DNA from: a virus
DNA length: 56,510 bases
Direction: 5' to 3' (one strand)
IMG/VR virus record: IMGVR_UViG_3300042549_004468
Coordinates: 1 to 56,510 of that record
The position numbers were made by a program, and so were the translations under genes. Shown piece by piece: positions 1-56,510 of this stretch; positions within the stretch are counted from its first letter, which is position 1, and each line of letters starts with the position of its first letter. The notes beneath the pieces were generated by a model. That model had not been told where the DNA came from, made no database searches, and saw nothing but the letters and a program-made list of their open reading frames with translations.

Positions 1-71
1 TTAGCAGCATCTATATGCAATGTTAGACCATTGATACCAGGATTATCTAAACCACCTCTTACCGTACTCAT
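1..71 (-). CDS. LamG-like tail-fibre protein, N-terminal fragment
   Basis: Only the first 23 codons are in the window; the gene runs off the left edge. It starts at ATG 71..69, overlapping the stop of the 89-residue gene by four bases (ATGA). The visible peptide contains GLTLHIDAA, closely matching GLVLCLDAANT near the start of the 219-residue LamG-type protein at 341-1000. By that resemblance it is probably another concanavalin A/LamG-fold adhesive protein at the end of the tail-fibre operon. The rest of the domain is not visible, so this is inference from a short stretch. Confidence 0.55.
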   Translation of the reverse strand, partial: MSTVRGGLDNPGINGLTLHIDAA

Positions 72-337
72 GACATAGATAATAAATCAGGGCCTGTCCA
101 AGCTTCTGTAGCTAAAATTTCTAACATTTCTTCATAAGTATAAGGACCTTCTTTTGTAGTGAGGTTCTCTACACAACTAGGTATTTCCTCATCCCACTTA
201 ACAAATGTTTTTGTATTGTCAACTGATTTTCTAACTGTGTTTACTGATGTTTCTTGTACTTGAGTAAAATCAATTTGATCTAGTTCTGTTATTGAAAAGA
301 TCATAAACTTTCTGTTTTCGTAATTTGTTGTTTCCAT
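68..337 (-). CDS. Small hypothetical protein of the tail-fibre operon (89 aa)
   Basis: I do not recognise this family. It is an 89-residue soluble, acidic protein without membrane segment, cysteine motif or repeats. It starts at ATG 337..335 three bases after the stop of the upstream LamG-type gene and ends overlapping the start of the next LamG-type gene, so it is translationally linked between two adhesin genes. The leader (ATTATAAAAA before ATG) has no Shine-Dalgarno sequence. Sitting between two LamG genes, it could be a small fibre-associated or fibre-assembly protein, but nothing in the sequence proves that. Confidence 0.7.
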   Translation of the reverse strand: METTNYENRKFMIFSITELDQIDFTQVQETSVNTVRKSVDNTKTFVKWDEEIPSCVENLTTKEGPYTYEEMLEILATEAWTGPDLLSMS

Positions 338-340
338 TTT

Positions 341-1000
341 TTATAATCCGAATCTTCTTTTTAATGCGTTATAGTTTTGTGTTACTTCGTTGTTAGTTAA
401 ACCTCTATTATAATATTTAAGATTTGAAATCTTGCCTGTAAAAAAGTTAGATACAATATCGGTAGATATTCTTAGTCTACCTTGTGGATAATTTGTAGTA
501 ACAGTGCCACTAACAACTTGAGTTGTGTTATATGCAATTGATGCTATGTTTGAAATTCTTTTAACTACAATCTGACTCCACACATTTGCTGTTGGAAATA
601 TGTTATATTGCAAATCATCTGCTACATTTGCTTTACGCAATACAAAATTAGATCCGTTTTTTCCAATCCATATACCATTAGTTACATCTCCCATTAACAA
701 AGGAGCATATGTGCTAGACCAATTATTTGGGTTAATCCAAAGTTCAAAAGTAAAGTCTCCGGTCCCGGGGGTTAGTGAAGTTTTGATTCCTAAGTCTGCA
801 TAGTCGTTTACACCATCAAACACTATACTTCCTCCATTTCCACTATTAAATGTAGGTCCATTTATTAATGTACCATCATTTTTATTCTTGCCTATATCAC
901 TCCAAGTAGTTCCACTTCCTGGGTATGATTTAGTATTAGCTGCATCTAAACACAATACTAATCCATCAGTGACTGTTTTAGGAGAATAATTAAACGACAT
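341..1000 (-). CDS. LamG/concanavalin A-like domain tail protein (219 aa)
   Basis: Nearly the whole protein looks like one concanavalin A-like (LamG) jelly-roll domain. Typical blocks are GLVLCLDAANTKSYPGSG with TTWSDIG near the N-terminus, SIVFDGVNDYADLG, FTFELWINPNN, then RISNIASIAYNTTQVVSG and the closing GKISNLKYYNRGLTNNEV. Such domains bind glycans or serve as adhesive knobs in phage fibres. It follows the 1149-residue fibre gene with only a few bases between, so it is probably a receptor-binding or fibre-associated subunit. The carbohydrate-binding role is inferred from the fold; no ligand residues can be assigned here. Confidence 0.75.
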   Translation of the reverse strand: MSFNYSPKTVTDGLVLCLDAANTKSYPGSGTTWSDIGKNKNDGTLINGPTFNSGNGGSIVFDGVNDYADLGIKTSLTPGTGDFTFELWINPNNWSSTYAPLLMGDVTNGIWIGKNGSNFVLRKANVADDLQYNIFPTANVWSQIVVKRISNIASIAYNTTQVVSGTVTTNYPQGRLRISTDIVSNFFTGKISNLKYYNRGLTNNEVTQNYNALKRRFGL

Positions 1001-1003
1001 AAC

Positions 1004-4000
1004 TTATATACTTCTAATAATGGATTTTATAGTCCATCCTGTTGTACTTGCTGAACCTGTAACTATCATATTAGATCCCGATATTGAAGCTCCAAAAGTA
1101 AATCCTGAAGTACTTCCAAAGTCTGTAGTCGAGTTGTCCATGTAGTTTGCTGTTCCTCCATTACCCCACAATGCTGTAAAAGTTCCAGCTCGAGAATTTG
1201 AACCTGATCTAATTATATAGTCCATAAACACTCCATCATAAGATCCTGTACTTAAACTATACACTAAATTTACACCTGATACTGCTGTTATTTTCTTTGT
1301 TGTATAGAGTGCTGGTGCTTGATAATCTCCTATGAAAGTAGTGTTGTCTGAGAATACTTCTAAAATAGGTAAACCTGATATATCATTTACACTGAATAAA
1401 GATCCAGATAAGCTATCTGTTACTGAGAATAGTTCTCCTTGTGATCCTTGTACTGTGAATATAGGTAATGCAGAACCTGATCCTAGTAATGTTAATTGGG
1501 TTGTATTTGAACTTGATATTATTAAACTGCCAGTAATTTGAGCACTTCCAGTAATCTGAGCTGTTCCAGTAATTGTTGTTACTCCATTATCAGTTATTTT
1601 AAATAAATTTACAGATGATGAGTTTTGTATTAAAACATTTGTAGTTGCTGAAGTAGAACCTGAACCTACAGAATGAAGTCGAGCTGATGGCAAAGTTGAT
1701 GCACTTCCTACATAAATTCCTCCAAGGGAACTAATAGTACCCGTACTATAAAAAGTATGAGTTGGATTTCCTGATGCATCTCCAATCTGTAATGGTATTC
1801 CATTTCCACTTCCAAAATAACCACGAGTAACACCGTTATCTTGCAAAGTCATTTTGAATGAGTTACTGTTTGTTGAATTAACTATTAAAGGAAATCCAGA
1901 AGCAGCAATAGTTGTTTTACCATCATCTGTTACTTTAAATACATCTGAAGGAGTTGCATTTTGTACTAGAAGTGCAGTTGTTGATGATGTTGTACCAGCT
2001 CCTCTAACATGTACAATAGCTGATGGATTAGGAGTGACAGTACCAAATATGGCACTATATCTAAACTTAGCGTATGTGTCGTAAAAATAAACATTCAGAT
2101 TATTGGATACCATAATATCTAAACGACCACCAGGTGCGTTTAACAACATAGAACCTGGACCTCCTAGTATATTCCAGTTTGTATTAGTTGGTGCTCCAAC
2201 TTCAAATTGTACAGCTGTAAGAGTTGAGTACTGGTTAGATTTTCCTATGTACATTGTGCTACCACCAGATCCAGTAAGAGAGAAAGATCCACTTATAATA
2301 GCTAAAGATCCACTTATGTTTGTACTTCCTATAGCATTTAAAGAACCAGTTACTGTCAGTGAACCTGATATGATTGCACTTCCTGTATATGGAAAAGTAG
2401 GAGTTGAAGGAGCAAATGAAGCGCTAACTGCATTTAATACGTAAGAAGATGTTGAAGCAAATGAAGCACTAACTGCATTTAAAACATAAGAAGCAGTTTG
2501 AGCTAGAGATGCGCTGATTACAGATCCTCCATAGTATGAAGCAGATAATGCTTGAGTTGCGTAAGATGCAGTTCCAACTAATGATCCAGCAATACTACCT
2601 GTAACAGTTAAAGTTCCTGCTATACTTACATTACCTACATTTGTAATTCTTAATAATTCAGTTGGAGTAACTCCATTTTTATAAAAAACATGACTTCCAT
2701 CAGTAACATAATCAAGTTGTGCTGGTGAAACTCCAAATCCATATCCCCCAAATGAGCTTGTGTATAATGCAAGTTTGCTAATTGTACCTGCTGCTCCTGT
2801 TGCTGTTCCTAAAGTTAATAAATTTATACTATCAGTCCAAGTTAATTCATTACTTGTAGTGGTTGTATTAGTTCCGTTGTTAAATAATATTCTATTTGCA
2901 GCTCCCTTTACATTTGTTGTTAATAATGATTCAGCAGCATATGAAGCTGTTGAGGCATAAGATGCGGTTGTTGCTGTTGTAGCAGAAGTAGCATTACCTT
3001 GTAAACTAGCAGTTAATGATGATTGATTTTCCCATTTAGCTGATGTATTATTGTATACTAAAGGTTGTCCATTTGTAGGACCTGATATTGATACATCAGA
3101 TAAACCAGCTAAAGTTTGAGTGATTGTAGAGCCACCTCCACCTGCTCCTCCTACTTGCCTAAATAATCCTCCAGGTTGTATTTTAAAGTCAGCAGGAGTA
3201 GTAAATACACCATTACCCTTAATTATTATTGCACCTAAATAAATTGCATTTGCTGCAGTGTTAGGTGCTTCAATAAATGATTCAAATTGAGTATTTGCAA
3301 TGGCGTCTGCTTCTGTTGAATAAGATTCATTACCGTAGTAAACAACTATTGCTTTAACTATTGAATTTGGAAACCAAAAGACTCTCTGTATTGACCAGTC
3401 ATTAGGTTGTACTGTTGTAAGAACACCACTGTTTGAATAGTTACTTGGATCTATTGTTGCATATCCCGCTCCTGCATTTGTATCGTACACCCAAGTTGAG
3501 CCTGATTGTCTATATCTAAAAATTTTAGAGATATTAGTTCCAGTATCTACTGTGTAAGAAGGTTCATTTGGGTCTATAGCATAGTTTGCTCCAGGTGCAT
3601 AAGCTGTACCACTTCCTACTACTAAACTACCTGTTGAAGAACCACTTGGTGATAGGGTATATCCTGATAGTTTTAAAGCCCCAAATGCTCTGGTAAATAT
3701 ATTTTGCTGTTGTTCAAAGCCGTATGCTACAGAAGGCTGTGTTTTAACAGCATTTATTGAAGTTTGGTTTTGGAAAAATACTCCACCTATATTGATTATA
3801 GTATCAAATTGTCCATTTGAGAATGGTGTTCCTTGAGCAAAAATATTATTAGTTGAGTCAATACCAACAAAACATTGTTGATACGAACTAGTAAATGCAT
3901 TAATACTACCTGTTAAGTTGCCCCAGTTTAAATATTGGATTGTTGGGAATGGGTCATTATTTAATGATGCATTTAGATTAACAATAATTCCACTACCGCT

Positions 4001-4453
4001 ACTTATTTTATAAACGGTAGATGATTGAGTTGTAATTAAACCTCCATTTAGTAATCCAGTATACAGATTTCCTTCTAACCATCTTAAACGAGTTACATTG
4101 TTATATCCTTGTCCGTTTTGAGAAAAGTATAAGTCATTTGTTGAACCGGAAACATAAATATAGGATGCTGAGATTGAGGTGTCTATGCTTTTAGCAATAG
4201 GTAAAAACTTGATTACACCGTTTGTTTCCATATCACCATACACTTTAATAGTTGGTGTTGGTGGAGAAGTTGATGAACCTGATATAATGATACTACCTGA
4301 TAGTGTTGTGTTACCAAATAAGTTATTGGTTCCTGCTTGAGTTGTTGAGCCAGTTACTGATAACGAACCAGTAATTTGAACTCCGTTTGATATGGTTAGT
4401 GTGTTTAGTGTAGCATCTGAACCAGAGACTATAACTTTACGCCAATTAGGCAT
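1004..4453 (-). CDS. Large repetitive tail-fibre-type structural protein (1149 aa)
   Basis: A long, Ser/Thr/Gly-rich beta-structural protein with many short ITGSLxVTGS repeats, typical of phage tail fibres. The N-terminus (MPNWRKVIVSGSDATLNTLT) matches that of the 692-residue protein at 6868-8946, suggesting a shared virion-attachment segment. A middle stretch has two A-S-Y-V-L-N-A-V-S-A-S-F-A units from a 45-base direct repeat. Two longer modules resemble each other: VHVRGAGTTSSTTALLVQNA and LHSVGSGSTSATTNVLIQNS, each followed by a FKxTDxGxTTI segment. Its ATG overlaps the end of the HNH gene by 8 bases and, unusually here, is preceded by GGGAGG, a good Shine-Dalgarno match. No intramolecular chaperone domain was recognised at the C-terminus. 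Confidence 0.8.
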   Translation of the reverse strand: MPNWRKVIVSGSDATLNTLTISNGVQITGSLSVTGSTTQAGTNNLFGNTTLSGSIIISGSSTSPPTPTIKVYGDMETNGVIKFLPIAKSIDTSISASYIYVSGSTNDLYFSQNGQGYNNVTRLRWLEGNLYTGLLNGGLITTQSSTVYKISSGSGIIVNLNASLNNDPFPTIQYLNWGNLTGSINAFTSSYQQCFVGIDSTNNIFAQGTPFSNGQFDTIINIGGVFFQNQTSINAVKTQPSVAYGFEQQQNIFTRAFGALKLSGYTLSPSGSSTGSLVVGSGTAYAPGANYAIDPNEPSYTVDTGTNISKIFRYRQSGSTWVYDTNAGAGYATIDPSNYSNSGVLTTVQPNDWSIQRVFWFPNSIVKAIVVYYGNESYSTEADAIANTQFESFIEAPNTAANAIYLGAIIIKGNGVFTTPADFKIQPGGLFRQVGGAGGGGSTITQTLAGLSDVSISGPTNGQPLVYNNTSAKWENQSSLTASLQGNATSATTATTASYASTASYAAESLLTTNVKGAANRILFNNGTNTTTTSNELTWTDSINLLTLGTATGAAGTISKLALYTSSFGGYGFGVSPAQLDYVTDGSHVFYKNGVTPTELLRITNVGNVSIAGTLTVTGSIAGSLVGTASYATQALSASYYGGSVISASLAQTASYVLNAVSASFASTSSYVLNAVSASFAPSTPTFPYTGSAIISGSLTVTGSLNAIGSTNISGSLAIISGSFSLTGSGGSTMYIGKSNQYSTLTAVQFEVGAPTNTNWNILGGPGSMLLNAPGGRLDIMVSNNLNVYFYDTYAKFRYSAIFGTVTPNPSAIVHVRGAGTTSSTTALLVQNATPSDVFKVTDDGKTTIAASGFPLIVNSTNSNSFKMTLQDNGVTRGYFGSGNGIPLQIGDASGNPTHTFYSTGTISSLGGIYVGSASTLPSARLHSVGSGSTSATTNVLIQNSSSVNLFKITDNGVTTITGTAQITGSAQITGSLIISSSNTTQLTLLGSGSALPIFTVQGSQGELFSVTDSLSGSLFSVNDISGLPILEVFSDNTTFIGDYQAPALYTTKKITAVSGVNLVYSLSTGSYDGVFMDYIIRSGSNSRAGTFTALWGNGGTANYMDNSTTDFGSTSGFTFGASISGSNMIVTGSASTTGWTIKSIIRSI
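2412..2493. repeat. 45-base tandem direct repeat inside the tail-fibre gene
   Basis: Two 37-base near-identical copies, starting at 2412 and 2457, differ at only three positions and recur with a 45-base (15-codon) period. They encode two consecutive copies of a YVLNAVSASFA unit in the fibre. An in-frame period allows copy number change without frameshift, a known way of altering fibre length. Confidence 0.75.
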
Positions 4454-4970
4454 GATTTACCTCCCTTTCTTTGCAATTATTAAAATGCCATCGCTTCATT
4501 GCAATTTGCTGCCCTTCTTTTTTACAAAAAGGGCATATTATTTGTGTTAGGTTTTGTATTGGTGTTTTACCTAATTTTTTAATAGACATTTTTGATTTAG
4601 TATCATCTGATCTCTTAGTTCCTATTCTTGCTAACCTTATAGTCTCTTTGTGGGCCTCTGTCTTAGGTTTTTTATAATTCTCTTTGTTAAGTTTGGGTTT
4701 TCTAAGCTTCACTTTGGTTTCTTCACTAAGTGGTCTTTTGTATCCTTTAACATAAGCTGTGTTAAACCTCATAGCTATCAAGTTAGCAGCATTAAAGTCT
4801 CCTTGTGAATAGTGTATATTATAATGCTCTTCTATAGATACACACATTAAATTTTCTATGGAATTGTTGTTGTGATTTCCATCAATATGATGTATTTCAT
4901 ACGATCGGTTTTGATTATCTTTGGGTATTTCCCCAAAAACAGACTCATATAGTTTTCTATAATTTGGCAT
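4446..4970 (-). CDS. HNH homing endonuclease, free-standing (174 aa)
   Basis: The N-terminal half is an HNH nuclease: YEIHHIDGNHNNNSIENLM (about residues 24-42) carries the two His and the Asn-rich turn, followed by EHYNIHYSQGD. The middle contains NUMOD3-like basic segments (LSEETKVKL, RSDDTKSKMS, KLGKTPIQN), which bind DNA in homing enzymes. The C-terminus has a zinc-finger-like pattern CPFC...HFNNC, common in phage HNH proteins. It lies between a small gene and the 1149-residue fibre gene, overlapping the latter by 8 bases. No intron features were found, so it looks like an intergenic selfish element that would spread by cutting uninfected-type DNA nearby. An ACAAACAA leader precedes the ATG. 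Confidence 0.88.
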   Translation of the reverse strand: MPNYRKLYESVFGEIPKDNQNRSYEIHHIDGNHNNNSIENLMCVSIEEHYNIHYSQGDFNAANLIAMRFNTAYVKGYKRPLSEETKVKLRKPKLNKENYKKPKTEAHKETIRLARIGTKRSDDTKSKMSIKKLGKTPIQNLTQIICPFCKKEGQQIAMKRWHFNNCKEREVNHA

Positions 4971-5057
4971 ATTACATTATATATTTGTTTGTGGTTAGAT
5001 ACATACACTTTATGCCGTGTATATGCCTACTTCCCTTTCAGGCCAACAATACTTTTC

Positions 5058-5066
5058 TATAAATAT
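5058..5066 (-). promoter_or_regulatory. TATTTATA box upstream of the HNH gene
   Basis: Coding strand reads ATATTTATA. It lies just beyond the stop of the 57-residue gene and 87 bases before the HNH start, a much longer spacing than most copies. A late-promoter role is inferred from the recurring position of this motif before genes in this window. Confidence 0.4.
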
Positions 5067-5069
5067 ATG

Positions 5070-5243
5070 CTACTTTGCTTTAGACTTAATTAATGTGTCT
5101 AATTCTTGAGCTTTTGATTGCTCCTGTGCAATTGCGGATTCTAGTTTCTGCTGTAAGTTAGCAACCTTTTTTGCATCCTTACCTAAAATTGTTATTACGT
5201 CTAAAGATTGACGTAATAGTTGTAACTCTACTAATTCAAACAT
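5070..5243 (-). CDS. Small coiled-coil-like protein (57 aa)
   Basis: A 57-residue reading frame starting at ATG 5243..5241, two bases after the stop of the 77-residue gene, and ending at TAG. The peptide begins MFELVELQLLRQSLDVITIL and continues with a Lys/Gln/Glu-rich stretch (KKVANLQQKLESAIAQEQSK) with heptad-like leucines, so it is probably helical. Tight spacing behind the 77-residue gene and no competing frame support it as real. I do not recognise the family. It may pair with its neighbour as a small fibre-assembly helper, but this is a guess from position only. Confidence 0.6.
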   Translation of the reverse strand: MFELVELQLLRQSLDVITILGKDAKKVANLQQKLESAIAQEQSKAQELDTLIKSKAK

Positions 5244-5245
5244 AA

Positions 5246-5479
5246 CTACTCTTGTTGATTTTGTAATGCAATATATTGTTGTTGTAATTTAACAACAGTA
5301 CCATAAACTGTTTCTAAAGTCTTACCTTTAAAGTTTGAGTTTTTAATAAGGATTAACAAGAACTCAATTTCTGATGCACTTAGCTGTGCAACTGGTTGTG
5401 CTGCTTCCTTAGCTCTAATGAGCGATGATATACTTCCCATGACGTAACTATTTAATTTTTTATGTATAGATGTAAACAT
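5246..5479 (-). CDS. Small hypothetical protein (77 aa)
   Basis: Unrecognised 77-residue protein. The central part (LSASEIEFLLILIKNSNFKG) followed by LETVYGTVVKLQQQYIALQN looks helical and could form a coiled coil. The first ATG (5479..5477) overlaps the end of the 464-residue gene by 20 bases; a second ATG at 5440..5438 would give a 64-residue protein without overlap, beginning MGSISSLIRAKE, and is a good alternative. It is followed two bases later by the 57-residue gene, so the two are probably co-translated. Confidence 0.6.
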   Translation of the reverse strand: MFTSIHKKLNSYVMGSISSLIRAKEAAQPVAQLSASEIEFLLILIKNSNFKGKTLETVYGTVVKLQQQYIALQNQQE

Positions 5480-6854
5480 CTCCTGTGTTTGAGTCTATGT
5501 GCATGTTACCAAATCCATTTGTAGTTCCTCCATATATTGGATTGGCTGGTGGTCCTCCTGCAGACTTTTCTGCTGTTACAATATATTCAGCCGCTGTTAT
5601 TGAAGTTGCTGTTGGGGATACTGAACTTGATATTGCCCAACGACCTGTAGTAGCTGGATCATTTTCCCAATATAAAGCTTCACCTGCATTTGCTGCATTT
5701 TGTACTATGATACCACCATCAATAGTTGAACTAGATCCTGATGCTAGTAAGATAAATTGATCTTCAATAGCTACATTGGTAACATTTAATGTTACTGTTG
5801 TGCCTTGAACAGTTAAGTTTCCACTTACTGTTAAGTCATTTCCAATAGTTACATTATCTGGTAATCCGATGGTAATTGTTTGACCTGAACCTGATACTTC
5901 TACTTCATTTGAAGTACCTACTATAGTTAAGGCTTGTGTTGCAAGATCTACACTTATGTTTCCAGCTGAAGAAGTAACTGCTAATGTTGTAGCTATTCCA
6001 GTTAATTGAGATCCATCACCAAAGAAAGATCCTGTAAATGAACCTGTTGCTCTTAGAGTTCCACCACTATATACTAAGGTTGGAACACCACCAAAAGCAC
6101 TACTATTGTTGTATTGAATTTGACCGTCAGATCCTCCAGCTACTGCACCACTTGCTGATACTGCTTGAATAGAAGCAGATAAAGCGGCAAGGCTAGAATC
6201 AACATTTGTTAAACGAGTTGATAATACTTGACCTACATACTGGTAAGCTGTTAAATAAACACGACCATTAGTAGCATCGGCAATTACTGTTGTTGCAATT
6301 GCAGAAGAGGTGAATTGAAATATACCAGTTTTGTAATCAAAGTTATAATAACTAGAATCAATATCTGCTGTTGAACCTAAATTATCATTTGAATATATAG
6401 CTTTTACAACATAACCAGCTGGATTTGATTCTGCTGTGTTTGTTGATATACTTGCTAATGAATATTTTGGAGATATAAAGTTGGTTTGTTGATTTGCATT
6501 TATTAACTGAGCTCCAGTTGAAATGGTAGTAGAGCCAGAAATAAACATCCATACATCTTTACCAACGGTTGCTAAGTCAGACTTAGTTAATGCATGACGA
6601 TACCAAAATCTTAATACATCATTTCCGGTAGGTGTAGTTGATATAGTACTGCCTGTTGTAAAGTAGTAGCTGTTTTGACTTGACCCTGAGAATGGAAGGG
6701 ATGATGTGGGTATAAAATTAGCTTGTGTGTAAACCTCACCAGAATTAATATCAAATACGCTTGTAAATGCATCTTGACCATCTGTGAACGCATCTGTAGT
6801 GTATCGTTTACCTAGTAAGGTTCTATTGGATTTTTTAGTTAAATCTATTGCCAT
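5460..6854 (-). CDS. Tail-fibre/structural protein (464 aa)
   Basis: Ser/Thr/Gly/Ala-rich beta protein. The N-terminal part (about residues 1-215) is non-repetitive and ends in VYLTAYQYVGQVLSTRLTNV. A short helical linker (SSLAALSASIQAVSASGA) leads to fibre-like segments: GGSDGQIQYNNSSAFGG, GSFTGSFFGDGSQLTGI, and VTIGNDLTVSGNLTVQGTTV, all widespread in phage fibres. The C-terminus (FGNMHIDSNTGDVYIYT) is a short beta hairpin type ending. It belongs to the distal tail gene block after the neck genes. The exact position in the virion cannot be told from sequence. Confidence 0.75.
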   Translation of the reverse strand: MAIDLTKKSNRTLLGKRYTTDAFTDGQDAFTSVFDINSGEVYTQANFIPTSSLPFSGSSQNSYYFTTGSTISTTPTGNDVLRFWYRHALTKSDLATVGKDVWMFISGSTTISTGAQLINANQQTNFISPKYSLASISTNTAESNPAGYVVKAIYSNDNLGSTADIDSSYYNFDYKTGIFQFTSSAIATTVIADATNGRVYLTAYQYVGQVLSTRLTNVDSSLAALSASIQAVSASGAVAGGSDGQIQYNNSSAFGGVPTLVYSGGTLRATGSFTGSFFGDGSQLTGIATTLAVTSSAGNISVDLATQALTIVGTSNEVEVSGSGQTITIGLPDNVTIGNDLTVSGNLTVQGTTVTLNVTNVAIEDQFILLASGSSSTIDGGIIVQNAANAGEALYWENDPATTGRWAISSSVSPTATSITAAEYIVTAEKSAGGPPANPIYGGTTNGFGNMHIDSNTGDVYIYT

Positions 6855-6867
6855 GGTTATTTATCTA

Positions 6868-8946
6868 TTAAGATACTGATAATGTTGTTACTGCTGTTGT
6901 CGGTTCTCCTTTATATCTAACTATAACATAAAACTGATCATATGATGAACCATTCATATAAACTGCATTAGCATTACTAACCTCTACTGTGTAAGTAGTG
7001 CCAGATACAGCTCCAGTACGAATACCATAGTAATCGATTGCTGATCCAAATGGATTGGTTCCTGCTGTGTTAGCTGTGATACCTGCTGTTATTAGTCCAG
7101 TTGTGTAGTATGGATCAAATAAACGCGTTACAGTTAAACCATTTTGACCATTAACAGCACTTTCAAAAACAATCGCTACAGACACACCATTTGTAGTTGT
7201 TGTATCATTCCAAGCTACTAGAGTTTGTCCTAAGTTTATTGTAAATGAACCAATCGATGTAGTTCTTTGAAATCTACGTACATAGTATTGGTAAGTGTCT
7301 CCATATCCAGATGGATACCAATACCTTCTTGAGCCACCTGAAGCCACTAAGTAGCCTGGTTTTACTTGAAGTTCCTTGGTTGGTAATGTGCTTGATGATA
7401 CAAAAGCAGTTCCAGTAAATGACAGTATACTATCATCTAATGTAATGCGATTTGCCTCATCTTTAAAAGTATCAGATGTAGCTGTTTGAGTAGTATTGGT
7501 TGGAAAACCAAAGTAAGCTATAGATCCAGATGATGCTGGTTGTCCGTATGCACCTGCATCGTGATAAGAAAATGTTTGAGTATCTGTTGTATATACTCCT
7601 GATCTATTAGAACCACTTGTGGCAACAGTAAAGGTTGATGTGCTTAATCCACTTGCAAATAAAGCTTGAATGTTGGTAGCTCCTGCCACACCTGCATTAA
7701 ACGATAAACTACCAGATAACTTAACTAAGTCAGTTTCAAATGGAATTGTGCTTGTTGCTCTGAGAGTGTTTCCTGTGGAATCAAAAACTGTATTAGCTGA
7801 ACTGATTTGAGCTGATGAATTTATTGTTGCACTTGAACCACTATTTGTTGCAGCTGTTAAAGTTACCAAAGCATCTGCTTCAGTTATAGATGCAATAGTT
7901 GTATTGGCTACATACAGAGGATTAAATATTCCATTTATTTGGCTTCCTACATACCAAGTTGCTGTCCTTAAATAAGGAGCTCCTGATAAAGATCCAGAAG
8001 TTGCTGTAAGTGAGCCACTAGTCTTATTGGTTATAGTTATAGTTTGAGTTGGTAAGCCGCTATTGATAGCTGCTGTTGGAGCCCAAAAGAATCTTTCAAC
8101 TGAGGTGTTTGCTGTGTTGTACACAGGAGATGATCCACTTGCAATCTTGATAGATGCACTAATGTGGTAGTAACCGGATGATGATACGCTTGTTAAAGAT
8201 ACTCCTCCATTATATAATCCTGAACTAAAGATACTTGCAAATTTACCATCTTGATAAGCTGCTGGAATTACAGCTGCGTTTGCTGTTGGAATCTTACCTA
8301 CTGTCAATCCATTTGATGTCGTAAATGAGGATAGTGATAATAGGTTTTGAGATTGTGATGTAATTGTCACACCACCAGTACTTGCACTTTCGTGAGCCCA
8401 GTTAATTGTTCCAGATACATAAAATGTATTTGGTGTACTACCATCAATAATAGTTCCTAAACCAAACAATTGAGCATCTACTGAAGATGATACATTTGTT
8501 GTTCCTGCTGCAACACTTGTATAGGTATTTGCATAGCTAGAGTTGTTGTATACTGTAAGACCAGTGTATAGTAACGATCCAGTTGATGCAAACCCTTTAC
8601 CAACTATATAAGTTACATCTGCTGCAGAGTATCCTTGTGGTACATATCCGGCTATTGTACCGGTACCATTATTGGTAGAAGTTTTTGAAATAGAGCTTAG
8701 TGTCTTGGTATTTGGAGCTGCGTCAGGTGCTGATGCACTTAGTAACCCTGCTACAAAACGTAAAATTTCAGATACGTTTGTTTGTGTTGTAAAGTTATTA
8801 AAGTAAGATCCATTTAAACTAGTTTGCCAAGCGTTTGATGATGGAACACCTACGTTTATATTTGATGAGCTTATAGCTAAACTAGCAGTTAGTGAAGTTA
8901 ACTCTGCACTACTTCCAGATACTATTACTTTTTTCCAAGTTGCCAT
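6868..8946 (-). CDS. Tail-fibre/structural protein with shared attachment N-terminus (692 aa)
   Basis: Large Ser/Thr-rich beta-structural protein. Its first residues, MATWKKVIVSGSSAELTSLT, match the N-terminus of the 1149-residue fibre protein, while the bodies differ. This is the usual pattern of fibre proteins that share a virion-docking segment and vary distally. The C-terminal third (RRYWYPSGYGDTYQYYVRRF onward) is compact and aromatic-rich and could be a distal domain. A TATTTATA box lies 31 bases upstream, and the leader contains ATCAAACAAATAAT rather than a Shine-Dalgarno sequence. Confidence 0.75.
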   Translation of the reverse strand: MATWKKVIVSGSSAELTSLTASLAISSSNINVGVPSSNAWQTSLNGSYFNNFTTQTNVSEILRFVAGLLSASAPDAAPNTKTLSSISKTSTNNGTGTIAGYVPQGYSAADVTYIVGKGFASTGSLLYTGLTVYNNSSYANTYTSVAAGTTNVSSSVDAQLFGLGTIIDGSTPNTFYVSGTINWAHESASTGGVTITSQSQNLLSLSSFTTSNGLTVGKIPTANAAVIPAAYQDGKFASIFSSGLYNGGVSLTSVSSSGYYHISASIKIASGSSPVYNTANTSVERFFWAPTAAINSGLPTQTITITNKTSGSLTATSGSLSGAPYLRTATWYVGSQINGIFNPLYVANTTIASITEADALVTLTAATNSGSSATINSSAQISSANTVFDSTGNTLRATSTIPFETDLVKLSGSLSFNAGVAGATNIQALFASGLSTSTFTVATSGSNRSGVYTTDTQTFSYHDAGAYGQPASSGSIAYFGFPTNTTQTATSDTFKDEANRITLDDSILSFTGTAFVSSSTLPTKELQVKPGYLVASGGSRRYWYPSGYGDTYQYYVRRFQRTTSIGSFTINLGQTLVAWNDTTTTNGVSVAIVFESAVNGQNGLTVTRLFDPYYTTGLITAGITANTAGTNPFGSAIDYYGIRTGAVSGTTYTVEVSNANAVYMNGSSYDQFYVIVRYKGEPTTAVTTLSVS

Positions 8947-8977
8947 GTGTTAATATTATTTGTTTGATTGTCTTATA

Positions 8978-8986
8978 TATAAATAG
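8978..8986 (-). promoter_or_regulatory. TATTTATA box upstream of the 692-aa fibre gene
   Basis: Coding strand reads CTATTTATA, extended as CTATTTATATATAA, 31 bases before the ATG and between two genes. Putative late promoter element, inferred from recurrence. Confidence 0.5.
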
Positions 8987-9005
8987 TCTACGTTGTATTA
9001 AAGTA

Positions 9006-9398
9006 TTAGTCTAGGCCGACATAAAAAGAAGATGAAGTAAAATAAACTCCTCCATTTGGTGCTGCTCCAGATAACGTAGCTGATTGAGTTGCGAACACTA
9101 CTACACCACTTTGACTTACTCTTAATATGTTTTGATTGCTTGTGTTTTTGATCAGGAATAGATCTGTTGCACTGCCTGATATTGTTACAGATCCTAGATT
9201 AGTAACGCTAAATGGAGTAAATGTTCCAGATTGTATTAAAAAAATATCACTTGTTAAGTTAACACTTGCTGTTACGCTACCACTTGTTATAGAAAAACCA
9301 CTACCACCACCTCCTCCATTCAAAGCAAAGGAAGCTGTCAATGCATATGATGCTGATGCTACACTTCCTGTTATTTGACTACCTCTTATTAATGCCAT
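9006..9398 (-). CDS. Short fibre-like structural protein (130 aa)
   Basis: Starts MALIRGSQITGSVASASYAL and continues with a Gly-rich linker (NGGGGGSG) and beta repeats such as SVTISGSATDLFLIKNTSNQ and ILRVSQSGVVVF. These resemble repeat modules of the 1149-residue fibre. It starts one base after the stop of gp15, so it is probably translated from the neck operon. It may be a short fibre or whisker, or an adaptor sharing repeats with the large fibre. No enzymatic features are visible. Confidence 0.7.
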   Translation of the reverse strand: MALIRGSQITGSVASASYALTASFALNGGGGGSGFSITSGSVTASVNLTSDIFLIQSGTFTPFSVTNLGSVTISGSATDLFLIKNTSNQNILRVSQSGVVVFATQSATLSGAAPNGGVYFTSSSFYVGLD

Positions 9399-9399
9399 G

Positions 9400-10593
9400 T
9401 TATGCGAACTTTCCTATTGCTACTATTTCATCAGTTGCTGCTAAAGTAAATCCTAGCTCTGATGTGTTTATTATTAGTGTACATATGCCGCTACTCTGTG
9501 TAAAGCTTGTAATTGCTGTTGGCTCTACATATTGACCATTTATGAAGAATGTGAAATTAGACACACTTGTTGCTGGTAATCCTACTGGAGCAGTTAAAAA
9601 GACTCCAGTAAAATAAGCTGTGTCTGGAGCTGATACCGATGTTGCTGCTACTGTATTGTTTGCATATAAATAGCTCACAGTTGTTGCGTCAGATAATGAT
9701 AATGGATTAATTGATGTTCTTACTGTAGGTGTTGTGAATGTTGTTTTACCTTTAGCAACCATATCTTCTTTTTGTTGAAATACTCCTGGATCTGCATCTG
9801 GCGTTACCTCTATTACAATCTGCCTTACATCAAATGATTTCTCAGATTGCTTCTTGCTTAGTTCTTTTGCTAATACGTCTGGTACTATTTGACCAAATAA
9901 AGTTATTGTGAATGATGAACGTACCATTCTATCAGCATCTTGTAATAGATCTGTTGTGTTAGTGATAGAATCAATTTTAGTTCTAAACTTGAACTTTTCC
10001 ATATCACCCCAATAAGTGCCTTCTGTGTAGATGATACTCTCAAGAATCTTATTCATTCCTTCTATGTAGTCAGTCCATACAACCACGTCATACGTGATGT
10101 CAACGTAATCTGGCACGACAGTATTAATAAATGTTTTGATTGGCTTAGAGTTCGTTAAAACACTAAATTGATCGTATTTATTTATCTGGTTGTACTTCAG
10201 CTCTTGTGAATAGTACAGACTAGGGAAGTTGGCATCTATTTTATTACCTAAAGTTTTGTTTCTTGTAATAGATGTTCTTTTGTAAGCAATAAGTGGTGAT
10301 TGTATCTTACCACTCTTATCTCTAAAGTATCCATCAGCTTGTACGTTCTTCCACTTTTCTGGAGAGCCATACATTACTGGTACTTTAACCACATTACCAA
10401 ACTCTTCAATTTCTGGTTTAATGACTTCATCAAAATAATATTTGATAGCGTAATCAATATCGTAAAGACCAATCGATAGCTGCTTTACAGTATCATCATC
10501 CCTACGCACATCATTAGCACGATCAAATGCATGATTTTCTTCACCCTTGCTAAGTTCGTATTGTGTTTTAGGTATTTGCTTTCTAGTATACAT
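9400..10593 (-). CDS. 15: Tail sheath stabiliser and completion protein, gp15-like, with extra C-terminal domain (397 aa)
   Basis: Residues about 40-260 follow the T4 gp15 pattern: VKVPVMYGSPEKWKN matches the gp15 stretch around VPITYASKEHF, followed by the sequence around VDITYDVVVWTDYIEGMNKI, the stretch with WGDMEKFKFRTKIDSIT, and SSFTITLFGQIVPD. gp15 caps the contractile tail under the neck. T4 gp15 is about 270 residues; this one has roughly 120 more at the C-terminus (FTFFINGQYVEPTAITSF and LAATDEIVAIGKFA), a beta domain of the kind appended to phage structural proteins. The ATG shares a base with the gp14 stop (TAATG), and gp13-gp14-gp15 order is as in T4. Confidence 0.85.
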   Translation of the reverse strand: MYTRKQIPKTQYELSKGEENHAFDRANDVRRDDDTVKQLSIGLYDIDYAIKYYFDEVIKPEIEEFGNVVKVPVMYGSPEKWKNVQADGYFRDKSGKIQSPLIAYKRTSITRNKTLGNKIDANFPSLYYSQELKYNQINKYDQFSVLTNSKPIKTFINTVVPDYVDITYDVVVWTDYIEGMNKILESIIYTEGTYWGDMEKFKFRTKIDSITNTTDLLQDADRMVRSSFTITLFGQIVPDVLAKELSKKQSEKSFDVRQIVIEVTPDADPGVFQQKEDMVAKGKTTFTTPTVRTSINPLSLSDATTVSYLYANNTVAATSVSAPDTAYFTGVFLTAPVGLPATSVSNFTFFINGQYVEPTAITSFTQSSGICTLIINTSELGFTLAATDEIVAIGKFA

Positions 10594-11102
10594 TAATATC
10601 TACTTTTTATAATCTGCAGTCTTGTTACTCTTGTGTAATGTGCTTCACAAATTATACTTAAACTTTCACCAAATTCAGATCCTACACTTTTTCCATAATC
10701 ACCATCTTTACCTGCAAAGAATTGGTTTTCGTTTACTTGATCAATCTCGTAGTAGTTACCTCTCACTTCTATAATATCTCCTGCATTTGGTACTAAGTTT
10801 ATCTCTCTTAGCTTTGGCTTTAAGAAAGCAAAAGTCATTGGCTGTGTGACATCAATACCAAATTGATCATCTTGCACATATGCTTGATCGCCTCTAGTAA
10901 GTAGACAAGTTAAACGTGTTGCTGTATAGTATGTTTTTTGTGATGATGCTTCTCCATACAAGTTTTCAGTATCTTTACCTTTAGTTTCTGGTAGATAGTA
11001 TTTGTAGTAATCTACCTCTTGTTGAATGATGTCATCTAACAGTTCCTTATTGATTTGCTTTATAAAGGATATATCCCTTGAAGATCCAAAAAGTGCACAC
11101 AT
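10593..11102 (-). CDS. 14: Neck protein gp14-like (169 aa)
   Basis: Recognised by gp14-type blocks: QEVDYYKYYLPET, NLYGEA, FGIDVTQPMTFAFLKPKLRE, AGDIIEVRGNYYEIDQVNEN and QFFAGK. gp14 joins gp13 in the neck that closes the filled head and accepts the tail. The longest frame would begin at a TTG (11162) inside gp13; I place the start at ATG 11102..11100, giving MCALFGSSRDISFIKQIN, one base after the gp13 stop. At 169 residues it is shorter than T4 gp14 (256). The stop overlaps the gp15 start. Confidence 0.85.
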   Translation of the reverse strand: MCALFGSSRDISFIKQINKELLDDIIQQEVDYYKYYLPETKGKDTENLYGEASSQKTYYTATRLTCLLTRGDQAYVQDDQFGIDVTQPMTFAFLKPKLREINLVPNAGDIIEVRGNYYEIDQVNENQFFAGKDGDYGKSVGSEFGESLSIICEAHYTRVTRLQIIKSRY

Positions 11103-11103
11103 C

Positions 11104-12279
11104 TTATTTAATATATATGTATAAAGGTACTTTGTTAAGAGTTGTTTGCATTGCCGCTGCAACTGCAGTCTCTTGTTCCATTTGACTCTGCCTTGTCATT
11201 GAGTTTAATAATTCTTTTAAGTCAGTAATCAAAGCTAACTTATCTTCACGACCTTGTGCAATTAAATCAGCTCCATTCAAAGTTACTTCTGCTCCTGGAA
11301 TAGGTACAGTACTATATTTGCTACGGACTAATCCTAACATCTCTTTTGAGATTGATAATGTGTACTTATATATCCACTGAATCCCTATATCTTTAATGTT
11401 AGTAAACTGGATTCTACTGTATGGTACATTACTCAAATCGCTTATCGATCCTGTTGGAGCTTTTATTGGATTGTTTCTTTCAGAAACTACAACATACTCA
11501 AACCACACAGTATACTCTGCTGTTGGTATTGGATATATGTTTAGTTTGTTGTTTCTTAGCTCAAAACTATAAGATGATTTTCTAATCATGTCATTCATCT
11601 CAATTGCTTGAATACGCAGCAAATCTGCATATAAAGGCATTACTAAGAATGATACAGCTGGTGAGAATGATCCCCATCCAAAACTATCTAGGAGTTGTTG
11701 TGTACCTGCTCCAGTACCAACGTATGGGTCAAAGTATCTGACAATAGCTGGGCTAAAGTCATGATATATTCGCTTAATCTCAATAGCACTACCACTCTCT
11801 CGAGTAGCTGCAAACAAAGCATCTAAGTCGTATGTCTGTTGACCTGGAACAAGGCTTACATACCCTTTTTTCCAGTTTACATTACCACCACTTCCAACTT
11901 CATTACCATAACTTTTTGCTAGTTCAATTGTCCTACCAAAGTTTGGAGTAATTACTCTACCGCTTAATTGATTGCTAGTGGGTGTTCCAACTAAAGTAAG
12001 CATGTAGTCTTTAGCATTGTTCATGTTAACTTGAGTACTAAACTCAGTTACCGCTTCTTCAAATGCTGCATATAGGTTGATGTCTTGTAGTTCAATTTCT
12101 GTTATTGGATAACCTAATCTTTTAGCACACCAATCTGCTACCTTATCAGCTTCAACTTTAAACGTAGCATCACCATCATAATAACCAAACGGAGTTGGTC
12201 TAACTGCACTAGATCCAGTATAATACGATGCAGACATTGCTATGAAGCTGCTTGATCCGGGCCAAATTGGAATATTCAT
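11104..12279 (-). CDS. 13: Neck protein gp13-like (391 aa)
   Basis: The C-terminal part carries the characteristic gp13 segment: DIGIQWIYKYTLSISKEMLG, LVRSKYSTVPIPGAEVTLNG, then a helical EDKLALITDLKELLN region. Upstream are FEYVVVSERNN and a region rich in aromatic residues typical of this family in marine T4-like phages. gp13 forms the neck ring below the portal with gp14. The N-terminus (MNIPIWPGSSSF) is Gly/Ser-rich and probably extended. It is longer than T4 gp13 (309). A TATTTATA box lies 16 bases upstream, so the neck operon can be transcribed apart from phoH. Confidence 0.85.
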   Translation of the reverse strand: MNIPIWPGSSSFIAMSASYYTGSSAVRPTPFGYYDGDATFKVEADKVADWCAKRLGYPITEIELQDINLYAAFEEAVTEFSTQVNMNNAKDYMLTLVGTPTSNQLSGRVITPNFGRTIELAKSYGNEVGSGGNVNWKKGYVSLVPGQQTYDLDALFAATRESGSAIEIKRIYHDFSPAIVRYFDPYVGTGAGTQQLLDSFGWGSFSPAVSFLVMPLYADLLRIQAIEMNDMIRKSSYSFELRNNKLNIYPIPTAEYTVWFEYVVVSERNNPIKAPTGSISDLSNVPYSRIQFTNIKDIGIQWIYKYTLSISKEMLGLVRSKYSTVPIPGAEVTLNGADLIAQGREDKLALITDLKELLNSMTRQSQMEQETAVAAAMQTTLNKVPLYIYIK

Positions 12280-12295
12280 GTGTCTTTACTTTACA

Positions 12296-12304
12296 TATAA
12301 ATAG
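12296..12304 (-). promoter_or_regulatory. TATTTATA box upstream of gp13
   Basis: Coding strand CTATTTATA (extended CTATTTATATGTAA), 16 bases before the gp13 ATG, in the 79-base gap after phoH. That gap also holds a weak GCC-AACA-GGC hairpin followed by TTTTT on the coding strand (about 12323-12345), possibly a terminator for phoH, though the stem is too short to be sure. Confidence 0.5.
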
Positions 12305-12358
12305 TTATCATTTGAATTAAAAAGACTGCCTGTTGGCCTTATTATCAGGTATTACTAC

Positions 12359-13027
12359 CTATTTACCATACTCATAGTCAAGTATCTTGCCTACTAGATC
12401 TGATCTGTGGTTTTCTTTTAGTTTAACCCACTTTATCTCTTGAATCTTCTTTGATATCTCAATAGCGTAGGATAGTCCATTCATTTCACCAGTTGGTGTT
12501 TTAATATCCATTTGCTCATTATCCCCATTTATGATAATCTTACCATTTTTACCTAAACGAGTAAGAATGGCTAACATTTCGGATTTGGTCAAGTTTTGGG
12601 CTTCTTCTACTACTAGTACATCATCAATAGTTTTACCTCGTATGAATTGTACTGGGAGTGCCTTTATCTTTTCGGCTTCTACTAGTTTTGCTACTTCTCC
12701 TTTATCTGTGCAACACTTCTTTAAATTTTCAAGTAGTGCTTCCATGTAAGGATCAAACTTTTCACCTAATGCTCCTGGCAAGAATCCAAGACTCTTTCCT
12801 ACTTCAATAGTAGCTCTGGTGTTGTATATACAACTAACCTGCTTCTTCTTAAGAAAATCTAAAGCGGCTTGTGCACAAACTAGAGACTTGCCTGATCCCG
12901 CTCTACCTGTTATTATAACGATTTGATTTTCTACGATTAAAGCTTTTGCAGCTTTTTGTTCTTCGTTTAGCTGTACTGCATTGATTGCTTTAATTTCAGC
13001 TTTTCTTTCTCTCTTAGGTTCGATCAT
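12359..13027 (-). CDS. phoH: PhoH-like ATPase (222 aa)
   Basis: P-loop ATPase of the PhoH family. Walker A is GRAGSGKS at residues 41-48; Walker B is DVLVVEEAQN around 135-144; a later block has IIINGDNEQMDI and the closing KLKENHRSDL. PhoH-like proteins are frequent in marine and freshwater phages; their role is still debated (RNA-associated ATPase/helicase, phosphate-stress link). Here it lies between the capsid and neck genes, separated by a terminator on one side and its own TATTTATA box 12 bases upstream, so it looks like a stand-alone unit inserted in the head-neck block. Confidence 0.92.
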   Translation of the reverse strand: MIEPKRERKAEIKAINAVQLNEEQKAAKALIVENQIVIITGRAGSGKSLVCAQAALDFLKKKQVSCIYNTRATIEVGKSLGFLPGALGEKFDPYMEALLENLKKCCTDKGEVAKLVEAEKIKALPVQFIRGKTIDDVLVVEEAQNLTKSEMLAILTRLGKNGKIIINGDNEQMDIKTPTGEMNGLSYAIEISKKIQEIKWVKLKENHRSDLVGKILDYEYGK

Positions 13028-13039
13028 ATAACAATTTTA

Positions 13040-13048
13040 TATAAATAG
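13040..13048 (-). promoter_or_regulatory. TATTTATA box upstream of phoH
   Basis: Coding strand CTATTTATATAAAA, 12 bases before the phoH ATG and just downstream of the capsid-gene terminator. A terminator followed at once by this box is good circumstantial support for promoter function. Confidence 0.55.
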
Positions 13049-13058
13049 TTGTATAAAC

Positions 13059-13090
13059 AAAAAAAGCCCCACATTTCTGTGAGGCCTTTT
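13059..13090 (-). terminator. Rho-independent terminator after the major capsid gene
   Basis: On the coding strand an 8-bp stem GCCTCACA / TGTGGGGC (one G-T wobble) with a GAAA tetraloop is followed by seven Ts and preceded by four As. It lies 20 bases past the gp23 stop and before the phoH promoter box. It would end the portal-to-capsid transcripts. Confidence 0.9.
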
Positions 13091-13109
13091 AATCTAAGAT
13101 TGATTAGTA

Positions 13110-14717
13110 TTAGTATTGACCTAAGTCAGCTACGTATACTTTTCCGTAGAACTCTGGACGAGTTACAACTTTCGCGTAACGAGTCATAACACCACGACGT
13201 GGTACGAAGTTGTTTGGATCGTACACCAGTGGAGTTAACATTAACGGAATGTATGGAGCATATACAGCACCAGTTTCTAAGAACTGAGTACCACGGAAGC
13301 CCATTAATACAGTGTTTTCTTGCATGTATGGATTCTTGTACACTTCGTAGCGGCTAGTTAAAGCACCTACTTTTTGTACACCCATTGCAAACTTCATCTT
13401 AGTTCCATCACCGTCAGCAGCATATCCTGGGATTGATTCAAGGATAGTAGCGATGTCAGGAGAACAAACTAAGAAGTTAGCACCACCACGTAAAGTTTTA
13501 GCGTGGATTTTGTTTGATACTTTTTGTAATTTAGTTCCCAAAGTTGCGAACCAAGTACCTTGAATGTAAGCTTGACCATTTATGTTGGTGTCAGCAGCAA
13601 ATGTTGCACCGTTCCATACTTGACCTACTTTAGCTGACCAATATTCAGTTGTAGCAGCAGCAGAGATTAACATATCTAAGATCTCTAAATCGATTTCCAT
13701 AGAAACGTATTCAGATAACATAGCAGTTAATTCACCTTCAGCATCTACTGAGTGGTAAGCATTCAAATCTTGAGCAAATTCTGGAGTCCAGCTTGCTTTC
13801 AACTTACGAGTCTTAGCAGTAACTGGAATAGAACGCATTTGGAGTTCAATTTCAGGAATGTTTAAGTTGGTATCTAAAGAACGACCATTTGCGGTTTCGA
13901 AATCGCTACGAGCATCATTAGTAGGTTGGATAGAGTAAGATACTGCATATCCTGTTTGAGTACTACCAGAACCACCAGCACTTGCACTGATAATCATTAC
14001 TAAGTCATTACCACTCTTAACAGAGAATGCAGGGAAATAAGTAGTACCAGCAGTCAAAGTTACAGAAGCAGAAGCAGGGATAAATCCACGAACTGCATAA
14101 GGATCAGCATTTGCACCAGCTCCAGTAAAGAAGTTAGAGAAAGTTAATTTACGGTAGTTAGATAAAGATGCAGTAAAATCACCATCAAAGTTAACATCAG
14201 TAGCAGCAACTGAACCAGTAGTTACAGTTAAGCTAGAAGTAAGGGCAGTATTCATTGAGTAGCCAAAACGACCAGCACCATAAAGACCGTCAGTTGGATT
14301 ACCAGCTGCGTTAGTGATACCTTGCAAAGTGCCAGTTTGGTTTTGTCCTTGTGGAGCGAAGCCAAATGGTTGTTTGCTGTTAGCATATTTAAAATCTAGA
14401 TAGAATACTAGACCTGAAGGCAAGTTCATTGGTTGTACGCTTACAAATTCTTTAGCAGCGATCTCAGCGAAGATACGACGTACTAAAGGTAAAGCAACAC
14501 CATGCCATTGTTCAAATCCAGCACCAGATGTACCAGACATTTCTGCTGATCCTTCTTTAATTAATTGTCTTGCTTGGTTTTCTAAAAGGACTGCAACAGT
14601 TGATTTCTCATTACCGCCTTTTAAACCTTCCATTAGGCCTGTTTTAGACCATTTGGTAATTAACGGCTTCACTTCGTCAGCACGATTTACATTACCCATG
14701 TTTTCAAATAAATTCAT
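13110..14717 (-). CDS. 23: Major capsid protein, gp23-like (535 aa)
   Basis: T4-type major head protein. Recognisable blocks are ALPLVRRIFAEIAAKEFVSV followed by QPMNLPSGLVFYLDFKY, the central RKLKASWTPEFAQDLNAYHS with VDAEGELTAML, and the C-terminal stretch containing GAVYAPYIPLMLTPLVYDPN and RYAKVVTRPEFYGKVYV. An IKE tripeptide at residues 53-55 fits an (L/I)xE site for prohead protease cleavage, about where T4 gp23 is cut (E65). The leader, AAACAAACAAACAAATG, is A/C-rich with no Shine-Dalgarno. A strong terminator follows. It lies directly after the scaffold gene, as in T4. Confidence 0.95.
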   Translation of the reverse strand: MNLFENMGNVNRADEVKPLITKWSKTGLMEGLKGGNEKSTVAVLLENQARQLIKEGSAEMSGTSGAGFEQWHGVALPLVRRIFAEIAAKEFVSVQPMNLPSGLVFYLDFKYANSKQPFGFAPQGQNQTGTLQGITNAAGNPTDGLYGAGRFGYSMNTALTSSLTVTTGSVAATDVNFDGDFTASLSNYRKLTFSNFFTGAGANADPYAVRGFIPASASVTLTAGTTYFPAFSVKSGNDLVMIISASAGGSGSTQTGYAVSYSIQPTNDARSDFETANGRSLDTNLNIPEIELQMRSIPVTAKTRKLKASWTPEFAQDLNAYHSVDAEGELTAMLSEYVSMEIDLEILDMLISAAATTEYWSAKVGQVWNGATFAADTNINGQAYIQGTWFATLGTKLQKVSNKIHAKTLRGGANFLVCSPDIATILESIPGYAADGDGTKMKFAMGVQKVGALTSRYEVYKNPYMQENTVLMGFRGTQFLETGAVYAPYIPLMLTPLVYDPNNFVPRRGVMTRYAKVVTRPEFYGKVYVADLGQY

Positions 14718-14751
14718 TTGTTTGTTTGTTTGGTTTTTTGTTAATTAATAA

Positions 14752-15747
14752 TTACTTGTTGTTGTACTCTACAAGAGTTTTGAAACGACTGTAAACGTTA
14801 TTGCTTTCTGCAATGATCTTAGTTGCTTTAGACGGAGCTGAAGCAAGACCTTCGTTCATTTTAGTTTTTGGTTTTGGTGCTGGTTTTTTAGCTTTGCCAT
14901 TTACTGATTCAGCTAATGTAGCATAAATCAATTTAGCTTCGCGTACATTCTTAGCACGATCAAAAGTTTCAATAATTTTTACTTTTTGAGTTTCAGTTAA
15001 TTCACCTTTTTTGAATAACTTGTTAACGAATAACAATTTAGCATTAAGTAAATTTACTTCATTCAATTTAGAACGTAAGAACTTAATCACATTGTAAGCT
15101 TCTTCAAGCTCTTCTTCTGTTTTCTTTTCTTCTTTCTCTTCTTCTTCAGATTCATCTTCTTCATTCAAAGCTGCGATGATTTCTTCTAAGTTGATTTCTT
15201 CGTCCATTTCTTTTTGTTCTGGGTCTTCTGACTCCATGTAAGTGGTGTCACCTTCCATTGTCTCTTCTTCAGATTCTTCTTCAGATCCACCTTCGAGTTC
15301 ACGTAAGATTTCTTCTAACTCTTCATCAGAAACTTCTTCGCCTTCTTCAGAGTCCATGTCCATATCCATGTCCATTTCTTCTTCAGAACCCATTTCCATT
15401 TCTTCTTCAGAACCCATTTCATCTTCAGAATCCATTTCCATTTCTTCTTCAGAATCCATTTCCATTTCATCTTCTTCCATGTAGTTCTTCATACCTTCAT
15501 TGTCTGGATCTTCATCATTTGTGATTCCAGCCATTTTCTGCATTGCTTCCATTTGCTCTTTTTCTTCCATAGAAGTTTCTTCTTCACCTTCCATACCTTC
15601 TTTGCCCATCTCTTCTTTAATCTTGTGAGAAAGCATTGATTGTAGTTTTGGTGCAAAAGCCTCTTCCAAAGCGACCTTAGCATTAGCAAGAGCAGTTTCG
15701 CGTACGGCTTTAGCGTCAGCGATTGCGTCTTTTAATAGTTTGTTCAT
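14752..15747 (-). CDS. 22: Prohead scaffold/core protein, gp22-like (331 aa)
   Basis: Highly acidic scaffold. The N-terminal helix (MNKLLKDAIADAKAVRETAL) precedes a 150-residue Glu/Asp/Met repeat region (EMEMDSEEEM units) and a conserved C-terminal part, KLNEVNLLNAKLLFVNKLFK with KVKIIETFDRAKNVREAKLI, characteristic of T4-like scaffolds. It builds the core around which gp23 assembles and is then degraded by the protease; (L/I)xE sites are present (IAE, LVE near the end). An ATG at 15777 would add ten basic residues, but the A-rich stretch AAAAAATCAAAAAACAAA before ATG 15747 looks like the leader of neighbouring genes, so I prefer 15747. Confidence 0.88.
   Translation of the reverse strand: MNKLLKDAIADAKAVRETALANAKVALEEAFAPKLQSMLSHKIKEEMGKEGMEGEEETSMEEKEQMEAMQKMAGITNDEDPDNEGMKNYMEEDEMEMDSEEEMEMDSEDEMGSEEEMEMGSEEEMDMDMDMDSEEGEEVSDEELEEILRELEGGSEEESEEETMEGDTTYMESEDPEQKEMDEEINLEEIIAALNEEDESEEEEKEEKKTEEELEEAYNVIKFLRSKLNEVNLLNAKLLFVNKLFKKGELTETQKVKIIETFDRAKNVREAKLIYATLAESVNGKAKKPAPKPKTKMNEGLASAPSKATKIIAESNNVYSRFKTLVEYNNK
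15355..15480. repeat. Acidic low-complexity repeat in the scaffold gene
   Basis: Degenerate tandem repeats of a TCTTCTTCAGAATCCATTTC-type unit (plus strand) encode alternating EMEMDSEEEM, EMGSEEEM and MDMDMD segments. Such slippage-prone DNA probably varies in length between relatives while keeping net acidity of the scaffold. Confidence 0.75.
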
Positions 15748-15845
15748 TTTGTTTTTTGATTTTTTGACTACTGTCATATAGCTATTGAAAAGCTATAATA
15801 AAATTCGGTTAATAGAACACTATATAGTAGGATAGTGTATTTGGA

Positions 15846-15854
15846 TATAAATAT
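15846..15854 (-). promoter_or_regulatory. TATTTATA box upstream of scaffold and capsid genes
   Basis: Coding strand GATATATTTATATC, a palindrome around the box, in the 146-base gap before the scaffold gene and 98 bases from the preferred ATG. The same gap contains two small inverted repeats (CACTAT/ATAGTG at 15821-15840; TAGCT/AGCTA at about 15779-15797) and an A/T-only 8-bp hairpin at 15873-15892 just after the upstream gene. This is the most structured leader in the head cluster and could serve to raise scaffold and capsid expression. Confidence 0.45.
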
Positions 15855-15893
15855 ATCATTTATAACCAAAATATATTTTTTTAGAAAAATATT

Positions 15894-16331
15894 TTATTTT
15901 TTAGGTTTGAAAAACCTTTTAACGTTTTCTGAGATGTCATCAAAGTTTACAAGCACATCCACTTGATCAGGTTGTGTTGTTACTACAATTCCATCTTTAC
16001 TAATACTCTTTACAACACCAGTATCGCTTAAAAACTTTGCTGTATTGTACTTCTTTACTTTGCTGATGTTAAACTTGATTGGAATGCCTGCTGGTTTTTC
16101 TGCAGGTGCTTTCTTTTCATCCTCTCCACCTTCTTCTTTCTCTGCATCGTCTGCAGCTGCATCATCTGCAGGAGCTTCATCACCACCCTCATCGCCAGCT
16201 GCTGCTGCAAATGGGTTGTCTTCTCCTTCTTCTTCGGCAGGAGCATCTTCTTCCTTATCTTCAGCTTCCTTTAGATACTGCTTGAATGAGGCAGATATGC
16301 GACTCCAGTCTATACTCTTAGTGGATTTCAT
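15894..16331 (-). CDS. Acidic head-core protein (145 aa)
   Basis: The N-terminus MKSTKSIDWSRISASFKQYL continues KEAEDKEED, then comes a 55-residue Ala/Glu/Asp-rich stretch, and the last 65 residues (IPIKFNISKVKKYNTAKFLS and following) form a compact beta-rich domain ending in FKPKK. The LKE near residue 20 fits a gp21-type site. Placed between the protease-linked genes and the scaffold, it corresponds in position to small acidic prohead core proteins such as T4 gp67 or gp68, although I see no clear sequence match. It overlaps the upstream 119-residue gene by 14 bases. Confidence 0.7.
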   Translation of the reverse strand: MKSTKSIDWSRISASFKQYLKEAEDKEEDAPAEEEGEDNPFAAAAGDEGGDEAPADDAAADDAEKEEGGEDEKKAPAEKPAGIPIKFNISKVKKYNTAKFLSDTGVVKSISKDGIVVTTQPDQVDVLVNFDDISENVKRFFKPKK

Positions 16332-16677
16332 AGTAACGTGATAAGGTGTGACCCATTTCTTCGTATAACGATTCTAATCTTTGTTGCAATTTACTAACTT
16401 CATTCACAGTTTTCATAAACTGCTCATTGTTAGCTTTTAGTGACTTCATGTTACGTTTAACAGTAATGTCATCAAAAGAATCATCAGTCTCTTGTAAAGC
16501 AATTCTTTCTGCATTTTCAACAATATTGCTAACAGCTTTTGCTGCTTCTCTTAGACTATCTGTACGGTAGATTATACTACCGTATTCATTAAACTTAGCT
16601 ACTTCTTGTAAGAATGCTGCTTTTTCGTTTAATCCGACCTTTTGATCGATACTTTCTTTAATTTTTGTTAGTTTCAT
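16318..16677 (-). CDS. Coiled-coil head-cassette protein (119 aa)
   Basis: Almost entirely helical: MKLTKIKESIDQKVGLNEKA at the N-terminus with IKE and LNE tripeptides, and a long C-terminal coiled coil (FMKTVNEVSKLQQRLESLYE). It lies two bases after the protease stop and overlaps the next gene by 14 bases, so it is part of the prohead gene set. Its role is likely in the head core. No named family was recognised. Confidence 0.7.
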   Translation of the reverse strand: MKLTKIKESIDQKVGLNEKAAFLQEVAKFNEYGSIIYRTDSLREAAKAVSNIVENAERIALQETDDSFDDITVKRNMKSLKANNEQFMKTVNEVSKLQQRLESLYEEMGHTLSRYYEIH

Positions 16678-16679
16678 GA

Positions 16680-17282
16680 TTACATTATTGAGATTATATC
16701 ACTGATGAGTGAATTAATTTTTGAATACTTGTTTGTTTGTGTAACTACTTTTACACCTTCGTTGAGGTTATCCATAAAAGCTCCTTGAGTAGATGGATTA
16801 GATACCAAGTCCCAGCATACAATTTCAAAATCGTCTGCTACAACTACCTTACCTTCACCTAACTCTCTCACACTACCCATACCACGGGAACTAATTCCTA
16901 GTCTGATACCAGCTTTTAATAGCTCTTTTGCAATGTTTCCTGATGGTGTAGGTAGAATCTCTATTTTACCCATCAAGTCACTACCTTCCCACCATAAGTC
17001 AATTACATTATGACATACGTTAGATAGATTCACTACTGAAGATTCTGGATGATCCAGTTCTCCTAAAGCTCTCTTTTCAGCTACAAAAGTATTTTTGTAC
17101 TTGTTAGCTTCGCGTTTTAAAATATCCAATGGATACTTTCTTTGGTTTTGATTGAAGGCATCACCTCTTTGCATTACACCACTAACAATCAACTTGCCTT
17201 GATTAGAGCTAATTGATTCGTTAATCTGTTCTGGTGTAAATTGGATTGAACCTATATAATCTACTATTACTCGCTTGTTCAT
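16680..17282 (-). CDS. 21: Prohead core protease, gp21-like (200 aa)
   Basis: Herpes-assemblin-type serine protease fold as in T4 gp21 (peptidase U9/S78-like). Key blocks are ALGELDHPESS (His78) and LGISSRGMGSV (Ser131/Ser132), with a GDAFNQNQRKYP substrate-side motif near residue 40 and the conserved FEIVCWDLVSNPST. It cleaves scaffold, core and capsid proteins after (L/I)xE during head maturation. At 200 residues it is close to T4 gp21 (212). It overlaps the preceding 250-residue gene by ATGA, and is followed by the core proteins and scaffold that are its expected substrates. Confidence 0.93.
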   Translation of the reverse strand: MNKRVIVDYIGSIQFTPEQINESISSNQGKLIVSGVMQRGDAFNQNQRKYPLDILKREANKYKNTFVAEKRALGELDHPESSVVNLSNVCHNVIDLWWEGSDLMGKIEILPTPSGNIAKELLKAGIRLGISSRGMGSVRELGEGKVVVADDFEIVCWDLVSNPSTQGAFMDNLNEGVKVVTQTNKYSKINSLISDIISIM

Positions 17283-18031
17283 GGTTTAAATATTTGTGCT
17301 ATGTTTTTAACAAGTTCTTCTTCTTGGTTAATATTTCCTAACCTTTCCTCTCTATCCATACCTTGGTATAGAACTTCTCCTTTTATGTAGTCTATTCCAT
17401 AAGGCTCTCCTGCTATGTAAATATCAAACTCATAGATGTCAGTGCCTTTTTGCTGGTACTCTACTTCTGGTGCTTTGATGTCTATACCAGCTTTGTTAAA
17501 TAACTTTACTAGTTTGTCTTTAATAGATGATGCAGCTAGTTCTTTTAAATTTGCAAGTTTACGAGCTTTTTTGTTTACTTCTGCTAAACGTCTACTTATC
17601 TTTAAGATAGCTTCATTAGTACGTTTCCAATACTTGCTATCATCTAATTTTGATTCTTGTTTTAGTTTAATGCTGTGATCTAGTGATCTTGAGATCTCTC
17701 TAAGCATTTTACTAACTTCTATAATCTTATTGTTAACTTTTTGTACTTCACTTGTATTTGCATCTTCTTTGAAGTTTTTATAACTTACCTCATGCAATTT
17801 AATAAAATGTGGTTTCTTTTTAGAAGCTTTTATTGAGTAAGCATACTCACCTTTTTCTAGGTCAATTGAGTCAGTACCATCACCACCTTGTTTGCCTGTA
17901 AAAGCTGCAGGAGTTGGATATCCTGCAAGACCAGCTGTTGTACTACCTTCTTGTTTTAGCTTGTCAGATTGCTGCTTTACATAAGCCTTTAGTTCTTCCA
18001 GCTCTTCTTTTGTCAGTTTATTACTTAACAT
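17279..18031 (-). CDS. Head-cassette protein of unknown function (250 aa)
   Basis: Lys/Glu-rich. The N-terminal third has a Gly-rich flexible region (GLAGYPTPAAFTGKQGGDGT), the middle is predicted helical (NNKIIEVSKMLREISRSLDH and ISRRLAEVNKKARKLANLKE), and the C-terminal 60 residues look like a small alpha-beta domain (YEFDIYIAGEPYGIDYIKGE). It is translationally coupled to both neighbours: 11-base overlap with the upstream gene and ATGA overlap with the protease. A role in the portal-protease stage of head assembly follows from position only. Confidence 0.7.
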   Translation of the reverse strand: MLSNKLTKEELEELKAYVKQQSDKLKQEGSTTAGLAGYPTPAAFTGKQGGDGTDSIDLEKGEYAYSIKASKKKPHFIKLHEVSYKNFKEDANTSEVQKVNNKIIEVSKMLREISRSLDHSIKLKQESKLDDSKYWKRTNEAILKISRRLAEVNKKARKLANLKELAASSIKDKLVKLFNKAGIDIKAPEVEYQQKGTDIYEFDIYIAGEPYGIDYIKGEVLYQGMDREERLGNINQEEELVKNIAQIFKP

Positions 18032-18878
18032 TTTTTAACTCTTTTAATAGTTCGTGGTAGAGTAATAAAGATAAAACATGATCTTCTTTGATTGTCTTAA
18101 CCTTTTCTAACTTAACAAGCATATTACACACTTCATTTAGTTTGATGGTTGTGACCTTGTCTTTTATCTTTGGTAAAGTTTTTTTAATAGATGCATTTAG
18201 TGATTTACCTTCTAACAATACAAAGTCTTTTAGAGCTGTTGTATTTGATATGTTGTTGATATATTCTTTTAAAATGCTCTTTTGTTTGGTTGATAGATCT
18301 GCATACTTTTCATTAAACTTATCAATCATTAATTTATAAGCTAATAAACGTATTTCACTATCTTGGTTCAAGTAATCCTCAGCTACTGTGGTTTTTCCTT
18401 CACTTAGCTTGTTTTTAGACTTTCTAACCAAATGTTCAAGTATTGTGTAGCGACTCTGTACTACTTCAGATACCTTAGCAACACTCACTCCCTCAAATAC
18501 TCTATAAGTAGATGCATAGATTTTGTACTCACTAATGTTGGTTTTGAAGAAATTAGTCAGGTCATAGTGCTTTTTAATTTCACGAATTAAATTATACTTT
18601 TGCTCTCTTAACTGATTAGCGTCTAGCTTATTGCGCAGTTTAATTACTGTGTTAAGTAAGTAGTTAGCTTTCTCAGTATTGCTATACTTTTCGTTAAGAA
18701 GCGTTTGGTAGAGCATAAGTTCTTTTGCAAGGACTGAGTCAGCTTTAAAAAACTCTTTAATGATAGAAAGAGCTGGCGACTTCTCTACACCCTTGATTGT
18801 GTCTGCTGCAACTTGACGCGACAGTAATTCGAACAGAATTGCCGTGTTCTTAATCTTGGAGTGAGTTGATTTTTTCAT
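18021..18878 (-). CDS. Conserved T4-like head-cassette protein (285 aa)
   Basis: Begins MKKSTHSKIKNTAILFELLS, a start I associate with a protein next to the portal gene in marine T4-like phages; function unknown. The protein is basic and almost entirely helical, with no cysteine pattern or membrane segment. It sits 34 bases after the portal stop and has a variant TATTTATT box 13 bases upstream. It may be a prohead core or initiator component; evidence for that is position alone. Confidence 0.7.
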   Translation of the reverse strand: MKKSTHSKIKNTAILFELLSRQVAADTIKGVEKSPALSIIKEFFKADSVLAKELMLYQTLLNEKYSNTEKANYLLNTVIKLRNKLDANQLREQKYNLIREIKKHYDLTNFFKTNISEYKIYASTYRVFEGVSVAKVSEVVQSRYTILEHLVRKSKNKLSEGKTTVAEDYLNQDSEIRLLAYKLMIDKFNEKYADLSTKQKSILKEYINNISNTTALKDFVLLEGKSLNASIKKTLPKIKDKVTTIKLNEVCNMLVKLEKVKTIKEDHVLSLLLYHELLKELKNVK

Positions 18879-18891
18879 TTAGTTATCTGAT

Positions 18892-18900
18892 AATAAATAT
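18892..18900 (-). promoter_or_regulatory. Variant TATTTATT box upstream of the 285-aa gene
   Basis: Coding strand ATATTTATT, one mismatch from the common box, 13 bases before the ATG in a 33-base gap. Weaker candidate than the other copies. Confidence 0.35.
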
Positions 18901-18911
18901 GCTCGTTTTTC

Positions 18912-20777
18912 TTATTCCTCTGGTAAGATGTTACTTTCATCCAACAAACTAGAAGATTCTTGTATGTTTTCTTTTTCAAAAGTCTCGTTTAAAGCTTTTT
19001 TCTTTGCAGTACGCAAACCTTTCATACTATTTAATAAACTTCCATAAGCATCTAAACTGTTCTTTGAACCTTCATATACTTTTCTATTAGTCTTATTGCC
19101 TAATGGATCCCATCCTAGCGGATGTTCATGAGTGCCATGTGTTCCAGGTTCAGTTGGTCTTCCAGCTCCTGGCCAGCCTTTCGGAGGCATTTCGTTAGAT
19201 TTTTCATCATATCCTCTTGGAACACCACCATCACCCTTGTATAGAGAAGCAATATCGTGAGCAGTACCAAATGATTGACCTGTTTTTATAGGGTCATTAC
19301 CTTCTGTTTTAATTTGTTCTAATCTAAATGCTGTCTTAGCATCTTCAATAATTTTATTTTGTTCTTCAAGATATTGCTCTTCTGATAAGTTGAATAAATT
19401 TTCGTAGATCCATGGTTTGCTAAATAAAGCTTTTTCTACCATATCACCTGCTAAGGTTACTTTACTTGTCCACAATTCAACTTTCTCTTTCTCATATACT
19501 GAGGATGGAGCAGTTAAACTTAAACTAAAATCAACTAGGTCTTCATCTGTGAAGCCTTGTGCATACAAGTGTACAATACCTATTTTATACAGCTCAGATG
19601 CAATAATTCTCTGTACACGTTCGATCGTTCTTGCAAAACGAAAATCTTGTGATGCTAGAGTAGCTTTACCTGAGGTATCTTCTTCGTAGCCCAAATAAGC
19701 TTTTGGTATTTTGAGCGATCCTAGTAATCTATTTTTTAGATAGTCAATATCCTGAATGCTGTCAAAGTTAATGCCTGCTAAAGTGTCAATTGAAGTGCCA
19801 CTCTCAGTACCACGTACTGGAAGATAGAAGTCTTCAAGTAGGTTTTGCATGTTGTACTTTAGGTTATAATCTCCAGTTGTAGGATCCATGTAAGGAACCT
19901 TTTTCATTTTGCTTACCATACCTTCCATGAAAGCATCTACTTCATTAGGTGGTATGTTACCAATATCAATTTTAAAAACACGTTTGTCTGGAGCTCTCAT
20001 GATACGATGGATTAGCATCGCATCTTCCATTAGTGTGATTTGTTTCCAAACCTTTCTAGTCGGTTCAATAAGAGCACGTCCATAAGGTAGGAAGTTTGTA
20101 TCTGTTAGTAAACGAAAGTGAGCAATCTCATAATTGTCATAAGTTTGAGCAGTTTCGTTTGTAGAAGCTACGTGTGACTTTGAAGACAGTGCTGTGTAAT
20201 CTCTTTTGAATCGAACCCTTTGTGGATTCTCAGGATCAAAGTTCTCTTCTCTGATCATTTCATAAGGAGATATTGGATCAATACCAGTTACACCATAACC
20301 TTCTGCTATGTGCATGTGTAAGAAGAAATCACCATATTTTACTGTGTTTCTGATCCATGGCCATAAGTTGAATTCAACATTCATTATATCATAGAAAAGA
20401 TTGTGCAATACTTTTTGCACTTTTGGATTGCTTGTTTTAATTGTAAGAACATCACCAAACTCATTCTTAGCTGTACACTCATCGGCATAGATATCTAATG
20501 CAGATGATATGATACTATCAGTATCCATTGCTTCATAATCACGAAACAATTCTAAACGAGTGTATAGTTGTAGTTGTCCTGCTGAATAAGAGTATCCTGG
20601 AATAGCTGAGAATAGTCTAGAAAACCTATCTACTCTACGATTAGTTGCGATATTACCATCCGATTGGACATGCTCTATATCAACAACCTTTATTTGATCT
20701 CCACCTACATTACGAATGATTACATCCGTACTGAATAGTTTACGTAATCTGCTAAATAAAGTTGTATTTTCTGCCAT
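18912..20777 (-). CDS. 20: Portal vertex protein, gp20-like (621 aa)
   Basis: T4-type portal. Recognisable segments are LELFRDYEAMDTDSIISSAL with DIYADECT, VKYGDFFLHM, the IAHFRLLTDTNFLPYGRALI region with EPTRKVWKQITLMEDAMLIH and RIMRAPDKRVFKIDIGN, and PKAYLGYEEDTSGKATLASQ. It forms the dodecameric ring at one head vertex through which DNA is packaged by the terminase. Length is near that of T4 gp20 (524) plus a C-terminal tail of about 80 residues rich in Gly/Pro then charged residues. It follows the terminase gene, with a TATTTATA box 14 bases before the ATG. Confidence 0.95.
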   Translation of the reverse strand: MAENTTLFSRLRKLFSTDVIIRNVGGDQIKVVDIEHVQSDGNIATNRRVDRFSRLFSAIPGYSYSAGQLQLYTRLELFRDYEAMDTDSIISSALDIYADECTAKNEFGDVLTIKTSNPKVQKVLHNLFYDIMNVEFNLWPWIRNTVKYGDFFLHMHIAEGYGVTGIDPISPYEMIREENFDPENPQRVRFKRDYTALSSKSHVASTNETAQTYDNYEIAHFRLLTDTNFLPYGRALIEPTRKVWKQITLMEDAMLIHRIMRAPDKRVFKIDIGNIPPNEVDAFMEGMVSKMKKVPYMDPTTGDYNLKYNMQNLLEDFYLPVRGTESGTSIDTLAGINFDSIQDIDYLKNRLLGSLKIPKAYLGYEEDTSGKATLASQDFRFARTIERVQRIIASELYKIGIVHLYAQGFTDEDLVDFSLSLTAPSSVYEKEKVELWTSKVTLAGDMVEKALFSKPWIYENLFNLSEEQYLEEQNKIIEDAKTAFRLEQIKTEGNDPIKTGQSFGTAHDIASLYKGDGGVPRGYDEKSNEMPPKGWPGAGRPTEPGTHGTHEHPLGWDPLGNKTNRKVYEGSKNSLDAYGSLLNSMKGLRTAKKKALNETFEKENIQESSSLLDESNILPEE

Positions 20778-20791
20778 TGTGTCTTATTATA

Positions 20792-20800
20792 TATAAATAG
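20792..20800 (-). promoter_or_regulatory. TATTTATA box upstream of the portal gene
   Basis: Coding strand CTATTTATATATAA, one of the best extended copies, 14 bases before the portal ATG in the 31-base gap after the terminase gene. Confidence 0.5.
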
Positions 20801-20808
20801 TCCTGTTA

Positions 20809-22383
20809 TCAAAGAAGCCAATTAATATCTTCACTATTACCATCAGGCAAATGCATTTTATATGGATCACTTTGTGTAGTCGGTCGATTATAGATAGTTA
20901 CTGTAGACTTTATATTTGCTACTGCCATTCTATTTAATTCAATACCAGCTTGTCTTAATTTAAGTGCTGTATCTCTAACCCACAATCCTTCACAAAAACT
21001 CATAATCAAATCGTCATTATATCCTGATGCTGCTTCTGCTCTTGCATTTCTCCAAATAAAGACATAAAGCTCTTCTAATAACCTCTTACTTCTAATAATA
21101 CAGCTTTTTTCACGTATATACAACTCCATCTTACTAATTGCAAGTGGTCTGGTTTTTTGACTCATTGTAAATCCTGCAACCATGTCTGACTTGTTTGTTA
21201 AGTCATATCCCTTTGTTAAGAATCTATCTGAATCCAATACATCGTTCTTGTAAGTGTAGTATAGGTTTCTATAGCTCCTATCAATAACTTGTTGTATTGT
21301 AGCCCATCCCACATTAGCATTCTCTATAACAAGCAATGCATCGTTGTATTCGGTTCCTACAGCTACTAACATGTTACCATAATCCTTTGTTCCAATTTGT
21401 CCTCTATACTCAGCAACTTGTCTGCAAGATTCAACATCAATAACATGAAATGCAGAATTGTCACTACCATCTCCACGAGCAACGTCAGCTGCAACAATAT
21501 AGTTCTTTGTATAATCTGGCACTTCCCAAACCCATAGATTTCCATCAAAGCCTCTTTTTTCAATTGGCTCTTGTGCATAGGTTTGCATGTAATACGTAAT
21601 AAGTTCTGGTGATACTACTGTATTACCTGATGTGGAGAAGTCACAGTCACATTCTTGTGCTGCAAGTCTTATACCTAATTCCTCATCTTGTCTGTCTCTC
21701 CAAGTTTGATCTCTATCAGGATGTACTTGCCAAGGTAGTCGTTTTGTTTTAAACTTGTTCTCTCCTGCTTCTGCTTTAACCCAAGTCTTATGAAAAAAGT
21801 TACCAGTTCCATTTGGAGTTGATAATATGATACCTTGACCACCAGTATTTAGTGTTTGTTGTAGTGATGCCCAAAGTTCTTCTGCTCCTTCAACGAAAGC
21901 AGCTTCGTCAATAACTACCATTGATAACGCTTCTGAACGTCCTGATGTTCCTGTACTTGCTACTGCCTTGATCTGAGATCCGTTTGATAATCTCATCGAT
22001 AGCTTGTTACTCTCTGTTGTTTTTAGTTTAAGCCAACTTGGTAAATTATCAAACATCACCCTAACCTTTGTTACAAGATTTTTAGATGTGTTTTGATCTA
22101 TCGCTACTACTAATACGTTTTTATCACTGTGGAATAAAATCATCCACAAAGCATATCCTCCAACTAAGGTTGATATACCTAACTGACGAGACTTTAGGAT
22201 AACCATCCTATCATTCTCTTGAAAATCTTCTAAAGTATCTTCTTGGTATGGGTATAGATGAAATGGAACTTTTCCTTTAGTAGGATGTTGAATCATACAA
22301 TACTTCTTCATGAAGTAGGATGCTGATTTAGCACATTTAACGTACTCTTCCTTGATTATGTCTTTAAGACTCTTCTCAGCCAT
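20809..22383 (-). CDS. 17: Terminase large subunit, gp17-like (524 aa)
   Basis: DNA-packaging motor. ATPase domain: Walker A-like SRQLGIST at residues 65-72, Walker B VVIDEAAF with D159-E160, and coupling motif STPNGTGNFF. RNase H-like nuclease domain: Asp300 in AADVARGDGSDNSAF, Glu in VIENANVGW at about 353, and the Asp pair in YNDDLIMSF at about 456. All catalytic positions are present. The arginine-glutamine P-loop is of the T4/SPP1 type. Slightly shorter than T4 gp17 (610). The small terminase subunit was not identified among the neighbours. Confidence 0.96.
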   Translation of the reverse strand: MAEKSLKDIIKEEYVKCAKSASYFMKKYCMIQHPTKGKVPFHLYPYQEDTLEDFQENDRMVILKSRQLGISTLVGGYALWMILFHSDKNVLVVAIDQNTSKNLVTKVRVMFDNLPSWLKLKTTESNKLSMRLSNGSQIKAVASTGTSGRSEALSMVVIDEAAFVEGAEELWASLQQTLNTGGQGIILSTPNGTGNFFHKTWVKAEAGENKFKTKRLPWQVHPDRDQTWRDRQDEELGIRLAAQECDCDFSTSGNTVVSPELITYYMQTYAQEPIEKRGFDGNLWVWEVPDYTKNYIVAADVARGDGSDNSAFHVIDVESCRQVAEYRGQIGTKDYGNMLVAVGTEYNDALLVIENANVGWATIQQVIDRSYRNLYYTYKNDVLDSDRFLTKGYDLTNKSDMVAGFTMSQKTRPLAISKMELYIREKSCIIRSKRLLEELYVFIWRNARAEAASGYNDDLIMSFCEGLWVRDTALKLRQAGIELNRMAVANIKSTVTIYNRPTTQSDPYKMHLPDGNSEDINWLL

Positions 22384-22398
22384 ATGTAACCTGTTTTA

Positions 22399-22818
22399 TT
22401 AGCGAACTAGCAAACTCGTTGCTACTCCTGCTATTGCTATTCCGGTAACTATTTTAATTACCCTTTTTTGTTTTTTCTTGAGCTTTTTATTATCTTGCTC
22501 TAGTCCTGTAACGATACTTTTGTATTGTGTTTCTTTGTCTTTGTATAAATCAATTTGTGCTGTGTAGTTTGCTACTTTAGCTACATACGCATTGATCAGT
22601 CTCTGATTAGTAGAGTTTTTTTCTTCTAGTTGTTCAACTAAGATTTTTGTCTCAGTTAACTCGGTTCGTGCTGAATCACCTCTTAATAAATCCTTTGCTA
22701 TCTTTTTTACAACACTGTCTGGAAAGCAGTGCATTTGCGTTTTACTTGTACCTGTCTGTGAAAAAGTTGCCAAGCTCATCATGAGTAGCATTGTCAATAG
22801 CTTTAATCTTGTTGCCAT
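22399..22818 (-). CDS. Secreted protein with C-terminal membrane helix, possible spanin partner (139 aa)
   Basis: A signal-peptide-like N-terminus (ATRLKLLTMLLMMSLATFS, cleavage probably soon after residue 20), a single CFP motif at residue 31, a coiled-coil middle (NYTAQIDLYKDKETQYKSIV) with a Lys-rich stretch, and a C-terminal hydrophobic helix (IVTGIAIAGVATSLLV). Its start lies 77 bases inside the upstream membrane-anchored gene in another frame. Overlapping TM-coiled-coil plus secreted genes recall Rz/Rz1 spanin pairs and comparable pairs in Bacteroidetes phages. No lipobox is seen, so a classical outer-membrane lipoprotein spanin is not supported. Confidence 0.5.
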   Translation of the reverse strand: MATRLKLLTMLLMMSLATFSQTGTSKTQMHCFPDSVVKKIAKDLLRGDSARTELTETKILVEQLEEKNSTNQRLINAYVAKVANYTAQIDLYKDKETQYKSIVTGLEQDNKKLKKKQKRVIKIVTGIAIAGVATSLLVR

Positions 22819-23095
22819 ATTGGTTTTGAATTTGTGTTATTCTGTTTTTTGTTGAGTCAATTTGTTGATCAGCAATAACTAGATCGTGTTTATAGCACTC
22901 AATTAAACTATCTTGAATTAGTTGTTCTTTTTCTAGTGCACTGATTAAGGTTGTTAAGCTGTCAATCTGACTCTTTTCTTTAGCATACGGATCTACATCA
23001 GATCCTCTCGTTGACATAAACAAGTAACCAGTCAACACAAGTATGGTGATGAATATGGTAAGCAACAATCCTGTTGTTAATTTGCTTATTGTCAT
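22742..23095 (-). CDS. Membrane-anchored coiled-coil protein, possible i-spanin (117 aa)
   Basis: One N-terminal transmembrane helix (about residues 7-27, LLLTIFITILVLTGYLF) followed by a long periplasm-facing coiled coil (LTTLISALEKEQLIQDSLIE, ADQQIDSTKNRITQIQNQYG) and a C-terminal DELGNFFTDRY. This matches the build of inner-membrane spanins that help disrupt the envelope at lysis. The next gene starts inside its 3' end by 77 bases. No endolysin or holin was found in the window, so the assignment rests on topology and the overlap. Confidence 0.5.
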   Translation of the reverse strand: MTISKLTTGLLLTIFITILVLTGYLFMSTRGSDVDPYAKEKSQIDSLTTLISALEKEQLIQDSLIECYKHDLVIADQQIDSTKNRITQIQNQYGNKIKAIDNATHDELGNFFTDRYK

Positions 23096-23107
23096 AACTA
23101 CGTTTTA

Positions 23108-23344
23108 TTAGTTCTCCTCTTTAGCCTTGTAGTTGTTATCTACATAGTCAAAGAATTCTTTTTTCTTTGCTGGATCTTTAAAATCTGCTGGTGAGCTGAT
23201 TTTAAATTTATCCATAGCTTTTTTAAAAAACTCTTGATAAGCTGTGTCTTCTTTAAGACGCTTTACAATCATTTTAGTTTTGTTTTCGTTTAAAGCTTTT
23301 TTAACTTCTTCACGAATTGCTTTTCTTAGATTAGCTGTTTTCAT
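23108..23344 (-). CDS. Small basic protein with IRE-type N-terminus (78 aa)
   Basis: Lys-rich helical protein. The N-terminus MKTANLRKAIREEVKKALNE contains IRE and LNE, both fitting the (L/I)xE prohead protease pattern, and resembles that of the 140-residue protein (VIREEVRTVVKEEL). The rest (LKEDTAYQEFFKKAMDKFKI) ends in an acidic tail. Shares one base with the stop of the upstream 111-residue gene. Candidate capsid-internal protein; no named family recognised. Confidence 0.6.
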   Translation of the reverse strand: MKTANLRKAIREEVKKALNENKTKMIVKRLKEDTAYQEFFKKAMDKFKISSPADFKDPAKKKEFFDYVDNNYKAKEEN

Positions 23345-23679
23345 TAGTGCACAATGTTTGTTCTGATTGTTTTCAGAATGTTTAATTTTTGCTCACTTGA
23401 GGCTGCAAACTGTTCGATTACAGTAGATAGCATTTCTACTAACTCTTCTGTACCTACCTCAGCACCACTATCTTTTAGCTTCCTGATGTAGTACCTAGTT
23501 ATCCCTTCTAGTTTTGGATTCAATCCTTGCTCTTCTTCAGGCTCTTCTTCAGGTTCAGGTTGCTCTTCTTGTTCCGGAGCTTCTTGCTCTTCTTCAGCTT
23601 CTAATAACTTAACAATTTCTTTTCTAAGCATTAAGCGTAGAGCGTTTTCGTTTATTTCAGATTTTCTAGTAGTTTTCAT
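23344..23679 (-). CDS. Small acidic protein, possible head-internal (111 aa)
   Basis: Starts MKTTRKSEINENALRLMLRK, then EIVKLLEAEEE with an LLE tripeptide, a 30-residue Glu/Pro-rich linker, and a C-terminal domain (ITRYYIRKLKDSGAEVGTEE) that is helical. The layout of short helix, LxE, acidic linker and small domain parallels its neighbours. It starts two bases after the stop of the 135-residue gene. Function not recognised. Confidence 0.6.
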   Translation of the reverse strand: MKTTRKSEINENALRLMLRKEIVKLLEAEEEQEAPEQEEQPEPEEEPEEEQGLNPKLEGITRYYIRKLKDSGAEVGTEELVEMLSTVIEQFAASSEQKLNILKTIRTNIVH

Positions 23680-23681
23680 TT

Positions 23682-24089
23682 TTATTTCTCAGTTAATTTC
23701 ATAAAATTAGTTGTCTTGGCATCAAAGTTTTTCTTGTCTTTGTTGTCAAACATAATACGTTCAATTTGACCATCCTTTTGCTTCATTAAACAAACAGTTG
23801 CATCAAATTTTTCAAGACCAGTCAGTGTATACACAACACCAAATACTGCATATTTCTCAGTCACTTTTGCATATAGCTTAGCGTCTGCTATAATTAAGTC
23901 TAGCATGCCAAAATCAGTAAGGTCAGCTACAAAGATGCTTTCTTCGCTTTTTACACCTAAGAATTTAAACATTGGTTTGTATCCATGAGCTGCTTGAAAT
24001 TCACGGAAATAGGGGATTGCCATTAATTCTGGAGTTGATTGCTCTTCTTGAGCATATTCTCTTAGTGGCATTAGGTTTATTAGTTTCAT
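23682..24089 (-). CDS. Small protein with MKLxNLxPLxE N-terminus (135 aa)
   Basis: The first residues, MKLINLMPLREYAQEE, parallel those of the next upstream gene (MKLVNLIPLKEVDQD), both ending in LxE. The body is a compact alpha-beta domain (FREFQAAHGYKPMFKFLGVK, VFGVVYTLTGLEKFDATVCL) not recognised. Shared N-termini on otherwise different proteins point to a targeting peptide; in T4, comparable ten-residue sequences send internal proteins into the prohead before gp21 cuts after (L/I)xE. The capsid role is therefore an inference. Confidence 0.65.
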   Translation of the reverse strand: MKLINLMPLREYAQEEQSTPELMAIPYFREFQAAHGYKPMFKFLGVKSEESIFVADLTDFGMLDLIIADAKLYAKVTEKYAVFGVVYTLTGLEKFDATVCLMKQKDGQIERIMFDNKDKKNFDAKTTNFMKLTEK

Positions 24090-24090
24090 T

Positions 24091-24282
24091 TTATTCGTGT
24101 TTTTTTAACTCTGTATATAATCCATCATATAACTTTTTTACTCGCATGAAATCAGCGTCCTCTAAAGTGTCTGATAACCTGTCCATATATTTTTTTATTT
24201 CAGGAGATGCTAGTAGTGATAGAAGATTAGACGTTGGGTCTTGATCAACTTCTTTCAATGGTATTAGGTTTACTAGTTTCAT
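24091..24282 (-). CDS. Short protein with MKLxNLxPLxE N-terminus (63 aa)
   Basis: I place the start at ATG 24282..24280 rather than an earlier in-frame ATG at 24366 inside the upstream gene, because the peptide then begins MKLVNLIPLKEVDQD, matching its neighbour, and lies 19 bases after the upstream stop. The remaining 50 residues are helical and charged (SPEIKKYMDRLSDTLEDADF). It ends one base before the 135-residue start. Candidate capsid-targeted small protein. Confidence 0.6.
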   Translation of the reverse strand: MKLVNLIPLKEVDQDPTSNLLSLLASPEIKKYMDRLSDTLEDADFMRVKKLYDGLYTELKKHE

Positions 24283-24301
24283 AGTCTGTTTTATATAATT
24301 A

Positions 24302-24826
24302 TTACGCTTTAGGCTCAAACCAATCACTACACCATTTACTTGGATCGTTAATTGGATAACCATCATTATCTGTTAATGTCATAGAACCTTTTAAATTTAC
24401 ATAATTTGAATTTGAACATTTATGTATATCAAAATCTTTTATGTAGTATTTGCAAACTTGACAGCTAAAGCCATCCTGACTATACATATATGGAATATGC
24501 TTTTCTAAGCTCTCTTTTATTAAGTCTGCTAATTTTATTACACCTTCTTTTGCATTTATTTTTTTAGCAGCTGCTACTGCTTTGTTATATGCTTCTGAGC
24601 CTTTAGGAGCTGGTTTTTCACCACGAGCTTGTTTAGCCCGTATGTTTGCCCATAATCCTTTTGATTCCTCATCAATTGGCTCCAAACCTTCTTTTGCATT
24701 AATATGCAAAGCAGCTAAATACTTTCTCAAGGCTTCTTTATTGCCAGCAGTATGACCTACTAACTTTCCAGTGTCTTTCTTATACACTGCATACTTGTCT
24801 CCTTGTTTTTTAACTTTGTATGGCAT
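24302..24826 (-). CDS. Modular small protein with Cys cluster (174 aa)
   Basis: Three parts are visible. Residues 1-45 (YKVKKQGDKYAVYKKDTGKL, then AGNKEALRKYLAALH) form a small domain of a type seen in many phage proteins. Residues 50-95 (KGLWANIRAKQARGEKPAPK) are a second short module common in phage head-related proteins. After VIKLADLIKESLEK comes a Cys-rich tail with CQVCKYY, HKCS and KWCSDWF, probably a zinc or metal site. NAKEG occurs twice at the module joints. The fusion of modules suggests a domain-shuffled accessory protein; enzymatic function is not apparent. Confidence 0.65.
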   Translation of the reverse strand: MPYKVKKQGDKYAVYKKDTGKLVGHTAGNKEALRKYLAALHINAKEGLEPIDEESKGLWANIRAKQARGEKPAPKGSEAYNKAVAAAKKINAKEGVIKLADLIKESLEKHIPYMYSQDGFSCQVCKYYIKDFDIHKCSNSNYVNLKGSMTLTDNDGYPINDPSKWCSDWFEPKA

Positions 24827-24827
24827 G

Positions 24828-25433
24828 TTATGATTCTAAATGACTTGATAATACTCCAGCAATTCCAGTAGCGTAATTAGATAAATGATGTGTATCTTCT
24901 GATGTTAGTTTTGTTTTTTTCTTTGTGAAATCCAAACCTAATGAACCGATAAATTTACCTTCAAAGCTTTTAATTGCAAATATGTAACTTGATTTGCATC
25001 CAGTGTCTTCTGCTATATACTTTAATCCGTGAGTAGATATTGTTTCATCCTTATAGTCCGGTATTTCAATTATATCATGCTCTAATAGGTAGTTTATTGA
25101 TTTGCTAAATAAGTTTACAGGAATGTTTTGAAAGTTGTTTTGTACAGATCCTACTCCAATATTCACTGTCTCGTATATAAGACTGAACTTAGCTATTGAC
25201 TTTCCAGTTGGATAAAAGTGACCACCATTGTGAAATTGCGTTATCCAAACTCGATCAGCTTCATATTCGTTTTTAATAGAATCTAACTTGTCCATTACTT
25301 TTTCACTAGTCTGTAGTGCTTCAGTAAGCATGTCTGGTTTTTTCTTACTTTTCTCTATACGATGCTTGAAAAAGAGTACCGCTATTGGTCCTGCTAATCC
25401 TGTTATAAATGATGCTATTACTTCTGGTTGCAT
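24828..25433 (-). CDS. Membrane-anchored GAF-like protein (201 aa)
   Basis: An N-terminal hydrophobic segment (FITGLAGPIAVLFFKHR, residues 9-25) is followed by a short coiled coil and a GAF-like domain beginning WITQFHNGGHFYPTGKS and continuing to GSLGLDFTKKKTKLTSEDTH. Such TM-GAF proteins occur in various phages with unknown role; a sensory or membrane-associated lysis function has been only guessed. It starts two bases after the stop of the zinc-ribbon gene. The domain call rests on pattern recognition. Confidence 0.6.
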   Translation of the reverse strand: MQPEVIASFITGLAGPIAVLFFKHRIEKSKKKPDMLTEALQTSEKVMDKLDSIKNEYEADRVWITQFHNGGHFYPTGKSIAKFSLIYETVNIGVGSVQNNFQNIPVNLFSKSINYLLEHDIIEIPDYKDETISTHGLKYIAEDTGCKSSYIFAIKSFEGKFIGSLGLDFTKKKTKLTSEDTHHLSNYATGIAGVLSSHLES

Positions 25434-25435
25434 AA

Positions 25436-25942
25436 TTACTTACTTTCTCTGTAGTCTTCTACTTTTTTGGTTATGTCTTCGATAACTGAGTCTGTAATCT
25501 TTTTTATTTCCGTTTGATCTGCATCTCTCCACTTTTCGACTTGACCATTTTCAGTAACGTGTGCTTTTGCAACCCCTTCTTGATTATAATCTTCCATATA
25601 GCTGATTAGATCTTTTACAAAGCTATCAGCATTAGCCATTATTTTTGCTTTTTCATACTCTGCCCACTTACCTGCTTTTTGTATTTCGTGGTCTGCATCA
25701 ATTACACAGTTAAAGCAAGTTTTGTGGATTGCCCACATCTTTTCATCTAAGTAGTGTTTCATAGATCCATTGCATTTTGGACATGCTAATGGAGTTGAAA
25801 ACTGCTTACGTGCCTCATCCATTTTAGACACTGTTCTTTTGATACCATTCTTAATAGTCCATAACTTTCCACGCTCAGTCCAAACATCACCTTCGATGTG
25901 CTTAACGTGTTTTTCTCCTATCGTAACATGTAAATTTTCCAT
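25436..25942 (-). CDS. Zinc-ribbon protein, conserved in T4-like phages (168 aa)
   Basis: A four-cysteine zinc ribbon at residues about 54-79: CPKCNGSMKHYLDEKMW then HKTCFNC. The second half is helical and acidic (ADSFVKDLISYMEDYNQEGV). Similar proteins with CPKC...CFDC occur in T4-like phages of aquatic bacteria, with unknown role. It is in the same operon as the 628-residue enzyme and small proteins. It may bind nucleic acid or support assembly; the sequence does not say which. Confidence 0.65.
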   Translation of the reverse strand: MENLHVTIGEKHVKHIEGDVWTERGKLWTIKNGIKRTVSKMDEARKQFSTPLACPKCNGSMKHYLDEKMWAIHKTCFNCVIDADHEIQKAGKWAEYEKAKIMANADSFVKDLISYMEDYNQEGVAKAHVTENGQVEKWRDADQTEIKKITDSVIEDITKKVEDYRESK

Positions 25943-25947
25943 TAATA

Positions 25948-26262
25948 CTATCGTGTTTGTAGTTTGTACTTATCAGCGATAAATTGAACGTGCTTATCAA
26001 ACTTACGTAAAGCTCTGCGCAGTTCTAATCTAACACCTTCAGCTAATTTTGCACTTTCTTCACTATCACCTACACCACGAAAGAATTCTTTTCCTCCTGT
26101 TGATGAGATGCTAATTGTAAAGCTAAATTCTGGATTCCCAGCTTCACCAACTTGTTTGAAGTTTGAATCATAATGCAAAGTCATGTTGGTATTAGGAGAG
26201 GTAGCAATTGCTTGCTTTTTCTCTTCTAATCTTTGCGTTTCTAGTAATTTTTTTAATTTCAT
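25948..26262 (-). CDS. Small hypothetical protein (104 aa)
   Basis: N-terminus MKLKKLLETQRLEEKKQAIA resembles the MKLxxL starts of its neighbours and contains a possible LEE site. The middle is beta-rich (PEFSFTISISSTGGKEFFRG) and the C-terminus is helical and basic (RLELRRALRKFDKHVQFIAD). It starts four bases after the stop of the 628-residue enzyme. No family recognised. Candidate member of the capsid-targeted set. Confidence 0.6.
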   Translation of the reverse strand: MKLKKLLETQRLEEKKQAIATSPNTNMTLHYDSNFKQVGEAGNPEFSFTISISSTGGKEFFRGVGDSEESAKLAEGVRLELRRALRKFDKHVQFIADKYKLQTR

Positions 26263-26266
26263 TTTA

Positions 26267-28153
26267 TTAGAATTTTAGATATCCGAGTATCTGGTTTATT
26301 GGAGCAAATGCTCCGGTAAGTTTGTATAGTTTTTCATTGTACTTAAATACAATTCCTTCTGTAGGCATGATAGCGCTGAATCCACCTATGTCTTTTAAGC
26401 GAGCTAATTCTCTTGTTAAGAATTTTAGTGCTGCTGCTCCATCGTCCGTATTGTCTGTCTTCGAGAAGGCTTTAATTTGCTCAATTGAACTTCTCAAATC
26501 ATTTTTCATTTTCCTAATGCTATTGTTAGGATTTAATGATACTAAATTTTCAATATTTCCAAGAGTGTAAACTCCTAGCTTTAAAAATAAGTTTTCAATT
26601 GGCTTACCTGCAATCTTTTTTTGATCGTTGTAATCTTTCTTATCAAAGTTGATTACCCAATTTTTAAACTCTTCATTTTGAATGCCATCACGGATTACTT
26701 TGATATTGGTTTCTTTGTTTCCAAAAGACCATCTATTAATTAACTGCATCATTGTGTTTTCAGGCACAGTGTACTGAAATCCTTTTGCTATTTGGCTAAT
26801 ATAGTTTCTCCACCAAGCTTGAAAGTAAAGACCCAACTTATCTGTAGGTTTTAGCTTGTATGTAGCCATTATAGTTGCAATCATCTTACTCAGCTCTTCT
26901 TTTTGAGCTTTGTATTCTGCAGACTTTCTGATTGTGATAGGATCTGTTGTTCTAATCTCGTAAGTCTTTTGAGTTTCTGCTTGTACTTGACGTATAGCTC
27001 CTTGTAACTGTCTTACTGCTTCGATATCTTCACCAACTACATTACCTGCTTTATCATACTCTTTAATGTGGTGAAGTCTCAATTGAGAAGCACCATAAGG
27101 AACTACATTAGCTGTTGGAGGATAAAGTACTTCTAAATTTACAAATTTAGCTCCATTTGCAAAAAACTTTTGCTTTTGAGCTGTGGATAGTTTGTTGATA
27201 GCCATTTCCAAATCCTTCATTGCTTCTGCAAATGCTTCTTGGATAGGACCTCTACCTGCAAATGTGTCTTCAACTTGTTTTACTGTCAGAGAGTTGGCTC
27301 CAAAATCTTTTACTTGTCCTTTGTTTCTTGCTGCTCTTACTTGACCATCCTTATAAGTTACCATTAGATTTTGTCCATCTAATTTCTCTTGTGCTGATTC
27401 TAATGTACCACCTAATGCAGCATTAATCATGTTTTGGATATCTTTAAACGTAAGATCGTAATCTTCGTATGGATGTGCAAGATGTCCTGCTGCTCCTCCT
27501 TCTAATAGCATCATAGATTCTGATATTGCTCCTGTCTTCTTTGTTAGAGTGTTGTAGATTGTACGAAGAATGTTTTCAGGTATTGTTGATGGATAGTTTG
27601 TTTTAAAGTTTTTGTAATCCTTCTTTGCTAAGTCTTGTCTTAATATTGAAGCACTAACACCTTTACCATTTGATCCATCTGTTCTTCCAGTATATAGTAA
27701 TGGTCTTGTGTTTAGAGGTAGTTCAATTACATTTACACCGGCTTTGTGATATTTAGATCCTTCTGCATGACCTTCTACGAACTTTTTAACACGTTCGTAA
27801 TCTTTACCTTTGCTACTTGCTGCTAATGCATAAGTTCCTGGTTTAGCTGTTTCAATATATTTGTAGGCTGCTAGTAGTGGATTATCTTCTGCTACTTTTT
27901 GTACTGTTATTCCTCTAGTACCTATTAGCAACTCATTCCATACTGCAATACTCTGTTCTCTCGTAATACCTTCACGTTCTTTTGGACCAATTAAGATCTT
28001 TACTTCAGAAACATTTGGTAGTTTTGAATATTTTACTGCCAATTCCAAATGACCTCCATGAGGTGGCTTGAATCCGCCAGGTAACAATACAATAATGCCT
28101 GTTTCAGCTTCTTGCAATATACCTTCTACTAAATACTTAGTTAAATCATTCAT
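26267..28153 (-). CDS. Bifunctional HxGH nucleotidylyltransferase / ligase-like nucleotidyltransferase (628 aa)
   Basis: Domain 1 (about 20-200) is a nucleotidylyltransferase of the NMNAT/cytidylyltransferase superfamily: GGFKPPHGGH with HGGH at 32-35 and GVSASILRQ at 165-173 in the place of the ISSTxxR motif. Domain 2 (about 215-628) has ligase/capping-type motifs: KLDG at 257-260 (motif I, Lys257), NLEVLY with Glu341 (motif III), and EGIVFK at 599-604 (motif IV), then KLYK. It resembles phage DUF6267-type proteins with KWDG. The N-terminus MNDLTKYLVEGILQEA looks like a T4-type capsid-targeting sequence with LVE and LQE. The start is ATG 28153; a TTG one codon earlier is less likely. It overlaps the preceding gene by 8 bases, and a TATTTATA box lies 15 bases upstream. 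Confidence 0.8.
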   Translation of the reverse strand: MNDLTKYLVEGILQEAETGIIVLLPGGFKPPHGGHLELAVKYSKLPNVSEVKILIGPKEREGITREQSIAVWNELLIGTRGITVQKVAEDNPLLAAYKYIETAKPGTYALAASSKGKDYERVKKFVEGHAEGSKYHKAGVNVIELPLNTRPLLYTGRTDGSNGKGVSASILRQDLAKKDYKNFKTNYPSTIPENILRTIYNTLTKKTGAISESMMLLEGGAAGHLAHPYEDYDLTFKDIQNMINAALGGTLESAQEKLDGQNLMVTYKDGQVRAARNKGQVKDFGANSLTVKQVEDTFAGRGPIQEAFAEAMKDLEMAINKLSTAQKQKFFANGAKFVNLEVLYPPTANVVPYGASQLRLHHIKEYDKAGNVVGEDIEAVRQLQGAIRQVQAETQKTYEIRTTDPITIRKSAEYKAQKEELSKMIATIMATYKLKPTDKLGLYFQAWWRNYISQIAKGFQYTVPENTMMQLINRWSFGNKETNIKVIRDGIQNEEFKNWVINFDKKDYNDQKKIAGKPIENLFLKLGVYTLGNIENLVSLNPNNSIRKMKNDLRSSIEQIKAFSKTDNTDDGAAALKFLTRELARLKDIGGFSAIMPTEGIVFKYNEKLYKLTGAFAPINQILGYLKF

Positions 28154-28691
28154 CAACGGTGTCTTGGTTATAAATATGCTTGTTATTAAGTTGACGTCTT
28201 AAATTAGCAACTTCTACTTGTAATTTTTCTGTTTTATCTATTAAATTCATTACCAACTTGCCTAAAGGTATGTCTCTTATAGCTTCATGCTTTTTAAAGT
28301 ACAAATCATCTGCTACTATATCACCATCAACAAATAGTTTACAATTACTATACACATTTTCATCCAGAGATTGACCGACATACACCTTTTCCATATTACG
28401 GTATGGTATTATTTCACGCATCTCAACATTCTTTGTCATTGGATTGTATGAGAGGTAGTGTAGTATGAAGAAGATAGCATCTCCTTTTAATTGCTTATCG
28501 GTAGATGGCATTCCTATCCTTAGACTATAAGGATTTTGTTCATGCTTATCTCTTATTTGAAGAATGTTTTCACCTTGCCAACTTTGGTATATGTTCTTAA
28601 GTTTAATCTTACCTAAAGCATGCTCATTAACCATTCCCTGTATTGCTGGAAATGGGATTGTACAGTTTCTTATATTGCCTGTGTTTATCAT
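28146..28691 (-). CDS. Tail-associated hypothetical protein with C-terminal coiled coil (181 aa)
   Basis: The first half is beta-rich and not recognised. The second half (SNCKLFVDGDIVADDLYFKK, IPLGKLVMNLIDKTEKLQVE, VANLRRQLNN) resembles the end regions of phage fibre proteins, where a short beta segment is followed by a trimeric coiled coil. Starts three bases after the 454-residue structural gene stop and overlaps the next start by 8 bases. Possible fibre adaptor or fibre tip; function inferred from these features only. Confidence 0.6.
   Translation of the reverse strand: MINTGNIRNCTIPFPAIQGMVNEHALGKIKLKNIYQSWQGENILQIRDKHEQNPYSLRIGMPSTDKQLKGDAIFFILHYLSYNPMTKNVEMREIIPYRNMEKVYVGQSLDENVYSNCKLFVDGDIVADDLYFKKHEAIRDIPLGKLVMNLIDKTEKLQVEVANLRRQLNNKHIYNQDTVDE
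28169..28177 (-). promoter_or_regulatory. TATTTATA box upstream of the double nucleotidyltransferase gene
   Basis: Coding strand ATATTTATA, 15 bases before the ATG, inside the last codons of the preceding gene. Being within coding sequence, chance cannot be excluded, but spacing equals that of intergenic copies. Confidence 0.45.
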
Positions 28692-28694
28692 TAT

Positions 28695-30059
28695 TTATTC
28701 AGCTGGTGGTGGTGTATTGTTCTCAATACGATCTATGCCTATAATAAAACTAGTGTTTTGAACTACTTGAGTAAGCGAGTAAGGTTTAATAAATCTTGGA
28801 TCAGTTGTTACTCCTACTTTGCACATTTGTATATCATCTATTATAATTCCAAAATAGGCATTATCTGCTAATGATCCACTTGCCTCTATGCACAATTGTG
28901 CTGGATATCCATATTGGATCACATTAATATTAAACTTTTCTATTGTATAACCTGTTTGTATATCATAAAAGCTTATTACTGGTGCAGCTCCATATCCATT
29001 TCCAACCTTTACTATGTTATTTTCAGGTGGATACCATCCAAGTGCTCCTGGTATTCTGGCAGATGATGAGGGGATTTGAGGAATTATGTTGTGTATAAAT
29101 ACAGACATGAAGGTATTATTGTCTGGATAGCTATCCAACGCTACCTGTTTTTTGAGCGTAAACTGTATGTTGTAAATACCACCATTGTCCGTAAATAGAT
29201 CATCAGCTTTATATCCCGTATAACTTTTAAACCAGTAATCTGTCCCAGTGGATTGGCCACTTTGTGATACTGGTGTTGGAAAATATAAGCGTCTTGCTTT
29301 TAAAGCTTGTGTTGATAATCCCAATCCGGTAGCTGTATCATCGTTGTAATAAGTTGATCCTGTTACCAGAGATCTGCTTATGTCAGCTCTTGCTATTAAG
29401 GCTCCTCCTCCTAAATCAAAGTATTGTCCATCTACTGAGGAGATGGAATTTGCGCTCATAGTTGGGTATGTAATATTATAAGCTACGTCTGGGGCTCTAT
29501 CAGAGACATCACCTCCGAGATATGTGGAGCCTACAAAGGTAGGATATGTTGGTGTTCCAGCCACGTCGGTAAGATAATAGAAAACAGTTGCGTTTGCAAA
29601 CTTTGGATCAGTAACAATCCAACTTGACGTTATTGCATATGTATTAACTCCATTTGCTGAATTTCTTGCAGCCTTATGAAAGCTTTTTGAAGTATATTGA
29701 GCGCCCCAATACCTTGTGGTTTGTGCTGGGGATCCTACTATCGACTCACTGTAAGACCATGATGGTGTTCTTACATTCCATAAAAAGTCTGCAGCGTGGG
29801 AAGCCCAAGGTAATGCAACATATGTACTGTTGCTTTGTGAATCTCTCGTTGTTACATAACCATATGTGCTTGTGTCATCTGGAAAATTTAAGTACGCTCC
29901 TGAGACTCTTAGGTTTTGTGATGCTGCATATGATGATGAAATCGAAGAGGTAAACCAAAACTCTGGTAGATTTCCTCGCCAGACAGGAGTACCACCGACA
30001 ATACCTATCGGACCTAATCGTTTGTAAAATAAATCAAATACTCTTGTTGGAAATCCCAT
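28695..30059 (-). CDS. Virion structural protein, unknown position (454 aa)
   Basis: Ser/Thr/Tyr-rich protein without recognised domain. Aromatic-rich beta segments throughout (PVWRGNLPEFWFTSSISSSY, YWFKSYTGYKADDLFTDNGG), no cysteine pairs, no membrane segment. Such composition is common in adhesive or tail proteins. It lies six bases after the 712-residue gene stop, and a TATTTATA box overlaps the end of that gene 11 bases before this start. Probably part of a tail appendage together with the 712- and 181-residue proteins. Confidence 0.65.
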   Translation of the reverse strand: MGFPTRVFDLFYKRLGPIGIVGGTPVWRGNLPEFWFTSSISSSYAASQNLRVSGAYLNFPDDTSTYGYVTTRDSQSNSTYVALPWASHAADFLWNVRTPSWSYSESIVGSPAQTTRYWGAQYTSKSFHKAARNSANGVNTYAITSSWIVTDPKFANATVFYYLTDVAGTPTYPTFVGSTYLGGDVSDRAPDVAYNITYPTMSANSISSVDGQYFDLGGGALIARADISRSLVTGSTYYNDDTATGLGLSTQALKARRLYFPTPVSQSGQSTGTDYWFKSYTGYKADDLFTDNGGIYNIQFTLKKQVALDSYPDNNTFMSVFIHNIIPQIPSSSARIPGALGWYPPENNIVKVGNGYGAAPVISFYDIQTGYTIEKFNINVIQYGYPAQLCIEASGSLADNAYFGIIIDDIQMCKVGVTTDPRFIKPYSLTQVVQNTSFIIGIDRIENNTPPPAE

Positions 30060-30064
30060 ATTAA

Positions 30065-32203
30065 TTAGCCTATAAATAATGGTACATTTGCACTACCACT
30101 GAATTTTGAATTGTAATAAAAATAAAGTTTGTCATCTTGACAGGTGTTGGATGCTATGTCTGCTTTCAGATTAAGTATAACGTCGTCTAAAAAGGTTGTA
30201 TACTCTGATTGCCTTCCTGTAAAGTCAAAGTACTCAATTTTAAAATCGATCGATTGTGAAAGTGTTGATGCTACCACAAACTCTTGAGGTAGTGGTACGG
30301 CATATTGTACTATGTTTGGTGTAAATCCGTTAATTTGATAAGGCTTGATACTTACTTCACCAACATAAGCGCTACCAGTCACTCCTGACATTTGATCTAT
30401 TACGCGAGATCTAAATAGCGGTCTACCTAAGCCTGCTGCATCTGTTTCAAAGTCATATAAAATTTTACCGTAGTATTTCCTATTCGCTCGATCATTTTTA
30501 ATTTTTCCTAAGTACTTTCCAAACCTATTATAAGATCCGTTATAACGATCTTTTTCATTATTATAGGATTTGTCAAATGCTCTTGGGTATACCATTGGCA
30601 TAATGGCATTTAAGCTCATTGGATCGCTATTCATATACACTTCTACCTCTGTATATGGGTCTAATGTAAGATAGAATCCTAATGTGTAGGTTTGGTTTGG
30701 TGCGTAGTTCTGATTGAATTGTGTGGTAAATATTCCAGATTGAGTGTACAAAGCGTCTATTTGAGCAGACTCAATCATAACACTGTTATTGAGTGATCCT
30801 GATTTTACATAAATGCTTGTTGGTCTTTCTTCTAAGAATGTCCAATAGTCTGTTAGTATTGATTGCGTAACAAAGTGTCCAACAAGCCTATAATCTGACT
30901 CATGTCTTGCATAATTCATACCATTAACAAATTGAGCGTCTGTTAGATACTCAACTGGTATAACAATTTGATCATTTAACTGCTTGTAATCACCAGTGAT
31001 CGATCCCAACTTTGCAGAAGTTTTTATTCTATATACTTGACCGCTTATTGGATTCAAATCTCCAAAAGTAAATTCAACATAAGACTGACTCACTGTGGAA
31101 CTTGTCACATAGGTGAGATCAGTTGGTACATACACAATACTACCAGTGAATACGCTTGCATTCTTGTAGTTAAAGGTTGAATAGGTGTTTGATGATATAT
31201 CATTTGCATCTTGTGTTATGATGCTTAGTTGCTCGCTTAGGATGGCTTGACTGTTGTTTACTATTTCTACAATTGTAGCTCTATAATCCTTTAACTGCTC
31301 ATAAACACTTCCAGAAACTGTTATTCCTGTAGGCAAGGTTGGTAGCAGTACTTTTGGTGTACTGCCTGAATTAAAAAACGTAAAGTAACCTCCTAACTGC
31401 TGTTTACTAAAAGATGCTGATACTGATCTTATTATTGTATTAAAGCGTGTTGTGTAGTTTATTAAAAAACCGTTTGCAATATCTTCATCTCTGTTTCTAG
31501 CTGCTGTTGATACACCATTCATTGTAAATGGTGCTCCTGTTGGATTAACCGATATTGCTCTTAGTCTTGGATCTAAGATATCCTTACTTGATGCAAAGTC
31601 CCTATCATAACCAAAAAAATCAGAACTAACAATACTGAAGTCATCTACACTACTAGTGAATGCTGTGAAGTTGTATGCGCTTGCAGTACTTTGAGCTGCT
31701 ATCTTGACTGGTGTAACAATTTGTGCTGTTGATATGCTTGGTGGATTATCAAATATTAGATCAGAGTTGTTTCGCTCAAAAGGTAGTATGTTAAATTGCT
31801 TAGACCACCTTACGTTGTACTTTCCTGCTTCGCTCTTAGGAACTGGCAGGCCGTTAAGATCTAATAATGCCTCACCAACAAAGTATGCAGTTGCAATACC
31901 CTGAGCTGTTATGTCATATACGTCAAATGATATGTAGTAGTTATTAAATCTATCAGTATACCCAGTAACTTCTGTGAAAATTGCTTGACCTTCAGCATCT
32001 ATTATTTCAATGTCAATCGTTGTGTTTATTCTTAAATCTAAACCACCTTTTATCTTAATTACATGTCTACCACCTCCAACTACTAATGGAAAATCTTGAG
32101 CATCAAAATAGTTTGGTGAATTTTCTGACGTATCTTCAATGTAAAAAGTTCTAGTTGAGTATCCCTTTGGTAGAGGTATTTTGTATGTTGATAGTAATGT
32201 CAT
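30065..32203 (-). CDS. Large virion structural protein (712 aa)
   Basis: Tail-type structural protein. The N-terminal 150 residues form a beta domain (FPLVVGGGRHVIKIKGGLDL, IDIEIIDAEGQAIFTEVTGY, FNNYYISFDVYDITAQGIAT) that recurs in structural proteins of T4-like phages from water. The remainder is Ser/Thr/Tyr-rich with segments like SQSYVEFTFGDLNPISGQVY. No catalytic motif seen. It follows the Mre11-Rad50 fusion gene, with a TATTTATA box only 4 bases before the ATG, and starts a new structural block. Confidence 0.7.
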   Translation of the reverse strand: MTLLSTYKIPLPKGYSTRTFYIEDTSENSPNYFDAQDFPLVVGGGRHVIKIKGGLDLRINTTIDIEIIDAEGQAIFTEVTGYTDRFNNYYISFDVYDITAQGIATAYFVGEALLDLNGLPVPKSEAGKYNVRWSKQFNILPFERNNSDLIFDNPPSISTAQIVTPVKIAAQSTASAYNFTAFTSSVDDFSIVSSDFFGYDRDFASSKDILDPRLRAISVNPTGAPFTMNGVSTAARNRDEDIANGFLINYTTRFNTIIRSVSASFSKQQLGGYFTFFNSGSTPKVLLPTLPTGITVSGSVYEQLKDYRATIVEIVNNSQAILSEQLSIITQDANDISSNTYSTFNYKNASVFTGSIVYVPTDLTYVTSSTVSQSYVEFTFGDLNPISGQVYRIKTSAKLGSITGDYKQLNDQIVIPVEYLTDAQFVNGMNYARHESDYRLVGHFVTQSILTDYWTFLEERPTSIYVKSGSLNNSVMIESAQIDALYTQSGIFTTQFNQNYAPNQTYTLGFYLTLDPYTEVEVYMNSDPMSLNAIMPMVYPRAFDKSYNNEKDRYNGSYNRFGKYLGKIKNDRANRKYYGKILYDFETDAAGLGRPLFRSRVIDQMSGVTGSAYVGEVSIKPYQINGFTPNIVQYAVPLPQEFVVASTLSQSIDFKIEYFDFTGRQSEYTTFLDDVILNLKADIASNTCQDDKLYFYYNSKFSGSANVPLFIG
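30071..30079 (-). promoter_or_regulatory. TATTTATA box upstream of the 454-aa gene
   Basis: Coding strand TTATTTATA at the last codons of the 712-residue gene, 11 bases before the ATG. Same box and spacing as other copies. Confidence 0.4.
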
Positions 32204-32207
32204 CTAC

Positions 32208-32216
32208 TATAAATAT
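32208..32216 (-). promoter_or_regulatory. TATTTATA box 4 bases before the 712-aa gene
   Basis: Coding strand ATATTTATA between the stop of the recombination fusion gene and the ATG. With only 4 bases to the start codon, a -10-type box would yield a leaderless or nearly leaderless mRNA. Confidence 0.45.
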
Positions 32217-32219
32217 CGT

Positions 32220-35200
32220 CTAACAATTTATATAGCTAAAATCATCTTTACGATCTATAGTTATTATATTGTCAACCATATCTCTAACAACATCAATGTG
32301 AGATATTACTAAACTGAACCTGAATACATCCTTCATATATGTGAATAAAGTGTGCATTGAGTTAAGATTGCTACTATCTAACACTCCCAAACCTTCATCT
32401 AGTGCAATGAAGTCAGGCTTTGGTAGGTTAGTAATCTTAATCAAAGCTATACGAAGTGCTAAAGATGATAAAAAACGCTCCATTCCAGAGCTTAACTCTA
32501 GTGGCCACTTTGCATCATCATAGCAAATAAATACATTTATATTCTTTCCATCTGTCTCTAGTTCAACTGTGAAGTCAATGACCTGGTTTAAGATGTTATT
32601 GACATATTGTTGTATGTATGGAACAGCTTTGCTTATCATTACATATGGTATGCCATCTTTACAAACAGCTTTGCAATATAGGTCGTAGGCTACTTGTCTA
32701 TCAGCCAACTCTTGCATATGTCTAATAGATTCATTACACTCATTAATAACCTGTTCAGCTACCCTTATTTTAGCATGAAAATCCTTTACTGTATTGTTAG
32801 CTTTGGATAGATCTATCTTTTTTAATGCTATTTTTCCTTGTATATCTTTGATTTGAACGTGGATTGCTTTGTTGTTACTAAGTATTGCCACATTGTCATT
32901 ATACACCTTTATATCCCCTTTAATCTTGTCTATTTTGTGTTTTTGGATATCTATATCTTTCTTGATACGATCATAGGCATTCTGCAATCTCTCTGCTGCT
33001 ATCACAGCTTCTTTATGGTTGTTGAGTGCTATCTGTAGTTTGTTAGCTTCTTCCTGTATAAACTTATTGTTTTCGATAAACTCTGATACTTTACCTATTT
33101 TTTGCAAAAAGTCATGTACCACCTTCTTGTCGTTCTCTAACTCACCCTTAGTGTCAATAGCATCCTTTACAAATACGTTTGAAGTACAATACTTGCAATT
33201 AGGATCATACTCGTGTTTTTCAAGTTTTTCCAGCTTTGATAGCTTGTTTGATATTGTAAGTTTCATTGTGCTGAGTGTGTTATCTAACTCACTCTTCTCT
33301 TGTAACTTTGCGTTGTACTCCTTGTATAGGTTGTTATCAAAAGAACTTTTAGTCTTATCTAAATTCTGCGTAGCTTCATGTAAAACTATCTGCTCATCTT
33401 GTAATTGCAAATGTGCTGTTGAAGCATCTTGACCCAGTTTAGCTAAGTTGTTTTCTGCTAATTGCAAATCTTTTTCTAACACTACAATATCCAAACCATC
33501 AGCTGTACAAGGTTGTAGTTGCTTGTTTAAATCAAGCTGTTGTTCACTTAATATGTGTAAGTCAGCTTCTGCACTATCTAATACCTTTTGAGCTTCTTCA
33601 TGCTTACCTTCGTTAGTTTCTTTAGCAGTTTCAGCATCTCCTAATTTAGTCTCAAAATCTTGCTTTTGGTACTCTTCTAACACTATTACAGCTGTTCTAT
33701 TCTCTTTGTTAGCTAACTCATATAGTGAGTCAAATATTTTCAAATCTAAAAAGTTAGCTAATAAATCCTTTCTTTCACCCTGAGTCTTATCGATAAAGTT
33801 TGAGTTATTACCTTGTAGTGATAGTGCAGTTAAAATGAAGTCATCAAAGGTTCCTACATAGGATTGAATAATCTTGTCTGTATCCCTTCTTTGCTCACCA
33901 TTCAAGGATATCTTATTGTAGTCAGCATCTATGTACCAAAAATCTATATCTACACGAAGCTTACCAGCTAATGGTCCTTTTAGGTATCTTGTAGCTTTTT
34001 TCTCTACAAAATAATCTAAACCACCTAACTCAAATTGAAACTTACACCAGAAGCCATCCTTCTTTCTATTCAATACTTGCTCAGCTTTGCTCGCTCTGAA
34101 AGAGTGATCAAACAAACAAAAGCAAAGAGCATCTAAGATGGCTGATTTACCTGCATGATTAGGTGCAAACAATCCACATGTTCCATCCAGCTTTTCAAAG
34201 TTTATTGAGTTGCCTTCACCATAACTAAACATATTATCAAACTCAAACTTCTTTGGTTTCCAAACTACGTTACGAGCTGATTCTCCTTGGTTTAAAGTTT
34301 GATTAAGTGTTGTATTGATTTTTAGTATGGATTCCATCAACTCTGCATCAACATCGAACTGCTGTAAGTAATCCGTTATCAATTGGTTTTGGTGTTGAAT
34401 GTTACGTACATCTCCTTGGTGAAGAGATTCTCCAAATAATTGATTATCAGTAGTGCTTGTGTTCTTATCTAACCTCTGAACAATTACATCACTATTACGA
34501 TATAGTTTTCTAATTGTTGCAAGGATTCTTTTTACTTCTGCTGCTGAAGTGTTTTTAGTTCTTAGTCGTACGTTTGTTTTAGAGTTGATTGGTAAGTTAT
34601 CAGGCAATACTCCTGAATCTACATCTAATGTATAGAATCCATATGGATTTGGAATATCAAAAAACTCATACTTAATGTCTCCTTTAGTTCTCAAATCACA
34701 AAGAGCATAACCATGTCCTTCAAAAGATTCTCCAAAGTTTTGCTGTACCAATGATCCTGGATAGAAAATGATTGGTTCGCTCTTACATAGGACTTGTCTT
34801 TTGTGAATGTCTCCTAATAAAACTAAATCAAAATTTGCAAAAGTATCCCAATCTAAACCATGTGACAACACTAAACCACTATCAACTTTACTATTAGCAA
34901 TAGTACCGTGATACATAGCTATTGTGTGTTTGTATTCTTTATTTTGTGGTAATTTGTCAGCTGTTATGTAATCTGTTACTGGATCAAGTAAAGACATGAC
35001 ACTTATAGCTACGTCACCAATTTCGTATACTCCTGAGTTGCGTAGGTAGAAAAGATTAGGATGATTGTTAGCTTCTATTATTGGAGTTAAAGCATCTAAT
35101 CTGTTGTTGTTATTTAGATTTGTGTCATGATTACCACAAATAACTATTGTAGGTCTTCTTGTAGCCAATTCATTAAACAGGTATGAAGTCATGTTAATTA

Positions 35201-35405
35201 ACTCAGGACTCATGTCAGTTTTAGCATGAACAATATCACCTCCAACAGTAACAATACTATTGTCAGGTAACTCATCAACAGCTACAAGTAATTTTTTAAA
35301 CACCTCTTTGAACTCAACATGTCTTTTCCAGTTTCGCAAATGGATATCTGCAATATGGAGTATGTGATCTACTTGGGTTATTTTATTTTTAATTTTGTTA
35401 ATCAT
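32220..35405 (-). CDS. Fused Mre11/SbcD nuclease and Rad50/SbcC ATPase, gp47-gp46 fusion (1061 aa)
   Basis: Residues 1 to about 365 are an Mre11-type phosphoesterase with all metal-binding blocks: DIH (20-22), GGDIVH (55-60), GNHD (91-94), YHG (165-167), GDIH (198-201). From about 380 a Rad50-type SMC ATPase starts: Walker A APNHAGKS (414-421), long coiled coil, CKYC zinc hook (C737, C740), returning coil, signature LSSGMER (971-977), Walker B FIALDEG with D1003-E1004. In T4 these are separate proteins gp47 and gp46, which process DNA ends for recombination-dependent replication. All catalytic residues are kept and the frame is uninterrupted. The gene is coupled to the primase by an ATGA overlap. 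Confidence 0.95.
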   Translation of the reverse strand: MINKIKNKITQVDHILHIADIHLRNWKRHVEFKEVFKKLLVAVDELPDNSIVTVGGDIVHAKTDMSPELINMTSYLFNELATRRPTIVICGNHDTNLNNNNRLDALTPIIEANNHPNLFYLRNSGVYEIGDVAISVMSLLDPVTDYITADKLPQNKEYKHTIAMYHGTIANSKVDSGLVLSHGLDWDTFANFDLVLLGDIHKRQVLCKSEPIIFYPGSLVQQNFGESFEGHGYALCDLRTKGDIKYEFFDIPNPYGFYTLDVDSGVLPDNLPINSKTNVRLRTKNTSAAEVKRILATIRKLYRNSDVIVQRLDKNTSTTDNQLFGESLHQGDVRNIQHQNQLITDYLQQFDVDAELMESILKINTTLNQTLNQGESARNVVWKPKKFEFDNMFSYGEGNSINFEKLDGTCGLFAPNHAGKSAILDALCFCLFDHSFRASKAEQVLNRKKDGFWCKFQFELGGLDYFVEKKATRYLKGPLAGKLRVDIDFWYIDADYNKISLNGEQRRDTDKIIQSYVGTFDDFILTALSLQGNNSNFIDKTQGERKDLLANFLDLKIFDSLYELANKENRTAVIVLEEYQKQDFETKLGDAETAKETNEGKHEEAQKVLDSAEADLHILSEQQLDLNKQLQPCTADGLDIVVLEKDLQLAENNLAKLGQDASTAHLQLQDEQIVLHEATQNLDKTKSSFDNNLYKEYNAKLQEKSELDNTLSTMKLTISNKLSKLEKLEKHEYDPNCKYCTSNVFVKDAIDTKGELENDKKVVHDFLQKIGKVSEFIENNKFIQEEANKLQIALNNHKEAVIAAERLQNAYDRIKKDIDIQKHKIDKIKGDIKVYNDNVAILSNNKAIHVQIKDIQGKIALKKIDLSKANNTVKDFHAKIRVAEQVINECNESIRHMQELADRQVAYDLYCKAVCKDGIPYVMISKAVPYIQQYVNNILNQVIDFTVELETDGKNINVFICYDDAKWPLELSSGMERFLSSLALRIALIKITNLPKPDFIALDEGLGVLDSSNLNSMHTLFTYMKDVFRFSLVISHIDVVRDMVDNIITIDRKDDFSYINC

Positions 35406-36328
35406 AAAGACATTTTAAAGGTTATTAGGTCAAAAAAGTCTACTTTCTTAGCTCTGTCCTTAGCTTCAACCATAGACAAATATCCAGCTTCACTTGGATC
35501 TTTTCCTGGAAGATGGACTAAATAAACTTCTACACCATTGTTCATAAAATATTCAATCTCTTTCACACTACTCTTAAAAGCATCAGTATCTAATGACAAA
35601 TAGAGTTTTTGTACCTTCTCAGTTAGTATCTTATTTCTTAAGGTACTCAATATTATTTTACCAAACAACGGTATTGCGTTCCTTTTAGTTGCTATTGCAT
35701 CGAATGCACCTTCTACAATTGTTATAGGCTCTTTCCAGTTGATTTGGTTCTCAAATCCAATGATATCTTTAGTTACTGGTGGGTTCTTATGCTTAACGGT
35801 TGCGTTGTCATAAAAGCTTCTGCCTACGTAATAGTTAATCATGTTGTGTTCATTATAGCTTGGAATGATCAACATTCCAGCATAAGGTCCTTCTTCACAA
35901 TAACCTACCTCATATCTTAGGATATCCATAGGAGTTAGCTTTCTTACTTGCATCGCATAGTGTAAAGCATTTTTATAGTCAGGTGTGCCTTGTGGTATGT
36001 ATAATGGTTTGTAATGCTCTGGTAGTCCAACTATCTCTCTGCTGAAGTTGTTTTTGTTACTAAAGTTGTTATCACCATAAATCTCTCGAATCTTCTGATA
36101 ACTTTGGTTTGGAGCATTACTCTTTTTGAGTAGGGATGTTAGGGTTTGTCCCTTACTATCGCATGTCCAACAGTGCCACTTCTGTGTATTTATGTTGACT
36201 TGAAGTTTTCTCTTATGGTGATTGCAGAATGGACAGTAGTAGCTTATCTCCCCACTTTTCTTATGTTGCATGCTAGAACCTAGATGCTCATCAATAATGT
36301 GTTTTACTTCCAATAAGTTTAAAGTCAT
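35402..36328 (-). CDS. 61: DNA primase, gp61-like (308 aa)
   Basis: Zinc-ribbon plus TOPRIM primase that lays RNA primers for lagging-strand synthesis. Zinc ligands: CPFC (C32, C35) and HCWTC (C53, C56). TOPRIM motifs: VEGAFDA (Glu) and SLDTD (DxD) near 230, followed by GKDPSEAG. T4 gp61 is 342 residues, so size fits. The longest frame would start at TTG 36361; I use ATG 36328..36326 (MTLNLLEVKHIIDEHLG), which gives the natural N-terminus of this family. It is coupled to the Mre11-Rad50 fusion by a four-base overlap. The partner helicase (gp41) is not in the window. Confidence 0.92.
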   Translation of the reverse strand: MTLNLLEVKHIIDEHLGSSMQHKKSGEISYYCPFCNHHKRKLQVNINTQKWHCWTCDSKGQTLTSLLKKSNAPNQSYQKIREIYGDNNFSNKNNFSREIVGLPEHYKPLYIPQGTPDYKNALHYAMQVRKLTPMDILRYEVGYCEEGPYAGMLIIPSYNEHNMINYYVGRSFYDNATVKHKNPPVTKDIIGFENQINWKEPITIVEGAFDAIATKRNAIPLFGKIILSTLRNKILTEKVQKLYLSLDTDAFKSSVKEIEYFMNNGVEVYLVHLPGKDPSEAGYLSMVEAKDRAKKVDFFDLITFKMSL

Positions 36329-36368
36329 ATTTGAATATACAACTTTTATTCTATAAAACAAAGAATGG

Positions 36369-36770
36369 TTATTTCAACCAATCGCTTGGTATGATCTTGT
36401 CTGAGAATTGAAAACCGTGTTTAACACACCAATCTGCATAAGTAGTTTTAGATCCTTTTCTAATCTTTCCTTTAGAGTTTTGAAACACAAATCGGATATC
36501 CAATTCAGGATGTTGCTTTTTTATCAAAACGTGTTTTGCTCTATCTTCTGTCACAAACCTTCCTTTAGTTTCTATAAAGATTCCGTTAGGTAGTTTAAAA
36601 TCAGGTGTGTATGTGTGTTCAGATTCTGGTATGATATACTTGATCTTATGCTTCTCATACTCTCCATCAATGCTGTTTTGAGATAGTAGCTCGTTTATAT
36701 CTGCTTCCAAGCCACTTCTGTAACCTCTTACTAATGCTGCTTGTCTTTTTGCGAATCTTGCTTTTTTCAT
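36369..36770 (-). CDS. T7-type endonuclease I, Holliday junction resolvase (133 aa)
   Basis: Matches T7 gp3 along most of its length: SGLEADI, IIPESEHTYTPDFKLPNGIF, IETKGRF, KKQHPELDIRFVF, and SDKIIPSDWL at the end. Catalytic residues by alignment with T7 (E20, D55, E65, K67) are E22, D57, E67 and K69, all present. It resolves four-way junctions and branched DNA before packaging. T4 itself uses an unrelated enzyme, endonuclease VII (gp49), so this is a mosaic acquisition. It stands immediately upstream of primase and the recombination nuclease. Confidence 0.95.
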   Translation of the reverse strand: MKKARFAKRQAALVRGYRSGLEADINELLSQNSIDGEYEKHKIKYIIPESEHTYTPDFKLPNGIFIETKGRFVTEDRAKHVLIKKQHPELDIRFVFQNSKGKIRKGSKTTYADWCVKHGFQFSDKIIPSDWLK

Positions 36771-36783
36771 AACCTTTTTATTT

Positions 36784-38535
36784 TTATCTATCGTATCGGA
36801 CTATGATCGTTGTGTCCATATTATTTGGTGTTTGTATTGGAGTATTTAACTTTCCAATTAATAACAGAGATCCTAAATCGTCATATAAACCTATTGTTGT
36901 TATAAATGGTTTAAAGCTTGAACCTGTTACAAACGGTTTATATACAAATTCATTTTTTACTGAATCATATTCTTGTATAGATCTATTAGTACTCATTCCA
37001 AATTCACCAGGACTGATTGTACAAGAAATTTCATTTTCGTAAATCGTATGGGTACCTCTTGATTCAACGGAATTAATAGTTAGGAATCTGGATGGAATTG
37101 AACCTAAAATCATCATTCCGTGATTGTAGTAAGCGTTTCCAAGATATACATTACCAACACCTAAAGTGTGATAAAGGATGTTTACTTCGTTTTGTGTAAG
37201 ATGACTTTTGTATATTTTTAAGTTATCTATTCCTCCGTTAAATCCTTGGTCAAACGTATCTGTATTACCTACAACTATGTTAGATAGGTTTGAGGTATCA
37301 CTATCTCGCAATACTGTTGATCCTGAGTTGATTGAGCTTGTTAGTAGGCTGTTAACGTGTAAGGTTATTAGTGAGCCAGTCTTAGTTGCTACTATATGGT
37401 GTAGCGTGTTTAAGCTCATTGATACGCTGCTAGTTAAGGCAAAATAGCCTACCCCACCACCACTCTTTTCAAACATAACTTTTTTACTACCTGATGTATA
37501 GCTTAGTCTGTATGGGAATTTGTTGGGTGCTGGTTGTGAATACACATCTCCATTTTCATTTACTTTTAACTCCTCAACAACTCCTTGTTTTGTCAGCAAG
37601 ATTGATCCTGATGGATGTGTTGGTGCTTGAGTTGGTCTAACTATCATACTAATGGAATAGTCACCATTCTCAAAGTTGTAGTGTACATTACGATCTGGAA
37701 CTACATTTGGTTTGATTTGTATACTGGAACTGTTAGATGCAGTGAAGTACATTACAGCTCCTAACATATCTATATCCGATACGTTTGGTGCTACACTTCC
37801 CGTAACTGTTGTTACACTAATGTTTGTGTAGATAGACTCCATTTGCCAGAAACCCTTATTAAAGCTACTAGTAAAACTTACTGGTCCTACATCTACATAC
37901 TTATAAAGATTGTCTAATGGCCACTCACCTGCTATTGGTTTTGTTACAGATGATGTGTAATTTGTATAAGCACCTCCAACATATTCACCATATACAGAAA
38001 AGTAATTACTTCCTGAAACTAGTAAGTTTCCATGGCCATCATCGATTAAGTTCCATGATCCACTCCTATCAGCTACTGAGCTTGCACTACTAGCTGCAAA
38101 GGACCAACTAACTCCTATATTTATAGAGCTTGGTAATATTTCTTCACCAAATTTGGATTGTGGCATGCTAATTACTTGAGCCTTATCTTCTAATATTCTA
38201 AACTGTTTGTTGATGTTTCCACCACCAAAGGAAGCTTTGTTATTATTGTAAAAGTCTCTGTAGTATAAATGATCTATTGATGCATGTACAACTCTTTTGA
38301 ATTTACCGTTAATAGTAGTAGGTTCGTTAGCTTCAAAATAGGGATTGCCTTGATCAAAAGAGTCTTTTAGAGGATCTGAATTTAGATAGTTTGATAGTGG
38401 GTTATAATCTGCTTGATAAACAGAGTATACTGATCCACTTCCACCGCTTCCAATAACATCTGACCATATTTTGTAGGTGCGGAAAGGTGTAATTCGTACA
38501 TCAGCTTTATCTAAACTTTTAAAAACTCCAGCCAT
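36784..38535 (-). CDS. LamG-domain virion protein with conserved C-terminal structural motif (583 aa)
   Basis: The N-terminal half has no recognised domain. A LamG/concanavalin A-like domain spans about 285-455 (YSISMIVRP, LHHIVATKTGSLITLHVNS, IVVGNTDTFDQGFNGGIDNL, KIYKSHLTQNEVNILYHTLG). The C-terminus (FITTIGLYDDLGSLLLIGKL, VRYDR) matches the end of the 342-residue protein. That ending recurs in structural proteins of aquatic T4-like phages. The combination suggests a tail or baseplate protein with an adhesive insertion. A TATTTATA box lies 4 bases before the ATG, preceded by a structured terminator-like element. Confidence 0.75.
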   Translation of the reverse strand: MAGVFKSLDKADVRITPFRTYKIWSDVIGSGGSGSVYSVYQADYNPLSNYLNSDPLKDSFDQGNPYFEANEPTTINGKFKRVVHASIDHLYYRDFYNNNKASFGGGNINKQFRILEDKAQVISMPQSKFGEEILPSSINIGVSWSFAASSASSVADRSGSWNLIDDGHGNLLVSGSNYFSVYGEYVGGAYTNYTSSVTKPIAGEWPLDNLYKYVDVGPVSFTSSFNKGFWQMESIYTNISVTTVTGSVAPNVSDIDMLGAVMYFTASNSSSIQIKPNVVPDRNVHYNFENGDYSISMIVRPTQAPTHPSGSILLTKQGVVEELKVNENGDVYSQPAPNKFPYRLSYTSGSKKVMFEKSGGGVGYFALTSSVSMSLNTLHHIVATKTGSLITLHVNSLLTSSINSGSTVLRDSDTSNLSNIVVGNTDTFDQGFNGGIDNLKIYKSHLTQNEVNILYHTLGVGNVYLGNAYYNHGMMILGSIPSRFLTINSVESRGTHTIYENEISCTISPGEFGMSTNRSIQEYDSVKNEFVYKPFVTGSSFKPFITTIGLYDDLGSLLLIGKLNTPIQTPNNMDTTIIVRYDR

Positions 38536-38539
38536 TTTC

Positions 38540-38548
38540 TATAAATAT
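38540..38548 (-). promoter_or_regulatory. TATTTATA box 4 bases before the 583-aa gene
   Basis: Coding strand ATATTTATA directly after the terminator-like structure and 4 bases before ATG. The terminator-box-start order makes it a strong promoter candidate with a very short leader. Confidence 0.5.
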
Positions 38549-38553
38549 CTTGT

Positions 38554-38619
38554 AAAAAGGAAACCCTCCTTTTATAGAGGGTCTGTCAATGGATACTATC
38601 CAGAGAGAGGTTTCCTTTT
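38554..38619 (-). terminator. Branched stem-loop, probable terminator after the 342-aa gene
   Basis: Immediately after the TAA of the 342-residue gene the coding strand reads an arm AAAGGAAACC whose reverse complement GGTTTCCTTT closes the element about 65 bases later, followed by further Ts. Inside are two smaller hairpins, GGAT/ATCC and ACCCTC/GAGGGT. The outer and inner 3' stems share bases, so alternative folds are possible. Position between two genes and the terminal T-run favour a terminator, perhaps also an RNA 3'-end stabiliser. Confidence 0.65.
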
Positions 38620-39646
38620 AGTAGTCGAGCTTAACTTTAATTAAAGCTTCACGATTAAAAGACTTCAACAAAGGTTTGCTTAATTTAGCAACTGCTAACA
38701 GTTGGTTTGAGTCATCATACATACCAATAGTTGTAATGTATACACTTGGATTACGTAGCATGCTTGAGTGCAAGAATGTTCCAGTACTACCAGTTACAAA
38801 TGTTGGATTATTTGAGAAGTTAAATTGTTTATTAGTTACTCTTACAAAAAAGTGTGTCGATGTTATTTTTTCTTCACTTCTTGCTTGAAAGTAGGTTGAA
38901 CCTGATACTCTTAGTGACATAGTCACATGATTACGAGCTTGAACTGCTGATGCAGAGTTGAATGGCATACCTAAGTTAGCTCTTAACAATCCAGCATGGA
39001 ATACAAAAACACCTTGATCTGGATAAAATAAACCATACTGAGTACTTGATTGAGTTACTCCACCTGATCCACTATATATACCAAATACACGACCTGCTTC
39101 GTTGATAGTTGGGTTTTCTCCTGCACCACTAGCATCGATGAAAGTTGAATAGCTTGAAATAAAGCCTGTTGATCCGCTTCCTAATCTCAATTCCCAATTG
39201 CCTGGATCAACTTTTTGACGAAAGCGTGATCTTGCTATGTTAATAGCTATAATTTCTTTTGAATCAACTCCACCAAAGCTGAAAACACTATCAGTTGGAG
39301 GTAAGAGCATGTTACGATATTGTGAATAAATTGCACGTGATGGTGTATCATTTGCATTATTACCTACTGTATTAGCATCTCCTACAGAACCACTTCCATC
39401 TTTATTACCATAAGCTAATGCAAATTGAATTGCAGCATTGGCATCTGATTGTGGATTCCTATGATAAATGTTCATGTAGTAATCTCCTGATTGAGATAAT
39501 TGAGCTGACGAAGTAAAGAATCCAATACCACTTGCAGCGCTTGCGCTATATGGATTCATATTCTCAGACCATATTGGTTGAGAGATTGTTTGAGCATCTC
39601 CTGCTACTATGTCATCTGCTGTAAAAGCTTTATATATATCTGCCAT
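38618..39646 (-). CDS. T4-like virion structural protein (342 aa)
   Basis: Starts MADIYKAFTADDIVAGDAQT; central parts are Ser/Gly/Asn-rich (AIQFALAYGNKDGSGS, IINIARSRFRQ-like IIAINIARSRFRQKVDPGNW), and the C-terminus is YITTIGMYDDSNQLLAVAKL followed by SKPLLKSFNREALIKVKLDY. The same closing motif ends the 583-residue protein, and I have the impression of this family in many aquatic T4-like phages, annotated only as structural. The leader contains GACAAACAATAAACAATG. A structured terminator follows the stop. Confidence 0.75.
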   Translation of the reverse strand: MADIYKAFTADDIVAGDAQTISQPIWSENMNPYSASAASGIGFFTSSAQLSQSGDYYMNIYHRNPQSDANAAIQFALAYGNKDGSGSVGDANTVGNNANDTPSRAIYSQYRNMLLPPTDSVFSFGGVDSKEIIAINIARSRFRQKVDPGNWELRLGSGSTGFISSYSTFIDASGAGENPTINEAGRVFGIYSGSGGVTQSSTQYGLFYPDQGVFVFHAGLLRANLGMPFNSASAVQARNHVTMSLRVSGSTYFQARSEEKITSTHFFVRVTNKQFNFSNNPTFVTGSTGTFLHSSMLRNPSVYITTIGMYDDSNQLLAVAKLSKPLLKSFNREALIKVKLDY

Positions 39647-39665
39647 TGTTTATTGTTTGTCGTGG

Positions 39666-40355
39666 TTATTGTAACGTGTCAGTGTTAGGAGCAACGTTTT
39701 GTACTAAAAAGTTAGTTGGGTCTACTGTTACAGATATTGTTTTAAATCCACCAGTTTCATTTCCTATTATGGTTAGCAAAGCACGTACAATTCTTGTAGT
39801 ATTTGCCTGTTGCTTAGGGGTAACAATAAACTTAGTACCAGTTCTAACAATTGTTTTTCCTGCTGTAGTTACATCACCTAGGAAGGTTGATGCTGCATTT
39901 GTAGTACCTGTTACAGCACCATCAGGAGCAACTTCTAAGCTAGCAACTGTATCATCTGATAGAATTACTGTGTATCCCAAAGTACTATTGGCACCAGCCA
40001 TGTTTGTTGTTGATGGTGTAATTGTTGTAGAATTTAACAACGATGTAAATGAGATAGCAGAAGGAGATACGCTAATTACTGGGATGCCTGTAGCATCTTT
40101 TGGTAAAGTTACTAGCTTGTATCGGAGCATTTGAGTTTCATCAGGCAATGCCTCTAATACTGGCATATTTTCAATTACAGCACCATAGTAGTTTGTTCCT
40201 AAAGTGTGTGCTGGATTCCAGAGATCATAATCGATCTCATCGTCGCTCAAAGCAAACTTTGTTACGTTTAATTGGCCACCGCTTGCTAACACTTCGCGAC
40301 CTTTGTTTGTTAATATTGCGTCTACGGTAACGCTTGAATTATCTAAATAGCCCAT
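39666..40355 (-). CDS. T4-like virion structural protein (229 aa)
   Basis: The N-terminus MGYLDNSSVTVDAILTNKGR with EVLASGGQLNVTKFALSDDE is a pattern known from structural proteins of aquatic T4-like phages. The second half is beta-rich with bacterial-Ig-like character (TPSTTNMAGANSTLGYTVIL, LEVAPDGAVTGTTNAA). It precedes the 342-residue protein by 19 bases. Leader AAACAAACAAAAAATG with a TATTTATA box 16 bases upstream. Exact virion location unknown; baseplate region by neighbourhood. Confidence 0.72.
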   Translation of the reverse strand: MGYLDNSSVTVDAILTNKGREVLASGGQLNVTKFALSDDEIDYDLWNPAHTLGTNYYGAVIENMPVLEALPDETQMLRYKLVTLPKDATGIPVISVSPSAISFTSLLNSTTITPSTTNMAGANSTLGYTVILSDDTVASLEVAPDGAVTGTTNAASTFLGDVTTAGKTIVRTGTKFIVTPKQQANTTRIVRALLTIIGNETGGFKTISVTVDPTNFLVQNVAPNTDTLQ

Positions 40356-40371
40356 TTTTTGTTTGTTTATA

Positions 40372-40380
40372 TATAAATAT
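40372..40380 (-). promoter_or_regulatory. TATTTATA box upstream of the 229-aa gene
   Basis: Coding strand ATATTTATATATAA followed by the ACAAACAA leader and ATG, 16 bases from box to start. Confidence 0.5.
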
Positions 40381-40415
40381 GTTGTGTTTTATAATTATGT
40401 GTAATATTGCTAAAA

Positions 40416-43400
40416 TTACCCTATAGGTCGTGTAGTTGTTTCACCAGGCCTATTTGTATTTGTTGATAATATTCCTCTTGTACTTGGTTGAACGCTTAAT
40501 TGTCTACCTCCTCCAACTGTTACCACTACTACTGGTCCTCTATCTATTGTGTCTGGACTATTTACATTCCAATCGGCTGAGGTCATTTTACAACCATCAT
40601 AGCGAGCATTTCTCATACCATAACTATCTCTTAAATGAAAATCTTGTGCTTGTGCTCTGTAATTTAAACATTCAACACTTACTGATTTAATGTAGCTTTG
40701 ATGTGCAGCTGTTCCATCAGTATACATTCTAAAACCTAACCATGGACCTACGGCTAGTGTGTTATATGTGTATGTTGTTTCTGTTGTAGATGGCACGATT
40801 GATGCGGTTAATATACAATCTAAATTACCAAAATGCAACTCTAATCTATCTGTTGGTGTAGCTGATGTTTTTGCTACAGTAACTGACACTTTGTACTGAT
40901 AGTTTATTGCTTTAGGACTAGCTGCATCATAAAAAAATGCTGGTAGTTTAACTGATGCTGTGTAAGATTGTATTGCTGTGTTTTCAAAGTACAATCCTAG
41001 ACTTCCAGTAAGTCCCCAAAATCCAGTAGTGCTGTAGGGTGTTGATTGTGCAACATTTGCAATAGATAGAGAGTCAATTCGCAAGCCATATAGGTTTGTC
41101 CAGTTATTCTCATATAGTGCTGATGAAGCTGTGTATACTGTTGTGTAGCTGCTTAGTGAACCCGATTTATACGTATTAAAGTTGGTAAACGCTTTTCTGA
41201 AATATATATCAGTGTCGTATACGTCGTTGGTTATATTTGAGAGTCTGCTAGTCGTATTATCCATAATTGTTGGACTATACGGCTCAAAGTAATCATATCT
41301 GCTGGCGGTTACTAGATATGGTTCAGATCTTACTAGGTCTGTTGAGCTGTATGTAGAGGTGCCATATATTGCAGTTCCATATAGACTCACAAATGCACTT
41401 TGACTTGTCATATAAGTCATGAAAATGTATTTAGAACCTTCTACTCTAGTATCGCGACCGTAGCTTGATATTCCCAAATCAACTGTTCCTGTTAAGCTGC
41501 TGGCTTCCGATGGATTGCTAGTTATTCCTGTGTTGTTAAATTCGTTAGCTGTTCCTGATAATGTTGTATACTTTTCTCCTAGTGTTCCTTCGGCAACAGC
41601 AAAGTCTTCACCAGATATTGGTATCAACTCCTCTGTAATGATTCCTTCTGGAACATATCCCGTACCATCTCTAAAAGGCTCACCATCACCATCTTGCACA
41701 AAACCACCTACGGTATATATGTCAGGAATCACTATGGATGCTGAATAGTGAAGTTCCTCAGAGGCTGGTGGTCTTGTTGGTACTTTGCTTCTTTGTAATA
41801 TGGTTGGCTCTATAACCAAACCAACTTGAGTATTAGCTCTATAAGGTACAAAGTTTTTAATGAGCTTAAATAAAGCTGCATCAAAGTTTTTTAATAATCT
41901 AATATAGTTTTGAGCACCAGCCCTTCTGGTGTATTTTTTAAAATACTCTCTTTGTAATTTTTCTAAGTCAGGATAAACCTCATTACTTAGGTCTGCTGGA
42001 TTTCCAATAAAATCATCGACACTAAGACCTCCAAATTGCTCTGCAATGTCTTGATTGATTTCATTTAGTGGTGATAAATACACTCCTAAACGAGGACTAT
42101 CAATTGGACTATTATCGGATAATGCAACTTCAGTTTTAGTATTTCTATAAAGTTGATTATCATTATTTGATGTCGTTGTATCAATCTTAATTTTATTGCT
42201 TACACTCCTATTACCACCTAGATCTGGCCACTCAAGTGAATGGATTTCTACAACAGGATTAAAATAAGATCCTGAAAAGTTATAAAATGAACCACTCAAA
42301 CTGTTTCTAGTTTGGTCTGGATGTTGTGAAGCTAAGCTGCTAGTAGTTACTAGATTGATCTTTTTATTATCAGCTCCTAAACATAGTCTAAATCCTAAAT
42401 CATAAAAACTAGAAGTACTACCCGTATAGGTGTCTGCTAGGTTTCCTTGAAAGCTTGTAGGTGTTAATGCATGATTATCTAATATGGCATCTTGTAGAGG
42501 TGTTGTCCAATATCTTAATTCTTGAACACTTCCTGATAAGATGTTCATTGATTGTGAAGTAGCTGCCAAAAACGAACCAGATCCTGGAATCCATAGACTA
42601 CCTGTTGCTGTGTAGGATGTGTTATAGGAACTGCTTGTAGCTCCGTCAATATATAAAGAGGCTGTTTGAGTTGAAGTTACTTTTAGATAATTTACTTTTT
42701 TAACAATTAAGTTATAAGTTTGGTTTGTTGCACTATTATCACTTGCTACAGATCTTTCTAAAGCAATGTGGTGAAATGTGCTATCATATATAGAAGAACT
42801 AACGCTTGCTGTTGCCCAACCTTGAGAGCCACTTAAGTAAAATCCTATATAATTGTTGCTTGCACTTTGAAATGCTTGTACTTTCCATTTATCTGGAACT
42901 TCAAAAATAGTTTGAGTCTTAGATTGACTTACTGCCATTTTGACTCTCAGTTCTACTGTTGACGGCATTAAGCCATTTGATAGAGTTGTCCAAGGAGCTG
43001 ATATGAGTTGTGCTACTTGCCCAGAAGTTTTTCCGTTATATCCTACTGTTGTTGAGTAAAAAAACCTCTCGTATTGTAAGTCTGTTTTAGTTTCAAAACT
43101 TGCTTCTGCTCCTCCATATTCACGAATACGTAAAATGGTTTGTGGAATACCAAAACAATTAATTAAAGCTCTTACACTTCTTTCTGTACCTCTTGTTTTT
43201 AGTAAGTATGGTAAGTTATTTACAATTCGTTTCCAAATCTCTTTTGTCTTATCTTCAGTACTTACTGCAAATGTTGAGGATAGTGATCCTGTTGTGTCTG
43301 TTCCTAACGTATAGCTCCACAACTCATCAATAGATGATCCATTTTCAAAATCTACTCCTAAGTTTCTAGAAACGTGATAAACTAACTCTTTACTGAAACC

Positions 43401-44954
43401 TTCTAAAATAGACTCCTGTCTGTCAGTGTTTTTGTTTAACTGCTTAACATATGTAAACATTAAATCAAAATAGTGACCAATCATCTGCGTAAACAGTACA
43501 TACTGATCGTTGTTTGGATCACTTATGATGTGTGCTGGTATTAATCGGTATAGTGCATTGTTGTTATTCTGATCATGCACACTTGCTGAAGTGATTATTC
43601 CATCAAACCAGTCTTCTACTTGTGATGATGTATATGAATAGTTTACGTACGGTTTTGTGCTGTTTATCTTTGGCCAAGTAGTTGGATAAAACTCACCATA
43701 ACTACTAGATTCATAGCTACTTGATTCATTTAGTAGGTATTTTTCATACCCATCCATCGATCCTAATAGTGCTGCTCTTTTGGTCTGAGCATCTACTACA
43801 TTGCTTTGATAGTATATACTACCTGATGCGCTACCACTCAGTAATCCAGATAAACCAGTTGTTAGTGCTTGTATTCTACTATCGTAGTTTTCTAATAACT
43901 GTACTTTATATTTAAAATTTTGTAGTCGTTCTGTGGCTGATCCAAAGTGAGTATGATTCTCAAACTTTCTGTAATCTACATTTAAAGCTATTCCTTCTAA
44001 GAAAGAACTGCTCAACATTTTGTTTATAATGCCTTGAGAGGTTTGAGTGTTTGTTGTTAAAATATCATCCCAATCTTTGTATTGTGTAGCTATCCCAGTT
44101 GTTTGTTTGGTATTTATATCCCAATTAGGTCCTGCTATTACAATTTTATTTCCTTGATTTTTAGGAGGTATAATAGTTATAGAGTCATTAATAGGATCGC
44201 TAACTTGTTGAGCTAACCATAAAAAAGTTCCTACATTAATTCCTGCTGGTGCAGGTGCATTCAATTTAAAAATTATACTATAAGGAGAGTCGCTTACTGT
44301 TATGTAGTCTTGAACATAGTCAAATACTCTCAGACCAGTAGTAGCATCTTTAAATAAAAACAGGTTTACTAATGTTTCTGTTTTTAAAAGATTAAAAAAG
44401 TCTCTCCCAAAGAAGTTAATAAAATCAACATTATTGTATGTGCTAGATAAAACAGGAACTACGCGTATTTCTAGTCCATCAGCACTAATCTCTTGTATTC
44501 TTAGTTTTTGTGTATCACCGGATCCTAATAAATTTCTATGAAAGTTGTACTGAACTTTATATTTTCCAGAAATGTAACCCGAACCACTTAGATCTGTTTC
44601 TGGGTCTAGTGTTATGTTGTTTCCTGTCTGTGAGTAAGAACTAACTCTAAAGTTTGTCTCTAAATACTGATCGTTGTTGTTATATATGTCTAGAGTGACA
44701 ACGTCGTTTGGGTATAAAATGCTTGCAGTATTTTGACCTCCAACCTGAGCATAGTTTGTTGTTGGGTTTGAATAGATTCCAAAAGGAGTAACTGTTGTTA
44801 CTAGTTGAACTGTTGGTACTAGATCTTGTGCTTGAGTATTAAGTGCAGAAGCGCTACCTACTAGTAACTCACTGCCTGCTGGAGCAGCACCTAATGTAAA
44901 GCCACCTACTGTTGACTGGCTTAGCTCTGATGTATTCAATCCTTCTGTAGGCAT
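40416..44954 (-). CDS. Giant baseplate/tail structural protein with LamG domain (1512 aa)
   Basis: Largest complete gene in the window. A conserved block near residues 570-620 (NNLPYLLKTRGTERSVRALI, NCFGIPQTILRIREYGGAEA) is typical of big tail proteins in aquatic T4-like phages. A LamG-like domain follows at about 660-830 (STVELRVKM to LTPTSFQGN). The C-terminus holds a DSYGMRNARYDGCKMTSADW segment before a Gly/Pro-rich tail. After gp25 and gp6 in gene order, it stands where T4 has its baseplate wedge genes gp7-gp10, and its size would suit a gp7-like wedge component, but I see no direct gp7 match. A TATTTATA box lies 9 bases upstream. Confidence 0.72.
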   Translation of the reverse strand: MPTEGLNTSELSQSTVGGFTLGAAPAGSELLVGSASALNTQAQDLVPTVQLVTTVTPFGIYSNPTTNYAQVGGQNTASILYPNDVVTLDIYNNNDQYLETNFRVSSYSQTGNNITLDPETDLSGSGYISGKYKVQYNFHRNLLGSGDTQKLRIQEISADGLEIRVVPVLSSTYNNVDFINFFGRDFFNLLKTETLVNLFLFKDATTGLRVFDYVQDYITVSDSPYSIIFKLNAPAPAGINVGTFLWLAQQVSDPINDSITIIPPKNQGNKIVIAGPNWDINTKQTTGIATQYKDWDDILTTNTQTSQGIINKMLSSSFLEGIALNVDYRKFENHTHFGSATERLQNFKYKVQLLENYDSRIQALTTGLSGLLSGSASGSIYYQSNVVDAQTKRAALLGSMDGYEKYLLNESSSYESSSYGEFYPTTWPKINSTKPYVNYSYTSSQVEDWFDGIITSASVHDQNNNNALYRLIPAHIISDPNNDQYVLFTQMIGHYFDLMFTYVKQLNKNTDRQESILEGFSKELVYHVSRNLGVDFENGSSIDELWSYTLGTDTTGSLSSTFAVSTEDKTKEIWKRIVNNLPYLLKTRGTERSVRALINCFGIPQTILRIREYGGAEASFETKTDLQYERFFYSTTVGYNGKTSGQVAQLISAPWTTLSNGLMPSTVELRVKMAVSQSKTQTIFEVPDKWKVQAFQSASNNYIGFYLSGSQGWATASVSSSIYDSTFHHIALERSVASDNSATNQTYNLIVKKVNYLKVTSTQTASLYIDGATSSSYNTSYTATGSLWIPGSGSFLAATSQSMNILSGSVQELRYWTTPLQDAILDNHALTPTSFQGNLADTYTGSTSSFYDLGFRLCLGADNKKINLVTTSSLASQHPDQTRNSLSGSFYNFSGSYFNPVVEIHSLEWPDLGGNRSVSNKIKIDTTTSNNDNQLYRNTKTEVALSDNSPIDSPRLGVYLSPLNEINQDIAEQFGGLSVDDFIGNPADLSNEVYPDLEKLQREYFKKYTRRAGAQNYIRLLKNFDAALFKLIKNFVPYRANTQVGLVIEPTILQRSKVPTRPPASEELHYSASIVIPDIYTVGGFVQDGDGEPFRDGTGYVPEGIITEELIPISGEDFAVAEGTLGEKYTTLSGTANEFNNTGITSNPSEASSLTGTVDLGISSYGRDTRVEGSKYIFMTYMTSQSAFVSLYGTAIYGTSTYSSTDLVRSEPYLVTASRYDYFEPYSPTIMDNTTSRLSNITNDVYDTDIYFRKAFTNFNTYKSGSLSSYTTVYTASSALYENNWTNLYGLRIDSLSIANVAQSTPYSTTGFWGLTGSLGLYFENTAIQSYTASVKLPAFFYDAASPKAINYQYKVSVTVAKTSATPTDRLELHFGNLDCILTASIVPSTTETTYTYNTLAVGPWLGFRMYTDGTAAHQSYIKSVSVECLNYRAQAQDFHLRDSYGMRNARYDGCKMTSADWNVNSPDTIDRGPVVVVTVGGGRQLSVQPSTRGILSTNTNRPGETTTRPIG

Positions 44955-44963
44955 CTATTTTAG

Positions 44964-44972
44964 TATAAATAT
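44964..44972 (-). promoter_or_regulatory. TATTTATA box upstream of the 1512-aa gene
   Basis: Coding strand ATATTTATA in the 51-base gap after the 989-residue gene, 9 bases before the ATG. Confidence 0.45.
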
Positions 44973-45005
44973 AGTGAAATAAAACTTCTGATACACTAAG
45001 TTAGC

Positions 45006-47975
45006 CTATAATTCAGGTAGCTCTGTAGGGAATATTAAATTGTATGAAAATTCAGGTGCATCGGCTGAATTAAATGCACTAGGGTTTAGGTATTTTTCTT
45101 TTTGTAATCCTAAAACAGTTGCACTTGCTGGTGGTAAGTAGTAGCTTGGGTACTTTGGTGATTTCTCAAAGCTATTAGCAGCTACTAAATATTTCATTGA
45201 CGTTATACCACATCTTGGATTTCCATATTCAACTAATCTACTACTATAACCGGTTGATTGACCATACTCATCACTGTATATCTCTGAGCTTGTCCATCCT
45301 TTAGTTTGTGGACTATTGTCGTCAATGATAGTTGACTTGTGATCAAATAATACAGTAATCTGTACAGATCTTGTTTTTTTAGGTATAGCTGCTGTTAGTT
45401 CAACTCCGAACATTGCAGCTGCTCCAAAATCATAAACTGCTTTATAGCTGTTTTGTGAGTACAAACCTCCTTGTGGATTTACGTTTTTATTGTTTGGCGG
45501 ATAAGCTCCTCCATAAGTTTTAAAATCGTATTTGTTCATTAAGAACTTTGCATTTACGTCTCTAATTTGATCATTAGCTCCATCGTAACCGTAGAAATAA
45601 GCTTGGCCAAGATCAGGAAAATACCGATCAAGACCAATAGATGATGATGTTATTTTATTGCCTTCTTGTAGGCTACCTGTTCCTCTAGATAAAGGACCAT
45701 CTCCCTTTCCTACATTTAACAAATTAAAGAAGGCTCCTAAAGTAAACGTGTCTGTGTACTTTTGGTCAAATACCTTTATTGTATTGTTTTCGTTTGGTTT
45801 TACAAACTCAAAGAGAGGATACAAGGTTAATGGAAAGTACACCTTTTCTTTAACTGCCCATACAGTTTGCTCATCTGGTCCGTTTATTGTATCGGTTTTT
45901 ATAACGCTACCTTCACTATCCAGATAAGTAATTTGTACTTTTGTTTGATCGTCTAGTACTGGTACTATCTCAATATCAGAGTATGCATTGATTTTTCTTT
46001 TTCTTGCTTCTTGTGCTACATATGCAGCAGTTCTTTCTAGATCCCATACGAATCGAGCTTTTTTTAAGTCGTTTGTTATGTTTGCGAGGCTTGAGTTTAT
46101 GTTTGGTAAAACGTTTGTTTCAATTTCAGCTATAGTATCTTTAAGAAAATTATATAAATTTCTAGTGACTAATCTTTTAAGTTCATCGGAGTCATAAGTA
46201 AATCTTTTGTTTCTTTTGTTTCCATAATAGAAATCCAAAGCTCCTCTACTTGGAGTGTATGAGAAGTTAGTATACTGATCAGTATTTCCATCTATACCTA
46301 ATGGAGGATATATACCTGTAATGCCTAGGTATCTTTCAAGTCTAAGAAAATTGCTACTCTCTTCTATATATAGCTTAGCTAAAAATTTTTTTAAATTTCC
46401 GAAACTAGTTTTTATAGCAGACCACCAAACCCATTTATCATCTGGCAAGTTTCTAGCTGCTTCGATTAAAATGTCATTAATGTTTTCTGAGCTTTCATAG
46501 TAGTCTCTCCGCTTGTTTAGATCCTCAAGTATACCTCTTAATTCAGCACGAGCATTATTCAACCTTTGTTCATCAGCTTTTGTATATGCTAGTTGAGTAC
46601 CGTTTGGTGATGACGCTTTTGCTTCACTGTAGCTTAGCCATTTTTGTTGAACCTCATCATAAAAAGAACCACTTATTACAAATGCTTCATTTGAATCAGA
46701 AACACCATCACGAAAATTAGATGCAAACATTTCAGCGTACTCTTCTGATGTACCTATATAATAGGGAAATTCCACGATTCCATCGGGTGTAGAGAGTCTT
46801 ATTTTATAATTTGTTATACCAGCTCCAACGTATGCAAAGAACTGTGAGGTAGCGTGTGTAATGCCGTATGCGTTGCCATCAATCATATCAGCTATGTCAC
46901 TTAAATCTATTGTTTGTGATAAACTTGTTTGAGCGTTTCCACCTGCACTTTTAAATTTAATTTTATCTCTCGTAAAATATGTTGGAGTTGTATCCGTTAA
47001 CTCACTTTGCAAGCTTATAATATTTTCATTTGTATTTTTATTATAAGCGTCTAACCAAGCAATCCCAGGAAAAAAACCTGCTACATCATTTGAAGTATTG
47101 TAATCTTCGTTTGGTATTATTTGTGGAATTTGTCCTTGTGAATAATATTGATCTTGATAATCTAGTATTCCATCAGCTGAAGATTTTCTGTTTATGTCTG
47201 TAAATGTTGTGTCTCTGGCAACTCGCTTTCTGTAAGATTCATTAAACATACCTGCATGAGACGTGTTTGAAAATCTAAACTCAGGTCGTATTTGTGTTGT
47301 TGTATTTGATCCAGAGTCATTGATTATCATTCCAGACAATCTAAAGCTACTAAAATTTAGAGACCTTTCTAATTCACGTTGGAAGGGTGTTACCTTTATA
47401 TCTGAATCTGCTTGCCATCCATCTAAGCCACCTTCACCACTTCCGTTAGTAATGAGGTTTTTGTATAGTTTTGGATGATCAAATGGATCTACTATATTAA
47501 GCGTAAATGGCTCTGTTTCAGTGCTTCCATACTGATTTATTACTTCACATACATATTCTCCTGATAAGAGTGGTGTACATGATTCACTTGTAATTAGGAC
47601 TGTGTTTGTACCTAGGTTGTTGTTTAAGGTATTTAAGCTCCCAATCAAAGAACCATTCAATCTCCATCTATACTGTAATTTGCTTGGTAGATTCCCGTTA
47701 GCTTGTGTTGCATAGTTTCCAGCAAATAACTCAAATGTAATTTCAGTGCCTTGTAAAGCTGTTACAATATCAGATGATGGTGTTATTTTTTGAGATCGAG
47801 AGTTGTTAGGGTTTAGTTCTAAATTGGATACCCATGTTTGTTGTGTTAGAGATGTAAGTGGTTGTAGAGTAATCTCTGGTGGTGTTGTGTTAAGCGGTAG
47901 AATAGAGAATGGACTAGTGTGATTCACGCTCTCTTGAGAGTATGTATTTAGACTTATTGTACGCTTATTGCTCAT
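45006..47975 (-). CDS. Ig-like domain virion protein (989 aa)
   Basis: An Ig-like (I-set) domain lies at about residues 60-165: YRWRLNGSLIG, then LLSGEYVCEVINQYGSTETE, containing the typical Tyr-x-Cys of strand F. It is followed by NLITNGSGEGGLDGWQADSD, which aligns with the 625-residue neighbour. The centre includes a helical segment (AELRGILEDLNKRRDYYESS) and the C-terminal half is beta-rich. Ig-like domains in phage tails give weak glycan or surface adhesion. Together with the 625-residue gene it looks like a tandem duplication with divergence. A TATTTATA box is 4 bases before the ATG. Confidence 0.78.
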   Translation of the reverse strand: MSNKRTISLNTYSQESVNHTSPFSILPLNTTPPEITLQPLTSLTQQTWVSNLELNPNNSRSQKITPSSDIVTALQGTEITFELFAGNYATQANGNLPSKLQYRWRLNGSLIGSLNTLNNNLGTNTVLITSESCTPLLSGEYVCEVINQYGSTETEPFTLNIVDPFDHPKLYKNLITNGSGEGGLDGWQADSDIKVTPFQRELERSLNFSSFRLSGMIINDSGSNTTTQIRPEFRFSNTSHAGMFNESYRKRVARDTTFTDINRKSSADGILDYQDQYYSQGQIPQIIPNEDYNTSNDVAGFFPGIAWLDAYNKNTNENIISLQSELTDTTPTYFTRDKIKFKSAGGNAQTSLSQTIDLSDIADMIDGNAYGITHATSQFFAYVGAGITNYKIRLSTPDGIVEFPYYIGTSEEYAEMFASNFRDGVSDSNEAFVISGSFYDEVQQKWLSYSEAKASSPNGTQLAYTKADEQRLNNARAELRGILEDLNKRRDYYESSENINDILIEAARNLPDDKWVWWSAIKTSFGNLKKFLAKLYIEESSNFLRLERYLGITGIYPPLGIDGNTDQYTNFSYTPSRGALDFYYGNKRNKRFTYDSDELKRLVTRNLYNFLKDTIAEIETNVLPNINSSLANITNDLKKARFVWDLERTAAYVAQEARKRKINAYSDIEIVPVLDDQTKVQITYLDSEGSVIKTDTINGPDEQTVWAVKEKVYFPLTLYPLFEFVKPNENNTIKVFDQKYTDTFTLGAFFNLLNVGKGDGPLSRGTGSLQEGNKITSSSIGLDRYFPDLGQAYFYGYDGANDQIRDVNAKFLMNKYDFKTYGGAYPPNNKNVNPQGGLYSQNSYKAVYDFGAAAMFGVELTAAIPKKTRSVQITVLFDHKSTIIDDNSPQTKGWTSSEIYSDEYGQSTGYSSRLVEYGNPRCGITSMKYLVAANSFEKSPKYPSYYLPPASATVLGLQKEKYLNPSAFNSADAPEFSYNLIFPTELPEL

Positions 47976-47979
47976 CTCT

Positions 47980-47988
47980 TATAAATAG
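47980..47988 (-). promoter_or_regulatory. TATTTATA box 4 bases before the 989-aa gene
   Basis: Coding strand CTATTTATA in the 15-base gap between the two Ig-domain genes; only 4 bases remain before the ATG. Confidence 0.45.
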
Positions 47989-47990
47989 CA

Positions 47991-49868
47991 TTAGTATGCT
48001 AATCCATGGGGAACTATTACTCGAGGTGCTTCATTTTGCACTAAGGTTGTAGCTGTGTAATAATCGGTTATTGCACTATCTGTTGTTAAGATTGGAATTA
48101 AGCTTAGATTCAAGCCTGTTGCCATTCCACGTGGATTATTTGCAAGCTTAAGAAAGTCTTTAAGTTGCTTACCTGCATTGTAATTCTCTCTGCGTAGGTA
48201 CTCTACAACATTGCCTTCTGTAGTCCATGCGTTTTTTTTAGAAGCCTCTTGAAATCTTGAAAACTCAAACACTTCATCTGATTGATCAAGAGCTTCGTTC
48301 CAATTAAAATCATACATTCGAGGATCCGTAGTTTGAAAGTTTATAGCGATTCTAATTTTAGATGTTTTATCGTTTATTTTAGATAAGACAAGTCTATTAA
48401 ATTCCACATACTGTCCATAAGTAAATCTTTCATACTTATCTGGATACATGTCTTCAGCTGCAAATAGAATAGCATCCACTCCTGTTCCTAGTGATCCTGA
48501 AATACTGTTTAGGGGGTCAGTGAAATAGTTTAGTGCAGTTTCTTCATTAGAGCTTAACGGACCTATTCCACTATAGTATTGTCTACCCACATACTGATTA
48601 TATCTCTTAGTCCATGGATCTACTAATTTAATAGTATTTGTGCTTATAGTTGTAGTATTATCAGTGTTTAATATGGTGCTAGGTACTCTTGAATTACCAT
48701 CAAATTCTTCAATAGTAATATAGGTTTGTTCATAGATATCGTTTGGGATTCCTGCATAGACAAAATTTTCAGGACTTATTCTTGGCCTTTCCATGAAGTA
48801 ACTCTTGTTGCTGGTATAGGATCTGCCGTGTATTTGATCTATTGTTGGGATATATCCAGACAAAGCACTTCCTATATAGCAGCTAAAAAAAGCACGTACT
48901 CCACTTACTCCATACACACCACCTCTTATAAAGTTTTGTATATCTGTAACGTCTATATCTTGGTAAGCTCTTACTAAAAAGGTACCTCCTTTAGTATCAA
49001 ATTTATAACGAGTTCTTGTGAAGAAGGCTGGTTTTGGGTTACTTACAAAGTCCTTTACGTAGTCTATGCCTTTTACTATTCCTGGACTGATCTGATATGG
49101 TCTTGGATTCATCATATCAGCTGTGTAGCCAAAAATATCTACATTATTTGGTTTTAGAAACTCTTGAGATTTTGTTGTACTAAAGGCGTCTGTAGCAAAA
49201 TCCGTACTTGTTGATTGCCATTCGCTTGTTGACTGCTCACCATTAGGATTTCTAATAAGATTTGTAAAAAAGTAATCGTCAATGTTAGGATCGTATACCT
49301 CAATAGTTAATGTTTCGCTAACGGTTGTTCCTATATCATTAGTAATCTCGCAAGTGTAATCTCCTGCTAGTAGTGGTTGTATGTTTGTTATTGTTGCAGT
49401 GTTGTTTGACACTTCAACTTTCATATCTAAAGAATCCATACCAGAAGTTTGCAGTGGTGAATTATCTTTAAACCATGCATAAGTTAGACCGGTATTTGGT
49501 GATATTACTTCTGGTACACCGTTTTGAATGTTTAGTGTGCTAGGTTGTGATGCTTCAACTTTTAAAGCAAAACTAGCTCCTATTACAACTTTTACAGTTC
49601 CATCAGAGTTTCTATATAAGATGGTACTTCCTGTATCTTGTGTTGATGGATCTCTATATTTGGGAGGATATGCTTGTATTGCTGGTATTGATCCTTCCAC
49701 CATTGATTTAATGATTATGGGTGGTTGATTGACTACTACCGGTAGTAAACTATAATTTGTTTGGTTTTCGTTTATTGTAGATGTTGGGTAGGTGGTAATG
49801 CTTCCAGTAGTTGTTGCTGAAACATTATCATTAAGGTCTCCTACTAATGTGCCATCTGCATATCTCAT
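47991..49868 (-). CDS. Ig-like domain virion protein (625 aa)
   Basis: Paralog of the 989-residue neighbour. The Ig-like domain at about 95-195 has LTYAWFKDNSPLQTSG and LLAGDYTCEITNDIGTTVSE, followed by NLIRNPNGEQSTSEWQSTST in the place of the neighbour's NLITNGSGEGG. The remainder (YDVTDIQ-like QDIDVTDIQNFIRGGVYGVS, KIRIAINFQTTDPRMYDFNW) also follows the neighbour loosely. Its ATG shares a base with the stop of the DNRLRE-like gene. Likely an adhesive tail protein; location in the virion not determined. Confidence 0.77.
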   Translation of the reverse strand: MRYADGTLVGDLNDNVSATTTGSITTYPTSTINENQTNYSLLPVVVNQPPIIIKSMVEGSIPAIQAYPPKYRDPSTQDTGSTILYRNSDGTVKVVIGASFALKVEASQPSTLNIQNGVPEVISPNTGLTYAWFKDNSPLQTSGMDSLDMKVEVSNNTATITNIQPLLAGDYTCEITNDIGTTVSETLTIEVYDPNIDDYFFTNLIRNPNGEQSTSEWQSTSTDFATDAFSTTKSQEFLKPNNVDIFGYTADMMNPRPYQISPGIVKGIDYVKDFVSNPKPAFFTRTRYKFDTKGGTFLVRAYQDIDVTDIQNFIRGGVYGVSGVRAFFSCYIGSALSGYIPTIDQIHGRSYTSNKSYFMERPRISPENFVYAGIPNDIYEQTYITIEEFDGNSRVPSTILNTDNTTTISTNTIKLVDPWTKRYNQYVGRQYYSGIGPLSSNEETALNYFTDPLNSISGSLGTGVDAILFAAEDMYPDKYERFTYGQYVEFNRLVLSKINDKTSKIRIAINFQTTDPRMYDFNWNEALDQSDEVFEFSRFQEASKKNAWTTEGNVVEYLRRENYNAGKQLKDFLKLANNPRGMATGLNLSLIPILTTDSAITDYYTATTLVQNEAPRVIVPHGLAY

Positions 49869-50962
49869 TATCCACGAGTAACTTTAAAAATCCACTTATT
49901 ATCATATATCTGATAAGCTGATGCTGAACCTGAATTAGGAACTTTAAATAGTAGCTTATAGTATCTTTCTGGCTGAAAGCTGTCTAAATGCATTTTTATG
50001 TAGTTACTTGTTGCGTCAGCGCTAAGTTTGGTGTAATCGCTAAAATCTATCACTACATCATCACTTTGAGCACTATACACAGCATATTGTGTTTCTGCAG
50101 GTAATCTATATCTTGTCAAATATCCAGATGCTGTTTCAAAAGTATCTACTGGAAATTTGTATCTTGCTGATATTCTTATTACAGGAGTTGATGTTTCTGT
50201 GTATGTGTGTTTTAAGTTGACTGGTATAATGTTGATTTCTTCGTCTGGGTTTATAAGAGATAAAGATCCAGTTGTTATACTGTCATCAAACCTTGCTTCT
50301 AGTACTGGTAGATAAACCGTATGAGTATCTTTACTAAAGAATTTTAAACTATTAAATATGTTTGCTGATGATTCGTCTGTTAAGCTCTTTTTTAATATGA
50401 ATCCTTTAAAGTCTATTGAACCTGATTGTACTTGTCTAATAATGCTAGTCACATCCATGTCAATATCTGACGTAGTGTAACTAAACGATTGAGATGCTAC
50501 ACTTCCTGTGTACCATGTACCACCACCAGGTGTTGTTACCCAAGATGCTGTTGCATTTACTCCAAAAGATGCTGTTTGCCAAGCACTTGTTAAATCGTCT
50601 GCTGTGGTCTTGTATGTCCAACTAGCTCCAGTAGTTGTTTCTGGATAGTTACCGTATCTTCCAACACCCATACTCCAACTACTACTTACTGGATAGCAGT
50701 ATAGGGTATAGTCAGAAGGGATTTCATTTGCCTCAGCTACATACAATTTTAAACTATAAGAGAAAAGTTTGGCATTATATCCTAAGGATGATATGCTTTG
50801 CGAAATTGCTGTGTAGTCAAAATCAAGTAGTGTTCTTGAATTGTAGCTGCCAGTACCAACTATAGTTTTGCTGATCTCTAGTATAGCGTCTAAACCAGTA
50901 TTCTTTTGAGGATACTGCTCATATATTGTTGTGTCCTTGGTTGGATAAAATCTTAATATCAT
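49868..50962 (-). CDS. DNRLRE-like domain virion protein (364 aa)
   Basis: The first 230 residues match the DNRLRE-type beta domain found in secreted and cell-surface proteins: RFYPTKDTTIYEQYPQKNTG, then SRTLLDFDYTAIS, a segment SDYTLYCYPVSSSWSMGVGR, and DIDMDVTSIIRQVQSG. In such proteins the domain supports carbohydrate binding or structural display. Starts two bases after gp6 and is coupled to the 625-residue gene. A tail surface protein is likely, with the domain call from pattern only. Confidence 0.7.
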   Translation of the reverse strand: MILRFYPTKDTTIYEQYPQKNTGLDAILEISKTIVGTGSYNSRTLLDFDYTAISQSISSLGYNAKLFSYSLKLYVAEANEIPSDYTLYCYPVSSSWSMGVGRYGNYPETTTGASWTYKTTADDLTSAWQTASFGVNATASWVTTPGGGTWYTGSVASQSFSYTTSDIDMDVTSIIRQVQSGSIDFKGFILKKSLTDESSANIFNSLKFFSKDTHTVYLPVLEARFDDSITTGSLSLINPDEEINIIPVNLKHTYTETSTPVIRISARYKFPVDTFETASGYLTRYRLPAETQYAVYSAQSDDVVIDFSDYTKLSADATSNYIKMHLDSFQPERYYKLLFKVPNSGSASAYQIYDNKWIFKVTRG

Positions 50963-50964
50963 AA

Positions 50965-52857
50965 TTAAAATGTTGCTATACGTCCTTTAATATCGTTATT
51001 AGGGTACTTCACTTCAAATATAGCTGGATCTAAACTCGGATATACGATACCATTTCTAGTCGCTTCATTTATTGCATAGCTTACATTGCTGTAGCCTGCT
51101 ACCTCATCATTGAGATTTTTGATCTTTATTGTAGTTACAGTTTGTACACCTCGAACTCCTAATAAAGTGTTAAATAAATCGCTAAAGATAATTGGTTGAT
51201 TAATTTGCCATCTATCAATTTCAAACATATGTTTTAATGCTTCAATGCAGCCTAAAATAACTTCGTTTGCATTAAATTGTGGTAAAGGTACTACCTCAAA
51301 ATCAATACCTATATTAATAATATATGCATTTCTAAAGTTAATACTGTCTGTCAACATTCTATACTGACTTAAATACGTCTTTAGATTCTCTTTAACAGCT
51401 CTATTAACTGTAGTAAGATTCTTGCTGTTATTGTATCCAAGCATGTACATATTCATTGCTAATGGATTTGCTATGACATCTCCTACTTCAGAAGTTCCTA
51501 TGTTGTTTTGTTCGTCAGGTGTGATATACACTTTTGCAACACTTCCATATACATTTGGCATTGCATATGCCCTAATGATGTAATCCTCTTTAGTAACAGC
51601 TCTGTTTTGACTTGTTAGTTGTGCAAGAGCTCTTTGTCTAATCTCATCTACCGATTCAGCACTACGACCACCACTTGCTGCAATTGGATTATTTATTGCA
51701 ACTGAGTTTATTATTGTGGCATTTAATCCAGTTGTAGTGCTTGGTAAGTTTGTTGAGGTTGTGTTAATTGAGGTGATTTCTGTAATGGTATTACTTGGTA
51801 CATTTGCACTTACGCCACCACCTATTAAGTAGGTTATTGTAAGTGTTGTATTAGATGGCGAAATACCATAAGAGGTTGTAAATACTGGTGCAGCAGGATC
51901 TATTGAGGCATCTATATCATCCTTACCTGTTGGTAAAGATAAACCTATATTCTCTGGAGTTGCTAACAACTCTTCGTCTGGAGATGAACTTACACCAGCA
52001 CCAAATTGAATTTCAATGCCTGTAGGGGTTGTACGTGTTACAAATCGTCTTGGAACACGTTTTAATTTTAATAAGTATGGAGTTTCTTGACTAGATGTTG
52101 CTGCATCTGGGTCATTGTAGGATGTGTTTTCAACTTTTTCAAAAATAGTATCTTGTGCTAAATAAGGAACCTCATACCATATATTATCATTTGAATCCAC
52201 TATTGAATCGATACCAATTATACTAGGGTCTTCTACAATTGTTTTAAAAAACTTAGTAGGGCTAGTTACGGTTACGGTTGTTGTTTGTGGTGTTGCTGAT
52301 ATTGCTTGAACTGTTTTTTTAGCTAAAAAGTAGTTTGGAGCTCCATTTGCATCAATACTATATACACTTATTGTGGTAGGATCAAAAACATTATTGACAG
52401 TAAAGTCAATACTATTCTGTGCTATAAATTCTATACCTCCTGCTGCACTTCTTGCGCGCATTCCAGATTCAATCTTAATTGCATAGTTCAGATCAGGCAC
52501 AACATTAGCGCCACTTCCAGATGCAGGCATTAGTTGATACACATCTATATCTACAATTGCTGGTACACTTAGTTTTGGTTTATATCCCATTGCAGCTGCT
52601 ATTGACATAAGGCTCTCTGTTTCAGTAGCATGCAATAACAATGACTCTTTAAACTGGGAATCTATGTAATAGTTCAACACATCACCTACATAAGCAGCCA
52701 TCTCAACAAACATCATTCCTGGTGATGTCTCGTTAAAATCATTGTAAGTAGTTGGGTAGTATGTTTTAGTAAAATCAATTAGACCCTGTTTTAAAGAGTC
52801 AAAATCTCTACCTAAATATTTAATATCCTTCGATGTATTTTTTTGTGTGTTGGCCAT
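50965..52857 (-). CDS. 6: Baseplate wedge protein, gp6-like (630 aa)
   Basis: T4 gp6/baseplate J family. N-terminal signature IKYLGRDFDSLKQGLIDFTK, then NDFNETSPGMMFVEMAAYVG with DVLNYYIDSQFKESLLL; central GGRSAESVDEIRQRALAQLT with TKEDYIIRAYAMPNVYGSVA; C-terminal part DRWQINQPIIFSDLFNTLLG. gp6 forms the inner iris of the baseplate with gp7 and gp53 and is joined by gp25. Close in size to T4 gp6 (660). It follows gp25 by one base. Confidence 0.95.
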   Translation of the reverse strand: MANTQKNTSKDIKYLGRDFDSLKQGLIDFTKTYYPTTYNDFNETSPGMMFVEMAAYVGDVLNYYIDSQFKESLLLHATETESLMSIAAAMGYKPKLSVPAIVDIDVYQLMPASGSGANVVPDLNYAIKIESGMRARSAAGGIEFIAQNSIDFTVNNVFDPTTISVYSIDANGAPNYFLAKKTVQAISATPQTTTVTVTSPTKFFKTIVEDPSIIGIDSIVDSNDNIWYEVPYLAQDTIFEKVENTSYNDPDAATSSQETPYLLKLKRVPRRFVTRTTPTGIEIQFGAGVSSSPDEELLATPENIGLSLPTGKDDIDASIDPAAPVFTTSYGISPSNTTLTITYLIGGGVSANVPSNTITEITSINTTSTNLPSTTTGLNATIINSVAINNPIAASGGRSAESVDEIRQRALAQLTSQNRAVTKEDYIIRAYAMPNVYGSVAKVYITPDEQNNIGTSEVGDVIANPLAMNMYMLGYNNSKNLTTVNRAVKENLKTYLSQYRMLTDSINFRNAYIINIGIDFEVVPLPQFNANEVILGCIEALKHMFEIDRWQINQPIIFSDLFNTLLGVRGVQTVTTIKIKNLNDEVAGYSNVSYAINEATRNGIVYPSLDPAIFEVKYPNNDIKGRIATF

Positions 52858-52858
52858 A

Positions 52859-53287
52859 CTATGTGTTCGAATTATTTAGAATCTCCAGCTGAATAGATCT
52901 TGTATCAGTCGCATTACCACTTAAACTTATTGTCATTTTAAGGTTTATGCGATTTTGATCCTCGTTAGGTGTAACTAATAACTCATTAATAAATATGTAC
53001 GGAAGCCAATAGTTGAAGTTACTTCTTATATTTGATTCTATAGAAGTAACCAAATCCTCTGTAATATTCTCAAATAATATGTTACTTAGATCACAACCTA
53101 AATTTGGTTGCATTATTCGTTCACCTTTATTTGTTAATAATAAATTTCTAGCATTAGCTAGTGCCTGATCTATAGAAAAATAAGTTTGCTGAAATAAACC
53201 ACCCACACTAGCCATCATAGGTAGATCAATGCCTATCGCTGTACTTAGTTCAAAGTCAATTGGGTTTATTTTAATTTCAACTGCCAT
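52859..53287 (-). CDS. 25: Baseplate wedge protein, gp25-like (142 aa)
   Basis: GPW/gp25 family, whose fold links the wedge to the tail tube and starts sheath assembly. Signature: FSIDQALANARNLLLTNKGE and RIMQPNLGCDLSNILFEN, followed by NYWLPYIFINELLV. Length is close to T4 gp25 (132). The start shares a base with the preceding stop (TAATG) and gp6 follows directly, the same pairing as in T4. Confidence 0.95.
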   Translation of the reverse strand: MAVEIKINPIDFELSTAIGIDLPMMASVGGLFQQTYFSIDQALANARNLLLTNKGERIMQPNLGCDLSNILFENITEDLVTSIESNIRSNFNYWLPYIFINELLVTPNEDQNRINLKMTISLSGNATDTRSIQLEILNNSNT

Positions 53288-53709
53288 TAAGATCTGTAGT
53301 TGTTACTTGCTATTTGCTCAGCTGTTTTTAATACTTGAGAATAATCTTTTACAAATATTGCTGTTGGATCATTACTTATTGCAGCTCTCATACTACTGTT
53401 ACCTGCAAAGGATGGTACATCGTCTGATGTCATCATGCCCATATTCATTTCTGGCCATTCTTCTTCTTGAGGAGCTTGTTGCATGCTTCGAGCTGTTTCT
53501 TCTAGTATGGACTTTAATGGTCCATCAAACTGCACTAGTGGTTGAGTTCTTTGTGGTCTTGCAGTTGGTGTTGTTGGTTTTTTTGTAACAGTTGGTTGTT
53601 GTTTTTCCATAAGTAAAGGTTTTAAAGCCTTTAACTCCTCTTTCACGACAGTTCTTACTTCTTCACGAATTACTTTTCGCATTAGATTTATAAATTCTGA
53701 TCCTTTCAT
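53287..53709 (-). CDS. Small protein with IREE-type helical N-terminus (140 aa)
   Basis: N-terminal helix MKGSEFINLMRKVIREEVRT continuing VVKEELKALK, a Pro/Thr/Gln-rich linker (TKKPTTPTARPQRTQP), and a C-terminal tail with MNMGMMTSDDVPSFAG. The start resembles the 78-residue protein of the small-gene cluster (LRKAIREEVKKAL). It heads the gp25-gp6 operon with a TATTTATA box 12 bases upstream and leader AAAACAAACATG. Function unknown; position suggests a baseplate accessory. Confidence 0.65.
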   Translation of the reverse strand: MKGSEFINLMRKVIREEVRTVVKEELKALKPLLMEKQQPTVTKKPTTPTARPQRTQPLVQFDGPLKSILEETARSMQQAPQEEEWPEMNMGMMTSDDVPSFAGNSSMRAAISNDPTAIFVKDYSQVLKTAEQIASNNYRS

Positions 53710-53721
53710 GTTTGTTTTATA

Positions 53722-53730
53722 TATAAATAG
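53722..53730 (-). promoter_or_regulatory. TATTTATA box at the head of the gp25-gp6 operon
   Basis: Coding strand CTATTTATATATAA followed by AACAAACATG, 12 bases from box to ATG, in the 29-base gap after the giant coiled-coil gene. Confidence 0.5.
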
Positions 53731-53738
53731 TTAGTGTT

Positions 53739-56510
53739 TTAAATGTAGCCATTAAATGGTAGTGGTGGAATCAAAGTATTTAGAGGTGGTGTAACTAATC
53801 CAAACATACGTTGAAGCTGTCCTTCAAAACTACGTGCCATCTCTCTTATCATTCCTGAAGCTCCATCTGCAATTGTAGCTTTTATTCTTCTAAACGAGCC
53901 TATGTTTATTACTGTATGTGAGCTTCCAGTAGGTCCTACCCAAGTTGCTCCTGTCCAAAAAGCTCGTGCAGCTAAACCAAGCATGATACTCATTGCAATA
54001 GCATCTGGATTTACTTCATTTTCTGTTATTTTTTTTAGATCCTTCTTAGCTTGCTCCTGCTTGTCTTTTGTCCGTTTGTTTAATTTTATAGTTATGTCTT
54101 CTGCTACTTTTTGTATCTTTTTATTGAGAAATTTTGCAAAAGCTTGTAACTGTTCTTTGAGGTATTTGAATGCTAATAGTATAAATGATTGATTTTTATC
54201 TAAGCTATCACTCACCTTATCTAACATTCCTTTTACTTTTATGTTCTTTATGTGTTTAGTATCACATAAAAGCCTAACAACCTCTCTGCTTTTGAGCAGG
54301 TATTTTCTTTCTAAGCCAATTATGGTGTTTGCTGCTGATACATCTTGCAATACAGATCCTCCTAAGCTTTGTGCTGTATCTCGTACTTGTGTTGGGTTAT
54401 TAGGTGGATTCTTTGATATATCTAGTATGATTTTTAAAGTCTGCAAGCCTGGTGCACTCTTCGGTGTATTGTTTATAATCTGCTGTAGCTCTGCTGTGAA
54501 GTTTGTGTTTTTCATTTCTTTTGCAGTCTCAACTATACCATAAATTAGCATTTCAATAATCTTTAAAGCTTCGAAATCCTCTCTTAGCTTTTCTTTTTCT
54601 TTGTCTAGCTGAACTTGCACTACTCGTGGTTGATCTTCCTTTTTAAAAGAATAATAACCATTCACAATCTTATTGATAGATAATTCATTCTCTGCAAATC
54701 TGTAAACTCCTTTGTTTAGGTTTTTAGTGAGGTCTGCTGCTCCTGTTGACATATTATACACATATTTAGTGAGCTTTGCTATCTTTTCTATTTGTGTTTT
54801 TTTATCTTGTAGCTTTTTCTTTTTAGACTCTGCTATGAGTTTTTTATTTTTCACATCCTCTACATCACTTTTAAGTGGTATTAGGGTTAATGCAAAAATC
54901 TCTAGGTCGTTTTTAAACTTTTCAACCTTTGTTTTTAAAAAAACCGTTAACTCTTCAATTTTCTTAGTAAGCCAGATTTGTAGTTTTTGAAGCTTAATAG
55001 CTAATTTATCTAGGGAATATTTTAATACCGTCAGAAAAGAGGATTTTATGTCTTGAGTAGGGGCTGTCGTACTATTAGGAATATCCTTGCTTAACTCATC
55101 TATATCTTTTATGGTATTAGATAGGTTACTTAGCTCCTCCTCTATAGATTGCATTTCTAAAAGGTATGTTTTTATTTTTGCATTGTTTCTTTCAAAAAAT
55201 ACTTTAAAGGTTTGAAAGCTGCATTTAGTCTGTATTACTACTGAAGCCATTTGATTTGCAAATTGATCAAGTTTTAAAAAGCTTGCATACTCTCTTACCT
55301 TAGTGACCTCAACTTGTGTATCTAAAGCTTCCCTGTAAGTTGATCCAACTTGCTGTATGTTTTTCTGTTGATCTGCAATTTCCTGCTGTATTGCTTTAAA
55401 TTGTTTTGAGAACTCAGTTGCTAAGTTTGTTGTTTTCCCTACTAGTACTACTACAGACTTGGATGCTTCTTTATAAAGCTTTATTTTTTTCTTTAGCTTC
55501 TTTGCTTTTGCTTCGTTTTCTTTTCTAAACTTGTCTATATTAGATTTGGCTTTTTTAAAAATTAAATCGGCTTTACCTTCTTTTCTTTTTGAACTATGTT
55601 CAGCTATTCTTTTTTGCAAAGTCTCGCGGAGAGCTACTAATCGAGTTTGAAGATTGTCTTGAATGTCTTTGATAAGAATTTTCTTTTTTACCTCTAGCTT
55701 AAGTAGCTGTGGTTTTAGTAGGGTTTGAAGAAAGGTAAATCTATTAACTTTTTCGTAAAGCACTTTTATCTTAGGACGTGCAGGACTCAGTTGTCTTAGA
55801 TAATCCATCATGGAAAGTGGATCTACTAAACCATTCGCTAAAGTTAAAAATTCTTTAGCAATCTCAATCAATCTAGATTGTACATACGTTTTTAAAGCAC
55901 GTTCTGATGTAGTTGCTTGTACAATTGTTTGTGTTCTTTGACCATACTCTGAGACAAATAAAGCTATAGTACGTATGGCATTAACGTCTCGTACATTAAA
56001 ACTTTTTATAGTTCTAATGAGTTGTAATTCTTTTGCAAATATCTGATTAAAGGAATCAGGTCCTACCTCTGCTTGTATAAAGCTCATAGAGGTTTCGATG
56101 TTTTTAACATTAATGAGCTGCTCTTTGAAGACGTCCTTAACAGCTTCTTCTATTTCCTTTAGTAAAGGTGGTAGCTGCTTGAGCTCCTCATTGATAATTC
56201 TTATCTGATCTATTAAGGTTCTAATCTGCTGTTGCTTGTTTTTAATCTTTGAAATGAGTTGTTTGATTGTTTGAATCAATCCATCAATAGAAGCTTTGTT
56301 TAGACTAAACTCTTTAGCGGCAAAGTAGGCATGAATTACTGAGTATAAGACTCTTTCCCTACTTTCAGCCGTATTAAATCCCGATACTCCTATTGTAAAT
56401 GGTGGTGGTGCTGATGGATTTAATCCTGGTGCTGGTAATATTGGTGCAACTCCTTGAGGAAGGCCTGTTTTAATAGTTCTAATATAAGCTTTGGTTATAG
56501 TGTCTGCCCA
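53739..56510 (-). CDS. Giant coiled-coil virion protein, N-terminus beyond the window (at least 923 aa)
   Basis: The frame is open to the right edge: 923 residues are visible and the start is not. A TTG at 56279 is not a real start, because residues before it (PILPAPGLNPSAPPPFTIGV, SGFNTAESRERVLYSVIHAY) read on smoothly. The visible part is Lys/Glu/Gln-rich and helical with extended coiled coils (about 200-560). The last 80 residues (GLAARAFWTGATWVGPTGSS, SGMIREMARSFEGQLQRMFG, LVTPPLNTLIPPLPF) form a conserved-looking hydrophobic tail. Size and coiled coils recall tape-measure or baseplate hub proteins; it directly precedes the baseplate genes. No transglycosylase or lysozyme motif was seen. 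Confidence 0.75.
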   Translation of the reverse strand, partial: WADTITKAYIRTIKTGLPQGVAPILPAPGLNPSAPPPFTIGVSGFNTAESRERVLYSVIHAYFAAKEFSLNKASIDGLIQTIKQLISKIKNKQQQIRTLIDQIRIINEELKQLPPLLKEIEEAVKDVFKEQLINVKNIETSMSFIQAEVGPDSFNQIFAKELQLIRTIKSFNVRDVNAIRTIALFVSEYGQRTQTIVQATTSERALKTYVQSRLIEIAKEFLTLANGLVDPLSMMDYLRQLSPARPKIKVLYEKVNRFTFLQTLLKPQLLKLEVKKKILIKDIQDNLQTRLVALRETLQKRIAEHSSKRKEGKADLIFKKAKSNIDKFRKENEAKAKKLKKKIKLYKEASKSVVVLVGKTTNLATEFSKQFKAIQQEIADQQKNIQQVGSTYREALDTQVEVTKVREYASFLKLDQFANQMASVVIQTKCSFQTFKVFFERNNAKIKTYLLEMQSIEEELSNLSNTIKDIDELSKDIPNSTTAPTQDIKSSFLTVLKYSLDKLAIKLQKLQIWLTKKIEELTVFLKTKVEKFKNDLEIFALTLIPLKSDVEDVKNKKLIAESKKKKLQDKKTQIEKIAKLTKYVYNMSTGAADLTKNLNKGVYRFAENELSINKIVNGYYSFKKEDQPRVVQVQLDKEKEKLREDFEALKIIEMLIYGIVETAKEMKNTNFTAELQQIINNTPKSAPGLQTLKIILDISKNPPNNPTQVRDTAQSLGGSVLQDVSAANTIIGLERKYLLKSREVVRLLCDTKHIKNIKVKGMLDKVSDSLDKNQSFILLAFKYLKEQLQAFAKFLNKKIQKVAEDITIKLNKRTKDKQEQAKKDLKKITENEVNPDAIAMSIMLGLAARAFWTGATWVGPTGSSHTVINIGSFRRIKATIADGASGMIREMARSFEGQLQRMFGLVTPPLNTLIPPLPFNGYI

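Follow-up and report, generated by a model that had tools for sequence, protein, structure and literature searches.

A phage protein joining a HIGH-superfamily nucleotidyltransferase to a ligase-like domain, a candidate cargo polyprotein for processing by the prohead protease

Two described phage systems provide the frame for the protein analysed here. For the polyvalent proteins of phages and conjugative elements, processing into units by embedded metallopeptidases has been proposed (Iyer et al. 2017, PMC5512222). In phage T4, the prohead protease gp21 cleaves after L/I-X-E (PMC9026906). The gene considered here belongs to a 56.5-kb linear virus record, analysed over its whole length of 56,510 nucleotides and hereafter referred to as the window, and it encodes a 628-residue protein in which two different nucleotidyltransferase-type domains are joined in one chain. 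From sequence comparison and structural models, we favour the reading, at a probability of roughly 0.6, that the product is a virion-packaged 'polyvalent' cargo polyprotein, which the prohead protease would cleave in trans and whose enzymes would be ejected separately with the DNA.

The gene, its locus and its family

The gene was delimited as follows:

26267..28153 (minus strand): gene for the two-domain protein, an ORF of 628 codons plus stop

The ORF starts with an ATG at 28153 and ends with the stop codon at 26267-26269, and a TTG one codon upstream of the ATG accounts for a listed 629-residue version. All motif positions of the original prediction, including Lys257, were recovered in this frame; the prediction had given no strand, and the ORF lies on the minus strand. 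Relatives of the protein share 47-97% identity with it. The ORF sits among the late genes of a T4-like phage, of which PHROG models recognise the capsid protein, the prohead protease, the portal and the large terminase. Together with a conserved small neighbour, the relevant genes are:

13110..14717 (minus strand): major capsid protein (phrog_138)
16680..17282 (minus strand): prohead (head maturation) protease (phrog_207, E 2.9e-55)
18912..20777 (minus strand): portal protein (phrog_213)
20809..22383 (minus strand): large terminase (phrog_2)
25436..25942 (minus strand): small Cys-rich protein of zinc-ribbon appearance, a conserved neighbour with homologues in the loci of relatives

Wherever a locus extends far enough, the large terminase is almost always no more than about 5.6 kb from the gene, and in relatives the portal is also close by. 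Comparison of TerL places the window phage nearest, among cultured phages, to Flavobacterium phage immuto (56%), followed by Microcystis phage Mel-JY01 (55%). Homologues of the Cys-rich neighbour were detected in 85 loci, in many cases 5-20 bases downstream of the gene for the two-domain protein. This small protein carries CPKC/CFNC and is a frequent neighbour, being also present at positions 7480-8124 of locus L014 and adjoining the corresponding gene in a 484-kb phage. Elsewhere in the window, residues 11-249 of a 1061-residue ORF (32220-35405, minus strand) form a metallophosphoesterase region and residues 291-1059 an SbcC-like one, with both gp46/gp47-type nuclease halves in a single chain. 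An ORF at 4446-4970 (minus strand), starting with YEIHHIDGNHNNNSIENLMCVS, has the appearance of an HNH endonuclease and sits between tail-fibre-like genes. The PADLOC defence models gave no match.

The C-terminal, ligase-like domain was detected in at least 586 IMG/VR stretches by a domain-profile scan of viral contigs, and the analysis therefore concerns a common phage group. The architecture was mapped in 46 relatives. Among the relatives read, the ligase domain occupies the C-terminus of longer proteins, which span 600 to 1581 residues where complete or nearly so. The exception is LR756500, which encodes a stand-alone ligase-domain protein of 421 residues adjoining a gene that ends in a HIGH nucleotidyltransferase domain. 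The modules that follow the N-terminus and precede the ligase domain vary, the HIGH nucleotidyltransferase being nearly always present; the variable ones include a P-loop kinase (Zeta_toxin/AAA_33), Nudix, ParB-like and unnamed modules, as well as a HAD-looking phosphatase stretch (DFDDT) and a match to 'Zn_protease' (PF05618). The HAD-phosphatase-looking module (FDFDDTLVHT) was observed between the nucleotidyltransferase and ligase domains in L009 (10001-12745), L024 and L023. Pfam scans of the window protein and of a set of relatives revealed no metallopeptidase, ArdC-N or MuF hub domain, and no embedded peptidase was recognised in the window protein.

Two nucleotidyltransferase-type domains in one chain

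The protein comprises two domains, both confidently modelled by AlphaFold (pLDDT 92):

27539..28099 (minus strand): HIGH-superfamily nucleotidyltransferase domain, residues 19-205 (HGGH and GVSASILR motifs, PHROG, AlphaFold, Foldseek)
26270..27490 (minus strand): ligase-like covalent nucleotidyltransferase domain, residues 222-628 (motifs, conservation, AlphaFold, Foldseek)

In domain 1, the HxGH motif is found as HGGH at residues 32-35, and GVSASILRQ at residues 165-173 includes an ISSTxxR-type motif (GVSASILR, residues 165-172). PHROG cytidyltransferase profiles matched within residues 21-211 (E 4e-6 and 6e-4), and a nucleotidyltransferase profile built from 19 sequences retrieved phosphopantetheine adenylyltransferases (PPAT) from the PDB sequence set (E 2.8e-5). 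Foldseek returned NadM as well as PPAT and NadD enzymes, the latter two with TMt values of mostly 0.4-0.67. The window protein on its own did not match PF01467 (CTP_transf_like), the cut-off of which several relatives exceed. On the AlphaFold model, the structural matches to PPAT and NadD and the profile search, domain 1 is a Rossmann-like nucleotidyltransferase of the HIGH superfamily, as originally proposed, and is predicted to be catalytic. HxGH is intact, or replaced by TGAH, in the clade of the window protein; most sister-clade proteins (L013, L028, L068 and other giants) have GPHH, GIHH, AKHH or similar in its place, and the V-S-G-T-x-M-R motif is often retained in these giants. Because HxGH is altered in most of the sister clade, nucleotidyltransferase activity may vary from one clade to the other.

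Domain 2 carries the motifs GHLAHP, EKLDG with Lys257, ARNK, NLEVLYP, EGIVFK and KLYKLTG. KLDG is found at residues 257-260, NLEVLYP at 339-345, EGIVFK at 599-604 and KLYKLTG, which fits motif V, at 608-614. Across 51 aligned ligase-domain sequences, the invariant positions are E45-K46-x-D48-G49, A64-R65-N66-K67, E130 (the glutamate of motif III), E388-G389 and K400-x-T402-G403 (domain numbering), along with the upstream HxxHP motif. In the AlphaFold model, the motif I strand (residues 252-257) ends at K257, and motifs III, IV and V are arranged in order on strands (NLE in 336-343, EGIVFK in 600-605, KLYKL in 608-612), with a helical insert of about 200 residues between motifs III and IV. The isolated domain was modelled with a pLDDT of 92.6.

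When domain 2 was compared with the PDB using Foldseek, the best 33 matches were all RNA or DNA ligases, T4 Rnl1 and an RNA ligase of Palaeococcus pacificus being foremost, at E about 1e-3 at best and TM-scores of 0.14-0.35, which are low, so that catalysis is not assured. BFVD matches comprised the protein's own family, the phage RM378 RNA ligase and a protein of Pseudomonas phage PA5oct, and single-sequence searches with the domain retrieved almost nothing. Pfam RNA_ligase was weakly matched by 29 of 48 members (E ≤ 0.1; best E 0.0012), and the window domain scored 13.2 bits against a PF09414 gathering cut-off of 27 bits, so that the relationship is claimed at the superfamily level only and not as PF09414 membership. 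The ligase-like nature originally proposed for this half found support in the model, the invariant motifs and, with a loose fit, the ranking, and we conclude from sequence and model that domain 2 represents a new, remote family of the covalent nucleotidyltransferase superfamily, with strand joining as its putative activity. The same low TM-scores to any ligase, the unique GHxxHP motif with the long helical insert, and the fact that no OB or RNA-binding partner domain was recognised would also suit a KxDG domain that acts as a capping-like or protein-modifying NMP transferase instead of an end-joining ligase. This assignment can be true together with the packaging steps proposed below, which it leaves unchanged; we regard it as unlikely in view of the 33 ligases at the head of the ranking, where the only capping enzyme among the matches listed stands at rank 43 (E 0.87), and of Pfam RNA_ligase being the only family that many members match.

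Some candidate relationships of domain 2 were discarded. Profile matches of the domain to PDB sequences (eS6, GntR, DarA) were weak chance matches (E 0.01-0.3), and a possible second ligase copy in the giants, considered on account of a weak DNA_ligase_aden match in L060, yielded no second significant domain match. The suggested link to DUF6267 found no support: no PF19782 match over the cut-off was obtained in Mel-JY01, LR756508 or LR756500, while two cyanophages scored 274-309 bits, and hhalign gave a probability of 0.3 between DUF6267 and the ligase-like domain in a comparison of low power, since only two DUF6267 sequences were used. The order HLEHxED...KWDG...EGFV of DUF6267 looks parallel to that of domain 2. 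A literature search found no paper on DUF6267, 'cytitidyltransferase' or virion proteomics of such proteins.

Protease-type sites and the packaging model

Outside the two domains, the protein has two short segments with candidate cleavage sites (the arrow denotes the putative cut):

28100..28153 (minus strand): capsid-targeting-like N-terminal segment, residues 1-18 (MNDLTKYLVEGILQEAET), with LVE↓G (residues 8-11) and LQE↓A (residues 13-16)
27491..27538 (minus strand): residues 206-221, a disordered linker that contains ISE↓S (residues 210-213) and LLE↓GG (residues 216-220) as candidate cleavage sites of the prohead protease

Model confidence is lower in the N-terminal segment (pLDDT 63-68) and drops below 50 at the domain junction (residues 207-222). 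In the entire protein, (L/I)xE followed by G, A or S occurs at residues 10, 15, 212, 218 and 306. The protein starts with MNDLTKYLVEGILQEA, exactly as originally described, and LxE↓(G/A/S) at the start recurs in many relatives (13 of 21 N-terminus/nucleotidyltransferase segments); one clade (L040, L053, L078) begins directly at the nucleotidyltransferase domain and has no targeting segment. In a run of small genes at 23108-26262 (minus strand), several N-termini resemble the start of the two-domain protein, for instance MKLINLMPLREYAQEEQ, MKLKKLLETQRLEEKK and KLLEAE, and on this similarity these genes may possibly encode further internal head proteins.

The distribution of these sites was assessed in 46 non-redundant relatives against composition-preserving shuffles: linkers contained 105 [LI]xE[GAS] sites versus 22.4±4.6 in the shuffles and domains were depleted (14 versus 44±6.7), figures that overstate independence because the shuffles ignore common descent and many sites are homologous. 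None of eight control motifs had a comparable linker excess, two being mildly high. [LI]xE followed by K/R/D/N, a control that retains the LxE core, gave 57 versus 33±5 in linkers, and [LI]Ex[GAS] gave 34 versus 22±5 and was over-represented in domains as well. With the first 25 residues and the ligase junction left out, 48 sites remained versus 15.3±3.9, with a maximum of 31 in 1000 shuffles. Spread over different junction types is a better argument than the shuffle figures: the excess spans many of them, such as NMN/DDGP (14 of 20 linkers versus 1.9 expected), KOW/KIN (3 of 4 versus 0.2) and LETM/LIG (6 of 6 versus 0.9), these being working names of modules. All 79 members examined at the ligase junction have L or I as P3; their P1 is E in 58 and M in 20, the latter with an LLLMGG-type junction devoid of the P1 glutamate. 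In Mel-JY01, whose protein is also fused, the candidate site reads IAE↓GGLGGHMNHP. The idea of a universal cleavage site at this junction is weakened by the methionine, and some giants have no strict site at some junctions.

The capsid propeptide of the window phage shows the linker signature at two places, LME↓G (30) and IKE↓G (55). Conserved GL(L/M)E↓G sites are shared by the capsid propeptides of this phage, immuto and Mel-JY01, and all three have one more site that is of the (L/I)xE type or nearly so (LIKE↓G, IVSE↓A, LISE↓A), which suggests a preference like that of T4 for the prohead protease of this lineage.

Sites of the gp21 type, present in the linkers as well as at the N-terminus, and the location by the terminase, portal, protease and capsid genes lend strong indirect support to the idea of capsid targeting and injection. 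As no embedded peptidase is recognised and the sites are of the (L/I)xE type, the head protease is the candidate processing enzyme. The gene would be expressed late, together with the head genes, and the short N-terminal segment would bring the protein into the prohead core. During head maturation, the T4 gp21-like prohead protease encoded in the same window would act in trans, removing the targeting segment by a cut after (L/I)xE, at LVE↓G or LQE↓A, and separating the two enzymes at LLE↓GG (and/or ISE↓S). The freed adenylyl/cytidylyl-transferase and lysyl-NMP ligase-like enzyme would then leave the head with the DNA. At the onset of infection, their most plausible roles would be to restore a nucleotide cofactor (NAD-like) and to mend broken ends of RNA (tRNA), as suggested by the ligase-like enzyme and by the kinase, phosphatase-looking and Nudix modules of the relatives.

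The protein could also be packaged and remain uncut, as one bifunctional injected enzyme of the NadR or Pnkp-ligase fusion type from which the targeting segment alone is removed. Such an enzyme would agree with the co-occurrence of both domains in nearly all members with enough sequence, with the split genes of LR756500 remaining neighbours, and with methionine in place of glutamate at P1 in 20 of 79 junctions. We give it a small chance, as the junction is disordered with a conserved LxE↓GG, the site excess extends to other junction types, and many relatives have unrelated modules between the two domains. The original suggestion that both halves serve one reaction was not supported: the protease-like sites in the disordered linker and the separate genes of LR756500 indicate that the nucleotidyltransferase and ligase-like domains may act apart.

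Packaging itself would be dispensable if this were an ordinary late cytoplasmic RNA-repair or nucleotide enzyme, with an N-terminus and LxE motifs explained by structural coincidence or by a helix cap exposed to solvent. A search for virion proteomics of this family found none, a PA5oct relative bears no mass spectrometry label, and one clade is devoid of the N-terminal segment, all in keeping with an unpackaged enzyme; it is nevertheless distinctly improbable, given that the exact gp21 signature is in excess in linkers and depleted in domains, that control motifs do not match this pattern, and that head genes adjoin across nearly all loci.

If the cargo polyprotein reading is true, the phage would employ its capsid-maturation protease in much the way that RNA viruses process their polyproteins, and one late gene would supply several pre-loaded enzymes acting before any phage gene expression. 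The free shuffling of modules would be explained, since any domain between two LxE linkers would get released. An RNA-repair-like enzyme would be present in the first minutes of infection, when anticodon nucleases and NAD-depleting defences act, and LxE↓(G/A/S) in linkers would be a simple sequence rule for finding injected cargo of uncultured phages. We give even odds to the broader proposal that a class of T4-like aquatic phages has cargo polyproteins of enzymatic modules and cleavage-signature linkers, whose maturation would free an injected enzyme kit with the RNA-ligase-like enzyme as its invariant C-terminal member. The module set proposed for them, a claim we hold to be evenly balanced, would include HIGH nucleotidyltransferase, P-loop kinase, HAD, Nudix, ParB-like and ligase modules.

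Comparison with known systems

Domain 1 shares HxGH and SxSxxR motifs and a Rossmann-like fold with PPAT/CoaD, NadD, NadM and NadR; NadM is fused to a Nudix domain and NadR to a ribosylnicotinamide kinase, whereas the window nucleotidyltransferase is joined to a ligase-like domain. Domain 2 has the motif I, III, IV, V order and the lysine-centred core of ATP-dependent RNA ligases (T4 Rnl1, the Palaeococcus pacificus ligase, T4 Rnl2), from which it differs in the III-IV insert of about 200 residues and GHxxHP, with TM-scores of 0.14-0.35 and a score below the PF09414 gathering threshold. The stand-alone, 446-residue EST35_0228 of phage PA5oct, found as a BFVD match, has aligned EKIDG and EVLYGKIPNVIEYD motifs; the relation is weak (hhalign E 0.0044, probability 8), and EST35_0228 is without a targeting segment. 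Annotated as 'hypothetical' (L096, 4908-6248) in cultured Pseudomonas jumbo phages, it appears to be a stand-alone, remote ligase-like relative. It lies within a cluster of MS-labelled structural proteins and is itself not so labelled. Its neighbour gene, considered as a split nucleotidyltransferase partner, was rejected, as no HIGH motif was seen.

Gp183 of Flavobacterium phage immuto, the phage with the nearest TerL, resembles the candidate cargo protein in its gene position upstream of the terminase and in its HIGH nucleotidyltransferase domain. It differs in having no ligase domain and in its Pol-beta-like N-terminus and HExxH stretches, which bring it closer to the classic metallopeptidase polyvalent design. 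This protein (L098, 5132-7855; 907 residues, annotated NadR) has two such stretches and a sub-threshold match to Pfam Peptidase_M91; the replacement of the ligase domain by HExxH stretches fits an exchangeable design.

With the polyvalent proteins (PMC5512222), the candidate cargo protein and its family share large, variable multidomain enzymes, a late head-gene location, proposed injection with the DNA, zeta-toxin-like kinase and ParB-like domains, and proposed processing into units. The difference is that an embedded metallopeptidase is the proposed processing enzyme of the polyvalent proteins, whereas the sites of the window protein fit a prohead protease in trans; a search of passages of PMC5512222 found no combination with an RNA-ligase-like or HIGH nucleotidyltransferase domain. 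Since it has no hub domain, the cargo protein would work like a polyvalent protein and is not filed as a classic hub-domain member. With the T4 internal proteins and Alt (PMC9026906), it has in common an N-terminal targeting-like segment with LxE, a gene among the head genes and presumed injection; the T4 cargo consists of single proteins trimmed at their termini, whereas the window protein also has sites between its enzymatic domains.

Follow-up and report, generated by a model that had tools for sequence, protein, structure and literature searches.

A single-chain Mre11-Rad50 gene of the Mimivirus R555 type in a phage genome

In this study, we observed that a virus record of 56,510 nucleotides (IMG/VR record IMGVR_UViG_3300042549_004468, positions 1 to 56,510, hereafter the window) encodes an Mre11-type domain followed by a Rad50-type domain in one open frame, as in R555-type fusions. 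The frame begins with ATG, encodes 1061 amino acids and has no internal stop. Its product is very probably an R555-type Mre11-Rad50 (SbcDC) enzyme that the phage makes as a single chain; it would form a dimeric equivalent of the M2R2 complex and serve in phage DNA-end processing. We favour this explanation because of the motifs, the Mre11-fold model, the constant linker, the neighbouring genes, the trees of the two halves and the published precedent. The fusion, the conservation of its motifs, its predicted helices, the neighbouring genes and the relatives described below are computational findings.

Fusion genes of this type have been known since 2011, and the gene in the window is a further, ordinary phage example. 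Yoshida, Claverie & Ogata (2011; PMC3175470) describe Mimivirus R555 as an Mre11/Rad50 fusion, list twelve further fusions from bacteria (some of them plasmid-borne), eukaryotes and a Bacillus phage, and argue that the T. maritima structure permits such a fusion. An abundance of R555-like genes among aquatic viruses (GOS data), some of which are probably phages, is also reported by them. The preliminary description of the window stated that T4 gp47/gp46 and bacterial SbcD/SbcC are separate proteins, which is right, but fusions were already published in 2011 (PMC3175470). The window protein has the same Mre11-linker-Rad50 order in one chain as R555 and the other fusions described there, with a predicted helix-loop-helix and a short linker; R555 differs in its length of 1351 amino acids and its longer coiled coil (PMC3175470).

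The fused gene and its motifs

Pfam profiles matched both halves of the window protein (Metallophos at residues 15-202 and AAA_23 at residues 390-630), and the match to phrog_77 spans residues 291-1059. In a phmmer search against PDB sequences, the N-terminal part retrieved SbcD/Mre11 chains and the C-terminal part SbcC/Rad50 chains. The ORF, Pfam, phmmer and the motifs thus agree with the initial claim that a complete Mre11 and a complete Rad50 are fused in one frame. The features of the gene and of its upstream neighbours are listed in Table 1.

Table 1. Features of the fused gene and of the genes upstream of it (positions in the window).
Feature	Position	Strand	Basis
Fused Mre11-Rad50 gene	32220..35405	(-)	1061 aa; domain and motif evidence; open frame in relatives
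Mre11 calcineurin-like nuclease domain, residues 13-250	34656..35369	(-)	Pfam Metallophos; SbcD/Mre11 fold match, Z ~24
Motif V GDIH, residues 198-201, Asp replacing the first His of GHxH	34803..34814	(-)	49/49 rows
Mre11 capping domain, residues 251-312, limits approximate	34470..34655	(-)	predicted fold
Mre11 helix-loop-helix, expected Rad50-binding element, residues 336-370	34296..34400	(-)	predicted helices 336-350 and 354-370
Inter-domain linker, residues 371-381	34263..34295	(-)	11 residues in 49/49 rows; pLDDT <50 at 375-380
Rad50 N-lobe with Walker A-like APNHAGKS, residues 382-556	33738..34262	(-)	Pfam AAA_23; alignment
Zinc hook CKYC, residues 737-740	33186..33197	(-)	both Cys invariant, 49/49 rows
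Rad50 C-lobe with signature LSSGME, Walker B DE and H-loop His, residues 915-1061	32223..32663	(-)	phmmer, alignment; poorly modelled
DnaG-type primase-like gene, upstream, 4-base overlap with the fused gene	35402..36361	(-)	Pfam, PHROG profile
T7-type endonuclease I (Phage_endo_I)	36369..36770	(-)	Pfam E 4.9e-60

A scan of viral contigs gave 174 matching stretches, 160 of which encode a relative, and keeping the best 80 left 79 loci. The window protein was aligned with 48 of the 63 loci that have a frame of at least 1000 amino acids; all of the resulting 49 rows are at least 40% identical to it. The phosphoesterase motifs are D20-x-H22, G56-D57..H60, GNHD (91-94), H166 and GDIH. In the Rad50 half, Walker A (APNHAGKS, 414-421), the CxxC zinc hook, the signature (LSSGME, 971-976), Walker B (D1003-E1004) and the H-loop are present, as in a Rad50/SbcC ATPase. 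The coiled-coil arms that flank the zinc hook are about 170 residues long each, with predicted helices within residues 556-729 and 744-914. All 21 motif positions tested are identical in the 49 rows. Every motif named in the preliminary description was found, but two of them, GDIH at motif V and APNHAGKS at Walker A, are noncanonical.

The junction between the two halves

A fused frame could also be produced by a sequencing or assembly error that erased a stop or a frameshift between two genes. Such artefacts do occur, as the Listeria phage LMTA-57 demonstrates with a 1009-aa 'fused' frame, the near relatives of which have two genes. LMTA-57 was considered as a natural fusion and rejected, since its near relatives have two genes and one base is different in aligned length. 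Among the 30 of 54 matching records that were listed for this stretch, two are LMTA-57 itself, five are unannotated and the other 23 have at least two annotated features across it; in those of the 23 that were looked at, the span is one base longer than in LMTA-57. Judged from these sequences, the fused frame of LMTA-57 is most likely a sequencing artefact.

For the gene in the window, the relatives have an intact junction. Among the 79 loci, the best of the 160 stretches that encode a relative, which range from 99% to about 40% identity, none has a frame break at residues 340-400. The frame is open over at least 1000 amino acids in 63 of these 79, 12 end with their contig past the junction, and the four broken ones have their breaks elsewhere (near residues 207, 113-124, 531/607 and 880-897). 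The nearest loci, one of them 99% identical in its best segment (L046) and three 92% identical (L002-L004), have the same open frame. The linker measures 11 residues, from residue 370 to Trp382, in all 49 rows; by alignment it falls inside 34250-34350, the stretch that had been suggested for re-sequencing. A frameshift or stop at the junction, named earlier as the observation that would speak against a fusion, was thus looked for in relatives and found in none of the best 79 of 160, and the survey of fused versus split versions that had also been proposed yielded the 63 long fused frames. A missed stop or frameshift is rejected because the relatives, within the best 79 of 160, have no break at the junction; on their sequences the assembly-error reading is already refuted, and it has next to no credibility left.

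It was also considered that translation yields both the full-length protein and a separate Rad50, which would begin at an internal start near residues 356-392. Met392 is invariant in 49/49 rows and could offer such a start. It lies just behind the first predicted ATPase strand (382-390), in which W382 and F387 are invariant as well, and a start there would therefore remove this strand. An in-frame start with a 4-base Shine-Dalgarno match was found at residues 330-400 in 7 of 65 frames (63 loci from the best 79 of 160, the window and the Microcystis phage Mel-JY01), which is a weak test: none of the 65 has such a match before its first Met, taken as the start, so a missing match at the junction says little. 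The gene's own start likewise has no Shine-Dalgarno match, and because such a match is also missing at 40 of the 41 starts checked in the window, starts in this phage are not recognisable by this sequence. Taken together, a second product from an internal start appears very unlikely.

A single-chain structure model was calculated from the 49 sequences (mean pLDDT 72.8, pTM 0.38). The nuclease half is modelled well and the Rad50 C-lobe poorly (pLDDT mostly <50 from residue 938 on), so that at this pTM the model gives no picture of domain packing. The Mre11 half matched solved SbcD/Mre11 chains with Z ~24. The two predicted helices (block pLDDT 74-89) lie at the position of the Mre11 helix-loop-helix and are followed by a low-confidence stretch and then by the first Rad50 strand from residue 382. 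Residues 13-376 of the model align with 3tho_B, the Mre11 chain of an Mre11:Rad50 crystal from T. maritima (Z 24.6, 323 residues, rmsd 11.3 A); an rmsd of this size indicates that the helices are either placed differently against the nuclease or placed with uncertainty.

For a fusion with an unchanged interface, a linker of 9-12 residues has been calculated (PMC3175470). The window protein retains the predicted helix-loop-helix, and its linker lies within this range. The preliminary description had proposed that a linker at about residues 365-380 replaces the Mre11-Rad50 interface. This idea is not supported, because the normal contact element, the predicted helix-loop-helix, is present ahead of the constant linker. 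The fusion does make the two halves 1:1, as had been pointed out, but this is no new property since the usual 2:2 complex already has this ratio. Dimerisation of the single chain by the zinc hook is plausible from the invariant C737 and C740, and Mre11-Mre11 as well as ATP-dependent head contacts would be expected in the dimer.

Active-site deviations and interrupted relatives

The window protein deviates from canonical Mre11/SbcD, which has GHxH at motif V, while the other metal-site residues tested are present. Three deviations are fixed in all 49 rows: D199 stands at the equivalent of Pfu His206, H60 replaces the third Asp of the DxH-GDxxD-GNHD pattern in motif II, and Walker A starts with alanine in place of its first glycine. 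The motif V Asp was found in 22 of the 23 fused proteins aligned and in none of the five split ones, all of which have GH-x-H; it also occurs in the relatives L091 and L092. The motif II His is shared by two split phage proteins, those of Bacillus phage BSP36 and Listeria phage LMSP-25, and absent from several distant fused proteins. By sequence comparison, the motif II His is a weak mark of the R555 type and the motif V Asp a better one. Both states are given for R555 in PMC3175470, namely His for the third motif II Asp and Asp for Pfu His206.

With Asp at motif V and a Walker A that has lost its first Gly, the activity could be altered. In an alternative reading, the enzyme is a DNA-end tether or an ATPase, the nuclease of which has been weakened or changed. 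The fixation of both GDIH and APNHAGKS in 49/49 rows and the separation of fused from split proteins by the motif V Asp are consistent with it, whereas the remaining tested metal-site residues and the motif III His are invariant, and such strict conservation speaks for function. Asp is moreover able to bind metal. We regard a tether or ATPase with a weakened or changed nuclease as unlikely.

Three lineages have an interruption of the fused gene, located between the GDIH codons and a downstream motif of the PGSLVQQN type. In the 484-kb phage LR756508 (L085), a 34-residue tail and a stop are followed by a 305-aa ORF and then by the rest of the gene; this ORF contains a TnsA-like endonuclease domain (27.2 bits against a Pfam cut-off of 26.5). 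In L183, and similarly in L182, a 9-residue tail and a stop follow motif V. L183 continues with a 298-aa ORF, in which zinc-finger and endonuclease-like stretches were recognised by eye, and the fused gene reopens from an ATG. In L040, which belongs to the clade of the window protein, a 28-residue tail ends with a stop and the rest reopens in another frame; no endonuclease was found at this interruption. The tail of L040 resembles that of L085 (BLOSUM62 local score 56, reached by none of 2000 shuffles), and a search of this insertion site in both loci for an intron gave no Rfam family at gathering thresholds. A single family for the inserted endonucleases was considered and dropped, as L085 and L183 matched weakly in BLASTP (E 4e-04, a single comparison).

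Homing endonucleases are known to make genes in pieces in T4-like phages, with the Aeh1 nrdA gene as a precedent, and by analogy the interruptions resemble these genes. One may tentatively imagine that the Asp-type fused enzymes form an old single-chain lineage, specific to viruses and distinct in the chemistry of its metal site, and that mobile endonucleases have repeatedly landed just behind the motif V codons. The gene would then be cut again inside the nuclease (L040, L085 and L183), and the enzyme would be assembled from two pieces. This remains a possible view rather than a probable one.

Relatives, carrier and proposed role

The closest named phage by the window protein is Microcystis phage Mel-JY01 (PP395634.1). 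Its fused full-length protein is 38.6% identical and also has GDIH, and its gene has a primase-like gene as a neighbour and a GIY-YIG gene close by. It differs in its annotation as 'AAA domain containing protein' and in a small extra ORF between the fused gene and the primase. Fused frames were also found in the 735-kb phage LR756501 and in six of ten examined loci found with it, in Tenacibaculum phage pT24, and in an unverified human-faecal phage clone, the frame of which is cut at its 5' end and reads GHIH instead of GDIH. In a comparison with predicted viral structures, long proteins of Tupanvirus, Harvfovirus, Yasminevirus and others headed the list of matches, and Tenacibaculum phages and LMTA-57 stood lower. 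The proteins from giant viruses and from Tenacibaculum phages could be aligned along most of their length. The named giant-virus proteins share 17-27% identity with the window protein at low TM-scores, which are expected for long coiled coils; the viral matches are known by fold alone, with the exception of LMTA-57 and of pT24, which was checked for both halves.

Separate trees of the two halves were calculated with 28 rows each (23 fused and five split proteins, with fused L081 and L185 left out) and rooted at the midpoint. The 22 Asp-type fused proteins stand on one side of a branch with support of 100/99 (Mre11) and 99/98 (Rad50), apart from the split pairs in both trees, and the human-faecal fusion (L087) groups with the split pair of Moorella phage MTATph1 (93/86 and 97/93), a grouping for which the program warns of long branches. 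Because the 22 fused rows stand together and the faecal fusion stands with a split pair, these trees, with their small sampling and midpoint roots, suit one old fusion for the lineage of the window and at least one separate fusion. Two candidates for a split Asp-type Mre11 ancestor were rejected: the ORF of L195 (Flavobacteriaceae MAG) abuts opposite-strand genes on a probably chimeric contig, and the sequence of L192 (WOR-3 MAG) enters masked bases.

The split pairs of T4 (gp47/gp46), BSP36, LMSP-25, MTATph1 and phage LR756511 have the same two enzyme halves and presumably the same job, in two genes. E. coli SbcCD and the Mre11-Rad50 of T. maritima and P. furiosus share fold and motifs with the window protein and are remote in sequence; they are encoded by two genes and have GHxH at motif V.

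Genes for head, terminase, portal and baseplate proteins are present in the 56.5-kb record. The major head protein encoded there shares 53.3% identity with its counterpart in Mel-JY01, 51.7% with that of Flavobacterium phage immuto and 36.3% with that of Rhodothermus phage RM378, and these pairwise identities suggest that the carrier may belong to the Far-T4 group described in PMC4360716. The terms gp46, gp47, Mre11 and SbcC do not occur in the text of that paper. No match to phrog_77 was found in immuto, in RM378 or in pT24; since the profile also misses the fused gene of pT24, nothing is concluded on the enzyme in immuto and RM378, and the idea that it is absent from phages with related capsids was dropped.

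A homologue of the primase lies upstream in all 79 loci (the best 79 of 160). Within the same set, an endonuclease I homologue was found in 62 of the 75 loci with at least 1500 bases upstream, and a homologue of the downstream 712-aa gene in 42 of the 54 with enough downstream sequence. T7-type endonuclease I is a Holliday-junction resolvase. Scaffolds of the aquatic relatives have comparable neighbours, with phage primases and T7 gp3-like endonucleases (PMC3175470).

By analogy with T4 gp46/gp47 and from these neighbours, we infer a role in DNA-end processing and recombination-dependent replication. In the single-chain enzyme, the N-terminal metal-dependent phosphoesterase would be the nuclease, and the C-terminal ABC ATPase with its coiled coil and zinc hook would clamp DNA ends. 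The Mre11 helix-loop-helix would keep its contact with the coiled-coil root, and the short linker would connect it to the first ATPase strand. Two such chains, active as nuclease and ATPase, would dimerise to the equivalent of the usual M2R2 complex and, like T4 gp46/gp47, would most likely process phage DNA ends and hairpins for recombination-dependent replication.

The added value of the gene is modest; it comes from the insertion site and from a phage clade that is large and well conserved. Annotation as 'SbcC-like' or 'AAA domain' can conceal the nuclease half of such proteins. Since its two halves form one chain, its linker always measures 11 residues and its coiled-coil arms span about 170 residues each, the protein would be convenient for work on the biochemistry and structure of Mre11-Rad50. 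In summary, this study adds a clear example of a phage fusion, carried by a genome that is related to T4 and perhaps belongs to Far-T4, and 160 related stretches were found in viral contigs.

Interruption of the fused gene after motif V

The fused Mre11-Rad50 gene is broken at the same position, just past motif V of the nuclease half, in three lineages, represented by L040 from the window's own clade, the 484-kb phage LR756508 (L085) and L183, which L182 resembles. In two of these three lineages the interrupting element is an endonuclease-like ORF. The tails of L040 and L085 are similar and both end in YL..GW.

Positions of interruptions, repeat copies and a further window gene
Feature	Positions	Remarks
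Interruption of fused gene, L040	3097-3187	
Interruption of fused gene, L085	5560-6650	
Interruption of fused gene, L183	3000-4200	L182 alike
TATTTATA, example copies	32208-32215, 38540-38547, 44964-44971, 47980-47987	minus strand of window
629-aa protein of window	26267-28156	weak match to cytidyltransferase profile

Further apparent fusions and the phrog_77 profile

An unverified phage clone from human faeces (L087, MT837445.1) carries a fused Mre11-Rad50 frame, cut at its 5' end, in which motif V reads GHIH, and probably represents an independent fusion. In Listeria phage LMTA-57 (L083, KJ591605.1) the fusion is probably spurious: a single 1009-aa product is annotated there as 'recombination exonuclease', but annotated relatives have two genes and are one base longer across the aligned stretch. 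The PHROGs profile phrog_77 ('SbcC-like') is 967 positions long; its match begins at profile positions 291-294 in two Rad50-only proteins and at about position 201 in the fused protein of the window. The profile seems to be built partly on fused proteins, and the nuclease half would therefore be hidden in annotations. The fused gene of Tenacibaculum phage pT24 gave no match with phrog_77.

Gene starts and a repeated element

TATTTATA occurs 18 times in the window, against a mean of 9.07 in shuffles (18 copies were reached in one of 100), and 16 of the copies lie on the minus strand. It is found at most 40 bases upstream of 11 of the 41 gene starts checked and is perhaps a promoter element. Because a 4-base Shine-Dalgarno match is absent at 40 of the 41 starts (minus strand), it is suggested that the host of this phage does not use Shine-Dalgarno sequences.
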